The notes: a model not told the origin generated them from the letters alone. 54,467 bases of DNA from Piscinibacter caeni (GCA_003265685.1 KZ836120.1:1-54467), one strand, 5' to 3'; numbered from the stretch's first letter, positions 1-54,467 are shown. Numbers and translations: made by a program.

Positions 1-1958
1 AGCAACTCACCAAGGTTCAGTTCCAGGAATCGCCGCATGCCGACATCATGGCGCAGACTCAGCAACATGCCGACTACGCCTGCACGGTCGTACACGACAG
101 AGGCGGTCTTGCCCATCTGCCGTGAGACATCCAGCGCGATCTGCGCCTCCCGGTATGCGATTGCGAGAGCACGGGGAACGTGGCAGCGGCTGCTCCCACC
201 CACCACAACCTGGCGTCCACCAAGACCGTCGCTGATGGCTTCTGCGAGACCCTTAGCAAATCGTTCGGCATCGTCGAGCGCCTGATCGGAACACAACACG
301 GCGATCGAGATGCCCTGCAATGCGATCGCGCGCGCCTTCTCGCCACGTACGGTCTCCACTGCACGTGTGATCTTCTGCCGAAGGATAGAGCCCGAGCTCT
401 GCGCAGATCCCGGAACCGTGGCGCCGAGTTCGCAGAGGTAGAGCCGCATCGGGCCCTCCAGATCCAGCTTGAGATCTGCCGCGCGGTCGATGGCCGCTGC
501 ACGTGCGGTCTCATCCGCGCGCAGCAAATCCCACAACGTTGCGTCGATCGACTCCGATCGTGCTCGGCTCGCCGATCGCTGTTCCAGCCGCTGCAAAGCA
601 GCGATGACCGCAACTTGCGTGAGTGTCAACTCGATGAGCTCCGAGCGATGCGCGTCTTCGAGCGTTCCGAGGATCCAGGCCACCGCCTCGCCCTCGACAA
701 AGATGGGTTGAACTCGCCAGGACAAGCCGCCCTGGGTCATCGACAGCCCCGCGGTGGCGACGCCTTGCGCGACGACGGCGGCGGCCACAGCAGCGACTAG
801 GCCATGCGCCCGGTCACTACCACTCCATGCCAACAGTGTGCCGTCTCTGTCGATGATGGCCACGTCCGTCTTCAGCGTCGTGGACGTGGTAGAAACGATC
901 GCATTCAATCCGGTGCCTTGGAGCAGCAGCAGCATGAGTGTCTGCGTGAGGCTTGAGACGCTGCGCACGACGTCGAAGCGCTGGTTGAGCGCTTCGTGCG
1001 CCTGCCCCAACTCCTCGACCATGCGGCGTTGCCCGGCGTAGAGCTCCGCGTTCTCTAGGGCGATCGATGTCAGGTTCGCAAGCGCTGTCAGCCGGGTCGT
1101 GTCCTGTGGCGTGAATGTCGAGGGTCGACGACGCCAGACTTCCAGCACGCCGATGATGTCGTCGCGTCCGAGCAGAGGGGCCGCCGACGCCGAGCGAACG
1201 AGTTCGGCCTCGGCTAGGTGGAAGAAGTCGCGGCTGATGGCTTCGCTGGTGACATAGTCCTCGACCGAAGCTGGCTTGCGGTGTGCTAGGACGAGCCCGG
1301 CCAACCCCTGCCCGGGTCCCATCTGCAGGTTCGCCGTTTCTGGCGAGCGGTTGCCGACGCAGCGGCGCATGACGATCTTGTCGTCCTCCCGCAACAGGAC
1401 GCCGCAGATGTCCGCCGATAGCAGTTGCTTGGCCTCCTGCGTGATGAGCAGCAGGATCTCGCTCAGATCGTGGCTCTTGAGAATGCGGGTGGCGACCCGT
1501 TGCAGCGCCTGCACTTCGTCGAGGTTCTGGACGGCGATCCGCTGACGCTCACAGGTCTGTATAGCAAGCGCAAAGAACTTGCAGAACACGCCCAGATAGT
1601 CCGAGGCTTCGATCGTGACGGGATCACCCTCGATCAGCAGAGCGAGCGCGCCGGGCGCAACCGGGACAAACACGCCCCTCCCCACCCGCAGCGGAGCTTC
1701 GTGCGTCTCCAGTCCTCCGGGAAGATCCAGACCCGGTGTGTCGCCAACATGTTCCAGCATTGACGGGGCATACCAGGCGCCGCCAGTGCGCAGAATGACA
1801 CGCCCGCGGGCGCCAGGGAGCAGTTCGGCGACAGCCCGTTCGGCCTCTGCGAGCACGAGGTCGTACTGCCCACGGGCCGCGGCAGTCGAGATCGGCTCGA
1901 GAGCGCCCGCCAGTGCGCCTGCCATCAGCGTTGTCTTGGAGGTGAATCGACTTCCCAT
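1..1958 (-). CDS. GAF-domain/PucR-type transcriptional regulator, 3' end beyond window
   Basis: The reading frame is open from an ATG at 1958 down to base 1, about 652 codons, so the C-terminus is missing. An N-terminal region of about 150 residues is followed by a GAF domain (roughly residues 160-320) with the run CGVLLREDDKIVMRRCVGN and then GQGLAGLVL, and by a long middle segment. The last visible part resembles the region just before the C-terminal PucR/CdaR helix-turn-helix. It is collinear with the complete regulator at 41311-43641, which keeps that helix-turn-helix. It lies downstream of the alcohol dehydrogenase on the same strand, at the end of the minus-strand BMC unit. Likely role, by inference: sensing a small-molecule inducer and controlling the BMC genes. 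Confidence 0.85.
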   Translation of the reverse strand, partial: MGSRFTSKTTLMAGALAGALEPISTAAARGQYDLVLAEAERAVAELLPGARGRVILRTGGAWYAPSMLEHVGDTPGLDLPGGLETHEAPLRVGRGVFVPVAPGALALLIEGDPVTIEASDYLGVFCKFFALAIQTCERQRIAVQNLDEVQALQRVATRILKSHDLSEILLLITQEAKQLLSADICGVLLREDDKIVMRRCVGNRSPETANLQMGPGQGLAGLVLAHRKPASVEDYVTSEAISRDFFHLAEAELVRSASAAPLLGRDDIIGVLEVWRRRPSTFTPQDTTRLTALANLTSIALENAELYAGQRRMVEELGQAHEALNQRFDVVRSVSSLTQTLMLLLLQGTGLNAIVSTTSTTLKTDVAIIDRDGTLLAWSGSDRAHGLVAAVAAAVVAQGVATAGLSMTQGGLSWRVQPIFVEGEAVAWILGTLEDAHRSELIELTLTQVAVIAALQRLEQRSASRARSESIDATLWDLLRADETARAAAIDRAADLKLDLEGPMRLYLCELGATVPGSAQSSGSILRQKITRAVETVRGEKARAIALQGISIAVLCSDQALDDAERFAKGLAEAISDGLGGRQVVVGGSSRCHVPRALAIAYREAQIALDVSRQMGKTASVVYDRAGVVGMLLSLRHDVGMRRFLELNLGEL

Positions 1959-1992
1959 GCCCCCGAGTCTGCGCCGCTATGCGCGCGCCAGA

Positions 1993-3030
1993 TCATGGGG
2001 TCATCACTGCCTTCAGGCGCTGCTGCTTGGCGAGCAGTTCGTACAGCGCCGGCGCGTCGGCCAGTCGGCCACGTGCGTCCACCACCACGGTGGGATCGAA
2101 GGCTCCGCTGGTGATCAGCCGCAACAGCTTGCGACGCAGCCGAATGCTGTCGCCGATAGCGAAGCTGAGGGTCATCTCGTCCTTGAACGCGCGGCCGACT
2201 GGAAAGGCCCAGCTTTCTGCTACGTGCGCGCCCACGGAGACGACGCGTCCGCGCGCGCGCGCCAGCGACATTGCGAAGTCGAGCGGGCCATTGCCGCCGA
2301 CCGCCTCGACGACGACCTCGGCACCGTCGCCATCCGTCAGTTTCCGCACCAGCGCCGCGGCGTCGTCCGGGTGCACGGCGACGGATCCCTGGGCAGTCGC
2401 GAACGCCCTGCGCGTTTCGTTGGGTTCGACCAGCACGACAATCCCCGCACCGGCCACCTGCGCCGACAATGCGGCGAGCTGGCCGACCGCGCCGCCGCCG
2501 ATGACTACGACGAAGTCCCCTGCTTGGGTGCTAGCGCGCTCGATCGCGACCCAGCCTGTGGCGAGGTTGTCACCCATCAGCAAGGCTGCTTCCGGTGCAC
2601 ACTGTTCCGGCAATTGGCCCAGGGTCTGGTCGGCAAACGGCACCCGGACGTACTCCGCTTGCGCTCCGGAGAGGCTGGGACCGAATGCGGTGCCCGTGCC
2701 GAAGAAGGCCCGCTCAGTGCACTGCCAGTGTTCGGCTCGATCGCACCAGCGGCACTGGCCGCAGGCAGTGAAATCAGAAGACATCACCTTGTCGCCCAAG
2801 CGAATTCGGTGAACTGCACGACCTACTTCCACGACCTCGCCAACGAATTCGTGCCCAACCACCGCACCCGGCGTGATGCCCGCGAAGTCGCCCTTCACTA
2901 CATGCAAATCCGTGCCGCAGATGCCGGCGTGCGTGACCTTCACAATGGCATCAGTCGCCTCGACAATGTGCGGTTCTGGGACGTCGCTGACTTCAACGTG
3001 CCCGGGGCTCTTGTAGACGACGGCTCGCAT
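1993..3030 (-). CDS. Zinc-dependent alcohol dehydrogenase (MDR family)
   Basis: A 345-residue medium-chain dehydrogenase/reductase. Catalytic zinc ligands are visible as Cys38 (in GICGTDLH) and the His60-Glu61 pair (VGHEF). Four structural-zinc cysteines lie at 90, 93, 96 and 104. The dinucleotide-binding motif GGGAVG is at about 178-183. Length is typical of the family. In a metabolosome such an enzyme usually interconverts aldehyde and alcohol and regenerates NAD+ for the aldehyde dehydrogenase. Here it is the penultimate gene of the minus-strand BMC unit, 34 bases upstream of the regulator start. No clear ribosome binding site precedes its ATG. Just upstream lies the tail of a duplicated outer-membrane protein gene, so its original promoter context may have been altered. 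Substrate is unknown. Confidence 0.9.
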   Translation of the reverse strand: MRAVVYKSPGHVEVSDVPEPHIVEATDAIVKVTHAGICGTDLHVVKGDFAGITPGAVVGHEFVGEVVEVGRAVHRIRLGDKVMSSDFTACGQCRWCDRAEHWQCTERAFFGTGTAFGPSLSGAQAEYVRVPFADQTLGQLPEQCAPEAALLMGDNLATGWVAIERASTQAGDFVVVIGGGAVGQLAALSAQVAGAGIVVLVEPNETRRAFATAQGSVAVHPDDAAALVRKLTDGDGAEVVVEAVGGNGPLDFAMSLARARGRVVSVGAHVAESWAFPVGRAFKDEMTLSFAIGDSIRLRRKLLRLITSGAFDPTVVVDARGRLADAPALYELLAKQQRLKAVMTP

Positions 3031-3068
3031 GAGAATTGTGGTCGACGCGGTATCCGCACTGGCCCCGA

Positions 3069-3232
3069 CGATTCGAGAACGCCGGGACTGATTGTGGCCC
3101 AGGGGCCTCAGAATGCTTTCAGCAAGCGCAAATTGATGCGGTCCGACTCCTTCAGACCGTTGCGCATGGATAAGTCACGTCCATAGAGAGCTGCGAAGTG
3201 CCAGCCGGGCGCGAAGCCCCACCCGAAGCCGA
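3069..3232. repeat. 164-bp direct repeat, left copy
   Basis: This stretch aligns without gaps to 54271-54434 at a constant offset of 51202 bases, with about 88% identity by eye. It contains the last 41 codons of an outer-membrane protein gene on the minus strand plus some 39 bases beyond its stop. The right copy keeps a perfect terminator stem beyond the stop; here that stem is degraded. The same orientation at both ends of nearly the whole window is notable. Confidence 0.9.
3108..3232 (-). pseudogene. C-terminal remnant of outer-membrane protein gene
   Basis: The minus strand reads FGFGWGFAPGWHFAALYGRD, then on to a stop through ...INLRLLKAF. This is the same tail as the outer-membrane protein truncated by the right window edge (54310-54467). 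The terminal Phe and alternating aromatic pattern fit the last beta-strands of an outer-membrane barrel. Nothing upstream of about 3233 continues the barrel; a Leu-rich small ORF in another frame is joined there. It is therefore a detached 3' fragment and not functional. Its presence between the dehydrogenase genes marks a recombination junction. Confidence 0.8.
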
Positions 3233-3345
3233 TATGCCATCAGCAGCAGCAGCAGCAGCATCGCCACCAGCGTCGGTGCTCTGATAAGTCCACCGAACTT
3301 TCGCTCAAGTGCTCCTTTGCAGCGAACCATCGGATCGTTTGTCAT
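3175..3345 (-). pseudogene. Small membrane ORF, 3' end replaced at a junction
   Basis: A start at 3345 has a strong ribosome binding site (AAAGGAG, 6 bases upstream) and lies 37 bases after the malate dehydrogenase stop, so this was probably a real operon gene. The first 37 or so codons encode a basic N-terminus and a Leu-rich segment (VAMLLLLLLMAY) coded by a run of CTG/CAG triplets. At about 3233 the sequence enters the duplicated outer-membrane protein tail in a different frame and the ORF ends in Arg-rich out-of-frame residues. Reading: the 5' part of an unknown small membrane protein gene truncated by the rearrangement. Confidence 0.5.
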
Positions 3346-3382
3346 GCTGTCTCCTTTCGGCCGCACGAACGCGCGGCCCAAA

Positions 3383-4681
3383 TCAGCAAGGGGCCGGGAG
3401 CTCGGCGATCCGCGCGGCGATCCGCGCGGCGGCGTCCTGCAACGCCTGCTGTTCTGCCGGCCGCAGCGTCAGCGGAACGATCTCCTTGAGACCGCGACGG
3501 TGCAGCCGCACGGGCAGCCCGACACGCGTGTCCACCGCCCCATAGGCGCCGCGCGAGCGCACGCACGCGGCGATGACCTCGCCGCTGTCGCGCACCATCG
3601 CGCGCACCATCGTCACGGCCGATTCGGCGGGCGAGAAGTACGCACTGCCCTTTTGCAGCAGCTTGACGACCTCGCCACCCGACTCCCGTGCCCGCTCGAC
3701 CAGGGCCTTGAGCGTCTCGGCGTCGAACATCGACTCGATCGGTCGGTCGCCGACGAAGGCCTGGCTGAGCGGGATCACCATCTCGGGACCGTGACTGCCC
3801 AGCGCGACGGCACGGACCTCCTGCGGTCGCGCCTTGCCCGTCAGGCCGACGAGCGCGCAGAAACGCGCCGAGTCCAGCACACCCGCCATGCCGAGCACGC
3901 GCTCTTCCGGGAAGCCGGTCTGCTGCGCGGCCAAGTGCGTCATTTCCTCGAGCGGATTGCTCACGATCACGAGCGTCGAGTTCGGCGCATGCGTGCGGAT
4001 GCCGCGGCACACCGACGTCATGATCTCGGCATTCACCACCGTCAGGTCGGTCCGGCTCATGCCCGGCTGGCGCGGCTTGCCGGCAGTGATGACGATGTAC
4101 TCGGCCCCGGCCAGTGCTACGAGGTCATCGCTGCCCGACAGCCGCGTGGAGAAGCCGTACAGGCCGGCGCCATGCCACATGTCCAGTGCGAGCCCGGCCG
4201 CCAGCCCCGGCACCACGTCGACAAGCGCCACCTCCGAGAAGAGATCGCTTTCGGCCAGGCGCAGGGCTGTCATTGCGCCCACGTGGCCGGCCCCGACCAC
4301 GCCCGCCTTGGGCCGCCCGTCGACCGCTCGGGAAGATTGTGCACTCGGCCCCAACGCGTTGCGGCGATAAAGAGCACCCGACGGCGGCAGCGCCAGCGGC
4401 CGAGAACCCGTGGCGGCGGGCGGCGCGACCGGAGTCGCCGGGCGTGCAGCGGGCACGGGTGCAGGGGCCGGAGCGGCAAGCGGCGACTTCACGACTGGAG
4501 CCGAAGTCGACGTGGGCGAGGCAGATGGCGTCGATACGCCAGATGACAAACCTGCGGCCTCGACGACGATGCCGAGCTCCCGGGCCCGATCTCGGGCCAG
4601 CGGCGTCAGGCGATCCCCTGCGGCGAGGATCAGCTTGCCACCTGCGGCTTCGACGTCGGCGGCAGTCAGCATGCGGGCCAT
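3383..4681 (-). CDS. Malate/lactate dehydrogenase with BMC-type N-terminal tag
   Basis: A 432-residue protein starting at the ATG that overlaps the BMC-T stop (TGATG). Residues 1-40 contain LTAADVEAAGGKLI and RLTPLARDRARELGI, the kind of motif seen at the N-termini of EutQ and other BMC proteins. About 80 residues of Pro/Ala/Ser-rich linker follow, then a complete NAD-dependent malate/lactate dehydrogenase. Visible there are GAGHVG (nucleotide binding), AGKPRQPGMSRTDL with Arg at the malate-selecting position, SNPLEE, LDSARF (Asp-Arg pair) and GSHGPEM (catalytic His). The substrate-loop Arg favours malate or another dicarboxylate, but this is inference. Likely role: NAD(H) recycling inside the compartment, with the N-terminal module as a targeting element. 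A simple cytosolic dehydrogenase would not need this extension. Confidence 0.85.
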   Translation of the reverse strand: MARMLTAADVEAAGGKLILAAGDRLTPLARDRARELGIVVEAAGLSSGVSTPSASPTSTSAPVVKSPLAAPAPAPVPAARPATPVAPPAATGSRPLALPPSGALYRRNALGPSAQSSRAVDGRPKAGVVGAGHVGAMTALRLAESDLFSEVALVDVVPGLAAGLALDMWHGAGLYGFSTRLSGSDDLVALAGAEYIVITAGKPRQPGMSRTDLTVVNAEIMTSVCRGIRTHAPNSTLVIVSNPLEEMTHLAAQQTGFPEERVLGMAGVLDSARFCALVGLTGKARPQEVRAVALGSHGPEMVIPLSQAFVGDRPIESMFDAETLKALVERARESGGEVVKLLQKGSAYFSPAESAVTMVRAMVRDSGEVIAACVRSRGAYGAVDTRVGLPVRLHRRGLKEIVPLTLRPAEQQALQDAAARIAARIAELPAPC

Positions 4682-5298
4682 CACTTGCCCTCCAGCTGCT
4701 CGATGCAAGCGATGGCCGCGGTAGCCGCCGCCTGCACGTCGCTCTCGGTGCCGGAAATGAACAACCGCCCGAACCGGCCCAGTGCGCGCACTTCCACGAT
4801 GCTGATGTCGGCCGCCTTCTCGGCTTCGTTGGCGGCCAGCGAGACATAGGCGGCCGGAGACACCTCGAGCACGTACAGGCTTTGGCCGGGAATGAGCAGG
4901 TTGCCCTTGCGCCACTTGTTGATCAGCTGAGCCTGGTACGGATTGACGTTCGTCACGAACATCGACGAGGCGACCTTGGGTTTGACCCGGTCCGCCTCGG
5001 TGAGCCTCAGGTGCTCGAGCACGGCGGCTCCGGCCGCAAGCACCTCCGCCTGAGTACGCGAGTGGATCTCGAGTAGCCCGAACTCGCGCTCGACGACCTG
5101 AAGCGCAGGCCGGACATCGGCCGCCTTGAGAGCAATGTCGGCGCAGCGGAAGATCTCGTTGCCCGGCGCGACCTCGATGTAAAGCTCGGACATGCCGGCG
5201 ATGGGCACGTCGCCTTGGCAGGTGGAGGCAACATGCGCCGCCGCCTGCGGCTGCATGCGGTCGACGAAGGCGTAGGTGCGCAGTTGAAAGTTGTCCAT
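4681..5298 (-). CDS. BMC-T trimeric shell protein (tandem BMC domains)
   Basis: A 205-residue protein with two BMC-like halves. The first (about residues 5-95) contains ELYIEVAPGNEIFRCADIAL and ends in a helix with AAVLEHL. The second (about 105-205) contains LYVLEVSPAAYVSLAANEAE, FGRLFISGTESDVQAA and a terminal helix. Tandem BMC domains of this length form trimeric pseudohexamers that often carry a larger gated pore for metabolites or cofactors. The gene sits 3 bases after the EutJ-like gene and overlaps the malate dehydrogenase start, so it is translationally coupled in the minus-strand BMC unit. The halves diverge enough that I cannot assign a known type such as EutL or PduB. Confidence 0.85.
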   Translation of the reverse strand: MDNFQLRTYAFVDRMQPQAAAHVASTCQGDVPIAGMSELYIEVAPGNEIFRCADIALKAADVRPALQVVEREFGLLEIHSRTQAEVLAAGAAVLEHLRLTEADRVKPKVASSMFVTNVNPYQAQLINKWRKGNLLIPGQSLYVLEVSPAAYVSLAANEAEKAADISIVEVRALGRFGRLFISGTESDVQAAATAAIACIEQLEGK

Positions 5299-5301
5299 GG
5301 C

Positions 5302-6126
5302 TCAGCTCAGTGCAATTCCAAAGGGAGTGATCAGCTCGGCGTGTTCATAGCCCTGGACCTTCCAGCCTAGATATCGCGCGATAACGGCATCGGCGCCGGG
5401 GATCTGCAGGGCGCCGCCTGCCAGGTAGACGGTACCGGGGTCCTGTCCGGCGCATTGGCGCCGGACGGACTCGGCGACGCGCTCGATGCCCGGACGCAGC
5501 AGTTGCATGACTTCTGCACCGTGCTCGCGCTTGTGCACCTCGGCGACCTCGACAGGAAGCTTCAGTGCGCCGGCGAGGATCAGATCGAGGTGATGGCCGC
5601 CACCTGCGAAGTCGCTCAGGGTGGCGAGTTCGCCGCCACGGAAGACGCCGACGCCGGTCGAGCCGCCACCCACGTCCACGACCGCACCATCTTTGACTTG
5701 CAGGATGGCGTTCGCCGCAGTGACCTCGTCGACGAGGCTGCGACAGTCGATCCCCGCCTGCTGCAGCACGAAGGCACAGGCACGGCAGTCACTCACCGGC
5801 ACTGCCGGCGGATGCGCGGTTGCCGCTGCTTCGATCTCCATCCCGAGTGCCGCTTCACTGCTGGCCTTCAGCTGCCGTACCGCCTGCACTGCGCCATGAA
5901 AGTCGACCACGACTCCGTCGCGGACGACCTGGGCGCTGATGAAATCCCAGTACACAGGCTCACCCTGCGCGTCCACGGCAGCGATCACGACGGTCGCCGT
6001 GCCGAGGTCCACCCCGAAGCGCAGCGGCACCTGCGGCGTCGACGGTTCGCGCAGACGCGCAGCGGCGCCGTCCAGGAAGCGCTGCACACGCGCCAAGCCA
6101 GTGTCGGTCTGGGTTCGCATGAGCAT
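5302..6126 (-). CDS. EutJ-like Hsp70/actin-fold ATPase
   Basis: A 274-residue protein of the EutJ family. ATPase signatures are FGVDLGTATVVIAAVDAQG (phosphate 1), AVVDVGGGSTGVGVF (phosphate 2) and YLAGGALQIPG (adenosine). It lacks the substrate-binding domain of DnaK, as EutJ does. The start ATG directly follows the aldehyde dehydrogenase TAG. EutJ proteins are conserved in many ethanolamine-type compartments and are thought to act as chaperones, though their exact role is unsettled. Presence beside an aldehyde dehydrogenase and shell genes supports a metabolosome rather than a carboxysome. Confidence 0.85.
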   Translation of the reverse strand: MLMRTQTDTGLARVQRFLDGAAARLREPSTPQVPLRFGVDLGTATVVIAAVDAQGEPVYWDFISAQVVRDGVVVDFHGAVQAVRQLKASSEAALGMEIEAAATAHPPAVPVSDCRACAFVLQQAGIDCRSLVDEVTAANAILQVKDGAVVDVGGGSTGVGVFRGGELATLSDFAGGGHHLDLILAGALKLPVEVAEVHKREHGAEVMQLLRPGIERVAESVRRQCAGQDPGTVYLAGGALQIPGADAVIARYLGWKVQGYEHAELITPFGIALS

Positions 6127-7524
6127 CTACAGCCCCATCGTCGGCAGGTAGATGTCGCGCCAGGGGCGGTTCTGGTGGGCGACGCGCTTGATGTTAATGA
6201 GATGCATCGGCGTGACGTTGTCCGACACGATCGAGCCACTCCACGTGCCCGTGCCCAGCATGAACGACGGATCGGTGCCGGCGCTGAAGCCCATGCCGCC
6301 GAGTAGGCTCGGCGTGTTGACGACGATGCGCGAGGCTGGCAGGTCCGACATGCGCGCCACCATCTCCGCGTCCTGGCCGTGCAGACCGAGCGTGTGGCCC
6401 TCACCGCCGAAGGCCAGCACCTCGCGGCAGCGCTGATGTGCGGCGCCAAGATCGCGTGTCCGATAGAACGACAGCACGGGTCCGAGGATCTCGGCTGACA
6501 GCGGTGTCTGCGGACCCACGTCGTCCAGCGCGGCGCCGAGCACCTTCGTCCCGGGTGGCACGGTCATGCCGATGCGCCGGGCCAGCTCGGTCGCGGTCTG
6601 ACCCACAGCCTCCGGATTGAGCGCCCCGCGCCCGATAAACAGCAGCTCGGTCAGCCGGCGCTGCTGCTCGGCGTCGAGGAACACGGTGCCATGCTGCTCG
6701 AAGGCCTTGATGGCAGCGTCGGCGATCGGCTCATCGAGCACCACCGACTGCTCCGCAACGCAGGCGGTGCCGTTGTCGAACGACTTCGACGTGATGACCA
6801 TCAGCGCCGCTTCCGACACGTCCGCCACCGAACGATGGATGTAGACCGGGACGTTGCCGGCGCCGACGGCCAGCGTAGGCTTGCCCGAGGAGTAGGCAGC
6901 CCGGACCATCGCAGCCCCGCCGGTCGCCATAACGAGCGCGGTGTCGCGGTGCGCCATCAGCTCGCGCGTGGCGGGCAGCTGGCCGCCAGACAGGCACTGC
7001 AGCAGGCCGATCGGCGCGCCGGCGCGCTCGGCCGCCTCGGCCATGATCTCCACGGTCCGCACGCAGCACTTCGCCGCCCGCGGATGCGGCGCGCAGACGA
7101 TCGCGTTGCCCGCCTTGACCGCCGCCAGGCACTTGAAGATCGTCGTCGAGGTGGGATTGGTCACCGGGATGATCGCGGCGATCACGCCCATGGGCGCACC
7201 GATCGCCGTCACGCGTGCCACCTCGTCGGTCCACAGCACGCCCAAAGTGCGCATCTTCTTCATCGCATGCGCGCAGAACTTGGCGTTGTAGAGGTTCTTG
7301 AGGATCTTGTGCTCGTACACCCCGTAGCCGGTCTCGTCGACTGCCAAGCGCGCCAGTTCCGCCGCCGCCGCCTCTGCAGCCTGGCCCATGGCATCGACGA
7401 TTCGGTCGGCCTGCTCCTGGGTGACACCCTGGAAGGACTCGAAGGCTTGGCGGGAGAGCTGCGCTTTGGTGCGCGCCTCGCCGATCGCCACGAGTTCTGG
7501 ATCTAGAAGGTTGAAGTCGGTCAC
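6127..7524 (-). CDS. CoA-acylating aldehyde dehydrogenase of the BMC
   Basis: A 465-residue EutE/PduP-type enzyme that oxidises an aldehyde to an acyl-CoA with NAD+. The catalytic Cys is Cys255 in SKSFDNGTACVAEQS, the pattern of CoA-acylating members. Other family motifs are AAIIPVTNPTSTTIFK and GPVLSFYRTRD. The start is GTG at 7524, five bases beyond the stop of a 52-aa ORF, with the EutJ-like gene abutting its stop. This is the core oxidative enzyme of the compartment. There is no PduL- or Pta-type phosphotransacylase in the window, so the acyl-CoA presumably leaves the shell as such or is used by another CoA enzyme. 2-Hydroxyisobutyraldehyde is one conceivable substrate given the mutase cluster nearby, but nothing in the sequence proves it. 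Confidence 0.92.
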   Translation of the reverse strand: MTDFNLLDPELVAIGEARTKAQLSRQAFESFQGVTQEQADRIVDAMGQAAEAAAAELARLAVDETGYGVYEHKILKNLYNAKFCAHAMKKMRTLGVLWTDEVARVTAIGAPMGVIAAIIPVTNPTSTTIFKCLAAVKAGNAIVCAPHPRAAKCCVRTVEIMAEAAERAGAPIGLLQCLSGGQLPATRELMAHRDTALVMATGGAAMVRAAYSSGKPTLAVGAGNVPVYIHRSVADVSEAALMVITSKSFDNGTACVAEQSVVLDEPIADAAIKAFEQHGTVFLDAEQQRRLTELLFIGRGALNPEAVGQTATELARRIGMTVPPGTKVLGAALDDVGPQTPLSAEILGPVLSFYRTRDLGAAHQRCREVLAFGGEGHTLGLHGQDAEMVARMSDLPASRIVVNTPSLLGGMGFSAGTDPSFMLGTGTWSGSIVSDNVTPMHLINIKRVAHQNRPWRDIYLPTMGL

Positions 7525-7528
7525 ATCG

Positions 7529-7687
7529 TTACCTGCTGCTCGTCACCCGCTGCAACCCACGAAGCCGGGCGACGTCCTCGCGGATCAGGCCGCGGACGAT
7601 CGCCTTGAACTTGTGGTCGTGGCAATGCCGTATCGCCCACAGGGTGCGCAGGCAGTCGCGCGCCCTTTCGCAAACGCTTGTCGCCAT
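7529..7687 (-). CDS. 52-residue small ORF between BMC-H and aldehyde dehydrogenase
   Basis: An ATG at 7687 opens a 53-codon frame filling the gap between two certain genes: it begins 12 bases after the BMC-H stop and ends four bases before the aldehyde dehydrogenase GTG. The product is basic and Cys/His-containing (MATSVCERARDCLRTLWAIR at the start, then HCHDHKFKAIVRGLI). The helical pattern could be amphipathic. No distinct ribosome binding site is seen, so coupling to BMC-H translation is likely if it is expressed. It could be a cargo adaptor or assembly peptide, but no family is recognised. The alternative is non-coding spacer. Confidence 0.45.
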   Translation of the reverse strand: MATSVCERARDCLRTLWAIRHCHDHKFKAIVRGLIREDVARLRGLQRVTSSR

Positions 7688-7699
7688 CACGCAAGCGCA

Positions 7700-8017
7700 T
7701 CAGCGCGGCTTGGGCAGGATGCCTTCGACGTCTTCGTGCGGGCGCGGGATCACGTGCACCGAGACAATCTCGCCGATCTTCCCGGCAGCGGCCGCGCCGG
7801 CATCGGTCGCGGCCTTCACCGCGCCGACGTCGCCGCGCACCATCACGGTAACAAGGCCGCCACCGATCTGCTCGCGCCCGACCAGCCGCACGTTGGCCGC
7901 CTTGACCATCGCGTCGGCGGCCTCGATCGCGCCGACCAGACCCTTGGTCTCGATCAGCCCGAGCGCGCCGCGCGGGCCGTCGTTGACCGCGCCGGTCGTG
8001 GTGGGGTTCGTTGCCAT
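7700..8017 (-). CDS. BMC-H hexameric shell protein
   Basis: A 105-residue single BMC-domain protein (Pfam BMC). Family features are [20 protein letters not shown], then MVKAANVRL, a GGG pore-loop region ([10 protein letters not shown]), [17 protein letters not shown] and the C-terminal [10 protein letters not shown]. Length is typical. It lies 39 bases after the pentamer gene in the minus-strand unit. It differs from the BMC-H at 13800-14102 mainly in a longer N-terminus and a different pore-side sequence, so the shell probably mixes two hexamer types. Confidence 0.95.
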
Positions 8018-8056
8018 TTCAGTATCTCCTTCGGGGGTTGAAAGTGCGCCAGCGGC

Positions 8057-8368
8057 CTAGCGCTTCTGGAAAGTGGTTTCGCCGTCGAACTGAACCGAGT
8101 CGACAATCGCGATGACGGCGGCGTCGGTGGGAGCGTTGTGTCCGTCCGAATCGACGCGCGCGGCGCTGCCCAGCGTCACGAGCACGATTTCTCCAACGCC
8201 GGCACCGGCCAGGTCGATCGCGACGTAGGTGGACGACGGTTCGACGCCGTCGGCGTCGTCCTGCGGTGCCGAGGCCCGCACCGGCTCGACCAACAGAAGC
8301 TTGTGCGATGCCAGACCGGCGGCCTTGATCGATGCGACAACGTTGCCGCGAACGCGAGCCAGCTGCAT
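8057..8368 (-). CDS. EutN/CcmL-type pentameric vertex protein (BMC-P)
   Basis: A 103-residue protein. I chose the ATG at 8368 because GGAG lies nine bases upstream and because pentamer proteins begin MQLARVRGNVVAS. Typical motifs are KLLLVEPV, YVAIDLAGAGVGEIVLVTLG (the conserved Gly-rich turn) and a C-terminal APTDAAVIAIVDSV. Pentamers close the vertices of the shell. This is the first gene of the minus-strand BMC unit and diverges from the plus-strand unit over a 200-base intergenic region. A frameshifted second copy is at 30553-30869. Confidence 0.93.
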   Translation of the reverse strand: MQLARVRGNVVASIKAAGLASHKLLLVEPVRASAPQDDADGVEPSSTYVAIDLAGAGVGEIVLVTLGSAARVDSDGHNAPTDAAVIAIVDSVQFDGETTFQKR

Positions 8369-8568
8369 CGTGCCTGTCTCCGTATCTGTTTTGGGAATGG
8401 ACTGAACGTTAGAGGGCGCGCAGTGCGGCGTCATTGGCCAGCGTGGAAGGTCAAAGGGGGGCTCCGTTGTCCATGCCGCCCCTGGTGGTCACCGTTCGCC
8501 GCCCCTAGAGTTGCCCCAGAGTTCGCAAGAACGAGCCTGCGTGCGCAAGGACCAAACGGAGACACGAC
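8369..8568. promoter_or_regulatory. Divergent control region of the two BMC units
   Basis: 200 bases separate the pentamer gene (minus) from the CrtC/AttH-like gene (plus). Parts of it recur around the eroded second copy. The pentamer side (TTTTGGGAATG and GCGGCGTCATTGG) matches 30902-30943. The plus side (CCGCCCCTAGAGTTGCCCC) resembles GCCGAGGCCATAGTTCCC near 30970 and GCCATGGCTATAGCTCCGG near 36510. Conservation after the flanking genes diverged suggests promoter or operator elements, probably targets of the GAF/PucR regulators. No convincing sigma-70 pair was found, so start sites are not assigned. Confidence 0.5.
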
Positions 8569-9567
8569 GTGATCAAGGATCAGGACGCGGAATTCCACGT
8601 CACCGACTCGGACCCGACCTGGGCTGAGACGAACTTCTTCGGCTTCTTCAACGCCGAGCACAAGCTGAACGTGGGCGTGTATGCGCTCTTCCGGCCGAAC
8701 CTTGGCGTCGTCAGCTCCACGATCTGTATGAATTCGGGCCGCGCCGTCACGCCCTGGGAAGCGGACTTCTGCGATCTGCGCTCCGCGATGCCGATCCCGA
8801 CGCCGCGCTCGCTGCTGGACTACAAGCTGCTCAACACGCTGCACGTGCACTGCCTGGATCCGAACCGCGTCTGGCACATCGGCTATGACGACCAGCAGGG
8901 CACACGCATCGATGTGCGCTACGAAGCGCTGATGCCGGCGTTCGACATCCATGACCCAGAGATGGACCCGATGTGCGGCTCCGAGAGCGAGGCAGGCAAG
9001 TTCGCCTGGGGTACCGCGTACGACGGCCACTTCGACCAGACCGGCCACTTCAAGGGCAGCGTGGCAATCCGCGGACGCGAGGTGCCGATCGACTGCGTCT
9101 CGACGATGGACCACAGCTGGGGGGCCCGTCCCGAGCGTGGCAAGCCCAACATGAGCTGGTTGCACGCGCACTTTTCGAAGGACCTGGCCGTGCACGGCAT
9201 CTTCGGGTTCGACCAGACGCGCAATGGCGTCGAGCTCTGGCTCGCCCATGGCTACGTGATGGAGCGCGGCCGCATCGTCGGGCTGAAGGCCGGCACGGGA
9301 CAGGTCGAGCGCCCGCAGGAACGCTACCCCGAGCAGCTGCAGCTGCAGGTGACGGACGCCAAGGACCGCGTCTGGAAGCTGCGCGGCCGTGCGCTGACCA
9401 CGTTCCCGTGGCAGTGCTGGCCCAACATGATCTCTTTCAACTCCTTGTGCGCGTGGGAGATGAACGGCTTGAAGGGTCACGGCGAGGTCCAGGACTTCTT
9501 TGAACTGCCGCAACTGAACGCGCTGAACAGCGTCGAGTCCACGCGCCGCCCGTCACGTCCCCTCTGA
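8569..9567 (+). CDS. CrtC/AttH-like protein with DHSWGxR motif
   Basis: A 332-residue protein starting at GTG 8569 with GGAG nine bases upstream. It contains AETNFFGFFN, IDVRYEALMPAFDIHDPEMD, DGHFDQTGHFKGSV and the signature STMDHSWGAR. The HSWG motif occurs in lipocalin-like beta-barrel proteins of the CrtC/AttH (hydroxyneurosporene synthase-like) group; this assignment is from memory and only moderate. It is the first gene of the plus-strand BMC unit, so it is probably structural to the pathway. A close paralogue lies at 36604-37608. It could be a hydratase/isomerase or a binding protein; no catalytic residues can be named. Confidence 0.7.
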   Translation: MIKDQDAEFHVTDSDPTWAETNFFGFFNAEHKLNVGVYALFRPNLGVVSSTICMNSGRAVTPWEADFCDLRSAMPIPTPRSLLDYKLLNTLHVHCLDPNRVWHIGYDDQQGTRIDVRYEALMPAFDIHDPEMDPMCGSESEAGKFAWGTAYDGHFDQTGHFKGSVAIRGREVPIDCVSTMDHSWGARPERGKPNMSWLHAHFSKDLAVHGIFGFDQTRNGVELWLAHGYVMERGRIVGLKAGTGQVERPQERYPEQLQLQVTDAKDRVWKLRGRALTTFPWQCWPNMISFNSLCAWEMNGLKGHGEVQDFFELPQLNALNSVESTRRPSRPL

Positions 9568-9600
9568 CGTCCAACGAACCGAAAGGAGCCGAGGTACGCC

Positions 9601-10575
9601 GTGACCCGCGCGATCCTGTTCGACCTCGATGGCACGCTCGTCGACACGCGAGCCGCGTCATGGCAGTTGTTCTCTGAGACGAATCTCGCGTTCGCACTCG
9701 GAATCGACTCACGCGAGGCCTTCTTCCGGGCCTTCGAAGGCAACTTCTTCGAGTCCCTGGCCAAGCTCTGCCCCGATCCGCAGCGCGCCGCGGCGGTCAA
9801 GGCACACTTCATGGAGCTGCTGCGCACGCGCTACCACCCGGCACTGATCCCGGGCATGGTCGACGTGGTGCGCGCGCTGGCGCCTCACAGCACGCTGGCC
9901 GTCATCTCGACGAACGGCATCGAGGCGATCCGTCGCATTCTGGTCGGTGCCGATCTGGCCAACTGCTTCTCGCACGTCTTCTCAGGTGACGTGGAGCCGC
10001 GCAAGGCGGTTTCGATCCGCCGTTTTCTCGGGGACCACCGCTATGCGGTGCACCGCGCCTGCTCGCCGGCCTATCACGATGGCGAAGCCAGCCACGCGTC
10101 GCTGCAGGCGCAGGATGTCGTGTTGGTCACCGACACCGTCGGAGACGTCCGGGAGGCCCGCGAAGCCGGCATCCGCGCGATCGGCGTGACCTGGGGCATG
10201 CACAGCGAACGCCAATTGCTCGATGCCGGCGCCGAACGCGTGGCGCTGTGGCCGCAGGAACTGGTCGCCTGGCTGCGCGACGCCGATGCGCCTGCGACGA
10301 GTTGCGGCTGCTCGAGCGGGTCGGCAGACAGCTGCGCATTGCCGCCAGCACCAGCGCCTGCTGTCCGCGCTGCAGCCGCGCCACCAACGGGCGACCCAGT
10401 GAGAGAGGTGGCGCGCCATCGCCGCGAACGCCAGCTTCACACCCGCTTGCAGGCCGCTGCCGCGACAGCTCCTGCGGCACCCGGCGCCAGCATGGCCTCG
10501 GCAGCGTCCGGCCCGAGCGCACGCACCGAGCTGATGTCCTCGCTGCAACGAATCCTGAGAGAAGGAGACCACTGA
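9601..10575 (+). CDS. HAD-family phosphatase with candidate encapsulation tail
   Basis: A 324-residue protein starting at GTG 9601. Residues 1-230 form a HAD hydrolase: DLDGTLVDT (nucleophile and acid Asp), VISTNG (motif II), the Lys in VEPRKAVS (motif III) and VTDTVGDVREA (motif IV). Usual phosphoglycolate-phosphatase-like proteins are 210-240 residues. Here about 90 extra residues follow: a Cys/Ser/Ala/Pro-rich linker and a terminal stretch (ARTELMSSLQRILREGDH) with amphipathic-helix character. That arrangement matches encapsulation peptides that dock enzymes into BMC shells (inference). It presumably dephosphorylates a pathway intermediate made by the phosphotransferase downstream. A broken paralogue lies at 37617-38084. 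Confidence 0.85.
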   Translation: MTRAILFDLDGTLVDTRAASWQLFSETNLAFALGIDSREAFFRAFEGNFFESLAKLCPDPQRAAAVKAHFMELLRTRYHPALIPGMVDVVRALAPHSTLAVISTNGIEAIRRILVGADLANCFSHVFSGDVEPRKAVSIRRFLGDHRYAVHRACSPAYHDGEASHASLQAQDVVLVTDTVGDVREAREAGIRAIGVTWGMHSERQLLDAGAERVALWPQELVAWLRDADAPATSCGCSSGSADSCALPPAPAPAVRAAAAPPTGDPVREVARHRRERQLHTRLQAAAATAPAAPGASMASAASGPSARTELMSSLQRILREGDH

Positions 10576-10653
10576 GCGGCACACAACAGATCGCCTAGAC
10601 GTCGAGGGCTCAGCCAGCGAACACCCTCCCTACCTCAAGACCAGGGAGACACC

Positions 10654-10935
10654 GTGAAGTCATTGTGGAAGGCTTCAACAGCTTCGAGACTTCGACGAGG
10701 CCGGACGATCTTCCTCGCCCCGGCGCTGAGCATGGGTGTAGCGGCGCAGTCACGCTGCCGGAAACCCCCGAGTCGCACGTCGGGAGCCTCTCGCGCGAGT
10801 TCCAGATCCTGCGCCCGACGACGAGAGACCGCGATTCGCACTTTGAAATGATGAGCAAGGCGGCGCTGGACGGCAAGCGTGGGCAGCTCAACTGCGAGGG
10901 CAGCCGAGCTGGGGCAGGTTGTGCTGGTGGACTAA
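10654..10935 (+). pseudogene. Frameshifted ORF of unknown function in BMC unit
   Basis: A GTG at 10654 has the same GGGAGACACC leader style as its neighbours, and a plausible stop in the same frame lies at 10933-10935 (AAELGQVVLVD then stop). Between these, the natural-looking protein sequence (EGFNSFETSTRPDDLPRPG and HFEMMSKAALDGKRGQLN) lies in a different frame, while the starting frame hits a stop at 10851. Two compensating shifts would be needed to restore one protein of about 90 residues. It may be an eroded gene or carry sequencing errors. No family is recognised. Confidence 0.4.
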
Positions 10936-10957
10936 CAACAACGATCGGAGACAACAC

Positions 10958-11272
10958 ATGGACTATCAGAAACAGAAACGCGACCAGCCCGCCGACGACG
11001 GGCTGCGCTTGCAGGGCCCGACCTACGTCGGCCACTTCAATGACTTGCCGCCTGTTCTGGACGGAATCCTCGGCAACGGCATGATGAGAGCGCGCACGAA
11101 GGGCAAGACCCGCATGAAGGTCAGCAGGGCGAATGTGCTGTGCGACCAGCTCACGATCCCCGAGCTGAACGACCTCAATGACCAGCGTGCGTGGAACACC
11201 TACGACGTGGCCGTGATGCGCGCCAACGAGAGTGGCCCCGGAATGAGCCCGCGCCAGGAGAGCACGACATGA
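10958..11272 (+). CDS. 104-residue protein of unknown function, coupled to the dikinase
   Basis: The ATG at 10958 is preceded by CGGAGACAACAC, a good ribosome binding site, and the stop overlaps the dikinase start (ATGA). The protein is hydrophilic and charged, with GLRLQGPTYVGHFNDLP, a basic segment around TKGKTRMKVSRANVL and an acidic ELNDLNDQRAW. There is no signal peptide or membrane segment. Its coupling suggests a small subunit or accessory factor of the phosphotransferase. No homology is recognised, and no counterpart is seen in the second gene copy at 36-41 kb. Confidence 0.65.
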   Translation: MDYQKQKRDQPADDGLRLQGPTYVGHFNDLPPVLDGILGNGMMRARTKGKTRMKVSRANVLCDQLTIPELNDLNDQRAWNTYDVAVMRANESGPGMSPRQESTT

Positions 11273-13803
11273 AGGCGCAGGGCTCCGCCGCGTCGGCGCC
11301 AGCCGTCGACGCTCCCTGCCTTGTCCACCTGATCCAGGAGATCGACGGCATGGACACGGCGAAGTTCGGTGGCAAGGCCGCGGGACTGGCACGCATGGCC
11401 GCCGCTGGTATTCCCGTTCCGCCGGCTTTCGTCATCGGCACGGACGCCTACCGCGCCTTCCGCGATTCCGGCGATCTGCCAGAGAACCTGATGCCCCAGG
11501 TCGATCGTGCGATGCGCGTGCTCGAGGGTCACACCAGCCGCTCGTTCGGCGGTCTGAGCGCGTTGCCGCTGCTCGTATCCGTGCGGTCGGGGTCGCAGGT
11601 CAGCATGCCTGGCATGATGGACACGGTACTGAACCTGGGCATCACCTGTCGTGGCGCGCAGCGCCTGGCGCAGGAGACCGGCAACGCCGACTTTGCCGTC
11701 GACACCTGGGTGCGCTTCTGGCGCATGTTCGCCGAGATCGTGCTGGACCTGGAGGCCGAGGTGATCGAGCACGCGGTTGTATCGCTGTTGGACCAGACGC
11801 GCCGTGAGCCCTCCGAGGAGAACTTCCTCCGGCTGGAGACCGCCGTTCTCGGCGCGATCGTTGCGCAAGGCGTCAACGAGGTCAGCGCCGATCCGGCCTG
11901 GCAACTGCGTCGGGCAATCGCCGCCGTGTTCGAGTCCTGGGACAGCCGGCGCGCGCGCGCCTATCGCGCGCACCACAAGATCTCCGACGAACTGGGGACC
12001 GCAGTAACCGTGCAAGCGATGGTCTTCGGCAACCTGGACAGCCGCTCGGGCTCCGGAGTCGCCTTCACCCGCAACCCGAACACCGGTGCGCGCGAGTTGT
12101 ACGGCGAGTTTCTCGCCGGCCGCCAGGGCGAGGACCTGGTGTCCGGCTCTGCCACGCCGTCGCCGCTCGGGGCACCCGGCGGGCTGTCCGAGGCCCATCA
12201 CCGCGAATTGGCCGACCACGGGCATCGCCTCGAGGAGATGTACGGCGACGCGGTGGACATCGAGTTCACCGTCGAAGGCGACCGCCTCTATTTCCTGCAG
12301 GTCCGCCCTGCCAAGCGGACAGCGGCAGCGGCCGTCCGGATTGCCACCGAGCTGGTCGACGAAGGCATGCTGGGCCGTGCCGCGGCGTTGAAGCGGGTCA
12401 GCGTCGAGCAGCTCAAGAAGCTGCTGCGACCCGCTTTCGAACCCGATGTGCTGGTACGAACCCGTCCGCTGCTTGAAGGGATCGGGGCCAGTCCCGGACA
12501 CGCCTACGGCATTGCCGTGCTGGATGCGGACCGTGCGGCAACAGTGGCGGCCTCGGGCGAGCGAGTAATCCTGGTGCGCCCCACAACCAGTCCGCAAGAC
12601 ATCCGCGGGATGTTGGCCTCGCGGGCCATCGTCACGGCCAAGGGCGGCGCGCTCAGTCACGCCGCAGTGGTCTCCCGTGCGCTCGACGTTCCGTGTGTGG
12701 TCGGCTGTGAGGCCATGGAGGTCGACCTCGCTGCGCGCAGCTTCACCGTCGGCGATGAGCGCCTGGAGGAAGGTGCTCCGCTTTCCGTGGACGGTGCGAC
12801 GGGCAAGGTGTACAGCGGCCTGCTTCCGCTGGAGCCGGCTTCGCAGGCGACCGAACAGATCGACCGCTTGCTCGTCTGGGCAGACGATCGCACCCAAGCG
12901 TCGTTCTGGGCAGGCAGTGTCGGCGCCGCGGATGCGCAGACCGCACTGCGACAGTCACCTCGCGGCTTCGGCGTCGTGGCGCTGACGGAGCTGATGATCG
13001 CCGACGAGACGCTGGGCGACTTTATCGATGCGGTCAACGACCTCGGGCAGCAACCCGACCGGAAGTCGACGCAGGATCGGCTCGCCTGTCTTGCCTACCA
13101 GGCTTGCCAGCGGCTGATGCTCGAGTCGGCCGGCACGCCGATCGACCTGCGTCTGCCCAACCTGGGTTCGCCCCGGGCGCAGCGCATGATCGGCAGTTGG
13201 GCATCGCTTGCACCGCGGCTGTTTCTGCCGCTGGGTCTCAAGGGCCTGTACGTGGCGCTGCTTCGCGGCATTGCGGATGCCGCTCGCGAGACCGGTCATG
13301 CGCAGACCACGCCGCTGGTGCCCGGCATCACGGCCGCATCCGAACTGCAGGCCTTCAAGCGCGCCGCAGCGGGCCTCGGACTGAACCAGGTCGGCGTGGT
13401 CCTGCAGAGCCCCGCCGGCATTGCGGAGGCGCACGGCATCGCCGAAGGCGCCAGCGCGGTCTGGGTCGACCTGCGCGAGATCATCAGGACGTACTACGGC
13501 TATCCGAGCGCGCTGTCCTTCGCCGACGACGTCTTCGAAACTTATGTCGCTGACGGGTACTTGGCGCACAACCCGCGGACGGCCTTGGGCAGCAAGCTCG
13601 CCGAGTTGTTCGCGGGCGTCGCGGCGGTGGCGGCGCACCGGCCGGAGGTGCGCATCGGCGTCGAATGCGGCGATGGCGCCGCGCTCAGCTTGGTCGAGGA
13701 TCTGTACCGCAGCGGCGTTCGCTTGTTTTCGCTGCCCACCACGGCGCTGCCCTCGGCACGTCTGGCGCTCGGGCAACTGGTGGTCAAGGAGTCATCGACA
13801 TGA
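11269..13803 (+). CDS. Pyruvate phosphate dikinase homologue with degenerate C-terminal domain
   Basis: An 844-residue protein. The N-terminal ATP-grasp domain is well kept: [18 protein letters not shown], then [20 protein letters not shown] and [20 protein letters not shown]. The swivelling phosphohistidine domain has His464 in [14 protein letters not shown]. The C-terminal pyruvate/PEP barrel is recognisable but eroded at its active site: the family RTEHMF is absent, EIPRA reads QSPAG, TNDLTQ reads VDLREI, and the CGEHGG motif with the catalytic Cys reads ECGDGA. ATP-driven histidine phosphorylation therefore looks possible, but standard pyruvate chemistry does not. By analogy with PEP-synthase-derived phosphotransferases such as phenylphosphate synthase, it may phosphorylate another hydroxyl or enol substrate (inference). 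It is coupled to both neighbours by ATGA overlaps. Confidence 0.85.
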
Positions 13804-14102
13804 GTGAACTGAGTCAACTGAGAGGCAGCGCCCTCGGCTTTGTCGAGACGCAGGGGAAGACGGCGGCGACACTGGCCGCCGACGCGATGGTCAAGGCAGC
13901 GAACGTCCGGCTGCTGACGATGCAACAGCCCGGGGGCGGCATCATCACAATCATCGTGCGCGGAGACGTCGGTGCCGTGAAGGCCGCTGTCGACGCGGGC
14001 GAGGCGGCGGCCAAGGTGGTCGGCAAGGTGCGCTCGGCGCACGTCATTCCACGGCCGCACGACGACGTGGAAGACCTCCTCGAGCGTCCGCCCGTCCGCT
14101 GA
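13800..14102 (+). CDS. BMC-H hexameric shell protein, second type
   Basis: A 100-residue BMC-domain protein starting at the ATG overlapping the dikinase stop. Motifs are [62 protein letters not shown] and the tail [20 protein letters not shown]. It is clearly homologous to the shell protein at 7700-8017, with a shorter N-terminus. Co-translation with the dikinase homologue ties that enzyme to the compartment. The C-terminal 23 residues have a degraded counterpart at 41236-41307. Confidence 0.95.
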
Positions 14103-14103
14103 G

Positions 14104-14121
14104 GCACGGCGTGCGCCGTGC
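14104..14121. terminator. Short perfect hairpin after BMC-H
   Basis: GCACGGCG, two loop bases, then CGCCGTGC, starting two bases after the BMC-H stop. The eight-base stem is perfect but the loop is very tight and no T-run follows, so it is at best a weak or Rho-assisted end of the plus-strand BMC unit. Confidence 0.3.
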
Positions 14122-14126
14122 GTCGG

Positions 14127-14520
14127 ACTCGCCGCGCAAGGGGCGTTCAACTTCCGCGACCTCGGCGGACAGCCGACGCGTGCGCGAAGGAGTGATCTTC
14201 CGGAGCGACGCACCGCACGCGCTGACGCCCTGTGCGTCGCGGTCCTGCGGGATCGCATGGGACTGCATGCCGTGATCGACCTGGGCCTCGCCGACAAGGT
14301 CGCCGAGGAAGGACGTTGCTTGCGGGGCGAGCATGTCATCCCGTTCGTGAGCATGGCATCCGTCGACAGGCCGGCGCCCGATCAGCTGATGGGCCATCTC
14401 CATGCACGCCGCTTGGCGTCGGACACGCTACCGAAGGCCGTCGAACGGAACGCCGAGTTCTCCGGGCTGCCGACGCAGTTCCACTATCGAGAGCACTTGG
14501 CTGCATGCCCTCGGCCGTCT
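14127..14520 (+). pseudogene. Remnant of a tyrosine/serine phosphatase-like gene
   Basis: Fragments typical of the protein-tyrosine phosphatase group that begins with an NFRDLGG motif can be read here: AQGAFNFRDLGGQPTRAR in one frame, EGVIFRSDAPHALT in the next, then MGLHAVIDLGLADKVAEEGR and HVIPFVSM back in the first. At least two frame changes are needed, and no CxxxxxR catalytic loop is visible where it should be (near HYREH). It is a decayed gene between the BMC unit and the B12 operon. Confidence 0.45.
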
Positions 14521-14809
14521 ATGCCGTCGAAGAAGCTCCGATCCGGCGCTTGCTCGCAACGTTGGAGAAAGAACGACTTCGGCGGCGCCCCGGGGTTGGG
14601 CCGCCCGCTGCGGGATCGGCTCCTTGCGCCGTCGCTGCGCTGGAACGGCAACGTCTGGATCCGCGCCGACTGCCGCGCCTTCCGCTGTACACCTGTGCGC
14701 ACCACGCTGAATGCCGCGATGCCCGACTCCGTCGACGCGCTCCTCACTCGCTCTGCTGCCCGCCGAACCGACAGGCCGGCACTCATTGTCGATGTGCATC
14801 GGTGGGGCT
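14521..14809. other. Stretch with no supported gene
   Basis: Several overlapping open frames exist on both strands, but none has a ribosome binding site, recognisable motif or a counterpart elsewhere in the window. It may be the rest of the decayed phosphatase neighbourhood. It ends just before the riboswitch promoter. Confidence 0.4.
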
Positions 14810-14837
14810 TTGCGGAGCTGAGGCTGCGCTGTATCAT
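14810..14837 (+). promoter_or_regulatory. Candidate sigma-70 promoter of the B12 operon
   Basis: TTGCGG at 14810-14815 and TATCAT at 14832-14837 are 16 bases apart and sit 11 bases before the start of the cobalamin riboswitch, the position expected for its promoter. Match to consensus is moderate; not tested. Confidence 0.4.
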
Positions 14838-14847
14838 CGTCGCCGTT

Positions 14848-15080
14848 GGTGCTCGTCGAGGCGCTCCGCCAAGACAGTTCAACGGGAATCAGGGAGGTCG
14901 AGGTCGGACGGACCGACACCTAACCTGAGCTGCCCCCGCAACGGTAAGCGGACGGCAAGGCCAGATCGGCCTGCCGGCTCGTGACAACATGCCACTGGGA
15001 TGCATCGCCGGTCAAAGGATCGGGCGATGACGACTGGGAAGGCGTCACGGGTAGTCTCCGTCAGCCCGGATACCGGCCAA
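14848..15080 (+). promoter_or_regulatory. Cobalamin (AdoCbl) riboswitch
   Basis: The conserved B12-box features appear in order. GGTGC opens the first stem. GCTGCCCCCGCAACGGTAAG follows at about 14930. GCCACTGGGATGC comes near 14991. CTGGGAAGGCG comes near 15036. The closing segment TCAGCCCGGATACCGGCC runs to about 15078. It lies 86 bases before btuB and is expected to lower expression of the whole downstream B12 operon when adenosylcobalamin is plentiful. The btuB ribosome binding site is weak, fitting control at translation initiation, although a transcriptional mode cannot be excluded. Confidence 0.93.
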
Positions 15081-15165
15081 CGAGGTGGCGAACGGCTCTT
15101 GCGGTTCGCTGTAAGGCGCATGGCTGCGGGGAAGCGGCCGAGCGCGATTGGTCCGTGTCTCCGTC

Positions 15166-17010
15166 ATGACTTCCTCGTCCTTCGGCTGCGTGCAGCGTGT
15201 CGCTGCCGCTCTCGTTCCCTTTGCCCTTTCCCCCGTTGCCATGGCTCAGTCGGCGCCGCCGACCGCGCTCGAACGGGTGGTCATCACCGCCAACCGAACG
15301 CCGCAGCCGCTGTCCACGGTGCTGGCCGATCTCACCGTCATCGACCGCGACGAGATCGAGCGCGCAGGCGTTACCGGCGTGGCTGATCTGCTGGCGCGGC
15401 AGCCCGGTATCGAGATCACGCGCAACGGCGGCCCCGGCACCTCGACGAGCGTGTTCATCCGCGGCAGCGAGACGCGCCACACGGCCGTCTACATCGACGG
15501 CGTGCGCGTGGACTCCCAATCCACCGGCGGTGCCGTGTGGGAGCAGGTCCCGCTGGACCAGATCGAACGCATCGAGATCCTGCGCGGACCAGCCGCAGCC
15601 ATCTATGGCTCGGACGCCGTCGCGGGCGTGGTCCAGCTCTTCACAAAGCGCGGCCAGGGATCTGCGCGTCCGACGGCGTCGCTGACCGTCGGCTCATACA
15701 ACACCGTCCAGAGCCAGGTTGGCGTCAGCGGCTCGGCCGATGCGCTGAACTACTCGCTGTCGGCAGCCCACGGCCGCAGCGACGGATTCGACGCGACGAA
15801 GCCCGGCGCCTTCGGGCACAACCCTGACAAGGACGGCTGGAAGCGCAGTTCGGTGCAGGGTCGCGTGGGCTATCAGATCAACGCCGAGCATCGCGTGGAT
15901 GCCTCCCTGCTCGCCAGTAACCTGAAGTCGGGCTACGACGGCTCGGCCACAACCAATGACGAGAACCACCACACGCTGCGCACCGGCAACGTGGCCTGGC
16001 AGGGCCGCTGGAACGCCGATTCGACGACCCGTCTGCAGGTCGGTCAGACCCGCAGCACCTACGAGACCCAGCCGAGCTTCTACCGGACCGAGACAACGCT
16101 GAACGACTACACCCTGCTGCACGAGCAGAAGGTCGGCGGCAACGTGTTCACCGGCACGCTGGAACGGCGCGAGGACAAGCTCTTCAACCCCGCGACCGCG
16201 TTCGGCTCGGCTTTCGGCGGCAAGCGTCACCAGGACGCCATCGGCCTGGGCTGGCGCGGCGACTTCGGCGACCACGGCGTGCAGGCCCATGTGCGGCGCG
16301 ACGACGACAACGAGTTCGGCGGCAAGACCACCGGCAGCCTCGCCTGGGGCTGGAAGTTCCTGGCTGGGTGGCGCGTGACGGCCGCGGCCGCCACGTCCTT
16401 CCGCGTGCCGACCCTGTACCAGCGCTTCAGCGAGTACGGCGTGGCCAGCCTCGTGCCCGAGTCCGGTCGCAATGTCGAACTGGGCTTGCGTTGGGCTGCC
16501 GCGGGCAGCGAAGCGAGCCTGACGGCGTGGCGCAACAAGGTCACCAATCTGATCGTGTTCGGTTCGCCGGGCCCATGCATCAACACTTTTGGCTGCTACC
16601 AGAACGTCGGCCGCGCCGAACTGGAAGGCGTGACGCTCGCCGGCCGCACCGCACTGGGCGGCGTCGTGTTGCGCGGTTCGCTGGACTGGCATGACCCGCG
16701 CAACCTCGACACCGACAAGGTGCTGAGGCGTCGCGCCAAGCGGCTGGCGACCTTCGGTGCCAAGACGGTGCTGGCAGGCTGGACGGTGGGCACCGAAGTG
16801 CAGGTTGCGGGACTGCGATACGAGAGCGCGGCCAATACCCAGGTGCTCGGTGGCTTCGGCCTCGTGAATCTCTACGTCAGCACGCAGCTGAACCCGGGGC
16901 TGTCGCTCGAGGCGCGCATCGACAACCTCGGCGACAAGCCCTACGAGCTGGCGCGCAACTACGCGACCGCCGGCCGCAACGGCCAGGTCTCGCTGCGCTG
17001 GTCGCTCTGA
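15166..17010 (+). CDS. btuB: TonB-dependent vitamin B12 outer-membrane receptor
   Basis: A 614-residue BtuB-type receptor. I chose the ATG at 15166, giving a signal peptide ending near PVAMAQSA. The TonB box region is ERVVITANRTPQP. The plug domain shows GTSTSVFIRGSETRHTAVYI and IEILRGPAAAIYGSDAVAGV, and a 22-strand barrel pattern continues to the C-terminal QVSLRWSL. It imports cobalamin or corrinoids using TonB energy. Position directly after the riboswitch and ahead of the periplasmic and inner-membrane B12 transporter genes supports corrinoid specificity over a siderophore role. Confidence 0.93.
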   Translation: MTSSSFGCVQRVAAALVPFALSPVAMAQSAPPTALERVVITANRTPQPLSTVLADLTVIDRDEIERAGVTGVADLLARQPGIEITRNGGPGTSTSVFIRGSETRHTAVYIDGVRVDSQSTGGAVWEQVPLDQIERIEILRGPAAAIYGSDAVAGVVQLFTKRGQGSARPTASLTVGSYNTVQSQVGVSGSADALNYSLSAAHGRSDGFDATKPGAFGHNPDKDGWKRSSVQGRVGYQINAEHRVDASLLASNLKSGYDGSATTNDENHHTLRTGNVAWQGRWNADSTTRLQVGQTRSTYETQPSFYRTETTLNDYTLLHEQKVGGNVFTGTLERREDKLFNPATAFGSAFGGKRHQDAIGLGWRGDFGDHGVQAHVRRDDDNEFGGKTTGSLAWGWKFLAGWRVTAAAATSFRVPTLYQRFSEYGVASLVPESGRNVELGLRWAAAGSEASLTAWRNKVTNLIVFGSPGPCINTFGCYQNVGRAELEGVTLAGRTALGGVVLRGSLDWHDPRNLDTDKVLRRRAKRLATFGAKTVLAGWTVGTEVQVAGLRYESAANTQVLGGFGLVNLYVSTQLNPGLSLEARIDNLGDKPYELARNYATAGRNGQVSLRWSL

Positions 17011-17057
17011 GCCATCGCGACCCGACCCCCCGCCTGACAGTCACTCGAGTTGTCGAC

Positions 17058-18412
<1,355 letters not shown>

Positions 18413-18416
<4 letters not shown>

Positions 18417-18994
18417 CGCAGGCACGACATGAACTGATCCTGGGCGGCGCCAAGAGCGGCAAGTCGCGCACCGCGGAAAGCCGTGCCGCCAGATGGCTGG
18501 GCGAAGGCGGCCACCGGCGCGCGGCGCTGGTGGCCACGGCGCTGCGCGGCAAGGTCACCGGCGACGCGGAGATGGACCGGCGCATCGCGAGGCATCGCGC
18601 GGACCGTGCGGCCCGCGTTCCTCAACTGCAGACCGTCGAAGCGGCGGATGCCCTCGGCGGCACCCTGCAGGGTCTGTCGGACCCGCAACTCCTCATCGTG
18701 GTCGACTGCCTGACGCTGTGGCTGACCCAGATCCTGATGCCGCCGCCCGGACGGGTCGCGTCAGCCGCGCTCTGGCACCAGGAACGGGAGGCCTTGCTGT
18801 CGGCCCTGCGCGAGAGCGCCTCTCCCATCGTGCTGGTGTCCAACGAGATCGGCCTGGGGGTGCTGCCGATGTCGCGCGAGGCGCGCGACTTCATAGACAC
18901 GCTGGGTCTGCTGCACCAGGCCGTGGCCGGGCTCTGCGGCCGCGTGACCTTGATGGTGGCCGGCTGTGAACTGAGCGTGAAGGACGAAACTTGA
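18413..18994 (+). CDS. cobP: Adenosylcobinamide kinase / adenosylcobinamide-phosphate guanylyltransferase
   Basis: A 193-residue protein of the CobP/CobU family. I chose the ATG at 18413 that overlaps the cobB stop because the family begins with the P-loop seen here (LILGGAKSGKSRTAESRA). Further conserved parts are HRADRAARVPQLQTVEA, VVDCLTLWLTQIL, VLVSNEIGLGVLPMSREARD and GRVTLMVAGCEL. It phosphorylates adenosylcobinamide and attaches GMP to give AdoCbi-GDP, the substrate of cobS. The same protein is called CobU in Salmonella. Length is normal. Confidence 0.93.
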
Positions 18995-19935
18995 TCCGTA
19001 CTGAACCGCCCATTTGGTCCTCCACACAGTCCATCGAGAAGACGCCGCAGCCTCGCGCCGTGTTGCGTTTGCTGCTGTGGCTGCACTTGGCGTTGGTTCC
19101 CTCATGGACAGCGGCCCAGCCCATTCAGATTCGAGACGACCGCGGCACCGAGCACCGCCTCGCCGCGCCGCCACAGCGCATCGTGACCATGCTGCCGTCG
19201 CTCACCGAGACCGCCTGGGTGCTGGGCGTCGATTCGCGGCTGGTGGGCGTGGACCGGTACTCGAACTGGCCGGCCGAGGTCGCGAAGCTGCCGCACCTGG
19301 GCGGGCTGGACGATGCGCAGATCGAGGCCATCGCGGCGCTCAAGCCCGATCTCATCCTGGCCTCCACCTCGTCGCGCGCAATGGAGCGGCTCGAAGCGCT
19401 CGGCTTCTCCGTCGTGCGCCTGAAGTCGGAGAGCCACGCCGACGTGCGCCGCACGCTCGACCTCGTCGCCCGCCTGCTCGGCAACCCCGACGAAGGGGCC
19501 CGGGTGTGGGCGCGCCTGGCGCGCGAGATCGATGCCGCGGCGGGGCGGGTACCGGCCTCGCTGCGCGGGCGGCGCGTCTACTTCGAGATCGGCGGCGGCC
19601 CCTATGCGGCCGGCACTACCTCGTTCATCGGCGAGACCCTGGCGCGGTTGGGGCTGGCGAACATCGCGCCGCCGGACCTCGGTCCCTTCCCGAAGCTGAA
19701 CCCCGAGTACGTTGTGCGCGCCAAGCCCGACCTCATCATGGGCGTGCAGCGCGAGCAGTCGGCCTTGATGGCACGCCCCGGCTGGAATGCCCTGGCTGCC
19801 GTGCGTGAGCGGCGCTTGTGCGGCTTCGAGACGCCTCAGTACGAGATGCTGATCCGGCCCGGACCGCGCATGGGTGAAGCCGCCGGTCTGCTGGCGGACT
19901 GCCTGGCGCGGCTCGGGACGACGGCGACCCGATGA
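18991..19935 (+). CDS. btuF: Periplasmic B12-binding protein
   Basis: A 314-residue substrate-binding protein of the BtuF/cluster A-8 type. The longest frame starts with a TTG overlapping the cobP stop; a hydrophobic signal segment (LRLLLWLHLALVPSWTAAQP) follows, so cleavage near residue 45 is likely. Mature motifs are RIVTMLPSLTETAWVLGVD, LGGLDDAQIEAIAALKPDLI and RRVYFEIGGGPYAAGTTSFI. It delivers corrinoids from btuB to btuCD. The true start may lie a little downstream of the TTG. Confidence 0.88.
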   Translation: MIRTEPPIWSSTQSIEKTPQPRAVLRLLLWLHLALVPSWTAAQPIQIRDDRGTEHRLAAPPQRIVTMLPSLTETAWVLGVDSRLVGVDRYSNWPAEVAKLPHLGGLDDAQIEAIAALKPDLILASTSSRAMERLEALGFSVVRLKSESHADVRRTLDLVARLLGNPDEGARVWARLAREIDAAAGRVPASLRGRRVYFEIGGGPYAAGTTSFIGETLARLGLANIAPPDLGPFPKLNPEYVVRAKPDLIMGVQREQSALMARPGWNALAAVRERRLCGFETPQYEMLIRPGPRMGEAAGLLADCLARLGTTATR

Positions 19936-20993
19936 GCATGTCCTTTGTCTCGACGAACCAGCCGGCGTTCGACGCAGCGATGGGCGACGCAGAGGCACGC
20001 CGCCGGCTCGCGGCCGGGATCGCACTGGCCATCGTCGTGGGCCTCGCCTGCGGCCTGGCCACCGGCTCGACGGGCTTCGCGCCCAGGGACTTCTGGGCGG
20101 ACCTCAACGGCAACGACGCCGCGCTCCTGCTCGGACAGATCCGCGCACCCCGGACGCTGGGTGCCGCGCTGGTGGGTGCGCTGCTAGGCCTGTCCGGCGC
20201 GATCGCGCAAGGCGTCTTCCGCAACCCGCTGGCCGACCCCTACCTTCTTGGCAGCGCGGCGGGCGCGGGGCTGGGGGTGGTGCTGGTGCTTGCCGCCGCC
20301 GCACTGGGCGGCGCCACCATCAGCCTAGCCACCGTGGCCTGGATCGAGCGCGTAGGGATTGTCACCGCCGCGTTCGTCGGTGCGCTGGCGGGGGTGTCGC
20401 TCACGCTGACGCTGGCCAGTGGCGCCGTCCACACCCTGCGGCTGCTGCTGGCCGGCGTGGTGATCGGCGTGCTGCTGGGAGCCGTCAGCGACCTCATCAC
20501 GGTCGTCTCGCCGGACGCGCTGCGCGGCAAGCAGGCCTTCATGCTCGGCAGCACCGGCTTTCTCGGCTGGAACGCGCTGGCGCTGATGCTCGCCGGCCTG
20601 ACGCTGCTGCTGGTGCTGGCACAGCGGCATGCCCGAGCGTTGGATGCGCTGACGCTTGGCGAGGACAGCGCCACCAGTCTCGGCCTGAACCTCGGGAAAG
20701 TGCGACTGGCCCTGGTGCTGATGCTCAGCCTGGGCACGGCGCTGGCGGTTTCGCAGGCCGGGCTGGTCGCCTTCGTCGGGCTGGTCGCCCCACATCTTGT
20801 GCGGCGCCGCGCACCGGGCACGCACGCCTGGCTGCTGGTGGCCAGCGCCGGCATGGGCGCCGCAATCCTGCTGTGGGCCGACGTCATTTCGCGCGCTCTG
20901 ATCGCCCCGGAAGAACTGCCCGTCGGGGTGGTCACCGCCGTGCTCGGCGGCAGCTATCTGGTCTGGCTGCTCAAGCAGAGGACCGCCTCATGA
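19932..20993 (+). CDS. btuC: B12 ABC transporter permease
   Basis: A 353-residue FecCD-family permease with about ten hydrophobic segments. Family motifs are GQIRAPRTLGAALVGALLGL, SGAIAQGVFRNPLADPYLLG (the conserved N-P-L-A-D-P turn), GLVAFVGLVAPHLVRRR near the coupling helix, and ELPVGVVTAVLGG near the C-terminus. It forms the inner-membrane channel with btuD. Start and stop overlap btuF and btuD by ATGA. Confidence 0.92.
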   Translation: MSMSFVSTNQPAFDAAMGDAEARRRLAAGIALAIVVGLACGLATGSTGFAPRDFWADLNGNDAALLLGQIRAPRTLGAALVGALLGLSGAIAQGVFRNPLADPYLLGSAAGAGLGVVLVLAAAALGGATISLATVAWIERVGIVTAAFVGALAGVSLTLTLASGAVHTLRLLLAGVVIGVLLGAVSDLITVVSPDALRGKQAFMLGSTGFLGWNALALMLAGLTLLLVLAQRHARALDALTLGEDSATSLGLNLGKVRLALVLMLSLGTALAVSQAGLVAFVGLVAPHLVRRRAPGTHAWLLVASAGMGAAILLWADVISRALIAPEELPVGVVTAVLGGSYLVWLLKQRTAS

Positions 20994-21793
20994 ACCCGAC
21001 GCTGCAGGCGCTGGGCGTGGGCGTCCGGCTGGGCCGCCGCGACGTGCTGCATGCCGTGAGTCTTGGGATCGGCGGCGGCTGGACCGCACTCGTCGGCCCG
21101 AACGGTGCCGGCAAGTCGACGCTGTTGCGGGCCCTCGCAGGACTACAGCCCTTGGCGGCGGGGCAGGTCTTCCTGAACCCGGGCGCGGCGGCCCAGCCGC
21201 TGGATCTGCACCGGACCGCGCCCGCCGACCGCGCCCGCGTGCTGGCCTGGCTCGCGCAGCAGGGCGAGGTCACCGGCGAGCTGACTGTGCGCGAGACAGT
21301 CGAGCTCGGCCGCATCGCCCGTCTCGGTCTGCTGGGCACGCCGGTCGCGGCCGACCGCAAGGCTGTCGACCGCGCGATGACCTTGACCGAGAGCTTGCCG
21401 TGGCAGCACCGGCGGCTGCACGAACTCTCCGGCGGAGAACGCCAGCGGGTGCTGCTGGCGAGGGTAATGGCCACCGAGGCGCCGATGCTGCTGCTCGACG
21501 AGCCGACCACCCACCTCGATGCGCCACACCAGGTGGCTCTGGCCCGCCTGTTCAGGCGTCTGACACACGACCGCTCGGCGCCGCGCGCGGTACTGAGCGT
21601 GCTGCACGACCTGCCCATCGCACTGCAGGCCGATCGCCTGCTGGTGCTGGATGCGGGCACGCTGCAGGCCGACGGCCCGCCCACTGATCCGGCCGTGCAG
21701 GCCGCGCTGGTGCGCGTCTTCGGCGGCGCCATCCGCATCGAGTCCGACGCCCAGGGCCGCCCGCGTGTCGCTCTGGCCTTGGACGCCACCTGA
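20990..21793 (+). CDS. btuD: B12 ABC transporter ATP-binding protein
   Basis: A 267-residue ABC ATPase starting at the ATG overlapping btuC. Walker A is [13 protein letters not shown], the signature is [12 protein letters not shown], Walker B is [12 protein letters not shown] and the switch His is in VLHDLPIAL. It powers corrinoid uptake through btuC. The FecE/BtuD-type sequence and gene order make B12 the likely substrate. Confidence 0.92.
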
Positions 21794-21813
21794 GTCGCCC
21801 GGATCACCCGCCC

Positions 21814-22380
21814 ATGGACATCGTCAAGCCACCCACCGCACCCAGTCCGAAGGCCGAAGGCGAACGCCGCGGCCTGATCCTCGTGCACACCGGCCACGGC
21901 AAGGGCAAGAGCACGGCCGCCTTCGGCCTGGCGCTGCGGGCGCACGGCCGCGGTATGCCGGTGAAAATCTACCAGTTCATGAAAGTGCCCTCGGCCCGCT
22001 TCGGCGAGCACCGCATGTTCGAGCAGCTAGGCATCCCGATCGAGGGTCTGGGCGACGGCTTCAGCTGGAAGAGCCGTGACCTCGAGCACAGCGCCCAGCT
22101 CGCCCGCGACGGCTGGGCACGCGCCGAGGAGACCATCCGGGCCGGCGAGCACTTTCTTGTCGTGCTCGACGAGATCACCTACCCGCTGCGATACGGCTGG
22201 CAGCCGCTGGAGCCCGTGCTGGCCTGCCTGCGCGAGCGGCCGGCCCATGTGCATGTGGTGCTCACCGGCCGCGATGCGCCGCAGGAGCTGATCGATCTGG
22301 CCGACACCGTCACCGAAATGACGCTGGTCAGGCACCACCACCAGCAGGGCGTGCCGGCGCAGCGGGGCATCGAGGACTGA
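21814..22380 (+). CDS. cobO: ATP:corrinoid adenosyltransferase, CobA/CobO type
   Basis: A 188-residue CobO/BtuR protein. The P-loop [18 protein letters not shown], then [26 protein letters not shown] and [18 protein letters not shown] are diagnostic. It transfers the adenosyl group of ATP to Co(I) corrinoids during synthesis and salvage. The window also carries two PduO-type adenosyltransferases in the mutase cluster, so this one probably serves the biosynthetic route. Its TGA overlaps the next ATG. Confidence 0.94.
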
Positions 22381-23282
22381 TGGTCGCCGCCGCCGCGCTC
22401 GCCCTGGCTTGGTTGATCGACAGTCGCTTCGGCGAGCCTCGCTCGGCCTGGCACCCGGTGGCCTGGTTCGGCCGCATCGCCGCGCCTCTGGGTCGTCGTG
22501 TGCACTCCTGGGCTGCACCTGCCGCCTTCGCGGCCGGTGCGGTGTTGTGGTGCAGCCTCGTCGCCGCTGTCGCAGGAGCGGCCTTCGCCGTGGAGCAGGC
22601 CGCCGGGGCAGCGCCGGCATGGATCGCGATCCCGCTGCTCGCCGCGGCACTGAAGCCGACATTCGCGTGGCGGATGCTGAACGACGAGGTGCGCGCCGTC
22701 GAAGCGGCGCTCGGGCAGGGGCTCGAACAAGGCCAAGCCCGCGTCGCCCGGCTGTGCAGCCGCGACGTCACCCAGCTCGACGCGGCTGCGGTGCGCGAGA
22801 CGGCCATCGAAACGTTGGCCGAGAACTTCAACGATTCGCTGGTCGCGCCGCTGTTCTGGTTCCTGGTCGCCGGCCTGCCCGGTGCCTGGGCCTGGCGCGC
22901 CGCCAATACGCTCGATGCGATGTGGGGCTATCGCGGCCCCTGGGAATGGGCCGGCAAATGGGCGGCGCGGGCCGACGACGTGATGGGCTATGTGCCCGCG
23001 CGCCTGGCGGCGTTGCTGCTGTGGCGGCCGAGCGTGGGCGTGGCTCGTCTCACGCGCGAGGCTCCGCTGACGCCGTCGCCCAACGGCGGCTGGCCGATGG
23101 CGGCGATGGCGTTTCGCATCGGGGTCCGGCTCGGCAAACCGGGCGCCTATGCCTTGAACGCGCAGGCCCCGGCGCCGGATGCCGCAGCACTGACGAATGC
23201 CTTGACGGTCGGCGAGGGGGCGGCACGCGGGGCGATCGCGGCTGCGCTGCTGCTGGTCGTGCTCAAGGTGAACTTGTGGTGA
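22380..23282 (+). CDS. cbiB: Adenosylcobinamide-phosphate synthase (CbiB/CobD)
   Basis: A 300-residue integral membrane protein beginning at the ATG overlapping the cobO stop. Motifs are LIDSRFGEPRSAWHPVAWFG near the N-terminus, AVRETAIETLAENFNDSLVA, PLFWFLVAGLPGAWAWRAAN and MWGYRGPWEWAGKWAARADD. It joins the aminopropanol (or its phosphate) side chain to cobyric acid. It is followed directly by the PLP enzyme that makes that side chain. Confidence 0.93.
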   Translation: MVAAAALALAWLIDSRFGEPRSAWHPVAWFGRIAAPLGRRVHSWAAPAAFAAGAVLWCSLVAAVAGAAFAVEQAAGAAPAWIAIPLLAAALKPTFAWRMLNDEVRAVEAALGQGLEQGQARVARLCSRDVTQLDAAAVRETAIETLAENFNDSLVAPLFWFLVAGLPGAWAWRAANTLDAMWGYRGPWEWAGKWAARADDVMGYVPARLAALLLWRPSVGVARLTREAPLTPSPNGGWPMAAMAFRIGVRLGKPGAYALNAQAPAPDAAALTNALTVGEGAARGAIAAALLLVVLKVNLW

Positions 23283-24310
23283 GCCCCGGTACGGCCGCCC
23301 GCGTCCACGGCGGTGCCGACGCACACGGTGCCGCGCGCTGGGACTTCTCCACCTGCGCCAACGCGGCGGGACCGTGCCCGGCCGCGCTCGCAGCCGTGCA
23401 GGCAGCCGACGCGACGCGCTACCCCGACCCGGCCGCCACGGCAGTCCGGCAGGCGCTGGGGGCACTGCACGACGTCGAGCCTTCGCGGATCCTGCCCGCC
23501 GCCAGTGCGAGCGAATTCATCCAGCGTGTCACCGCGGTCACCGCTCGGCTTTGGCCCGGTGCCGTGCGGGTTCCCCGCTTCGCGTATGGCGACTACGCGG
23601 CGGCCGCCGCGGCGTGGGGCCGCCCCTTTGTCCCCCAGGATGTCGAGGTCCCGGGCACGCCGTCGCAGTGCACGCTGCGCTGGCACGCCGATCCGACGAG
23701 TCCGCTGGGCCAGGACGGCGCTGTCGCCCGTGACGACTCCTATTGCTGCCCCGCCGTGCTCGACGCGGTGTACGCGCCGCTACGGCTTCAGGGAGCGTCG
23801 GCGTGGACGGCATCCGCGCGCGATGCGGTCTTCGTGTTGCACAGCCCCAACAAGGCGCTGGGCCTGACCGGCGTGCGCGGCGCCTACGCGGTCGCGCCAC
23901 GAGATCGCGGTGGCGCCGGCTACGACGTGCTGGCCTGCCGAGCCGCGCTGGAGGCTGCGGCGCCGTCGTGGCCGCTGTCGGCCCACGCCGAGGCCATGCT
24001 GCTGGCCTGGGCCACGCCCGACGTGCACGCCTGGGTGGCCGAATCACGCACCACCCTGGTGGCATGGAAGTCGGACCTGCTGCGGCGCCTGTCGGCACGC
24101 GGCTTCGAGGTGCGGCCGAGCGTGACGCCGTACGTCATCGTGCGCCCACCGCGCCCCGTGGCACCATCGCTGCTGCGCAGGCACCACGTCGCGGTACGCG
24201 ACGCGACCTCGTTCGGCCTGCCGGGCTGGTGGCGCCTCTCGGCGCAAGCGCCCTCGGCACAGGACGCGTTGATGCACGCACTGGACCTGCTCGACGGGGG
24301 CCTGCCATGA
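23279..24310 (+). CDS. cobC: PLP-dependent threonine-phosphate decarboxylase-like enzyme of B12 synthesis
   Basis: A 343-residue class-I/II aminotransferase-fold protein starting at a GTG overlapping the cbiB stop. The PLP Lys is in HSPNKALGLTGVRGAYAV; DFSTCANAAGPCP near the N-terminus and RYPDPAATAVRQALG follow the histidinol-phosphate-aminotransferase-like pattern. It is the CobC (Pseudomonas) or CobD (Salmonella) homologue, producing (R)-1-aminopropan-2-ol phosphate from threonine phosphate. FSTCANAAGP replaces the more usual LSTGINP-type phrase, a mild divergence. Confidence 0.85.
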   Translation: MSPGTAARVHGGADAHGAARWDFSTCANAAGPCPAALAAVQAADATRYPDPAATAVRQALGALHDVEPSRILPAASASEFIQRVTAVTARLWPGAVRVPRFAYGDYAAAAAAWGRPFVPQDVEVPGTPSQCTLRWHADPTSPLGQDGAVARDDSYCCPAVLDAVYAPLRLQGASAWTASARDAVFVLHSPNKALGLTGVRGAYAVAPRDRGGAGYDVLACRAALEAAAPSWPLSAHAEAMLLAWATPDVHAWVAESRTTLVAWKSDLLRRLSARGFEVRPSVTPYVIVRPPRPVAPSLLRRHHVAVRDATSFGLPGWWRLSAQAPSAQDALMHALDLLDGGLP

Positions 24311-25818
24311 AGACCGCCCTGATGGTCTGGGGTGCGAGCAGCGGCGCCGGCAAGAGTCTGCTCGCGACAGCACTGTGCCGCTGGGCCGCGCGCGAGGGCC
24401 TGGGCGTGGCGCCGTTCAAGGCCCAGAACATGAGCAACAACGCCCGCGTCGTGCCGCTGGCCGCGCACGGATCGGACGCGGAAGTGGGCGAGATCGGCTC
24501 GGCCCAGTACTTCCAGGCGCTGGCCGCCCGCGCGGCGCCGCAGGTGGACATGAACCCCGTGCTGCTCAAGCCCGAGCGCGACACGGCCAGCCAGGTGGTG
24601 GTGCAGGGCCGGGTCGACGCCGCGCTGTCGCGCATGCCCTGGCGCGAACGCAGCGCCCGGCTGGCACGGGCCGCGCGCGAGAGCTTCGATCGCATGGCCG
24701 CGCGGCATGAGGTTCTGGTGATCGAGGGGGCCGGCTCACCGGCGGAGATCAACCTCGCGCCGCAGGACTACGTCAACCTCGGCACGGCGCGCTGGGCGCG
24801 CGAGATCGCCACCCTGCAGGCACTGCTGGTGGTGGACATCGACCGAGGCGGCGCTTTCGCCCACCTGCACGGCACCTGGGCGCTGCTGCCCGACGACCTG
24901 CGCACCAGTCTTGCCGGGTTCGTGCTCAACAAGTTCCGCGGCGATGCGGCACTGCTGGCACCCGGGCCCGATCGCCTGCAGGCGCTGACCGGCGTGCCAG
25001 TGCTGGGCGTGCTGCCGATGAACCGCGACCATGGGCTGCCGGAGGAGGACGGGCTGTACGGCGCGGCGTCGGGCCCGGCCGGTGGCCTGCGCGTGGCCAT
25101 CGTCGCCTGGCCGCAGCTGAGCAACCTCGACGAATTCCAGCCACTGGCCGCCGTGGCATCGGTGCGCTGGGTGCGCAGCGCGGGCGACCTGGACGGCGCC
25201 GATTGGATCGTGCTGCCGGGCTCCAAGCAGGTCAGCGGTGACCTCGCCTGGCTGAAAGCGCGGGGCCTGGACGCCGCCATCGTGCGGCACGCCCGCGCCG
25301 GGCGGCCGGTGCTGGGCATCTGCGGCGGCCTGCAGGCGCTGGGTGCCTTGCTCGACGACCCCGATGGCGTGGACGGAGAGGCCCATGGCCCGCTGCCGGG
25401 CCTGGGCCTGCTGCCGCTGGCCACGCGCTATGCCGCGCCCAAGCGGCTGCGGGCCGCGCCGGTGCAGTTCGCGCCTCTGGCCCACCCGTGGCAGGCGCTG
25501 TCGTCCCGACGCTGGCCCGCCTACGAGATCCGCTGCGGACGCACGCAGTCCATCGCAGGCGCCGCCTCCGCGGCCACGCTGGCGCTGCACGATGCCGAGG
25601 GCCTGCCGATCGGCTGGTCGGCCGCCGCGGACCCGGGGCAACCGGACCGGCACAACGTGCTCGGCATCGCCACCCACGGGCTGTTCGAGGACGCTGCGGT
25701 GCTGCGCGCCCTCTTCGGCCAGCAGGTGGGCACGCTGGACGCCACTTTCGACGGCCTGGCGGATTTCATCGACACCCATCTCGGCGCGGCCACGCTGCGC
25801 GCACTCTTTCACTGCTGA
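24307..25818 (+). CDS. cobQ: Cobyric acid synthase
   Basis: A 503-residue glutamine amidotransferase. The N-terminal domain has WGASSGAGKSLLATALCR, FKAQNMSNNARV, NPVLLKPERDTASQVVV and VIEGAGSPAEINL. The C-terminal glutaminase domain has IVLPGSKQVSGDLAWL and the nucleophile in PVLGICGGLQALG. It amidates the b, d, e and g carboxylates of adenosylcobyrinic acid a,c-diamide. Length is normal and ATGA coupling joins it to cobC. Confidence 0.95.
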   Translation: MKTALMVWGASSGAGKSLLATALCRWAAREGLGVAPFKAQNMSNNARVVPLAAHGSDAEVGEIGSAQYFQALAARAAPQVDMNPVLLKPERDTASQVVVQGRVDAALSRMPWRERSARLARAARESFDRMAARHEVLVIEGAGSPAEINLAPQDYVNLGTARWAREIATLQALLVVDIDRGGAFAHLHGTWALLPDDLRTSLAGFVLNKFRGDAALLAPGPDRLQALTGVPVLGVLPMNRDHGLPEEDGLYGAASGPAGGLRVAIVAWPQLSNLDEFQPLAAVASVRWVRSAGDLDGADWIVLPGSKQVSGDLAWLKARGLDAAIVRHARAGRPVLGICGGLQALGALLDDPDGVDGEAHGPLPGLGLLPLATRYAAPKRLRAAPVQFAPLAHPWQALSSRRWPAYEIRCGRTQSIAGAASAATLALHDAEGLPIGWSAAADPGQPDRHNVLGIATHGLFEDAAVLRALFGQQVGTLDATFDGLADFIDTHLGAATLRALFHC

Positions 25819-25821
25819 CCC

Positions 25822-26880
25822 ATGGATTCCGATTTCGACACCACCCTGCCTCTGCCCACTCTTGACCACGCCGCCCGGCGTCAGCATGTCCAGGCGGCGC
25901 TCGATGCCAAGACCAAGCCGCTGGGCGCGCTGGGCCGGCTCGAATCGTTGGCCGTTCAGCTCGCGGTCGCGCTCGGCACCGACCAGCCCGCCTTGTTCGC
26001 ACCGCAGCTGGTGGTGTTCGCCGCCGACCACGGCATCGCCGCGCGCGGCGTCTCGGCCTACCCGGCCGAGGTGACGCGGCAGATGGTGCTGAACTTTTTG
26101 ACCGGCGGCGCGGCCGTGTCGGTGCTGGCGCGCCAGCACGGCCTGGCCCTGACAGTGGCCGACTGCGGCGTTGCCGCCGAGTTCGAGGCTCACCCGATGC
26201 TGGTGCGGCTGAAGACGGCTGGCGCCGAGCACGGCACTGCCGATGCAAGCCGCGGCCCGGCGATGAGCGAGGCGCAATGCCGCACCGCCATCCTGCAGGG
26301 CCGCCGCCTCGTCGCGGCGCTGCCCGGCAACGTGCTGCTGCTGGGCGAGATGGGCATTGGCAACACCTCGGCGGCCGCCTTGCTGATGGCCCGCCTGACC
26401 GGCGCGCCGCTGCAGGTGTGCACCGGCCGTGGCACGGGTCTCGACGATGCAGGCCTCGCCGCCAAGCGCGCGGTGCTGGCCGAGGCACTGGAGGCCAACG
26501 CCCAGGCGACGCGGCCGCTGCAGGCCCTGGCCGCACTCGGTGGCCTGGAGATCGCCACCATGGTCGGCGCGGTGCAGCAGGCTGCGGTGAGCGGGCGCGT
26601 GATCGTGGTCGACGGCTTCATCACGACAGCCGCCGTGGCGGTGGCGGCCGCGCTGCAGCCCGCCGTGCTCGCCCACTGCGTCTTCGCGCACCGTTCGCAG
26701 GAGACCGGGCACACGCACTGGCTGCAGCGCCTGGGTGTGCAGCCGCTGCTGGACCTGGACCTGCGACTCGGCGAAGGCTCGGGCGCCGCGCTGGCATGGC
26801 CGCTGCTCGACTCCGCCTGCCGCGTGCTGGCCGAGATGGCCAGCTTCGCCTCGGCCGGGGTCAGCCAGCGCACGCCATGA
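25822..26880 (+). CDS. cobT: Nicotinate-nucleotide:dimethylbenzimidazole phosphoribosyltransferase
   Basis: A 352-residue CobT protein. Diagnostic motifs are TKPLGALGRLESLAVQLA, VVFAADHGIAARGVSAYPAE, EVTRQMVLNFLTGGAAV, LLGEMGIGNTSAAALL and HCVFAHRSQETGHTHWLQRL. It activates the lower-ligand base as alpha-ribazole phosphate. It starts four bases after the cobQ stop and overlaps cobS. Confidence 0.95.
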   Translation: MDSDFDTTLPLPTLDHAARRQHVQAALDAKTKPLGALGRLESLAVQLAVALGTDQPALFAPQLVVFAADHGIAARGVSAYPAEVTRQMVLNFLTGGAAVSVLARQHGLALTVADCGVAAEFEAHPMLVRLKTAGAEHGTADASRGPAMSEAQCRTAILQGRRLVAALPGNVLLLGEMGIGNTSAAALLMARLTGAPLQVCTGRGTGLDDAGLAAKRAVLAEALEANAQATRPLQALAALGGLEIATMVGAVQQAAVSGRVIVVDGFITTAAVAVAAALQPAVLAHCVFAHRSQETGHTHWLQRLGVQPLLDLDLRLGEGSGAALAWPLLDSACRVLAEMASFASAGVSQRTP

Positions 26881-27680
26881 CGATGCTGGTGCGAGAGCTG
26901 AGGCTCTTCATGCTGGCGCTGCAGTTCCTGACCCGCGTGCCTGTGCCGGCGTGGGTCGGCTTCGACCCCGCGCAGATGCGCCGGGCGGTTCGGCACTTTC
27001 CGCTCGTGGGCGTGCTGATCGGGGCCTTCAGCGCCGGCATCGCGCTGGCTGCCAGTCGGCTCTGGCCGCCTACCGTGGCGGCCGCGCTGGCGGTGGCCGC
27101 CACCGTGTGGCTCACCGCGGCCTTCCACGAGGACGGACTGGCCGACACCTTCGACGCGCTGCTGGGCGCCGCCCCGCGCGACAAGGCGCTGGCAATCATG
27201 AAGGATTCGCGCATCGGCACCTACGGCGCCGTGGCGCTCGTGCTGTCGCTGCTGCTGCGTACGCTTTTGCTAGCCGAACTGATGGCACGCGATCCGGCGG
27301 CGGCCGCCGTCATCCTGATCGCCGCCCACGCGAGCGGGCGCAGCGCTGCAGTGGCGTTGATGGCGGCCCTGCCCTATGCGCGCACTGAGGAGGGTGATGC
27401 GGCGCAGGCCAAGGCGGGCAGCGTGGCGCGCGATGTACCCGGCATCGATGCGGCATGGGCTGTCGCCGTCGGCCTGCTCACGCTGGCATTCGCGGCCTGG
27501 ACACAGGCATCGCCGATCGCGGCGGGTGCCTCGCTACTGGCGCTGGGCTGCATGGTCCTCATGTTGCGCCACTGGCTTCGACGTCACCTGGGTGGCTACA
27601 CCGGCGACACCCTGGGCGCCGCTGAACAGTTCGGCGAGGTCGCCGTCCTGCTGTCGTTCGCCGCGTCGGCGTCGGGATGA
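26877..27680 (+). CDS. cobS: Adenosylcobinamide-GDP ribazoletransferase (cobalamin synthase)
   Basis: A 267-residue membrane protein with five to seven hydrophobic segments. The metal-binding motif AAFHEDGLADTFDALLG and the downstream MKDSRIGTYGAVALV are family hallmarks, and GYTGDTLGAAEQFGEV ends the conserved part. It joins AdoCbi-GDP and alpha-ribazole(-phosphate). The start overlaps cobT and the stop overlaps the phosphatase gene. Confidence 0.94.
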   Translation: MTMLVRELRLFMLALQFLTRVPVPAWVGFDPAQMRRAVRHFPLVGVLIGAFSAGIALAASRLWPPTVAAALAVAATVWLTAAFHEDGLADTFDALLGAAPRDKALAIMKDSRIGTYGAVALVLSLLLRTLLLAELMARDPAAAAVILIAAHASGRSAAVALMAALPYARTEEGDAAQAKAGSVARDVPGIDAAWAVAVGLLTLAFAAWTQASPIAAGASLLALGCMVLMLRHWLRRHLGGYTGDTLGAAEQFGEVAVLLSFAASASG

Positions 27681-28228
27681 GCGGGCTGCAGCTGCACGCA
27701 TGGCGACACCCCGCAGCGATCGGGGCGGAAGGCCGGTGCATCGGGCGGACGGACCTGCGCGTCGATGCCCGGCGTGCGAAGCGGCAGGCGCACCGGATCC
27801 GCGCCTTCGCCCGCCGCCACGGCCTGCCCTGCATCGTCGTCACTTCGCCGCTGGAACGCTGCCGAGCGGTGGGGCGCTGGCTGTTACGCTGGGGCTGGCG
27901 ACACTGGATCGACCCCGCGCTCGTCGAAGCGAACTTCGGCGAGTGGGACGGACAACCCTGGACGGCCGTTGCGCCCAAGGCGATCGACGCCTGGTGCGCC
28001 GACTTCGTGGACCATGCCCCGGGCGGCGGCGAGCCCGTCGCATTGGTGCTGCGGAGAGTGCGGTCCTTCGATCCCGGCGAGGCACGGCTGCTGGTAACGC
28101 ACGGCGGCTGGCTCTCCGCCGCGCTGTGGGTGCGCGATCAAGGCGGCGCGCGGCCGAAGAGCGAGCAGTGGCCGGCTCCACCGCGCCACGGGCAACGGAT
28201 CGACCTTGAATGGCAGCGGATCGCATGA
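27677..28228 (+). CDS. Histidine phosphatase, probable alpha-ribazole phosphatase
   Basis: A 183-residue phosphoglycerate-mutase-like phosphatase. The catalytic motif reads WRHPAAIGAEGRCIGRTDL (RHP where RHG is usual); an Arg follows in VTSPLERCRAVG, the acid in EANFGEWDGQPW, and the second His in RLLVTHGGWLSAAL. Position at the end of the cob genes points to removal of the ribazole 5'-phosphate (CobC of Salmonella, CobZ-like role). The RHP variant also occurs in some real phosphatases, so activity is probably retained. Confidence 0.85.
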   Translation: MSGLQLHAWRHPAAIGAEGRCIGRTDLRVDARRAKRQAHRIRAFARRHGLPCIVVTSPLERCRAVGRWLLRWGWRHWIDPALVEANFGEWDGQPWTAVAPKAIDAWCADFVDHAPGGGEPVALVLRRVRSFDPGEARLLVTHGGWLSAALWVRDQGGARPKSEQWPAPPRHGQRIDLEWQRIA

Positions 28229-28956
28229 TGAGTCGCGCCGACCCGCAACCGGCCGTCACGGCACCAGAGTGCGACTGCACGATCGCGAGCCAGCAAAGAG
28301 ACTTCTCCGAATGGCACCTGGGCCGGCCCCATTTCGCGGTATGGGCCCTCGCGCTGGAGGATCCAGCCCTGGACGTGCGCCTCAGACATGTTCGAACCGC
28401 CCTCGACGGTCACCTGCTGCGCGGCTACGAGCGGCAGCCGCACATCACTGTGCACGTGTGCGGCTTCCCCACGACGACGGCACGCCGGAACGACGACTTC
28501 GCGGTCGACGAACTCAAGGTGCAGATCGGCGCTCTTGTCCAGTCGGACATCGTCGCGTTCGACGTGCACGTCGGCGAGCCGTTCACGTTCACGTCCGCCG
28601 CATGCCTCTCGGTCGAGGATGCTGCGGGCAGCCTGACCCGCATTCGATCCCTCTGGGAACGGGCCGCGCCGACCTGGGACCGGACACACTATGTGCCGCA
28701 CGTCACCGCCGGCCTCTATGCCGGCGCGTGGCCGTTGGCCGAGATCGAGGCGCGCCTGCGTTCGACTCCCTGCCCATCCCCCCTTGCCCTGCGAGTCCGT
28801 TCGGTCGACTGGATGTGCTACGACAGCACCCGGATTGCCGGTCCCCTGCGAACCCTGATTCGATTCGATCTTGAGCGCCGGCTGGCGCATGTCGTCGACG
28901 GCAAGCGGCTGCGACGAATGTTCGGACAGGGAGCGGGTCAACTCGAGCAGGCATGA
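28225..28956 (+). CDS. 2H phosphoesterase (LigT/2'-5' RNA ligase-like)
   Basis: The start at 28225 overlaps the phosphatase stop (ATGA), giving about 243 residues. Two HxT-type motifs, RQPHITVHVCGF and YVPHVTAGLYAG, sit about 100 residues apart as in 2H phosphoesterases. WHLGRPHFAVWALALEDP near the N-terminus and a C-terminal RFDLERRL complete the fold pattern. Enzymes of this group act on 2',3'-cyclic or ADP-ribose 1'',2''-cyclic phosphates. A link to B12 is positional only; it might process a nucleotide loop by-product. Confidence 0.75.
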   Translation: MMSRADPQPAVTAPECDCTIASQQRDFSEWHLGRPHFAVWALALEDPALDVRLRHVRTALDGHLLRGYERQPHITVHVCGFPTTTARRNDDFAVDELKVQIGALVQSDIVAFDVHVGEPFTFTSAACLSVEDAAGSLTRIRSLWERAAPTWDRTHYVPHVTAGLYAGAWPLAEIEARLRSTPCPSPLALRVRSVDWMCYDSTRIAGPLRTLIRFDLERRLAHVVDGKRLRRMFGQGAGQLEQA

Positions 28957-29662
28957 TCATCATGATTCCCTTCAAGTCCATGCGGGACCAGGCCGGGCTG
29001 AACCGGCAGCACATCTTCGATCTCGCACGGCTCCCGCCGGACCTGCTTGCGCCGCTGGACCTTGGCCAGCACGAACGTCAGCTCATCCTCCTCGGACACG
29101 CTGGGCGCCTCCTGTGGGAGCGCGTACAGAAGCATGCAACCGACCCGGTGCATCCGATCGACTCCTACACGATAGGCGTGGTCGAGCAATGGGCAGCCCT
29201 TGCGCTGCCCCATACGCGGATTCGCTTCGTCTACCCCAGGGGACTACCAGCCAACCGGCACGTTGGTCTCCAGCGCCTCGGGACGCTCGCGGGTTGGCAC
29301 CATCCATCCCCGTTCATGGTGGGCATCGATGCCAGGTGGGGCAGCTGGTTTGCCTACCGCGCAGCGATCATCGTGGACTCGGAACTTCCGGCTTCACCGG
29401 TCGAAGACCACGGGCATCCATGCGTCGATTGCACCGCCAAGCCGTGCATCGGGACGTGCCCAGCCTCTGCGCTCGACTCGGGGACCATGGACATGAACGC
29501 CTGCACCGCCAGCGGCTCTTTGAAGCCTCGCCCTGCGCGTACGGCTGCCTGGCGCGACAGGCCTGCCCTGTAGGCGTCGAGCACCGGTACGACGAGTGCC
29601 AGGTCCGGCACAGCGGTACCGGATCGCTCGCAGCCATCAGGCGCTTGCTGAAGGCGTCGTAA
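28953..29662 (+). pseudogene. Fe-S (ferredoxin/QueG-like) protein gene with one frameshift
   Basis: The ATG at 28953 overlaps the preceding stop. The first frame gives a protein with CVDCTAKPCIGTCPASAL, half of a cysteine-rich cluster-binding region, then turns into nonsense and stops at 29573. In the next frame, from about 29511, FEASPCAYGCLARQACPVG and VEHRYDECQVRH complete the expected second cysteine set and run to a stop at 29660-29662. One missing base near 29510 explains this. It is either a recent loss or a sequencing error. Role unknown; such proteins are electron carriers or corrinoid reductase-like. Confidence 0.6.
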
Positions 29663-30072
29663 CCGCGCCGACTGGACGCCAAGCAGAAGACGAAAGCCGC
29701 GGGACAATCCGCTTGAATCAGTTGCCCCACCGCGCTTCGCGCGACCCGCGACGCACGAAGCGGGCATCCAATTGCGCTGCGGCGTCCGGCACAGAGGTCC
29801 GTTTCACTACAGACCGCGGTTGGCACAACCCGCGCCGGACGAGGCACCCAGAGTGCGTGTAAGCGATCGAGGCGCCGACCAGCAGAACCCATCAGGGACA
29901 GCGAGCTCGTCTCGCATCGGAAATCCGGATGTACGGTTGCATTCTCTTCCTTCGTGCAGCAGCGCGCTGGTAGCTTGGCAAACCGAGGGCGTCCATGTAC
30001 GCCTGGGGAACACAGCTTGAACTGAAGCGGCCCGGATAGTGAACATGTGTCCGCGACAGGAGAGGCGGACAC
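29663..30072. other. Intergenic stretch ending in an IS66-family left end
   Basis: No supported gene. From 29859 the sequence GTAAGCGATCGAGGCGCC resembles an IS66-family terminal repeat, and the first transposon ORF begins at 30073. The part before 29859 shows nothing recognisable. Confidence 0.4.
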
Positions 30073-30445
30073 GTGAACACTTACGGCGTGGATCTGATGG
30101 GTCGTCGGCGCCGACGCCAACACAGCGCCAAGGTCAAGGCGACGGTGATCGAGGAATGCCTGAGGCCGGGCGTCTCGATCACCGCAGCGGCGCTGGCACA
30201 CGGCCTGAACGCCAACATGCTGCGCAAGTGGGCGATCGACGCCGAGCACAAGGAGCCGGTGCCGCACCCTCGTGTTGCGAAGCCATTGCCCGATCCGCCG
30301 CCAGTACCGCCGGCGCAGTTCGTTCCACTGGCCCTGTCGGGGCCGACGGTCGATGGCGAGATCCGGATCGAGCTGCGCCGGGCCGGGACGACGGTCAAGA
30401 TCGTCTGGCCCGCGCCGGCGGATCGGGACTACGAGGCCTGGCTCA
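29859..30445 (+). mobile_element. IS66-family fragment
   Basis: A GTAAGCG-type end at 29859 and one TnpA-type ORF remain. The other two IS66 ORFs and the right end are absent; the sequence passes directly into the broken eutN region. The boundaries are approximate. Probably an old, immobile remnant. Confidence 0.55.
30073..30445 (+). pseudogene. IS66 TnpA (OrfA) homologue, 3' end lost
   Basis: The frame from ATG 30073 reads RRRRRQHSAKVKATVIEECL, then GVSITAAALAHGLNANMLRK, VDGEIRIELRRAGTTVKIVW and ADRDYEAWL, the helix-turn-helix and tail of an IS66 OrfA. The expected short terminus is lost; after about 30445 the frame simply runs on through the antisense of the eutN remnant. Intact IS66 elements need OrfB and OrfC, which are missing. 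Confidence 0.7.
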
Positions 30446-30552
30446 TACGAAACCGACGCAGCAAGCGACCACCGCGGATCCGGCTCTGCCGGGCCGCCAG
30501 CGGTGCCCCCTTGAGGGGCGCGCGAAGCGCGGGCTGCGCGACGCGAGCGTCG

Positions 30553-30869
30553 TCACGGTTTGGTGAAAGTCGTACGGCCGTCGAACTGCACCGAATCGAC
30601 GATTGCGACAACGGCGGCATCGGTGGCACCGACTGGCCCTCGCGCTCGACGCGGGCGGCGCTGCCGTGCGCGACGAGGACGACCTATCCGATGCCGGCAC
30701 CGGTCAGGTCGACAGCCACGTACACCAGCCGCGACACAGCTTCGGCATCTGCCGATCCGCCGAGGGCGGTCATACGCCGGCACCGGCTGCAACAGCAGCA
30801 GCTCGTGCGCCGAGATCCCTTGGCCTTGATCGAAGCGACGACGGAGCCGCGGACCTACGCGAGCTGCAA
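30553..30869 (-). pseudogene. Frameshifted second eutN (BMC-P) gene
   Basis: The minus strand aligns along its length to the intact pentamer gene at 8057-8368. The C-terminal AAVVAIVDSVQFDGRTTF matches AAVIAIVDSVQFDGETTF. The start codon position is mutated (CAA on the plus strand at 30867-30869 where CAT is expected) and one base is missing near 30633, changing the frame. Upstream bases also resemble the control region of the intact gene. It is a dead relic of a second BMC locus. Confidence 0.85.
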
Positions 30870-31103
30870 GAGCGTTGTCTCCGTCTTCTTCTTTCGCAAC
30901 GCTTTGGAATGTCCCACTGGCGGCGAAGTCATTGTCCGAGCCGGACAACGCGCTCGGCTGCGATTTGTCCGCCGAGGCCATAGTTCCCGCGCCTGCCACC
31001 CTCTAGAGGCGCGGCCGCGGGCAGCCCCGATCGAAAGTTCAGCAGGACCGTCGATATGGGCACCATTGCTCCGCCGAGCGTCGCACGAGTAGGAGACAAC
31101 CTC
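30870..31103. promoter_or_regulatory. Control region related to the BMC divergent promoter
   Basis: Between the eutN relic and the membrane protein gene. CTTTGGAATG and GGCGGCGAAGTCATTGTCC match the pentamer side of 8369-8568. TTGTCCG-AGC-CGGACAA (30942-30958) is a perfect inverted repeat, a possible operator. GCCGAGGCCATAGTTCCC near 30970 matches the plus-side element also found near 36510. The membrane protein gene now uses this region. Confidence 0.45.
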
Positions 31104-32222
31104 ATGGACACGCAAACGCAGCAGAAGCCGCCCTCCGGCCTGCAACTCGGACCCGTCACTTTCTCGGTGATGAGCCTGTTGGTCATTGCGGTGGGCAGCT
31201 ACCTTATCTGGGCCCTGTTCGCCGACCCGTCTCGAGCGGTATGGAAGACCTATCCGCAGCCGTTCGGCGTGGTGCTGTTCTGGTCGATCCTGTTCGTCGT
31301 GTTCTTCGGCTTTCTTGGGCAGCTGTGGGGGCTCGGTCACTTGCCTCAGCCGATCGGCGGCGTAACGTGGTTCCTGCTCACGACCGCGTTGGCGGTGGTC
31401 GTCCCGAGCGTCCTGCTGCACGGCTACGGGGCCCTTGACCCCGCCTTCGACATCGGCAAGGGCGGCTATACCGCGACGACGATGATCGTCCTTATCGGCT
31501 TCTACACCTGGGGCATCCTCGGCACGAGCATGGGGCATTGGCCCTGGGTCGACCTGGGCCTTAAGCAGCCGTGGGTCGGCATCGGCGGCTTTCTCTTCGG
31601 CTTCGTGCTCACCTTCTTCGGCTACCTGGTGCTGATCTATCCGAACCTCGCCAGTTGGACATCGCCGGAACGAACCGTGCTGCCGCTGACAACCGTCATC
31701 GGCTGGTTCTACAGCGTGATCGTGTCGTGGCTGACCACGTTCCTCATCCTGGATAATTGGCCATGGAGCAAGCTCGGGTCACGGGCGAAGACCGCGCTCG
31801 CCGCCTTGGTCGGCAACTTCATCATCGGCACCGCCATCTACTTCTTCCTTCTGGCGTTGCTCAAAGGCTTCCTGATGCCGGTGGAAGCGCAGACGGCGCT
31901 TGGCGCCGCGATCAACATCTGGCCGGCGCACCTGGGCGTGTTCATGTCGTTCTGGCTGATCTTCTGGGCCAACGTGGCGGGCAACCCTCCGCTCAATCTC
32001 GGTCCGGCGGCCAACAGAGTGGTGCGCCTCGTCGTCACGTTCGGCTTGGCCGTCGCCACGTTCGTGGGCTACACGCGGTGGTTCGCGGTCCAGGTCCTCA
32101 ACGAGAAAGAAATCGCCCCAGGCTTCGGTGGCGACCCGCTGACCTGGGTCGACTTGATGATCTACGTCATGCTGGTATATGTCATCTACTTTGGCTCCTA
32201 CGGCCTCAACCGAAAGACCTGA
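31104..32222 (+). CDS. Multi-pass membrane protein of unknown function
   Basis: A 372-residue protein starting at ATG 31104 with AGGAG ten bases upstream. About ten hydrophobic segments lie near residues 18-40, 53-75, 83-108, 123-142, 157-180, 192-217, 230-257, 273-292, 305-325 and 348-365. Aromatic-rich loops include GHWPWVDLGLKQPW and LDNWPWSKL. No ATP-binding, cofactor or redox motif is seen, and no family is recognised. It lies behind a promoter region related to that of the BMC unit, so a role as substrate uptake protein or channel for the same pathway is plausible (inference). Confidence 0.8.
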   Translation: MDTQTQQKPPSGLQLGPVTFSVMSLLVIAVGSYLIWALFADPSRAVWKTYPQPFGVVLFWSILFVVFFGFLGQLWGLGHLPQPIGGVTWFLLTTALAVVVPSVLLHGYGALDPAFDIGKGGYTATTMIVLIGFYTWGILGTSMGHWPWVDLGLKQPWVGIGGFLFGFVLTFFGYLVLIYPNLASWTSPERTVLPLTTVIGWFYSVIVSWLTTFLILDNWPWSKLGSRAKTALAALVGNFIIGTAIYFFLLALLKGFLMPVEAQTALGAAINIWPAHLGVFMSFWLIFWANVAGNPPLNLGPAANRVVRLVVTFGLAVATFVGYTRWFAVQVLNEKEIAPGFGGDPLTWVDLMIYVMLVYVIYFGSYGLNRKT

Positions 32223-32460
32223 CGGCGGCGCTACAGTCGCGGTCGAGCCGACGCGAGGCGCCGCCGATGAACGCGTGGGTCGAGCGAGCCGATCGCAAGC
32301 GCCATGAGCATCCGCTGCAGGCTCCGGCATGCGCGGCGCGCAGATGCGCAACGCACGCTGCGACAGCGTACCCCGCTCGACAGGTCGCGAGCGTCGAGCC
32401 TCCAGGCCGGGAAGTTTGGCACGTCCTTTTCGCGAAGCCCGGGATCGTCGGAAAGCGGCC

Positions 32461-33625
32461 TAGTGTCCCGTCCCGCAAATAACTGGCATTAAACATGCAT
32501 GCCAGTGCGGTATCTTGGAACCGGAGATACCGTGATGAGAACGGGCAGGCCGAAGGCGGAATTGGTGTTGAGCGTCGACGAGCAAGCGCAGCTGCAGTCG
32601 TTCGCGCGCAGCCGCTCGCTGCCCGCCGCGCTGAGCAATCGCGCGCGCTTGGTGCTGGCCAGCGCCGCGGGCGAGCCGAACAACGCGATCGCCGCGCGGC
32701 TGAAGATGACCAAGCAAACCGTTGGCAAGTGGCGCGCGCGGTTCATCGAGCGGCGCGTCCCCGGCCTGTACGACGACGTGCGCCCGGGCAAGCCGCGCAC
32801 GATCGACGATGAGCGCGTCGCGCAGTTGATCAAGACGACGCTGCACACCAAGCCGGCCAACGGCTCGACGCACTGGAGCGTGCGCACGGTGGCCGCCGAG
32901 ACGGGCATCTCCAAGACCAGCGTGCAGCGCTACTTCCAGCTCTTCGGCCTGCAGCCGCACCGCAGTGAGGGCTTCAAGCTGTCCAACGACCCGTTCTTCA
33001 TCGAGAAGCTGCGCGACGTGGTCGGCCTGTACCTGAGCCCGCCGGACAACGCGCTGGTGATCTGCGTGGATGAGAAGAGCCAGTGCCAGGCGCTGGAGCG
33101 CACGCAGCCGATGCTGCCCATGGGGTTCGGCTATGTCGAGGGCGTCACCCACGACTACAAGCGCCACGGCACGACCACGCTGTTCGCAGCGCTGAACGTG
33201 CTCAACGGTGCAGTGCTGGCAGCGTGCAAGCCGCGCCACCGGCACCAGGAGTTCCTCGCCTTCCTGCGCGAGATCGACAAGGCGGTGCCGGCTGAGTTGG
33301 ACGTCCACTGCATCGCCGACAACTACGCCACCCACAGCCACCCGAAGATCAAGGCTTGGCTTGCAACCCGGCCGCGCTGGCACATGCACTTCATCCCGAC
33401 CTACAGCTCCTGGCTGAACCAGGTCGAACGATTCTTCTCGCTGATCACCGACAAGGCCATCCGCCGCGGCTCGTTCACCAGCGTCAAACAACTCGTGCAG
33501 CGCATCGATCACTTCGTCACCGCGCATAACGCGAACTGCCAGCCGTTCAAGTGGACCGCCACCGCAGATTCGATCCTCGAAAAGCTCCATCGACTTTGCT
33601 CACGTATCAGCGGGACAGGACACTA
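32461..33625 (+). mobile_element. IS630-family insertion sequence
   Basis: Terminal inverted repeats TAGTGTCCCGTCCCGC (32461-32476) and GCGGGACAGGACACTA (33610-33625) match at 15 of 16 positions and bracket one transposase gene. TA at both ends fits the TA target duplication of this family. The element appears complete. Its right TA is part of the CTAG target of the IS5-family element that inserted next to it. Confidence 0.92.
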
Positions 33626-33626
33626 G
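32499..33626 (+). CDS. IS630-family transposase
   Basis: A 375-residue protein (a start 12 codons downstream at 32535, MRTGRPKAEL, is equally possible). It has an N-terminal helix-turn-helix (AARLKMTKQTVGKWRARF) and a second winged part (RTVAAETGISKTSVQRYFQL). The DDE catalytic residues are in VICVDEKSQCQ, CIADNYATHSH and SSWLNQVERFFS. The frame is intact, so the element could be active. The stop uses the last bases of the inverted repeat. Confidence 0.92.
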   Translation: MPVRYLGTGDTVMRTGRPKAELVLSVDEQAQLQSFARSRSLPAALSNRARLVLASAAGEPNNAIAARLKMTKQTVGKWRARFIERRVPGLYDDVRPGKPRTIDDERVAQLIKTTLHTKPANGSTHWSVRTVAAETGISKTSVQRYFQLFGLQPHRSEGFKLSNDPFFIEKLRDVVGLYLSPPDNALVICVDEKSQCQALERTQPMLPMGFGYVEGVTHDYKRHGTTTLFAALNVLNGAVLAACKPRHRHQEFLAFLREIDKAVPAELDVHCIADNYATHSHPKIKAWLATRPRWHMHFIPTYSSWLNQVERFFSLITDKAIRRGSFTSVKQLVQRIDHFVTAHNANCQPFKWTATADSILEKLHRLCSRISGTGH

Positions 33627-33838
33627 CAGGCTGTTGAATTTCGGGCGCGCAAGCGCCGATCAGTAGTTCCGATGGTGCCGTTCAGGCCAGGAACACGCTC
33701 GGCGTGCGGCTGATCGGTTCGAAGGCAGGCGGCTGGCGCTCGTCAGGGGATGCGCGCGGGCTTCGCAACGGCTCATGGAAGCACTCCTTGCGGCCCGGTA
33801 CACAGTATTCGCGCCATCCGGACGATGTTGCTGGCCGT

Positions 33839-35296
33839 GGCAATGTCCCGCGGCCAGTTGGAACCGGTGGCGGCCTGAGTCATCTTACGCGGCGCGCCGT
33901 GCTGAGCGCGGGGGATCTCTCGCAAGGGCGACGGCCAGCACCCAGAGGTCCTTGACGCCGATGATTCGTCGGAACGACTTCTCGGCCTCCAGGAAGCCGG
34001 CGGCCACCCAGCGCAGCGCCATGGCTTGATCGCGCCAGCGCTTCACGCGGTTGGTCGTCGTGCGCACGATGCCGTTGGGGTTCTCGATGATGTTGGTCGT
34101 GCACAGGCAGCGCATCAGCGAGGGCGGCAGCCCCAGTGTGTTCACGGTGAAGACCTCCTCGAGTCCTTCGAGCATCGAGGCCGCCGCGTCGGCATGCTCG
34201 GCCTGCAGCCACTTGGCCTGCTGACGGATCTTGTCCATGCCGCGCTTGGCGTCGAGCTTGTAGGCCGCATTCATCACGCTCTTGGTCTGCGCCCGCATCT
34301 GGGTGGGCAAGGCCTCCAGCACGTTGCGCAGCTTGTGGGTGCGGCATCGCTGCACCTTGGCGTGATTGCCGAAGACCTCCTCGATGGCCGATCGCAGGGC
34401 CTTGCCGCCGTCGATCACGAACAGGTAGTCGCGGTCCACCGCCAGGCCACGCTCGCGCAGGCCCGTCAACAGCGCCTTGACGACCTGGGCGTTCTCCGAA
34501 GAGCCCGCACTCAGCCCCAGCATCGCCTTGCGCCCGTGCTCGTCCACACCGAGGGCCGCCAGGACGTGCGTGCCGTCCACGATGATCCCGTCGATGTAGA
34601 TCGCCAGCAGCGCCGCATCGGCCAGCGCCCTCTCGTTGAGCGCGGCCAACTGCGCCGCAGAGGCCTCGATGAAGCGGCGCGACACCGCACTCTTGCTCAC
34701 CCCCACGGTGCCGGCCACCTCGGGCAGCACAGCCTCGTACTTGCGCATCGATACGCCCTTGACGACGATGTCGCGCACCCGAGCGCCCATGCGCGCGTCA
34801 TCGCGCAGCTTGTCGTACGCCGGCACATGCACCTCCTTGCCCGCCCGACCGCTGCTGCGCAGGCGCGGCCGCGTGAGGCGCAACTTGCGCTCGGCCAGCT
34901 GGATGAATCCGTCCTGAGCACCGTGCCACTGCACGGGGCCGCCGGCCTTGCCCCGGTGCTTCGCCCCGGCGATCTTGCTCGCCGAGGCCAGCAGCAGCTC
35001 TTCCACGACGGCGCGCGCCGCCTCGTTCATCAGCTCGTCGACGCTCGCCTGCGCGTTCTCCAGCAGCTCCAGCATCGGCAGCAGCGCTTGCCCGCTGCCT
35101 TGCGCCAAATGCCTCACAGCCGCACGATCGTTGCGGTGAACCACGCGCAACCCGTCCTTGGCCTTGCGGCCTGCATTACGATCCTTCATGGCGGTTTCCC
35201 TTCAGATCGAGGGTTTCAGTCATCAGCAAGCTCGATTCTCTCGAGCTCACCGCGGAAACCGCCACCTCAAGTTCCAACTACGCTTGGGACATCACC
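33839..35296 (-). mobile_element. IS256-family insertion sequence nested in the IS5 element
   Basis: 1458 bases bounded by imperfect inverted repeats: GGCAATGTCCCGCGGCCAG on the left and, read inward from the right, GGTGATGTCCCAAGCGTAG, both continuing TTGGAAC. An exact 8-bp target duplication CTGGCCGT lies at 33831-33838 and 35297-35304. The transposase frame is intact. It is the youngest of the three nested insertions. Confidence 0.93.
33885..35189 (-). CDS. IS256-family (MULE-like) transposase
   Basis: A 434-residue Transposase_mut protein. The DDE triad is visible in LAIYIDGIIVDGTHVL (Asp), LFVIDGGKALRSAIEEVF (Asp) and TTNIIENPNGIVRTTTNR (Glu). QRCRTHKLRNVLEALP gives the conserved C/H region before the second half. 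The length is normal for the family and there is no frameshift. Confidence 0.93.
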   Translation of the reverse strand: MKDRNAGRKAKDGLRVVHRNDRAAVRHLAQGSGQALLPMLELLENAQASVDELMNEAARAVVEELLLASASKIAGAKHRGKAGGPVQWHGAQDGFIQLAERKLRLTRPRLRSSGRAGKEVHVPAYDKLRDDARMGARVRDIVVKGVSMRKYEAVLPEVAGTVGVSKSAVSRRFIEASAAQLAALNERALADAALLAIYIDGIIVDGTHVLAALGVDEHGRKAMLGLSAGSSENAQVVKALLTGLRERGLAVDRDYLFVIDGGKALRSAIEEVFGNHAKVQRCRTHKLRNVLEALPTQMRAQTKSVMNAAYKLDAKRGMDKIRQQAKWLQAEHADAAASMLEGLEEVFTVNTLGLPPSLMRCLCTTNIIENPNGIVRTTTNRVKRWRDQAMALRWVAAGFLEAEKSFRRIIGVKDLWVLAVALARDPPRSARRAA

Positions 35297-36445
35297 CTGG
35301 CCGTCATCGTGAGCTTGAAGTGCTGGTCGACACGTCGCAGCCCGCGGTACACCGTCTGTCGGATCCGGCCGACCGTCTTGGCCCAGCCGAAGTGCTCCTC
35401 GATGCGCTTGCGCGCGATCTGGCTGGCCGCGTAGCCGGCATGGCGAGTCGTTCGTCCATCGATGGCGCTACCGCCCCAACGGGTCTTGTGGCTGGCTACG
35501 TGCGGCGTCACGCCGCGCTGGCGGCAGCCGGCGATGAAGTCGCGCGTGTCGTAGCCCTCGTCGGCGCCTATCGTCTTGCGGTGCCCGCCGGGCACTGTGT
35601 CGAGCATGGCCAGGGCCGCTGAGCGTTCACCGTATCCGTCGGCCTGCGTGACCACCGCTGCGACCACCAAGCCCGTGCGGTTCTCCATCAGCAGCTGGCC
35701 TTGGTAGGCCAGGATGGCTGCGGTGCTGGCGCCCTTGCGGAACAACCGGGCGTCCGGATCGGTCTTGCTCTGGTGGGTGTCGTTGCTGCGTGCGCTGCCC
35801 TTCCAGTCGCGCTCCTGGTTGCGTCCCGCCTGGCTGCCACCCTCGCCTGGACCAGGCGTCGTCCTTGGGTACGAAGCTCTTGTGGCTGGCCCACGCCTGG
35901 ATCAGCGTGCCATCCACCGAGAAGTGCTCCTTGCTCAGCAGATGGCGCCGCTCGGCCGCCCGCATCACCTCGGCGAAGAAGCTCTCCACGACAGCGTGCT
36001 CCAGCAGCCGGTCCCGGTTCTTGGAGAACACCGAGTGGTCCCAGACCTCGTCGTCGATGGCCAGTCCGATGAACCAGCGGAACAGCAGGTTGTAGCGGAC
36101 CTGCTCCATCAACTGTCGCTCGCTGCGCACGGAGAACAGCACCTGAATGAGCATTGCTCGCAGCAGTTTCTCTGGCGCAATCGAGGCGCGGCCTGTCGAG
36201 GCGTAGATCGTGTTGAACAGCCCGTTCAGGCCCACCAGCGCCTCGTTGACCAGAGCGTGGATCGCGCACAGCGGGTGCTCCACCGGAACGAAGTCCTCGA
36301 GTCGCGCCACCGTGAACAGGCCCTCTTGCACTCCGTCAGCTCCGCGCATCGGTCCCTTGCCACGTCGTTGCGTCGCTTCAACCGTACCGCCAACCAGCCC
36401 AGCGCGGACCGGCAATTCCCCGGAGGAAGTTCAACAGCCTGCTAG

Positions 36446-36603
36446 GGTATTTCCCATGGGATCAAGTTTCGTTGGCGCGCCCGGACAGCGGGTCGTGCTT
36501 CGTTTTGTCTGCCATGGCTATAGCTCCGGATTCGACAGCTCCCTACAGTCGCTGCAAACAAGCTGGCCCCGAATCGGCACAGACCGGACCTGAGGAGACA
36601 ATC
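36446..36603 (+). promoter_or_regulatory. Control region of the second BMC-type unit
   Basis: Sequence after the IS5 element and before the CrtC/AttH-like paralogue. TTTTGTCTGCCATGGCTATAGCTCC (36503-36527) matches the element near 30970, and the leader CTGAGGAGACAATC resembles that of the first copy. Before the insertions this probably formed one divergent region with 30870-31103 or lay close to it. Confidence 0.4.
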
Positions 36604-37608
36604 GTGATTCGCGACGACGACGCAGACTTTCACGCACCCGATCCGACCCATCCGACCTGGGCGGAGACCAACTACTTCGGCTTCTACAACGCCGAGGAGC
36701 ATCTCAACGTCGGGGTGTATGCCCTGTTCCGCCCCAATCTCGGCACGGTCACGACCTCGGTCTGCATGAACTCGCGCCGCACGGTGACGCAATGGGAGGC
36801 TGACTTCTGCGACATGCGCTCGGCCGTTCCGATCCCGCAGCCGCGCAACCTGCGCGACTACGCGCTCAGCAGCGGCCTGCACGTGCGCTGCCTTGCGCCC
36901 AACAGGCAGTGGCAGATCGACTACGACGACGGCCACGGCACCCGCATCGACGTTCGCTACGAAGCGCTCATGCCGGCCTTCGACATCCACGATCCGGCGA
37001 TGGACCCGATGTGCGCGTCGGCGTCTCAGGAGGGCAAGTTTGCCTGGGGCACCGCCTACAACGGGCACTTCGATCAGACCGGCGCCTTCAAGGGCAGCGT
37101 CACGGTGCGCGGGCGCACGGTGCCGATCGATTGCGTTTCGACGATGGACCACAGCTGGGGCCCGCGCCCCGAGCGCGGCGCGCCCGCGATGAGCTGGCTG
37201 CACGCTCACTTCTCGAAGGACTTGGCGATCCACGCCATCCTCGGTTTCGATCCGGCACAGGACAACGGGCGTGAACTGTGGCTCGCGCACGGCTATGTGC
37301 TCGAGCGCGGCAAGGTCTTCGGGCTGAAGGCCGGCACCGGCCAGACGCTGCGCAAGCAGGAGCGCTATCCTGAGAGCATCGCCCTGCGACTGACCGACAG
37401 CACCAATCGCGTGTGGGAGCTGAACGGGCGCGCCGTGACCACGATGCCTTGGGTCTACGTGCCCAACAGCATCGGCTTCAACACGCTCAGCGAGTGGACC
37501 TGCGGCACGCAGCGCGGCTGGGGCGAGGTGATGGACTTCATCGAGTTGCCAGTCCTCAATACGCTCAACAGCGCCCCGGCCACGTTGCGCGCGTCCAAAC
37601 CGCTTTGA
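36604..37608 (+). CDS. CrtC/AttH-like protein, paralogue of 8569-9567
   Basis: A 334-residue protein. The GTG at 36604 was chosen because GAGGAG lies nine bases upstream and because the paralogue starts at the equivalent codon. It shares AETNYFGFYNAEEHLNVGVY, IDVRYEALMPAFDIHDP, NGHFDQTGAFKGSVTVRG and STMDHSWGPR with the first copy along its whole length. The gene is intact although its neighbours are decayed, so selection may still act on it. Function as for the first copy: unknown, beta-barrel HSWG family. Confidence 0.75.
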   Translation: MIRDDDADFHAPDPTHPTWAETNYFGFYNAEEHLNVGVYALFRPNLGTVTTSVCMNSRRTVTQWEADFCDMRSAVPIPQPRNLRDYALSSGLHVRCLAPNRQWQIDYDDGHGTRIDVRYEALMPAFDIHDPAMDPMCASASQEGKFAWGTAYNGHFDQTGAFKGSVTVRGRTVPIDCVSTMDHSWGPRPERGAPAMSWLHAHFSKDLAIHAILGFDPAQDNGRELWLAHGYVLERGKVFGLKAGTGQTLRKQERYPESIALRLTDSTNRVWELNGRAVTTMPWVYVPNSIGFNTLSEWTCGTQRGWGEVMDFIELPVLNTLNSAPATLRASKPL

Positions 37609-37616
37609 GGCTTCGC

Positions 37617-38084
37617 GTGCAGCGCGCCATCTTCTTCGAGATGGATGACACCCTGGTGGACACGCGCACCGCATCGTGGAAGCTGTTCGCGCAGACGAAC
37701 AGCGAGCACGGTCCGGGCATCCACACTCGGCTTGCATCCTCCGCCATCTTCGAGGACAGTTTCCTCGAGTCGCTGACGCGGCACTGCTCGCCTCCATCGC
37801 ACCCTGCCTTTCAAACGAGTTTTCGGGCGACGTGCAGCCGCGCAAGGCCAAGTCGATGCGCCGCATCTTCGGGTACCACCGCTACGTCGCGCAGCGTTGC
37901 TGCAGCACGGCCTACCGCGAGGACGCGCCGGGCGGGGATATCCGCGGCGCACGGCCGCGGACGCCCAGGTGATTCAGGCGCCGCGCCGCGTGACCCTGAG
38001 GCCGGCGTGAAGGCGCAGCGGCGCGCTGGGTGGGCTGGCGCTGAACTCGTCGCCACGCGCCGCCCGCGCGACCACTCGCCGTAG
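37617..38084 (+). pseudogene. Decayed HAD phosphatase, paralogue of 9601-10575
   Basis: From GTG 37617, VQRAIFFEMDDTLVDTRTAS matches VTRAILFDLDGTLVDTRAAS of the intact copy, with the nucleophile Asp replaced by Glu. After FEDSFLESLTRHC about 70 residues are missing. Similarity resumes in another frame with FSGDVQPRKAKSMRRIFGYH and fades. It is non-functional, and the gene order CrtC-like then HAD repeats that of the first locus. Confidence 0.85.
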
Positions 38085-38178
38085 CGCCGGCCTTGTAGTC
38101 AAGCCCGTGGTCGCGAGGCTACGCCACACCAACGCGACCACAGATAAGCCGAAGTTCCTTCCTCAAGGAGACACGAAG

Positions 38179-39426
38179 ATGAAGTGCCTAGAACTGATGC
38201 CCCTCGAAGAAACCGTCAAGTGGGCCAAGCACAACTCCTGGTACGTGGCCGACCTGTTGGCCCGCCGGGGCACAGAGGGCGTGAACCCGCTGATTCCGCG
38301 CGCGGAATACGAAATGCTGTCGTTCCAGACCACGTTCTTGCAGCACCCATGGCTGTACATGTGGCTGGGCGAGAAGGTCGGCATGGAGGGCATCCGCGCA
38401 ACCTGCAGCTCCGGCCATCGGGAGTTCGGGATCAAGACGATCACGCCGTGCAACATCCAGTGGGGCTGCGGGATCGCGCTGTTCGGCCGGCTGTTCCTGA
38501 TCGACGGCGGTCTGATCGGGCCGAACGACTACATCGACAACCTGCGCATCATCTACAGTTTCTGGCGCACCGTCTTCGAGGGCTACATGCGGCAGAAGAA
38601 GCCTGCGGTCATGGACGTGGGCTATGCGCTGCAGGTACTCGACCAGGACGTGGTCGAAGATCTGGGCACGAAGGTGGAGCCGCTGCGCGACCCGGAACTG
38701 CGCGCCACCGTGGGCCGCTTCAACTCGCTGGCCCAGCTGATGGGCTTCCTCGACCACTACGACAACCGGCTCGGGCTGGGCGACACCGGCCCGTACGACC
38801 TCGGCGACCGCTTGATGCTGGTCCGGGACTGCTTCGTCAACGAGAAGTCGTTCCCGTGGACCTACGTCGTCGGCGACCTGCCGTTCTCGTACTCGTTGGT
38901 CCTGACCTACGACAAGAAGAAGATCATGCGCGACCGCCAGAGCGGCAAGCTGAAGATGTTCTCGATCTACAACACCGGCACCCTGTTCTGCGATCCGGCC
39001 GACTACGAGGAAGAGGCACTGATCGAGGCGGCAGTCTATATGCGCGACGCCGACTTCCCGAATGGCACGACCACGAGGATCCCGCTGAACGAACTGGAGA
39101 CGCACATCGCGAAGATCGAGGCTGCGGTCGAGCGGATGTACTCGTATCTCGCGATGAAGCCGCATTTCGACAAGATCCTCGAAGGCAACTGGACCTATGT
39201 CGCTGCCTCGCTGCCCTACGTGCGGGCGCACGACCTCGAAGCCGAGGCCGCCTCGATGGGGTTCTGGGACATGGATCTGCGCAGCATGGAGTACCTGATC
39301 AAGGGCTACGGCAAGGCCGGCGAAGTCCAGCGCAAGGCCACGGCCGGCCTGGGAGCGCCTCCGCCGCAGCTTCCGGGGTTCCGCTGCCGGGGAACAAAGT
39401 TCGGCAGATACGAGATCAGCAACTGA
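38179..39426 (+). CDS. Unrecognised 415-residue protein, first of a four-gene set
   Basis: The ATG at 38179 has AAGGAG nine bases upstream. It is a soluble-looking protein with aromatic-rich segments (QHPWLYMWLGEKVGMEGIRA), Cys-containing ITPCNIQWGCGIALFG, MGFLDHYDNRLGLGDTGPYD and YVVGDLPFSYSLVLTYDKKK. There is no signal peptide, P-loop or obvious cofactor motif. I do not recognise the family. Tight linkage with the next genes, one of which is a phosphohistidine swivel domain, suggests it may be the large subunit of a phosphotransferase-type complex (inference). The frame is full and codon use is like that of the neighbours, unlike the decayed genes just upstream. Confidence 0.85.
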   Translation: MKCLELMPLEETVKWAKHNSWYVADLLARRGTEGVNPLIPRAEYEMLSFQTTFLQHPWLYMWLGEKVGMEGIRATCSSGHREFGIKTITPCNIQWGCGIALFGRLFLIDGGLIGPNDYIDNLRIIYSFWRTVFEGYMRQKKPAVMDVGYALQVLDQDVVEDLGTKVEPLRDPELRATVGRFNSLAQLMGFLDHYDNRLGLGDTGPYDLGDRLMLVRDCFVNEKSFPWTYVVGDLPFSYSLVLTYDKKKIMRDRQSGKLKMFSIYNTGTLFCDPADYEEEALIEAAVYMRDADFPNGTTTRIPLNELETHIAKIEAAVERMYSYLAMKPHFDKILEGNWTYVAASLPYVRAHDLEAEAASMGFWDMDLRSMEYLIKGYGKAGEVQRKATAGLGAPPPQLPGFRCRGTKFGRYEISN

Positions 39427-39462
39427 GAAAGCGCCGCTTCATCAAATCGAAAGGAGCTGAAC

Positions 39463-39924
39463 ATGGCTGACATCAAGGTGAAGAAGGACGCCGAGAAGCG
39501 GTTTGCTTGGTCGCACGAGGAGTGGGCCCTGAGCAAGAACTTCCAGACGGCCGACGAGTTCGAGACTTGGCTGAACAACGAGTCGAAGTACTTCATCCGC
39601 TGCAACGCAGGCTTCTACGCCCAATGCGTGATCGTCTGCATCGAGTCCAAGGGCGACGAGTTCCTGGCTTACGTGGATGCGTACAAGGGCAAGTTCCCGC
39701 CCTGGTACACGGCCGAGGAACTGGCCGCGCTCGACATCGACGAGTTGCGCAAGGAGCCGGCGAAGATCAAGTGGGACGAAGACTGGGAATGGACGACTCT
39801 GCGCAAGACCGACTTCCCGCTGCGCCTGAAGGAAGTTGTCTTCCTCTACCCGCCTCAGGAACCCGCGATTCCTTGGCTCTTCCTCTCGCCCGAGGAGAGC
39901 GGCCTGAACAAGATGAAGATCTGA
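39463..39924 (+). CDS. Unrecognised 153-residue protein, second of the set
   Basis: ATG 39463 follows AAAGGAG and comes 36 bases after the preceding stop. The protein is charged and Trp-rich: KRFAWSHEEWALSKNFQTAD, DEFETWLNNESKYFIRCN, KFPPWYTAEELAALDIDELR and KWDEDWEWTTLRKTDF. It has no membrane segment. Its size and composition suggest a small subunit. No homology is recognised. It has no counterpart in the first BMC locus, where a different small protein (10958-11272) precedes the swivel-domain enzyme. Confidence 0.85.
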   Translation: MADIKVKKDAEKRFAWSHEEWALSKNFQTADEFETWLNNESKYFIRCNAGFYAQCVIVCIESKGDEFLAYVDAYKGKFPPWYTAEELAALDIDELRKEPAKIKWDEDWEWTTLRKTDFPLRLKEVVFLYPPQEPAIPWLFLSPEESGLNKMKI

Positions 39925-39945
39925 CTCACTACAGGAGACTCTCAA

Positions 39946-40395
39946 ATGGCTAACGAGACCGAGATCGACGGCTACCGCTACATCGGACAGGGCTACAACG
40001 TAGTTCCGGTCGGCCGCCACAAGGGCGTGGCGCTGAACGTGACAGAACCGAAACAGATGATCACCCTGATGAAGGATCTGCAGAAGGTCAAGGAGACGGT
40101 TGTGGTCACGCCCGGCGGCACGACGACCTTCGTCGCGCCGCTGCTGTACAAGAAGCCTGCCGGCATCATCACCTACGCCGGAACGCCGGAATCTCACCTC
40201 GGCATCGTGGGGCGCAACTTCCGCGTGCCGATCATCATGACGCTGATGCTCGAGGGGGCGGAGTCCATTCCCGACGGCACCCCGCTGCTGATGGAGTGCG
40301 ACGGCAAGTTGGGCCGCGTCTATGCGAAGATGGAACTGAAGGCGGGGGCCCAGCAAGCGCCTGCGGACCAGTCGCCCGGGTCGACGCTCGGGTAA
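39946..40395 (+). CDS. Stand-alone phosphohistidine swivel (PEP-utilising mobile) domain
   Basis: A 149-residue protein. Residues about 45-130 align with the mobile domain of the dikinase homologue at 11269-13803. ETVVVTPGGTTTFVAPLLYK corresponds to [19 protein letters not shown], and GIITYAGTPESHLGIVGR to [18 protein letters not shown] with the His kept, followed by VPIIM and GTPLLMECDGKLGRVY. In PEP synthases this His carries phosphate between ATP and acceptor sites. As a separate polypeptide it implies a split phosphotransferase whose ATP-binding partner is elsewhere, possibly the dikinase homologue itself (inference). Confidence 0.75.
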   Translation: MANETEIDGYRYIGQGYNVVPVGRHKGVALNVTEPKQMITLMKDLQKVKETVVVTPGGTTTFVAPLLYKKPAGIITYAGTPESHLGIVGRNFRVPIIMTLMLEGAESIPDGTPLLMECDGKLGRVYAKMELKAGAQQAPADQSPGSTLG

Positions 40396-40486
40396 TTTCC
40401 GAACCCGGCCGGCGTCCGGTTCAGGTCGGACCGCCGCCGGACCCCCAACGCTCGAAGGGGCGACAGAGCCGGCGCGATGCCGCCAT

Positions 40487-41068
40487 GTGACGAACATGCT
40501 TACCGAAACTGAATTCCTCGTCCTCAATGCGGTCTATCTCAAGAAGATGGTCACTGCACCGCAGATCGTCGAAATGACAGGCGCCGAGGCAGACGACGTC
40601 GCACGCTGCCTCGAGGACGCGACGACGCGGGGTTGGGTGATGGACATGGGCGCCGACGGCGTGATGGTGCTCGACGACGGCGCCGCCGAGGTGTTGAAGC
40701 ACTACGCCGAGGCCTACGTTGAACAGCGCAAGGATCCGGCGATGACCGCCTGGTACCACGGCTTCGAGGCGTTGAACACGCGCTTCATCGCTGCGGTGTC
40801 GCAATGGCAGGAGAGCGAGGGGGACCCGAGCTCAGAGCGCCGACTGCTGCAGGCGGCCGAACGGCTGGCCAAGGACATCGCGCTGCTGATGCCGGCGATC
40901 CCCCGCTATGCGGGCTACGTCGGTCGTCTGGAGCGCAGCATGGAAAAGGTCGACTTGGGCGAACGCGACTTCGTCTGCAACCCTACCGTGGACTCGGTGC
41001 ACAACGTCTGGTTCGAATTCCACGAGGATATCCTCACGGTTCTCGGGCGCAAGCGCGATACGACGTGA
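40487..41068 (+). CDS. Winged-helix-like plus helical domain protein
   Basis: A 193-residue protein starting at GTG 40487 (or ATG 40496). The N-terminal 65 residues look like a winged helix (TEFLVLNAVYLKKMVTAPQI, then VEMTGAEADDVARCLEDATT and GWVMDMGADGVMVLDDG). The C-terminal part is helical, with RLLQAAERLAKDIALLMPAI and YAGYVGRLERSMEKVDLGER. It could be a regulatory subunit or a local transcription factor. It ends just before the BMC-H scrap. No named family is recognised. Confidence 0.75.
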   Translation: MTNMLTETEFLVLNAVYLKKMVTAPQIVEMTGAEADDVARCLEDATTRGWVMDMGADGVMVLDDGAAEVLKHYAEAYVEQRKDPAMTAWYHGFEALNTRFIAAVSQWQESEGDPSSERRLLQAAERLAKDIALLMPAIPRYAGYVGRLERSMEKVDLGERDFVCNPTVDSVHNVWFEFHEDILTVLGRKRDTT

Positions 41069-41235
41069 ACGTGCGCGCCGCCGATGCTGCGCAATGGCGC
41101 CGCCGCGCCGATGCCGCAGGGCCGCCGCTGGGCTTCCGTCCAGCGGGCGAGGCGGGGGCGCTGCATGGTCGTACACTGTGCTTCGCAAGGAGACCGCTTG
41201 TTGACGTGGGGCCGCGCGGTTTGGGGGGAGGGCTG

Positions 41236-41307
41236 CGCGCCGCGCATGCGAGTCCCCGCCCGCACGAAGAGGTCGAAGACATCGTCGTGCGGCCCTCCGT
41301 GCGCTGA
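41236..41307 (+). pseudogene. C-terminal scrap of a BMC-H gene
   Basis: The frame to the stop at 41305-41307 encodes RAAHASPRPHEEVEDIVVRP and then SVR, matching [22 protein letters not shown] of the shell protein at 13800-14102. The preceding 170 bases no longer read as a BMC domain. This is the third hexamer-type gene trace and marks where the second locus once ended. Confidence 0.8.
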
Positions 41308-41310
41308 AGG

Positions 41311-43641
41311 ATGAAAGAGTCGATGCACAGGGCAAAGCGCAGCAGACACTTGGCCGTCGTGCCGCCTTCGGCTACGGTTGGCGACGCTTTGCCGGCCCCC
41401 TGGCCGCACCCTGCTCCCAGCCCCGCGCCGGCACTGCAGATCGGCGGCGCCCTGCGGGCGGTGGCCGACGCCGCGCTCGGTGGCGATCAACGAGTAAAGG
41501 AGGTTGCGGCAGCGTGCTTCGCCGCCGTGCTTGGCGGATGCGGCGTGGCCGTGATCGAACGCGTGGGCGCAGGTTGGCGCTGCGCCAGTGAGAATGCGTT
41601 CGGGCCGGGCGAACTCATTGCTGTTCTTCCGACGTCGGTCGCAACGTCGGGCGACATCTCCGTGCTGCCGGGTATCGGCACCTTCGTGCCGGTGAAGCCG
41701 GGGATGGGCGTCCTGGCGGATTGCCAGCTCGTCGACGCAGACCGCGCCCAGGTGCTGCGCTGTCTTGCGATCGGCTTCGAACTCGCGCTCACCGCAGCGA
41801 ACCAGTATCGCGTCACGAGGGACGCGATGGACGAGATCGATAGCCTGCAGCAGGTCGCCAGGCGCATTCTGTCCGCATCCGAACTGGACGAGGTGCTGTT
41901 CTCGATCTCGCGCGAGACGGCCCGGCTCCTTGGCGCGGACATCGGCGGGGTGTTTCTTCGAGACGGCGACGAGCTCGTGATGCGCAGTTGCGTCGGCAAC
42001 GACACGCTGGACATCGATCGGCTCAGGATGAAGCGTGGACAGGGCCTTGCAGGGCGCGTTCTAGAGACCGGGCGCCCGTGCAAGGTCGACGACTACCTCG
42101 CCAGCGATCAGGTCAGCCGCGACTACTTCTGGCTCGTTCGCGACGAGCAAATCCGCTGCGCGGTGGGCGCGCCGCTGCTTGCGCGAGAAGGCGTGATCGG
42201 CGTGCTCGAGGTTTGGCGCCGACGCGACGTGCCGTTCACCGATCAGGACGAGAAGCGCGTCGCCGCGCTCGCCAATCTGACGGCGATCGCGGTCCAGAAT
42301 GCCCGGCTGTACGAAAGCCAGAAGGCTTCAGTGCAGCAGCTCATACAGACCAACGAGAGTCTGCGCCAGCAGCACGAGGTCGTGCGTGTGTCGGCACAAC
42401 TCCAGGACGACGTCATCGGCGCCCTACTGGACGGCGGCGGCGTCACGGCGATCGCGCGGATCGTCGCCCGCCATGCCGGTGTGGAGGTCGCGATCCTGGG
42501 GACCGATCTCGGGGTAATGGCTGCCTATCCGGCGCAGGTCTCGAACGGCGACTGGCTCGAGCGGGTGGAGACCGCCGTGCGGCAGTTCCCCGGGTACGCC
42601 AACAACACCAGCGTGACCTCCCGAGAGCGCGATGGCTGGCTCTCGCTGCGTCCGATCGTTGCTGGCGGGGACCGGATTGGCTGGGTATGCATGCGCTCGA
42701 ACAGTGAGCCGGCCGAGATGCAAGAAGCCGCGAGCCGTCAAGGAGCGGTCGCTAGCGCGCTGTATTGCCTTGAGCAGCGTGCTGCAAGCGTCGCCCGGGC
42801 CTCCGCGCTCGGCGCGCTGATGTGGGACTTGCTGGAGGGCACGCCGCCGGTCAGGCAATCCGCGCTCGAGCGCTTGACGGAGTTCCACATCGACCTGCGG
42901 GGCCCGCACCGCGTCGTCCATTGCACTATAGAGGGCCTGGCCGAGACGGCGCGCGGCGAGGGTTGGAACATGGACACGGTGCAGCGCAAGCAGCGCGACG
43001 TGCGAGATGCGATCGAGCGAGCGCTGAGCGCTGCGGGACTGAAGTTGGCGTCCTCCCGTGGCGATCTGATCGTGGCGATCATCCCAGCGCTGGACGCCGC
43101 GCAGGTGACGCGGCAGCTCAAGTCGCTGAACGAGGAGATCCTGGCGAGGGACAAGGTCAGAACGTTCTGGGGCGTCAGCGCTCCATTCGATTCGCCGTCG
43201 CAGCTGTCGAACGCCAACCAGGAGGCCAAGTGTGCCGCGCTGGCCGTTGGGAAGCTGGGCACGGCGCAGAGCCCGGTGGTAATTCACGAGCATCTGGGCG
43301 TGCTGACGTTGTTATTGAATGGTGGCGGTATTGCCGAGGGGCACGACCTTCGCAAGTACGTCGACCGCATGCTGGGCCCGATGCTCAAGTACGACTCCGC
43401 GCACCATGGCGTCCTGGCGAAGACGATCCGGTCCTATCTGGACAACGATTGTTCACTGAAGCTGACGGCGCTGCAGCTTTTCGTCCACGAGAAGACCGTC
43501 CGCTACCGTCTCGCCCAGTTCGAGGAGCTGACGGGCGTCGACTTGCGCCGCCACCGCGAACGGATGTCGGTCGACCTAGCGTTGCTGATGCACGACTTCG
43601 CGACCCGGTCGGCCGGCGTAGCAGGCAAAGGGGCGGGCTGA
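41311..43641 (+). CDS. GAF-domain/PucR-type transcriptional regulator
   Basis: A 776-residue protein starting three bases after the BMC-H scrap. An N-terminal region is followed by a GAF domain (about residues 175-340; ADIGGVFLRDGDELVMRSCV, GQGLAGRVLETGRPC, GVIGVLEVWRRRDVPF), a coiled linker and a CdaR-like middle. The C-terminal PucR helix-turn-helix lies around 700-760 (YLDNDCSLKLTALQLFVHEK, then TVRYRLAQFEELTGVDL). It is a homologue of the partial regulator at 1-1958. It probably responds to an intracellular metabolite and regulates one or both BMC-type units; the inducer is unknown. Confidence 0.9.
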   Translation: MKESMHRAKRSRHLAVVPPSATVGDALPAPWPHPAPSPAPALQIGGALRAVADAALGGDQRVKEVAAACFAAVLGGCGVAVIERVGAGWRCASENAFGPGELIAVLPTSVATSGDISVLPGIGTFVPVKPGMGVLADCQLVDADRAQVLRCLAIGFELALTAANQYRVTRDAMDEIDSLQQVARRILSASELDEVLFSISRETARLLGADIGGVFLRDGDELVMRSCVGNDTLDIDRLRMKRGQGLAGRVLETGRPCKVDDYLASDQVSRDYFWLVRDEQIRCAVGAPLLAREGVIGVLEVWRRRDVPFTDQDEKRVAALANLTAIAVQNARLYESQKASVQQLIQTNESLRQQHEVVRVSAQLQDDVIGALLDGGGVTAIARIVARHAGVEVAILGTDLGVMAAYPAQVSNGDWLERVETAVRQFPGYANNTSVTSRERDGWLSLRPIVAGGDRIGWVCMRSNSEPAEMQEAASRQGAVASALYCLEQRAASVARASALGALMWDLLEGTPPVRQSALERLTEFHIDLRGPHRVVHCTIEGLAETARGEGWNMDTVQRKQRDVRDAIERALSAAGLKLASSRGDLIVAIIPALDAAQVTRQLKSLNEEILARDKVRTFWGVSAPFDSPSQLSNANQEAKCAALAVGKLGTAQSPVVIHEHLGVLTLLLNGGGIAEGHDLRKYVDRMLGPMLKYDSAHHGVLAKTIRSYLDNDCSLKLTALQLFVHEKTVRYRLAQFEELTGVDLRRHRERMSVDLALLMHDFATRSAGVAGKGAG

Positions 43642-43715
43642 CCACGCGCGGCGAAGTCGCCGTGCTGCGAGACGGCCACAAAGATGGCGACACCAGCCCG
43701 TCCGGCGCACGGCGT

Positions 43716-44387
43716 TCAGCTATGCGCGACTTGCCATTCTTTGCACCCGACGCGGTCGTGTGCCGCGGTGATATGGGCGCCGATGGCACGCGCCGCGCCA
43801 GCTGCATCACCTCGAGCGATGGCTTCCAGCACCGCGGCATGTTCATTCCACACATCGCGTGCCAACTCACGATGCTGCAACACTTCACCCATGGACCGGC
43901 GCAGGTGCTGCCAGTGGGCCTGCATCGACTGAACCACGAGCGGATTCCCGCTGGCCTGGTAGATCCACTCGTGAAAGTCCACGTCTGCCAGAAGTGCGGC
44001 GTGCGCGTCGCCTGCAGCTGCAACCTTCCGGCCGAACTGAACGATAGCCTTGCCGGCGGTGACCTGCCCCTTCGTCGCGCGTACTGCAGCCAGCGAAGCC
44101 GCCAGCGGCTCCAAGGCCGAGCGCAACTCGAAGATCGCGTCAAAGCGGGCGCGGTCGACGGGCGCCACTTGAAGCCCACGTCTTCCGCGGTCTACCAAGA
44201 AGCCTTGCACTTTGAGCTGACTCAGCGCAGTCAACACCGGCTGGCGAGACACCTGCAGCTTCTCCGCGAGTTCATCCTGCCGCACCGGGTCTCCTGGCGC
44301 CAGAACCCCCTCGCAGATCGCGTCCAGGATCTTCTCGTAGACCTGTTCGACGAGCGGCTTGGTTCGCTGAAGGGATTCGATGCTCAT
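43716..44387 (-). CDS. GntR-family (FCD) transcriptional regulator of the mutase cluster
   Basis: A 223-residue protein. I chose the ATG at 44387 (MSIESLQRTKPLVEQVYEKI) over upstream in-frame starts because GntR-FCD proteins begin this way. The winged helix includes VRQDELAEKLQVSRQPVLTA, and the FCD domain has FELRSALEPLAASLAA, DVDFHEWIYQASGNPLV and a terminal HITAAHDRV with metal-binding His. It diverges from hcmB over 119 bases. FCD members usually bind a carboxylic acid or CoA-linked ligand, so 2-hydroxyisobutyrate is a natural candidate (inference). Confidence 0.88.
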   Translation of the reverse strand: MSIESLQRTKPLVEQVYEKILDAICEGVLAPGDPVRQDELAEKLQVSRQPVLTALSQLKVQGFLVDRGRRGLQVAPVDRARFDAIFELRSALEPLAASLAAVRATKGQVTAGKAIVQFGRKVAAAGDAHAALLADVDFHEWIYQASGNPLVVQSMQAHWQHLRRSMGEVLQHRELARDVWNEHAAVLEAIARGDAAGAARAIGAHITAAHDRVGCKEWQVAHS

Positions 44388-44423
44388 GGTGTCTGCATTA
44401 TCGCTGCGGCCTAGGGTAAATAC

Positions 44424-44451
44424 CGCATGTCGCATGTCGCATGTCGCATAC
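44424..44451. promoter_or_regulatory. Tandem CGCATGT repeats, candidate GntR operator
   Basis: Three perfect head-to-tail CGCATGT units followed by CGCATAC, between the divergent GntR gene and hcmB. GTCGCATACGAT at the right end is an imperfect inverted repeat. A 7-bp periodicity is not one helical turn, so binding of dimers on alternating units is possible. No start site can be assigned. Confidence 0.5.
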
Positions 44452-44506
44452 GATAGATGCATTCTCAGCGACTTGCAACCTTCTTCACCGGAAACAATAG
44501 CTCGCC

Positions 44507-44917
44507 ATGGACCAAATCCCGATCCGCGTTCTTCTCGCCAAAGTCGGCCTCGACGGCCATGACAGAGGCGTCAAGGTGGTCGCTCGCGCGCTGCGCGACG
44601 CCGGCATGGACGTCATCTACTCCGGCCTTCATCGCACGCCCGAAGAAGTGGTCAACACCGCCATCCAGGAAGACGTGGACGTGCTGGGTGTGAGCCTCCT
44701 GTCCGGCGTGCAGCTCACGGTCTTCCCCAAGATCTTCAAGCTCCTGGAAGAGAGAGGCGCCGGCGACTTGATCGTGATCGCCGGTGGCGTGATGCCGGAC
44801 GAGGACGCCGCGGCCATCCGCAAACTGGGCGTGCGCGAGGTGCTCCTGCAGGACACGCCGCCGCAGGCCATCATCGACTCGATCCGCGCCTTGGTCGCCG
44901 CGCGCGGCGCCCGCTGA
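44507..44917 (+). CDS. hcmB: 2-Hydroxyisobutyryl-CoA mutase small (B12-binding) subunit
   Basis: A 136-residue B12-binding domain. The base-off motif is KVGLDGHDRGVKVVARAL (Asp-x-His-x-x-Gly), followed by DVLGVSLLSGVQLTVFPKI and VIAGGVMPDEDAAAI, the other two cofactor loops. It pairs with the large subunit encoded at 47359-49047. Methylmalonyl-CoA mutases carry this domain fused to the large chain, whereas hydroxyisobutyryl-CoA and isobutyryl-CoA mutases have it separate. It is the first gene of the operon. Confidence 0.92.
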   Translation: MDQIPIRVLLAKVGLDGHDRGVKVVARALRDAGMDVIYSGLHRTPEEVVNTAIQEDVDVLGVSLLSGVQLTVFPKIFKLLEERGAGDLIVIAGGVMPDEDAAAIRKLGVREVLLQDTPPQAIIDSIRALVAARGAR

Positions 44918-44938
44918 AGTCAGCGCAGGAGGCATGCG

Positions 44939-46372
44939 ATGGAAGAGTGGAAGTTTCCCGTCGAGTACGATGAAAATTACTTGCCGCCGGCCGACAGCCG
45001 GTACTGGTTTCCGCGACGCGAAACGATGCCGGCGGCGGAGCGTGACAAGGCCATCCTCGGTCGCCTCCAGCAGGTGTGCCAGTACGCATGGGACACCTCG
45101 CCGTTCTACCGGCGCAAGTGGGAGGAAGCCAACTTCCACCCCAGCCAACTGAAGTCGTTGGAGGACTTCGAGACGCGCGTGCCGGTGATCAAGAAGACGG
45201 ATCTTCGCGAATCGCAGGCCGCCCACCCGCCGTTTGGCGACTACGTGTGCGTGCCCGATTCCGAAATCTTCCACGTCCACGGAACCAGCGGCACCACCGG
45301 GCGCCCGACCGCTTTCGGCATCGGTCGGGCCGACTGGCGCGCCATCGCCAACGCGCATGCGCGGATCATGTGGGGCATGGGCATCCGCCCGGGCGACCTG
45401 GTCTGCGTCGCAGCCGTCTTCAGCCTCTATATGGGTAGCTGGGGTGCGCTGGCTGGCGCAGAGCGGTTGCGCGCCAAGGCTTTTCCCTTCGGCGCCGGCG
45501 CGCCCGGCATGAGTGCCCGCCTGGTGCAATGGCTCGACACCATGAAGCCGGCCGCCTTCTACGGCACGCCAAGCTACGCGATCCATCTCGCTGAGGTAGC
45601 GCGCGAGGAGAAGCTGAATCCGCGCGACTTCGGTCTGAAGTGCCTGTTCTTCAGCGGCGAGCCGGGCGCTTCGGTGCCTGGCGTCAAGGACCGTATCGAG
45701 GAGGCTTATGGCGCCAAGGTCTACGACTGCGGTTCGATGGCCGAGATGTCCCCTTTCATGAACGTCGCCGGCACCGAACAGAGCAACGACGGCATGCTGT
45801 GCTGGCAGGACATCATCTACACGGAGGTCTGTGACCCGGCCAATATGCGGCGCGTGCCCTACGGCCAGCGCGGCACGCCGGTGTACACCCACTTGGAGCG
45901 CACCAGCCAGCCGATGATCCGGCTGCTCTCGGGCGACCTCACGCTGTGGACGAACGACGAGAATCCCTGCGGCCGCACCTATCCCCGGCTGCCGCAAGGA
46001 ATCTTTGGCCGCATCGACGACATGTTCACCATCCGCGGCGAGAACATTTACCCGAGCGAGATCGACGCAGCACTGAACCAGATGTCGGGCTACGGCGGTG
46101 AGCACCGGATCGTCATCACGCGCGAGTCGGCGATGGACGAGCTCTTGCTGCGCGTCGAACCCAGCGAGAGCGTTCACGCGGCGGGGGCTGCTGCACTGGA
46201 GACGTTCCGCGCAGAAGCATCGCACCGTGTTCAGACCGTGCTCGGCGTTCGTGCCAAGGTGGAACTGGTCGCGCCGAACTCGATCGCACGCACCGACTTC
46301 AAGGCGCGGCGCGTGATCGACGACCGCGACGTGTTCCGGGCGCTGAACCAGCAATTGCAATCGAGCGCCTGA
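44939..46372 (+). CDS. Acyl-CoA ligase, probable 2-hydroxyisobutyryl-CoA synthetase
   Basis: A 477-residue adenylate-forming enzyme of the phenylacetate-CoA ligase type. Visible are the phosphate loop HVHGTSGTTGRPTAFGIGRA, FYGTPSYAIHLAEVA, YDCGSMAEMSPF, LLSGDLTLWTNDE and the C-terminal hinge GRIDDMFTIRGENIYPSEID. It would activate a short hydroxy acid with ATP and CoA. Its place between the two mutase subunit genes makes 2-hydroxyisobutyrate the likely substrate, consistent with the described pathway in tertiary-alcohol degraders. Confidence 0.9.
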   Translation: MEEWKFPVEYDENYLPPADSRYWFPRRETMPAAERDKAILGRLQQVCQYAWDTSPFYRRKWEEANFHPSQLKSLEDFETRVPVIKKTDLRESQAAHPPFGDYVCVPDSEIFHVHGTSGTTGRPTAFGIGRADWRAIANAHARIMWGMGIRPGDLVCVAAVFSLYMGSWGALAGAERLRAKAFPFGAGAPGMSARLVQWLDTMKPAAFYGTPSYAIHLAEVAREEKLNPRDFGLKCLFFSGEPGASVPGVKDRIEEAYGAKVYDCGSMAEMSPFMNVAGTEQSNDGMLCWQDIIYTEVCDPANMRRVPYGQRGTPVYTHLERTSQPMIRLLSGDLTLWTNDENPCGRTYPRLPQGIFGRIDDMFTIRGENIYPSEIDAALNQMSGYGGEHRIVITRESAMDELLLRVEPSESVHAAGAAALETFRAEASHRVQTVLGVRAKVELVAPNSIARTDFKARRVIDDRDVFRALNQQLQSSA

Positions 46373-46388
46373 GCAGGCAGGGACTGGA

Positions 46389-47372
46389 ATGACCTACGTT
46401 CCCTCATTCGCCCTGCTCGAGCAGCTCAGAGCCGGCAACACCTGGGCGCTTGGCCGCCTGATCTCGCGCGCCGAGGCCGGTGTGGCCGAGGCGCGGCCGG
46501 CATTGGCCGAGGTCTATCGGCACGCCGGCTCGGCGCATGTGATCGGTCTCACCGGGGTGCCGGGGAGTGGCAAGTCGACTCTCGTGGCGAAGCTCACGGC
46601 CGCCCTGCGCAAGCGTGGTGAAAAGGTCGGCATCGTCGCAATCGATCCGTCGAGCCCGTACTCGGGCGGTGCGATCCTCGGCGACCGTATCCGAATGACC
46701 GAACTCGCCAACGATTCCGGCGTATTCATCCGCAGCATGGCCACGCGCGGCGCGACGGGGGGCATGGCGCGTGCCGCCCTCGACGCCGTGGACCTGCTGG
46801 ATGTCGCCGGCTATCACACCATCATCCTGGAGACTGTCGGAGTCGGTCAGGACGAGGTGGAGGTGGCGCACGCATCGGACACGACAGTCGTCGTATCGGC
46901 GCCAGGCCTTGGAGACGAGATCCAGGCCATCAAAGCCGGCGTCCTGGAAATCGCCGACATCCATGTTGTCAGCAAGTGCGACCGCGACGACGCGAATCGC
47001 ACGCTCACCGATCTCAAGCAGATGCTGACGCTCGGCGCCATGGTCGGGCCCAAGCGCGCATGGGCGATCCCGGTCGTGGGTGTCAGTTCGTACACAGGCG
47101 AAGGCGTCGACGACCTGCTCGGTCGCATCGCCGCCCACCGCCAGGCGACGGCCGACACCGAACTCGGCCGCGAACGGCGCCGTCGCGTAGCCGAATTCCG
47201 CCTTCAGAAGACCGCCGAGACGCTGCTCCTGGAGCGATTCACCACCGGAGCGCAGCCCTTCTCGCCTGCGCTCGCAGACAGCCTCAGCAACCGTGCGTCG
47301 GATCCCTACGCCGCAGCACGCGAACTCATCGCCCGAACGATCCGCAAGGAGTACTCGAATGACCTGGCTTGA
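46389..47372 (+). CDS. MeaB/ArgK-type GTPase, chaperone of the mutase
   Basis: A 327-residue G3E GTPase. The P-loop is IGLTGVPGSGKSTLVAKL; further motifs are VAIDPSSPYSGGAILGDRIR, GVFIRSMATRGATGGMARA, IILETVGVGQDEVEVA and VVSKCDRDDANRT. MeaB proteins protect and reload B12 mutases. It begins 16 bases after the ligase and its end overlaps hcmA by 14 bases, a coupling that fits 1:1 synthesis. Confidence 0.93.
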   Translation: MTYVPSFALLEQLRAGNTWALGRLISRAEAGVAEARPALAEVYRHAGSAHVIGLTGVPGSGKSTLVAKLTAALRKRGEKVGIVAIDPSSPYSGGAILGDRIRMTELANDSGVFIRSMATRGATGGMARAALDAVDLLDVAGYHTIILETVGVGQDEVEVAHASDTTVVVSAPGLGDEIQAIKAGVLEIADIHVVSKCDRDDANRTLTDLKQMLTLGAMVGPKRAWAIPVVGVSSYTGEGVDDLLGRIAAHRQATADTELGRERRRRVAEFRLQKTAETLLLERFTTGAQPFSPALADSLSNRASDPYAAARELIARTIRKEYSNDLA

Positions 47373-49047
47373 GCCGCAGATAAAGTCCCAACTCCAATCG
47401 GAGCGCAAGGACTGGGAAGCGAACGAAGTCGGCGCCTTCTTGAAGAAGGCGCCCGAGCGCAAGGAGCAGTTCCACACGATCGGGGACTTCCCGGTCCAGC
47501 GCACCTACACCGCTGCCGACATCGCCGACACGCCGCTGGAGGACATCGGTCTTCCGGGGCGCTACCCGTTCACGCGCGGGCCCTACCCGACGATGTACCG
47601 CAGCCGCACCTGGACGATGCGCCAGATCGCCGGCTTCGGCACCGGCGAGGACACCAACAAGCGCTTCAAGTATCTGATCGCGCAGGGCCAGACCGGCATC
47701 TCCACCGACTTCGACATGCCCACGCTGATGGGCTACGACTCCGACCACCCGATGAGCGACGGCGAGGTCGGCCGCGAGGGCGTGGCGATCGACACGCTGG
47801 CCGACATGGAGGCGCTGCTGGCCGACATCGACCTCGAGAAGATCTCGGTCTCGTTCACGATCAACCCGAGCGCCTGGATCCTGCTCGCGATGTACGTGGC
47901 GCTCGGCGAGAAGCGCGGCTACGACCTGAACAAGCTGTCGGGCACGGTGCAGGCCGACATCCTGAAGGAGTACATGGCGCAGAAGGAGTACATCTACCCG
48001 ATCGCGCCGTCGGTGCGCATCGTGCGCGACATCATCACCTACAGCGCGAAGAACCTGAAGCGCTACAACCCGATCAACATCTCGGGCTACCACATCAGCG
48101 AGGCCGGCTCGTCGCCGCTGCAGGAGGCGGCCTTCACGCTGGCCAACCTGATCACCTACGTGAACGAGGTGACGGAGACCGGCATGCACGTCGACGAGTT
48201 CGCGCCGCGCCTCGCCTTCTTCTTCGTGTCGCAAGGTGACTTCTTCGAGGAGGTAGCGAAGTTCCGCGCCCTACGTCGCTGCTACGCGAAGATCATGAAG
48301 GAGCGCTTCGGCGCGAAGAACCCCGAGTCGATGCGGCTGCGCTTTCACTGTCAGACCGCGGCGGCGACTTTGACCAAGCCGCAGTACATGGTCAACGTCG
48401 TGCGTACGTCGCTGCAGGCGCTGTCGGCCGTGCTCGGCGGCGCGCAGTCGCTGCACACCAACGGCTACGACGAAGCCTTCGCGATCCCGACCGAGGATGC
48501 GATGAAGATGGCGCTGCGCACGCAGCAGATCATTGCCGAGGAGAGTGGTGTCGCCGACGTGATCGACCCGCTGGGTGGCAGCTACTACGTCGAGGCGCTG
48601 ACCACCGAGTACGAGAAGAAGATCTTCGAGATCCTCGAGGAAGTCGAGAAGCGCGGTGGCACCATCAAGCTGATCGAGCAGGGCTGGTTCCAGAAGCAGA
48701 TTGCGGACTTCGCTTACGAGACCGCGCTGCGCAAGCAGTCCGGCCAGAAGCCGGTGATCGGGGTGAACCGCTTCGTCGAGAACGAAGAGGACGTCAAGAT
48801 CGAGATCCACCCGTACGACAACACGACGGCCGAACGCCAGATTTCCCGCACGCGCCGCGTTCGCGCCGAGCGCGACGAGGCCAAGGTGCAAGCGATGCTC
48901 GACCAACTGGTGGCTGTCGCCAAGGACGAGTCCCAGAACCTGATGCCGCTGACCATCGAACTGGTGAAGGCCGGCGCAACGATGGGGGACATCGTCGAGA
49001 AGCTGAAGGGGATCTGGGGTACCTACCGCGAGACGCCGGTCTTCTGA
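47359..49047 (+). CDS. hcmA: 2-Hydroxyisobutyryl-CoA mutase large subunit
   Basis: A 562-residue catalytic subunit starting at ATG 47359 with AAGGAG nine bases upstream. It is a methylmalonyl-CoA mutase-type TIM barrel, with [57 protein letters not shown] and [17 protein letters not shown]. Counting from this start, residue 90 is Ile (MRQIAG) and 117 is Asp (GISTDFD). In methylmalonyl-CoA mutase position 89/90 is Tyr. To my knowledge the Ile/Asp pair distinguishes 2-hydroxyisobutyryl-CoA mutase. It interconverts 2-hydroxyisobutyryl-CoA and (S)-3-hydroxybutyryl-CoA. Confidence 0.93.
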
Positions 49048-49060
49048 GCGTCGGCCGGCC

Positions 49061-49330
49061 ATGTCGGGATCCAGCATGCTGTCTCGTGCCGAGGTGCGCC
49101 AACTGAAGTCGGCGGTGCGCCGCGAGGCGAACCCGGCTGCGGCCGAGCGGCTGCTGGCCGACAGCGTGCGAAAGGGACACGACAAGCTGGCGCTGCATCG
49201 ATACTTGGCACTGCACAGAATTGACGCGGCGCGGTGCGCCCCCTACGAGGATTACTGCTGTCAGGTGGCCGGCCGTTTGCCAGGCGAGTCGCTGCGTCGG
49301 GTCCTCCGTCACGCAGGCTGGATCGGCTGA
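49061..49330 (+). CDS. 89-residue small protein in the mutase operon
   Basis: It begins 13 bases after hcmA and ends 30 bases before the next gene. It is basic and helical: SRAEVRQLKSAVRREANPAA, then AERLLADSVRKGHDKLALHR, YLALHRIDAARCAPYEDYCC and a terminal RLPGESLRRVLRHAGWIG. There is no signal or membrane segment. Position suggests an accessory factor of the mutase or adenosyltransferase. No family is recognised. A start at 49076 is also possible. Confidence 0.6.
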   Translation: MSGSSMLSRAEVRQLKSAVRREANPAAAERLLADSVRKGHDKLALHRYLALHRIDAARCAPYEDYCCQVAGRLPGESLRRVLRHAGWIG

Positions 49331-49360
49331 GACGCTGAGCACGGCGCAAGGAGTGGTGGC

Positions 49361-49942
49361 ATGAACAGCGATGGCATATCACACGACCCCCGTCGTGGCG
49401 ACGACGGTACGACGTCATTGGCCGGCGGTACACGGGTCGAGAAGAACAGCCCGTACATGCAGGCTATCGGCGTCGTAGATGAATTGAACAGCCTGATCGG
49501 CATGGCAATCGCTTCGGAGTGCGGCTCCGATCTCCGCGTGGTGCTGTCGGAAACGCAGGACGAACTGGTGGCGCTGTCCTCCGAGCTCTCGTCGCCGGGC
49601 AGCATCGTCTTGACGCTTGCGGCGCTGCAGCGTGTCGACAAGGAGCTGACCAGGTGGCTTGCGGACTTGCCTCCGGCGGCCGGCATCGTCCTGCCGCGCG
49701 GAACGATGGCCGCGGCGCTGTGCTTCAAGGCACGAGCGACATGTCGCACGCTAGAGCGCGAACTCGTCGGTCTCGAGGAGGCGGATCGCGAGTCTTGCGC
49801 GGATTCGTTGCGCCTGCCGTATGTCAACCGGCTGTCCGATCTTCTGCATGCGCTCGCCCGAACTGTGAATCGACGTGCCGACGCCGAGGCGATCGTCAGG
49901 GCCGCCGGTGTCCAGGCTGGATCGGCAAGTCGGAGCGACTGA
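49361..49942 (+). CDS. Divergent PduO-type ATP:cob(I)alamin adenosyltransferase
   Basis: A 193-residue PduO-family protein with AAGGAG upstream. RRGDDGTTSLAGGTRVEKNS and VDELNSLIGMAIASE match the N-terminal ATP site, and YVNRLSDLLHALARTVN matches the C-terminal helix. The central motif reads KARATCRTLERELVGLEE where the paralogue at 52782 has ARTVCRRAERSV, so one conserved Arg is Thr, and ILPGGS reads VLPRGT. Activity may be reduced or changed. Having two PduO genes in one mutase cluster suggests division of labour between synthesis and repair or delivery. Confidence 0.85.
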   Translation: MNSDGISHDPRRGDDGTTSLAGGTRVEKNSPYMQAIGVVDELNSLIGMAIASECGSDLRVVLSETQDELVALSSELSSPGSIVLTLAALQRVDKELTRWLADLPPAAGIVLPRGTMAAALCFKARATCRTLERELVGLEEADRESCADSLRLPYVNRLSDLLHALARTVNRRADAEAIVRAAGVQAGSASRSD

Positions 49943-49967
49943 TACTTCGACCTCGAAAGGAGCGGCG

Positions 49968-51728
49968 ATGAGCCCGGCCACCGTTGGTGTGAACAGCGCC
50001 GCTGCCGTGATCGCACGCAAGCTCAAGGCGCTTGAGGTTGATCGCGTCTTCGGCCTGTGCGGCGGCCACATCATGCCGATCTGGATGCGGCTGGATGCGG
50101 AAGGCATCCGGATCATCGATGTGCGCGACGAGCGCGCTGCGGTCTACATGGCGCACGCCTATGGCGAACTCAGTGGCAAGCCCGGGGTGGCGCTCGTGAC
50201 GGCCGGACCAGGCGTCACCAACGCCATGACAGGTATTGCCAACGCGCATGTCTCGCGTGCTCCAGTGATGATCCTTTCGGGCGTTCCCCCCAGGCCGCAA
50301 CTCAGCCGCGGCGCCCTGCAGGATCTCGACCACGTTGGCATGGTCAAGGGCATCACGCGCTTTGCCCTCACCGTGCACGAGGCAACGCAGGTGCCACGCG
50401 CCATGAACCAGGCGTGGGCTATGGCCCTCGGTGACTCAGGCGGCGAGCCTGGTCCCGTGTTCCTAGACTTTCCCACGGACACGCTCCGCGTCGATATTTC
50501 GCCGGCCGAGCAGGGGGACGAACATGCGCGCCCAATTGCGCGCGGCGAGATTCATGCCGATCCAACCCTTGTGTCAGAGGCGGCGGACCTGATCTTGCAC
50601 GCACGGCGGCCGCTCGTGATCGGTGGCCGAGGGGCGCGCGCGGCGAAAGCCGAACTCGAGGAGTTCCTCGCGGCCAGTGGCGCGGTGTTTCTCGATACCG
50701 GGGAATGCAAGGGCGTCCTGGCCGACGACCACCCTGGACTGGTGAACGCCATGCGCGCCACGGCCATGGGCGAAGCCGACCTCGTGATCACCCTCGGCCG
50801 CAAGCTCGACTTCCAACTGGCCTACGGCTCTCCCGCCGTGTTTAGTGCGGCGCGCTGGTTGCGGATCGCCGACAACGTCGCGGAACTACAGGACAACCGA
50901 CGCGGAGCGGTGGAGCTCCTGGCTTCGCCACGCCTGGCGCTGCGCGCGCTGACTGCAGCCGGACGAGGACGCGCGTCATCGGTGGACCGAGCTTGGCGGG
51001 ATCGCCTTTGCACCGGACATGCGGAACGATCGGCGAAGCTCGCTAAGGACATGGCCACAGCCGGCGATGGGTCGGACGGCCGGATGCACCCGAACCGCCT
51101 GCTCGCCGGAGTGCAGCGCGCGATCGGTGACGACGCCGTGGTGGTTGCCGACGGCGGTGACTTCCTGGCCTTCGCGCGGGTGGGCATTCGCTGCGGCACC
51201 TATCTCGACCCAGGGCCATTGGGCTGCATCGGCGTGGGAACGTCCTTCGGCATCGGCGCCGCGCTGGCCTGCCCTCAACGCACGGTCGCCGTGCTGACCG
51301 GCGATGGCGCCTTCGGTTTCAACGCCATGGAGATCGATACTGCCGTGCGCCACGGCGTACCGGTGCTCGTGGTGGTGGCGAACAATGGAGCTTGGCAGAT
51401 CGAGGTGCACGACCAGACGACCACGCATGGCAAGGTGGTTGGCACGCGGCTGCAGCACGCCGACCATGCCGCGATGGCACGCGCGTTCGGCGCGCATGGC
51501 GAGCGCGTGGAGAGTGCGGAGCAACTGCCGCTCGCGATTGAACGGGCGATGGCGGCGATCAAGTCAGGACAGCCCGCGCTGTTGGACGTGCTGGTGAGTG
51601 GCGAGCCCATGTCGTCGGATGCGAGGTCCGGGCTCGCATGGGTGCCGGATCTGCAGGCAATAGCTGCCTGGGATGACGCCGAGCGTCAGTGGCGCGCAGG
51701 AACCACGCGAATCGGTATCGTGAAATGA
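49968..51728 (+). CDS. ThDP-dependent 2-hydroxyacyl-CoA lyase-like enzyme
   Basis: A 586-residue protein starting at ATG 49968 after AAAGGAG. The ThDP Glu is in IIDVRDERAAVYMAHAYGEL; AGPGVTNAMTGIANAHVSRA is typical of the family; the cofactor site is GDGAFGFNAMEIDTAVRHGV with VVVANNGAWQIEVHDQ. The overall pattern is that of oxalyl-CoA decarboxylase/2-hydroxyacyl-CoA lyase and not acetolactate synthase. In the mutase cluster it could cleave 2-hydroxyisobutyryl-CoA to acetone and formyl-CoA, or run in reverse to capture acetone (established for related lyases, inferred here). ATGA overlap with the next gene. Confidence 0.82.
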   Translation: MSPATVGVNSAAAVIARKLKALEVDRVFGLCGGHIMPIWMRLDAEGIRIIDVRDERAAVYMAHAYGELSGKPGVALVTAGPGVTNAMTGIANAHVSRAPVMILSGVPPRPQLSRGALQDLDHVGMVKGITRFALTVHEATQVPRAMNQAWAMALGDSGGEPGPVFLDFPTDTLRVDISPAEQGDEHARPIARGEIHADPTLVSEAADLILHARRPLVIGGRGARAAKAELEEFLAASGAVFLDTGECKGVLADDHPGLVNAMRATAMGEADLVITLGRKLDFQLAYGSPAVFSAARWLRIADNVAELQDNRRGAVELLASPRLALRALTAAGRGRASSVDRAWRDRLCTGHAERSAKLAKDMATAGDGSDGRMHPNRLLAGVQRAIGDDAVVVADGGDFLAFARVGIRCGTYLDPGPLGCIGVGTSFGIGAALACPQRTVAVLTGDGAFGFNAMEIDTAVRHGVPVLVVVANNGAWQIEVHDQTTTHGKVVGTRLQHADHAAMARAFGAHGERVESAEQLPLAIERAMAAIKSGQPALLDVLVSGEPMSSDARSGLAWVPDLQAIAAWDDAERQWRAGTTRIGIVK

Positions 51729-52747
51729 CTCTTGGGCTCAACCTGATTGCGTACCAGGGTACGCTCCCCGCGTTCGCCTCTCAGCCCGCGGCGGCGCTCC
51801 CTGGTCACGCCGTCGTAGGCCGCGTCTCGCTGGGTCGCAACGCATGGCTGGGCGCTGGCGCGGTCATCCGTGCCGACGGACACTTCGTGCGGATCGGTGA
51901 CGACTTGCACATGGGCCGAGGCGCGACAATCCATATCGCCCACGAGGTCTATCCAACCTTGGTTGGCGCTAGGGTGTCCATCGGCGCTGATGCGGTCGTG
52001 CATGCCTGCACCGTGGGTAACGATGTCGTCGTCGAGCGGGGATCCGTGATCCTTGACGGTGCGAAGGTCGGTGACGGTGCCGTCGTCGAGGCTGGGAGCA
52101 TCGTCTATCCGCGAAGCACGCTGGAGCCTGGCATGTTGTACGCGGGTCGGCCCGCCAAGCTGTTACGGGCGCTTGGCCTGCATGAAGTGCAGAGCCGAGC
52201 CGAACTGCAGCGAGCGCGCAATGAGGCATGCGACGTCCGCTGGACGTGCCAACCGATTCCGACCGGAGCTGCGCCCGATTCATTCGTCGCCGGCACCTGC
52301 GATCTCTCGGGCAGCGTTCACTTGGCCGAGGGCGCCAGCGTGTGGTTTGGCTGCCGTCTGGATGGTCGCGAGGGGCCGATTTCGATCGGCAGACTCTGCA
52401 ACGTGCAGGACAACTCGGTGCTTCGGGCCGGATCCCTGGGGATGTCGTTGGGCGATCAAACCACGGTCGGACACAACGTCCAGCTGGTGGACTGCAGCGT
52501 CGGTTCCCGCTGCCTCGTCGGCATCGGCAGTAGCATCGCACCCGGCACGCGCATCGATGACGACACCTTCGTCGCTGGCGGCAGCGTCACCGAACCCGGC
52601 CAGCACCTGACGGGCGGACGGGTTTGGGGCGGCGATCCTGCACGGCCTATCGGCGAGATGAACGAGGCCAAGCGGACGGCGATCTCGAACATCGCGATCG
52701 TTTACGAAAGTTATGCGCGAGCGTTGCATGCCAGCGTACTAGGCTGA
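51725..52747 (+). CDS. Tandem left-handed beta-helix protein (gamma-carbonic anhydrase-like)
   Basis: A 340-residue protein made of two hexapeptide-repeat domains. The first (about 20-165) has GAVIRADGHFVRIGDDLHMG, then IHIAHEV, VSIGADAVVHACTVGND and GSVILDGAKVGDGAVVEAG. The second (about 185-320) has ASVWFGCRLDGREGPISIG, NVQDNSVLRAG, TTVGHNVQLVDCSVG and AGGSVTEPG. Gamma-carbonic anhydrases need three His ligands. Here the first domain keeps one in VVHAC but not the one expected at IGADA, while the second keeps VGHNV but not the first. Either ligands are shared across subunits or it is non-catalytic. A thioesterase-like PaaY role is another option. Confidence 0.75.
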   Translation: MTLGLNLIAYQGTLPAFASQPAAALPGHAVVGRVSLGRNAWLGAGAVIRADGHFVRIGDDLHMGRGATIHIAHEVYPTLVGARVSIGADAVVHACTVGNDVVVERGSVILDGAKVGDGAVVEAGSIVYPRSTLEPGMLYAGRPAKLLRALGLHEVQSRAELQRARNEACDVRWTCQPIPTGAAPDSFVAGTCDLSGSVHLAEGASVWFGCRLDGREGPISIGRLCNVQDNSVLRAGSLGMSLGDQTTVGHNVQLVDCSVGSRCLVGIGSSIAPGTRIDDDTFVAGGSVTEPGQHLTGGRVWGGDPARPIGEMNEAKRTAISNIAIVYESYARALHASVLG

Positions 52748-52781
52748 CTGCAGGAACGGACCGGCACGGAAGCGAGAAAGC

Positions 52782-53339
52782 ATGGGCAAGCGACTCACGA
52801 GCATCGTCACCCGCACGGGCGACAACGGCACCACGGGCCTGGGCGACGGCAGCCGACTTAGCAAGACAGCGCCTCGCGTGATGGCCATGGGCGACGTCGA
52901 CGAACTCAACTCCGCCGTGGGAATGCTGCTGTCCCTCGGCGTGAATGTCGACGAGGACCTGAAGACCTCGACCTTGCTGCGCACCGTCCAGCAGGATCTG
53001 TTCGACCTGGGCGGTGAACTCAGCATCCCTGGCTACACGCTGCTGAAGGCGGAGCGGGTCGTGGCCCTGGACGAGTGGCTGCGTCAAGCCAATGCGAGGC
53101 TGCCGCGCCTGGAGGAGTTCATCCTGCCCGGTGGCTCTCTGGCCGCTGCGCAGGCACATGTGGCGCGCACGGTATGTCGTCGCGCCGAGCGCTCCGTCGT
53201 CGCGCTGGCCGAACAGCATCCCGTCAATGCGACTGTCCTTCAGTTCCTCAACCGCCTCTCCGATCTGCTGTTCGTGCTGGCGCGCCTGGTGAACCGGGTA
53301 GCGGGCGGCGTCGACGAGCAGTGGAACCGAAGTCGCTGA
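52782..53339 (+). CDS. PduO-type ATP:cob(I)alamin adenosyltransferase
   Basis: A 185-residue canonical enzyme. SIVTRTGDNGTTGLGDGSRL, SKTAPRVMAMGDVDELNSAV, FILPGGSLAAAQAHVARTVC, CRRAERSVVALAEQ and FLNRLSDLLFVLARLVN contain the ATP-binding and Arg residues of the family. It makes adenosylcobalamin and can hand it to a mutase together with MeaB. It lies between the beta-helix protein and the 3-hydroxybutyryl-CoA dehydrogenase. Confidence 0.93.
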   Translation: MGKRLTSIVTRTGDNGTTGLGDGSRLSKTAPRVMAMGDVDELNSAVGMLLSLGVNVDEDLKTSTLLRTVQQDLFDLGGELSIPGYTLLKAERVVALDEWLRQANARLPRLEEFILPGGSLAAAQAHVARTVCRRAERSVVALAEQHPVNATVLQFLNRLSDLLFVLARLVNRVAGGVDEQWNRSR

Positions 53340-53390
53340 GTGCGCCCGCGCACGCCGAACGTTCTCCTCTATCCATACAGGCTCCTTCGC

Positions 53391-54248
53391 ATGGCAAACC
53401 CTCCAGGCTCCATCGGCGTCATCGGCGCCGGCACCATGGGCAACGGAATCGCGCAGGTCTGCGCGGTGGCCGGCCTCAACGTGACGATGTTGGACGTCGA
53501 CGACGCCGCGTTGAAGCGCGGCATGGACACCATCATCCGCAATCTCGACCGCATGGTGGCGAAAGAGAAGCTGACGGCCAGCGCCCGCGATGCCGCGCTG
53601 GCGAAGATCAGTACCGGTCTGGACTATGGCGCGCTGCAGTCCGCCGATATGGTGATCGAGGCTGCGACGGAGAACCTGGGACTCAAGCTGAAGATCCTGC
53701 GGCAAGTCGCCAACTGCGTCGGCAAGGACGCGATCATTGCGACGAACACCTCGTCGATCTCGATCACCCAGCTGGGCGCTGTGCTCGACGCGCCGGAGTG
53801 CTTCATTGGCATCCACTTTTTCAATCCCGTGCCGCTGATGTCGCTGCTGGAGGTCATCCGCGGCGTGCAGACGTCGGACGCGACCCATGCTGCCACGATG
53901 GCGTTTGCCCAGAAGGTGGGCAAGGCGCCGATCACGGTCCGCAACAGCCCCGGTTTCGTGGTCAATCGCATCCTGTGCCCGATGATCAACGAGGCCATCT
54001 TCGTCCTGCAGGAAGGCCTGGCGTCTGCCGAAGGCATTGATGTCGGCATGCGCCTGGGATGCAACCATCCGATCGGTCCGCTAGCACTGGCCGACATGAT
54101 CGGCCTCGACACCTTGTTGTCGATCATGGGCGTGCTTTACGACGAGTTTAACGATCCCAAGTACCGCCCAGCGCTGCTGCTGAAGGAGATGGTCGCCGCC
54201 GGCCGCCTCGGCCGGAAGACCAAGCAAGGGTTCTACAGCTACTCCTGA
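53391..54248 (+). CDS. 3-Hydroxybutyryl-CoA dehydrogenase
   Basis: A 285-residue HAD-type dehydrogenase starting at ATG 53391. The NAD site is SIGVIGAGTMGNGIAQVCAV. The catalytic His-Glu pair is in GIHFFNPVPLMSLLEVIRG, Asn is in VRNSPGFVVNRILCPMINEA, and CNHPIGPLALADMIGLD ends the dimer region. It oxidises (S)-3-hydroxybutyryl-CoA to acetoacetyl-CoA, the step immediately after the mutase, which supports the pathway assignment. Last gene of the operon, followed by a terminator. Confidence 0.94.
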   Translation: MANPPGSIGVIGAGTMGNGIAQVCAVAGLNVTMLDVDDAALKRGMDTIIRNLDRMVAKEKLTASARDAALAKISTGLDYGALQSADMVIEAATENLGLKLKILRQVANCVGKDAIIATNTSSISITQLGAVLDAPECFIGIHFFNPVPLMSLLEVIRGVQTSDATHAATMAFAQKVGKAPITVRNSPGFVVNRILCPMINEAIFVLQEGLASAEGIDVGMRLGCNHPIGPLALADMIGLDTLLSIMGVLYDEFNDPKYRPALLLKEMVAAGRLGRKTKQGFYSYS

Positions 54249-54265
54249 CGCACGACAGCGGAGAT

Positions 54266-54295
54266 CCCGGCGATTCGAAAACGCCGGGTTTCATT
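54266..54295. terminator. Rho-independent-type terminator between convergent genes
   Basis: A perfect seven-base stem CCCGGCG / CGCCGGG (54266-54272 and 54282-54288) with loop ATTCGAAAA, followed by TTTCATT. It lies 17 bases after the dehydrogenase stop and 21 bases beyond the stop of the convergent outer-membrane protein gene, so it can serve both. Confidence 0.75.
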
Positions 54296-54434
54296 GTGGC
54301 TCAGGGGCCTCAGAACGCCTTCAGCAGGCGCAAGTTGATGCGGTCCGACTCCTTCAGGCCGTTGCGCACGGTCAGGTCACGTCCATAGAGCGCCGCGAAG
54401 TGCCAGCCGGGCGCGAAGCCCCACCCGAAGCCGA
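54271..54434. repeat. 164-bp direct repeat, right copy
   Basis: Counterpart of 3069-3232 in the same orientation. It includes half of the terminator stem and the 3' end of the outer-membrane protein gene, which here continues intact to the window edge. This is therefore the parental copy. Confidence 0.9.
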
Positions 54435-54467
54435 ACTTGGCGTTGGTGGTCCGGGTGCGATCGTCGC
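54310..54467 (-). CDS. Outer-membrane protein, C-terminal part only
   Basis: The minus-strand frame enters at the window edge and stops at 54310-54312. The 51 visible codons read DDRTRTTNAKFGFGWGFAPG, then WHFAALYGRDLTVRNGLK and a terminal NLRLLKAF. The final Phe and alternating aromatic residues fit a beta-barrel outer-membrane protein, perhaps of the group found in aromatic meta-cleavage clusters (PF13557-like), an assignment from memory. It might be the substrate porin. Confidence 0.6.
   Translation of the reverse strand, partial: DDRTRTTNAKFGFGWGFAPGWHFAALYGRDLTVRNGLKESDRINLRLLKAF

Follow-up and report, generated by a model that had tools for sequence, protein, structure and literature searches.

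Metabolosome with an Incomplete Core 1 (MIC1) is a bacterial microcompartment (BMC) locus type catalogued by Axen et al. (2014; PMC4207490), whose passages on the type leave its function open and name no signature enzyme. They list an aldehyde dehydrogenase (AldDH), zinc-type and lactate/malate-type dehydrogenases, a hydrolase, a phosphatase and an MreB-like protein, with no phosphotransacylase; a single CcmP-type BMC-T shell protein is also given as a MIC1 trait (PMC5853799). The two-component dikinases PpsAB, CreHI, and HpeHI phosphorylate small molecules (PMC12167813), and in Sterolibacterium a 25-hydroxysteroid kinase (25-HSK) phosphorylates a tertiary alcohol, with the phosphate eliminated afterwards (PMC8449060, PMC11061730). 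The MdpJ pathway degrades tert-amyl alcohol via 2-methyl-3-buten-2-ol (MBO) (Schuster et al., 2012); conversion of MBO to prenol has been proposed for strain L108 and Methylibium petroleiphilum PM1, with the enzymes described in 2016 as not characterized (PMC4791888). An alanine before the catalytic cysteine is named in the title of a paper on a CoA-acylating prenal dehydrogenase (Becher et al., 2018, FEBS Lett 592:1150; cited in PMC6300920).

The window, the whole 54,467-nucleotide stretch of Piscinibacter caeni DNA that was analyzed (KZ836120.1:1-54467), carries a BMC locus on DNA identical to that of PM1 plasmid RPME01. Gene starts were taken from the PM1 annotation wherever the longest frame differed from it. 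The features at and beside the locus are as follows:

1958-3, minus strand: second PucR/GAF-type regulator, left of the zinc alcohol dehydrogenase and cut by the window edge
1993-3030, minus strand: Zn-dependent alcohol dehydrogenase (Zn-ADH), candidate prenol dehydrogenase (PF08240/PF00107)
3383-4681, minus strand: protein of lactate/malate dehydrogenase fold (MDH-like) with an N-terminal extension of about 120 amino acids (PF00056/PF02866 from residue 130), candidate for NAD recycling
4681-5298, minus strand: BMC-T shell protein, CcmP type (PF00936; NF053796 CcmP, 255 bits, model cut-off 340)
5302-6126, minus strand: EutJ/MreB-like protein (NF011660 EutJ, E 2e-91, 306 bits, cut-off 182)
6127-7524, minus strand: CoA-acylating AldDH, proposed prenal dehydrogenase (TIGR02518, E 6e-147, 490 bits, cut-off 620)
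7700-8017, minus strand: BMC-H shell protein 1 (PF00936, E 9e-30)
8057-8434, minus strand: BMC-P shell vertex protein (PF03319, EutN_CcmL, E 2e-24)
8569-9567, plus strand: DUF7064/7065 protein copy A, proposed tertiary-alcohol-phosphate lyase or mutase (Pfam; AlphaFold pLDDT 90)
9601-10575, plus strand: HAD phosphatase with a C-terminal tail of about 100 amino acids, a putative encapsulation tail (PF13419)
10656-10901, plus strand: remnant of PEPm (PEP-utilizer mobile domain) with a deletion and frame shift (the intact L048 PEPm as tblastn query gives E 3e-20, with the second piece out of frame with the first)
10958-11272, plus strand: gene X fragment, 104 amino acids, covering roughly the first 100 of some 470 residues (51% identity to R. 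oxybenzonivorans X over residues 14-109 of the latter)
11269-13803, plus strand: dikinase component DIK, PPDK-like, with ATP-grasp and phosphohistidine domains and a C-terminal part without a Pfam match (PF01326, PPDK_N, E 4e-44; PF00391)
13800-14102, plus strand: BMC-H shell protein 2 (PF00936, E 6e-27)

Profile searches of the locus proteins, with E-values far beyond chance, recovered at 1993-14102 every gene named in a first-pass annotation: the shell set (two BMC-H, one BMC-T, one BMC-P), AldDH, EutJ-like ATPase, zinc alcohol dehydrogenase, malate-type dehydrogenase, dikinase homolog, and HAD phosphatase. Its label of CrtC/AttH-like for the 8569-9567 protein agrees with the fold (AttH, 2ich, TM about 0.6), and, as it had stated, no diol dehydratase, glycyl-radical enzyme, ethanolamine lyase, aldolase, or phosphotransacylase was present among the scanned locus proteins. 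It had missed the broken PEP-utilizer gene and the X fragment between HAD and DIK. PF00936 has three matches in the P. caeni genome, every one inside the locus. A genome-wide search for the large subunit of diol dehydratase found nothing, and the control genomes likewise had no match.

The earlier view that the locus corresponds to no described metabolosome is not supported: the features stated for MIC1 (PMC4207490) are found here. On gene content, the locus fits MIC1: the AldDH and both dehydrogenases are present and a phosphotransacylase is missing among the scanned proteins. HAD and EutJ/MreB answer to the hydrolase, phosphatase, and MreB-like entries, the genes meant being unspecified in the text of Axen et al., and CcmP is the best model for the single BMC-T, with a score that, like that of AldDH against its best NCBIfam model, lies under the model's cut-off. 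A Zn-ADH gene, 54-100% identical, is present in 7 of 8 fetched MIC1-type loci, and the stretch of the remaining one (L049) stops short of the position. The nearest solved relative of the MDH-like protein is malate dehydrogenase 1guz, and a separate gene in R. oxybenzonivorans is related to its N-terminal piece (57% over 30 residues). The locus differs from a canonical metabolosome core, in which AldDH, alcohol dehydrogenase, phosphotransacylase, and signature enzyme share one locus, in having no phosphotransacylase and an incomplete signature module.

MIC1 was described without a signature enzyme; here, gene order and homology point to DUF7064-HAD-PEPm-X-Z-DIK as a candidate signature enzyme set built around a split small-molecule kinase, a set that related loci have in full and that has decayed in the window locus. 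The full order DUF7064-HAD-PEPm-X-Z-DIK-BMC_H is found in MIC1-type loci L048 and L050, and R. oxybenzonivorans (L059) has the same six module genes split into two blocks. L049, L051, and L052 end at contig ends, with X and DIK on other contigs of their genomes; the off-locus X is complete for L049 and L052 and runs off its contig in L051, and the L052 DIK is in two pieces. Two stretches without a shell gene (L053 and L062) also carry all six. All 15 genomes or records searched, which had been chosen through DUF7064, contain X, and the dikinase match spans all of DIK in 10 of them and only its first two thirds in the remainder. At E 1e-15, X was matched in a single genome of a 398-genome phylum sample, that of P. 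caeni itself. In R. opacus B4, PEPm, X, and Z form one protein of 793 amino acids, with the Z counterpart fused behind PEPm-X.

Dikinase-family traits are evident in the ATP-grasp domain of DIK (PF01326) and in the phosphohistidine swivel domain (PF00391) and SH motifs of both DIK and PEPm. The combination of an ATP-grasp and a swivelling phosphohistidine domain is shared with rifampin phosphotransferase and with PpsAB, CreHI, and HpeHI, where the two are on separate chains (PMC12167813). Unlike the latter three as described there, the PPDK-like DIK bears its own His domain and is accompanied by three further components, and X is not recognizably related to the known acceptor domain. The X profile had no match at E 1 to solved PDB chains, and the X structure model is poor (pLDDT 48).

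In the window locus (module A), PEPm is a remnant, X is truncated to 104 amino acids, and Z is gone. DIK, HAD, and DUF7064 A are constrained, with dN/dS of 0.10-0.22 against L048 (0.10 for DIK); the X fragment gave 0.54 in the same comparison and, from few changes, 0.36 against L047, which is the BMC-H2 value. A second module (B), 22 kb from the locus and adjoining 2-hydroxyisobutyryl-CoA mutase genes, has kept PEPm, a divergent X, Z, and a DUF7064 copy and has lost HAD:

36604-37608, plus strand: DUF7064/7065 protein copy B (70% identical to copy A)
37617-37921, plus strand: what is left of a second HAD gene, spread over two frames and interrupted by a gap (HAD A as tblastn query, 52% and 57% identity)
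38179-39426, plus strand: X439, an intact but divergent X by homology to X genes, proposed substrate-binding component
39463-39924, plus strand: Y153, adjoining X439, no Pfam match (in the plasmid collection, PM1 only; also in RBC061)
39946-40395, plus strand: intact PEPm, mobile phosphohistidine domain (PF00391; motif ESHLGIV)
40496-41068, plus strand: Z193, small component that comes after X in related loci (37% identity to the protein encoded behind X in R. oxybenzonivorans)
41359-43641, plus strand: PucR/GAF-type regulator of module B

X439 sits on a long branch, 30% identical to the L050 X and at most 31% to plasmid X genes outside PM1, and because it is so divergent it may serve another substrate. 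In the metagenome-assembled genome RBC061, the X fragment recurs together with an X439 module, whose X439 is 97.6% identical. DUF7064 is not everywhere tied to X: 14 plasmid records match DUF7064, 4 of them among the 8 that match X439, a single divergent query. The X locus of R. opacus and the second X locus of R. oxybenzonivorans seem to belong to other pathways. PM1 carries a second DIK close to MdpJ. The first-pass annotation held that supply of the compartment by a signature enzyme encoded elsewhere would count against its reading, and such supply may partly be the case: intact PEPm, X, and Z lie at 38.2-41.1 kb, and we infer that they would serve the compartment in place of the broken or lost local copies.

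The locus most likely encodes a protein-walled compartment that completes the breakdown of a small branched (tertiary) alcohol in a soil bacterium, with a phosphate tag added first and a toxic aldehyde made and used inside. We consider it moderately probable that the full scheme runs from MBO through its phosphate ester, dimethylallyl phosphate, prenol, and prenal to 3-methylcrotonyl-CoA, with cross-supply between the modules. Gene content and order, homology, remnants, the selection pattern, and the fold match are observations, whereas all of the reactions, the substrate, the encapsulation, and the cross-supply are inferred. The split dikinase (DIK, the second phosphocarrier PEPm, substrate component X, and small component Z) would use ATP to phosphorylate the tertiary hydroxyl of MBO; DUF7064 would then ionize the C-O-phosphate bond, and phosphate would rejoin the primary carbon in an allylic shift, giving dimethylallyl phosphate. 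This ester would enter the shell, where the tail-held lumenal HAD would free prenol. Zn-ADH would oxidize prenol, and the resulting prenal would be turned into 3-methylcrotonyl-CoA by the Ala-Cys AldDH, so that free prenal would be kept in the lumen. The MDH-like protein may re-oxidize NADH with oxaloacetate, and 3-methylcrotonyl-CoA would exit to methylcrotonyl-CoA carboxylase (MCC) and the leucine route. In this lineage, PEPm, X, and Z would come from the module at 36.6-41.1 kb. The earlier proposal that the aldehyde arises via a phosphorylated intermediate is probably right, the dikinase making that intermediate and DUF7064 and HAD acting next; a limited search of the metabolosome literature found no such scheme.

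MdpJ, a tertiary-alcohol oxygenase, is encoded on the PM1 plasmid and on P. caeni contig C119. The shell-less loci L054 and L056 encode Rieske proteins with 57% and 60% identity to plasmid MdpJ directly behind X or Z; of the 5 shell-less loci, these 2 have MdpJ-type genes alongside (the L055 stretch stops just past X), and none was found beside shell loci within the stretches examined. The module is proposed for the step from MBO to prenol, which had no characterized enzyme in a 2016 account (PMC4791888). Both L059 and L053 carry carboxylase beta/alpha and MaoC genes near the module. For the L059 beta subunit, scores are 793 bits against an MCC, 495 against geranyl-CoA carboxylase, and at most 291 against all but one of the propionyl-CoA carboxylase entries. 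MCC-type genes are near these two loci, and none was found on plasmids RPME01 and PPGU19_p2. In AldDH, alanine precedes the catalytic cysteine (GTACVAEQ), where the aligned 5j78, 3k9d, and 6ahc have isoleucine, and the alanine is present in all eight MIC1-type AldDHs. It is shared with the prenal dehydrogenase of Becher et al. (2018), the one trait by which the two were compared, and that enzyme may be the window AldDH itself. The alanine is no proof of prenal as substrate because it also occurs in the BMC AldDH of L040, a locus of a different type that has glutamine-synthetase and FAD-oxidoreductase genes next to that enzyme. The same phosphorylation chemistry could act on some other alcohol, whether tertiary or allylic (tert-amyl alcohol, tert-butyl alcohol, or a terpenoid), with the compartment handling another branched aldehyde. 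The occurrence of the Ala-Cys motif and of the X, DIK, and DUF7064 families beyond MIC1, the distance of X439 from the X of complete loci, and the mutase genes beside module B are consistent with this, but the L059 carboxylase is MCC type rather than geranyl type and the named prenal dehydrogenase trait recurs in all eight MIC1-type AldDHs; we consider another substrate unlikely.

The best Foldseek PDB match to the DUF7064 copy A model is 25-phosphosteroid lyase (25-PSL) 9fzn (E 4e-14, TM 0.65/0.61, 16% identity), and this lyase takes ranks 1-5 (E 4e-14 to 1e-12), placing the model within the fold of the 25-PSL family at 15-16% identity in structural alignment. The DUF7064 sequence profile (A2) found no lyase chain at E 1 in a set that may not contain 9fzn, and we do not class DUF7064 as a member of the lyase family. 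The Sterolibacterium kinase and lyase (PDB 9fzn, 9g4c, 9g2i) share with our proposal the ATP-driven activation of a tertiary alcohol as a phosphate ester as well as the lyase fold, but the kinase is monomeric, forms ADP, and hardly acts on tert-butanol, the lyase product is an alkene, and the passages on these enzymes describe no compartment (PMC8449060, PMC11061730). The allylic shift is our extension beyond 25-PSL chemistry. With a phosphate-eliminating lyase as nearest fold, DUF7064 might merely release an alkene (isoprene or isobutene), with HAD clearing by-product phosphate esters and the aldehyde coming from elsewhere. However, all 8 full-length HADs from shell loci (7 of them distinct) have the long tail and none of the HADs from 5 shell-less loci does; being restricted to shell loci, the tail suits a lumenal substrate. 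The module in L062 is followed by ADH, ALDH, and AMP-ligase genes, a pairing that suits an alcohol product, and simple elimination is improbable. The HAD would be held inside the shell by its tail, the end of which exceeds shuffled sequences in amphipathicity (under 5%) for just 2 of the 6 tested.

An EutB-family gene lies elsewhere in the genome (C37:13275-14570, 716 bits) with an adjoining EutC-like frame (L092), and the best NCBIfam model for AldDH is the acetylating acetaldehyde dehydrogenase TIGR02518. EutBC could in principle make acetaldehyde for EutE/EutJ/EutM-like genes, with the dikinase set a passenger. The 12.5 kb around EutB had no match to shell or other window or R. oxybenzonivorans query proteins, AldDH falls under the TIGR02518 cut-off and has alanine instead of isoleucine before cysteine, and DUF7064, HAD, and DIK are constrained. 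Pseudomonas, Xanthomonas, and Ralstonia for the most part use ethanolamine without a shell. PM1 EutB groups with EutB of these genera according to PMC3542024, and an ethanolamine-type compartment is very improbable.

The broken or lost X, PEPm, and Z might instead mean that the dikinase and DUF7064 genes are peripheral and some other enzyme produces the aldehyde, but the low dN/dS of DIK, HAD, and DUF7064 A, the overlap of the DIK end with the BMC-H2 start, and the position of DUF7064-HAD after the shell genes in all eight MIC1-type loci that were fetched make this very improbable. A compartmentalized phenol or ketone pathway in the Hpe/Cre/Pps style, suggested by the shared domain logic (PMC12167813) and by the second X locus of R. 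oxybenzonivorans, which resembles such a pathway, is likewise very improbable given the tertiary phosphate indicated by the DUF7064 fold, the MdpJ and MCC neighbors, and a window locus whose genes include none for an aromatic-ring enzyme.

We tentatively suggest, with less than even confidence, that MIC1 as a whole is a hemiterpene (tertiary-alcohol) metabolosome in which a four-component dikinase would esterify the alcohol outside the shell and the charged ester would enter, and that two half-decayed plasmid modules of the PM1 lineage would complement each other. As the ester would be unmasked only by the lumenal phosphatase, alcohol and prenal would arise solely inside. MIC1 entered the 2014 catalog with its function left open; the analysis adds a proposed function and a candidate signature module.

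The locus at 1993–14102 contains every gene named for it by the first-pass annotation: shell genes for two BMC-H proteins, one CcmP-type BMC-T and one BMC-P, together with a CoA-acylating aldehyde dehydrogenase (AldDH), EutJ, a Zn alcohol dehydrogenase, a malate dehydrogenase (MDH)-like protein, a DUF7064/7065 protein, a HAD phosphatase and a PPDK-like dikinase (DIK). All three PF00936 matches in the genome lie inside the locus. The idea that the locus matches no described metabolosome type was not supported; it fits the catalogued type MIC1 and has all of the features stated for that type in the accessible text of PMC4207490 and PMC5853799, the latter of which gives MIC1 a single CcmP homologue. 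In the accessible text, MIC1 was given no function in 2014 (Axen et al., PMC4207490), and the 2021 catalogue uses MIC for loci lacking a defining feature (PMC8217296). No paper assigning a function to MIC1 was found in the literature searched, which lacked most subscription papers, and the function and signature module proposed here are new as far as that literature extends.

Compared alongside the window were eight MIC1-type shell loci (L047, L048, L049, L050, L051, L052, L059 and L060, the last corresponding to the window), and relatives were found through the DUF7064 protein (12 loci) and in plasmid records. A class-wide AldDH search matched 5 of 274 genomes at E 1e-80, among them G190, whose BMC (L005/L040) is of another type and was not used as a MIC1 locus. 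This BMC locus, from the same taxonomic class as our genome (L040, 8205–15183), encodes an AldDH with Ala-Cys (52% identical), a CcmP-like BMC-T and an MDH-like protein, as well as glutamine-synthetase-like and FAD-oxidoreductase genes.

The candidate signature of the type is the module DUF7064-HAD-PEPm-X-Z-DIK, in which PEPm is a stand-alone PEP-utiliser mobile domain bearing a histidine motif, X (approximately 470 amino acids; no Pfam match for the window copy) is the putative substrate component and Z (approximately 190 amino acids) is a small component. The order is complete and followed by BMC_H in L048 (a MAG) and L050 (Variovorax sp. Sphag1AA), and Rhodococcus oxybenzonivorans pRB98 (L059) has all six genes as well, split into two blocks that flank the shell and dehydrogenase genes. 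Contigs end after X in L051, within PEPm in L052 and within HAD in L049; on other contigs of the same genomes, X is complete for L049 and L052 and cut for L051, and DIK is present for all three, in two pieces for L052. R. opacus B4 encodes PEPm, X and Z as a single 793-aa chain and has its dikinase gene separately, approximately 7 kb away; the fusion argues that the three act together. The trees of DUF7064 and X neither supported nor excluded one clade of shell loci. One module locus (L055), which also has a P450 gene, is on a contig titled Klebsiella pneumoniae MAG; its kin among the compared loci are environmental proteobacteria, and the label may be a misassignment.

X was present in 15 of 15 genomes or records examined, all chosen through DUF7064. 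The dikinase match spanned the whole of DIK in 10 of these and only the first two thirds in 5, for which ordinary PPDK kin are indistinguishable from DIK. At E 1e-15, a single genome out of 398 in a phylum sample, our own, had a match to X. The DUF7064-X link is looser in plasmids than in genomes: 14 plasmid records (three of them opened) matched DUF7064 and 8 matched X439, the X of a second module, with 4 in both lists. Dikinase matches occurred in 51 of 399 genomes of the order; the second copy in our own genome and G347 were examined further, and the others were classed as ordinary PPDK or partial on match length alone. The gene caller was crude and overlooked genes such as the DIK of L042. 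Our second copy, a full-length paralogue with 40% identity, sits in the MdpJK cluster (L039, G000:C119, 3251–5821), beside Ldh-family, hydroxyisobutyrate-dehydrogenase-like and histidine-phosphatase-like genes. R. oxybenzonivorans also has a second X/PEPm/dikinase locus (L091, NZ_CP021355.1, 11812–29095) that looks like an Hpe-kind kinase-carboxylase-phosphatase pathway, with biotin carboxylase, carboxyltransferase, thiolase and tyrosine-type phosphatase genes. Tyrosine-type phosphatase genes (L050, 17317–18036; L061, 14412–15245; L070, 13446–14297; L091, 28322–29095) recur next to dikinase modules or MdpJ and perhaps substitute for HAD.

The split arrangement follows the same logic as PpsAB, CreHI and HpeHI, in which, from the accessible part of PMC12167813, the ATP-grasp chain and the swivelling His domain are on separate chains; VadK is described as a truncated PPDK-like protein in what is accessible of PMC13400623. 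X shows no sequence relation to a solved acceptor domain, and sequence profiles of X and DUF7064 gave no useful match to PDB chains. The AlphaFold model of X (alignment A1) had a pLDDT of 48, so no fold is claimed.

Module A, the DUF7064-HAD-DIK genes of the locus, is accompanied by gene remnants in the window, and module B lies further along:

about 10656–10901, PEPm remnant (window and PM1)
10958–11272, X fragment, first 104 residues (window and PM1)
36604–41068, module B: DUF7064 B, X439, Y153, PEPm and Z193 (its Z)

No Z was found alongside the two remnants of module A in the window or PM1. Against L048, the X fragment had a dN/dS of 0.54, faster than its neighbours (DUF7064, 0.12; HAD, 0.22; DIK, 0.10; BMC-H2, 0.11); against L047, with few changes, it was 0.36, equal to BMC-H2. 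DUF7064 B is 70% identical to DUF7064 A, and a broken HAD lies between DUF7064 B and X439. In the Methylibium MAG RBC061, the X fragment and X439 likewise occur together, approximately 25 kb apart, with 92–99% protein identity to module B in the stretch examined. No X439-like second copy was found in six genomes or records with the locus-type X (G1024–G1027, G1032 and pRB98); weak X paralogues were present in G1026 (one) and pRB98 (three). DIK A is constrained despite its decayed neighbours; therefore, it probably works with module B. Two points count against this pairing: X439 shares only approximately 30% identity with the other X proteins, and a further DIK lies near MdpJ in PM1, so the reaction served by module B may be a different one.

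The window matches plasmid RPME01 of Methylibium petroleiphilum PM1 with 100.000% identity over 1–46411 and 99.991% over 43511–54467. Our assembly (6.87 Mb, 310 contigs) is presumably larger than PM1, so the RPME01-like plasmid may sit in a host other than PM1, and recent plasmid transfer among fuel-oxygenate degraders is possible. The window also carries a 2-hydroxyisobutyryl-CoA mutase set (44507–54248: B12 subunit, ligase, MeaB and mutase) with two PduO-type adenosyltransferases, a ThDP enzyme, a gamma-carbonic-anhydrase-family protein and a 3-hydroxybutyryl-CoA dehydrogenase; cobalamin synthesis and uptake genes (about 17–28 kb); and, between these and module B, three transposase genes (IS630-, IS256- and DDE-type; 32499–35745). 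A 169-bp repeat lies near both ends (3064–3232 and 54266–54434, 90% identical) and 3381–3480 is similar to a region by the MdpJ contig; either or both are possibly a mobile-element or recombination remnant.

For DUF7064, the AlphaFold model (pLDDT 90) had 25-phosphosteroid lyase as its top structure matches (9fzn, 9g4c and 9g2i; E 4e-14 to 1e-12, TM 0.61–0.67), followed by kievitone hydratase and AttH. In sterol degradation, 25-hydroxysteroid kinase phosphorylates the tertiary C25 alcohol and the lyase eliminates the phosphate (PMC8449060 and PMC11061730, accessible text). By analogy with this route, a tertiary-alcohol phosphate is the natural guess for the DUF7064 substrate. Rieske oxygenases like MdpJ are found in two shell-less loci, one right after X (L054, 57% identical) and one right after Z (L056, 60%), and no DIK adjoins either module. 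The Rieske gene of PM1 is, by gene order, Mpe_B0555, which we take to be MdpJ; the copy in our own genome, on contig C119, is 99.99% identical to the PM1 plasmid. Schuster et al. 2012, by its title, reports that MdpJ converts tert-amyl alcohol to 2-methyl-3-buten-2-ol (MBO). In the accessible texts, Mpe_B0555 is listed as tert-butyl alcohol hydroxylase (PMC4517660), and strains L108 and PM1 may isomerise MBO to prenol with enzymes uncharacterised as of 2016 (PMC4791888). We propose that MBO would be phosphorylated, rearranged by DUF7064 and dephosphorylated by HAD to prenol, which would be oxidised via prenal to 3-methylcrotonyl-CoA; the weakest points of this proposal are MBO as substrate and the allylic shift.

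All eight MIC1-type AldDHs (L047–L052, L059 and L060) have alanine before the catalytic Cys, a count that leaves out the ALDHs of L053 and L062, which are of another kind; the residue is Ile in 5j78, 3k9d and 6ahc and Val in L006 and L007. By its title, Becher et al. 2018 names this trait for CoA-acylating prenal dehydrogenase, but the trait is not decisive because a BMC locus of a different type, L040, shares it. Prenal dehydrogenase oxidises prenal to 3-methylcrotonyl-CoA (PMC6300920, accessible text). In L059, carboxylase and MaoC genes adjoin the shell genes; in L053 they are 2–7 kb upstream of DUF7064, and HpcH/HpaI lyase and CoA-transferase genes are present there too. The L059 carboxylase beta subunit scored best against an AccD1-named chain (1010 bits), a carboxyl transferase (999) and methylcrotonyl-CoA carboxylase 3u9r (793), compared with 495 bits for geranyl-CoA carboxylase and at most 291 for entries named propionyl-CoA carboxylase, except one at 787. 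Two homologues of carboxylase beta, at 72%, are encoded in our own genome. L062, where ADH, ALDH and AMP-ligase genes follow the module and the stretch examined contains no shell gene, looks like a free-acid version of the same route.

A C-terminal difference in HAD separates the two kinds of locus: a tail of approximately 80–110 residues is present in 8 of 8 full-length shell-locus HADs (310–332 aa, 7 distinct; the 272-aa L049 HAD at a contig end is excluded), compared with approximately 20 residues or fewer in 5 of 5 shell-less loci (L053–L056 and L062, 216–244 aa), shell-less meaning no shell gene within the stretch examined. These counts leave out L057 and L058 (33–37% DUF7064) and L061. 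The tail end was clearly amphipathic in only two of six tested. DUF7064, X and DIK have no such length difference between shell and shell-less loci. We infer a division in which phosphorylation and rearrangement would take place outside the shell, whereas the lumen would host dephosphorylation and oxidation. The MDH-like protein can be aligned with malate dehydrogenase 1guz and keeps the conserved Arg and His positions, which we take to be catalytic; as a speculation from this alignment, it could recycle NAD inside the shell through the oxaloacetate/malate couple.

EutB and the diol dehydratase large subunit were the known signature enzymes searched elsewhere in the genome. The latter gave no match genome-wide, and the control genomes were likewise silent. 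An EutB-family gene was found on contig C37 (13275–14570, 716 bits; the E. coli control matched), making an ethanolamine-type compartment supplied from that contig a minor alternative. However, neither the shell proteins nor the other query proteins had a match in the 12.5 kb around EutB, and the EutB of PM1 clusters with those of Pseudomonas, Xanthomonas and Ralstonia (PMC3542024, accessible text). EutB and an EutC-like gene adjoin there (L092, G000:C37:8000-20500, 4399–6607) without shell genes nearby. Acetone activation through an enol phosphate and phosphonate cleavage by HAD were considered and set aside.

The phosphorylated intermediate envisaged by the first-pass annotation is probably right, and the locus itself fits the catalogued type MIC1. 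The EutB elsewhere and the loose plasmid counts slightly lower our confidence in the MBO proposal, and we lean modestly towards a MIC1 locus whose split-dikinase module processes MBO via prenal, with modules A and B complementing each other. If true, one gene set would explain both the function of MIC1 and the MBO-to-prenol step in fuel-oxygenate degraders, and a four-component small-molecule dikinase would be added to those known. Tertiary alcohols would gain an ATP-driven entry into metabolism, and compartments would gain a new cargo logic of entry as a phosphate ester and unmasking inside.
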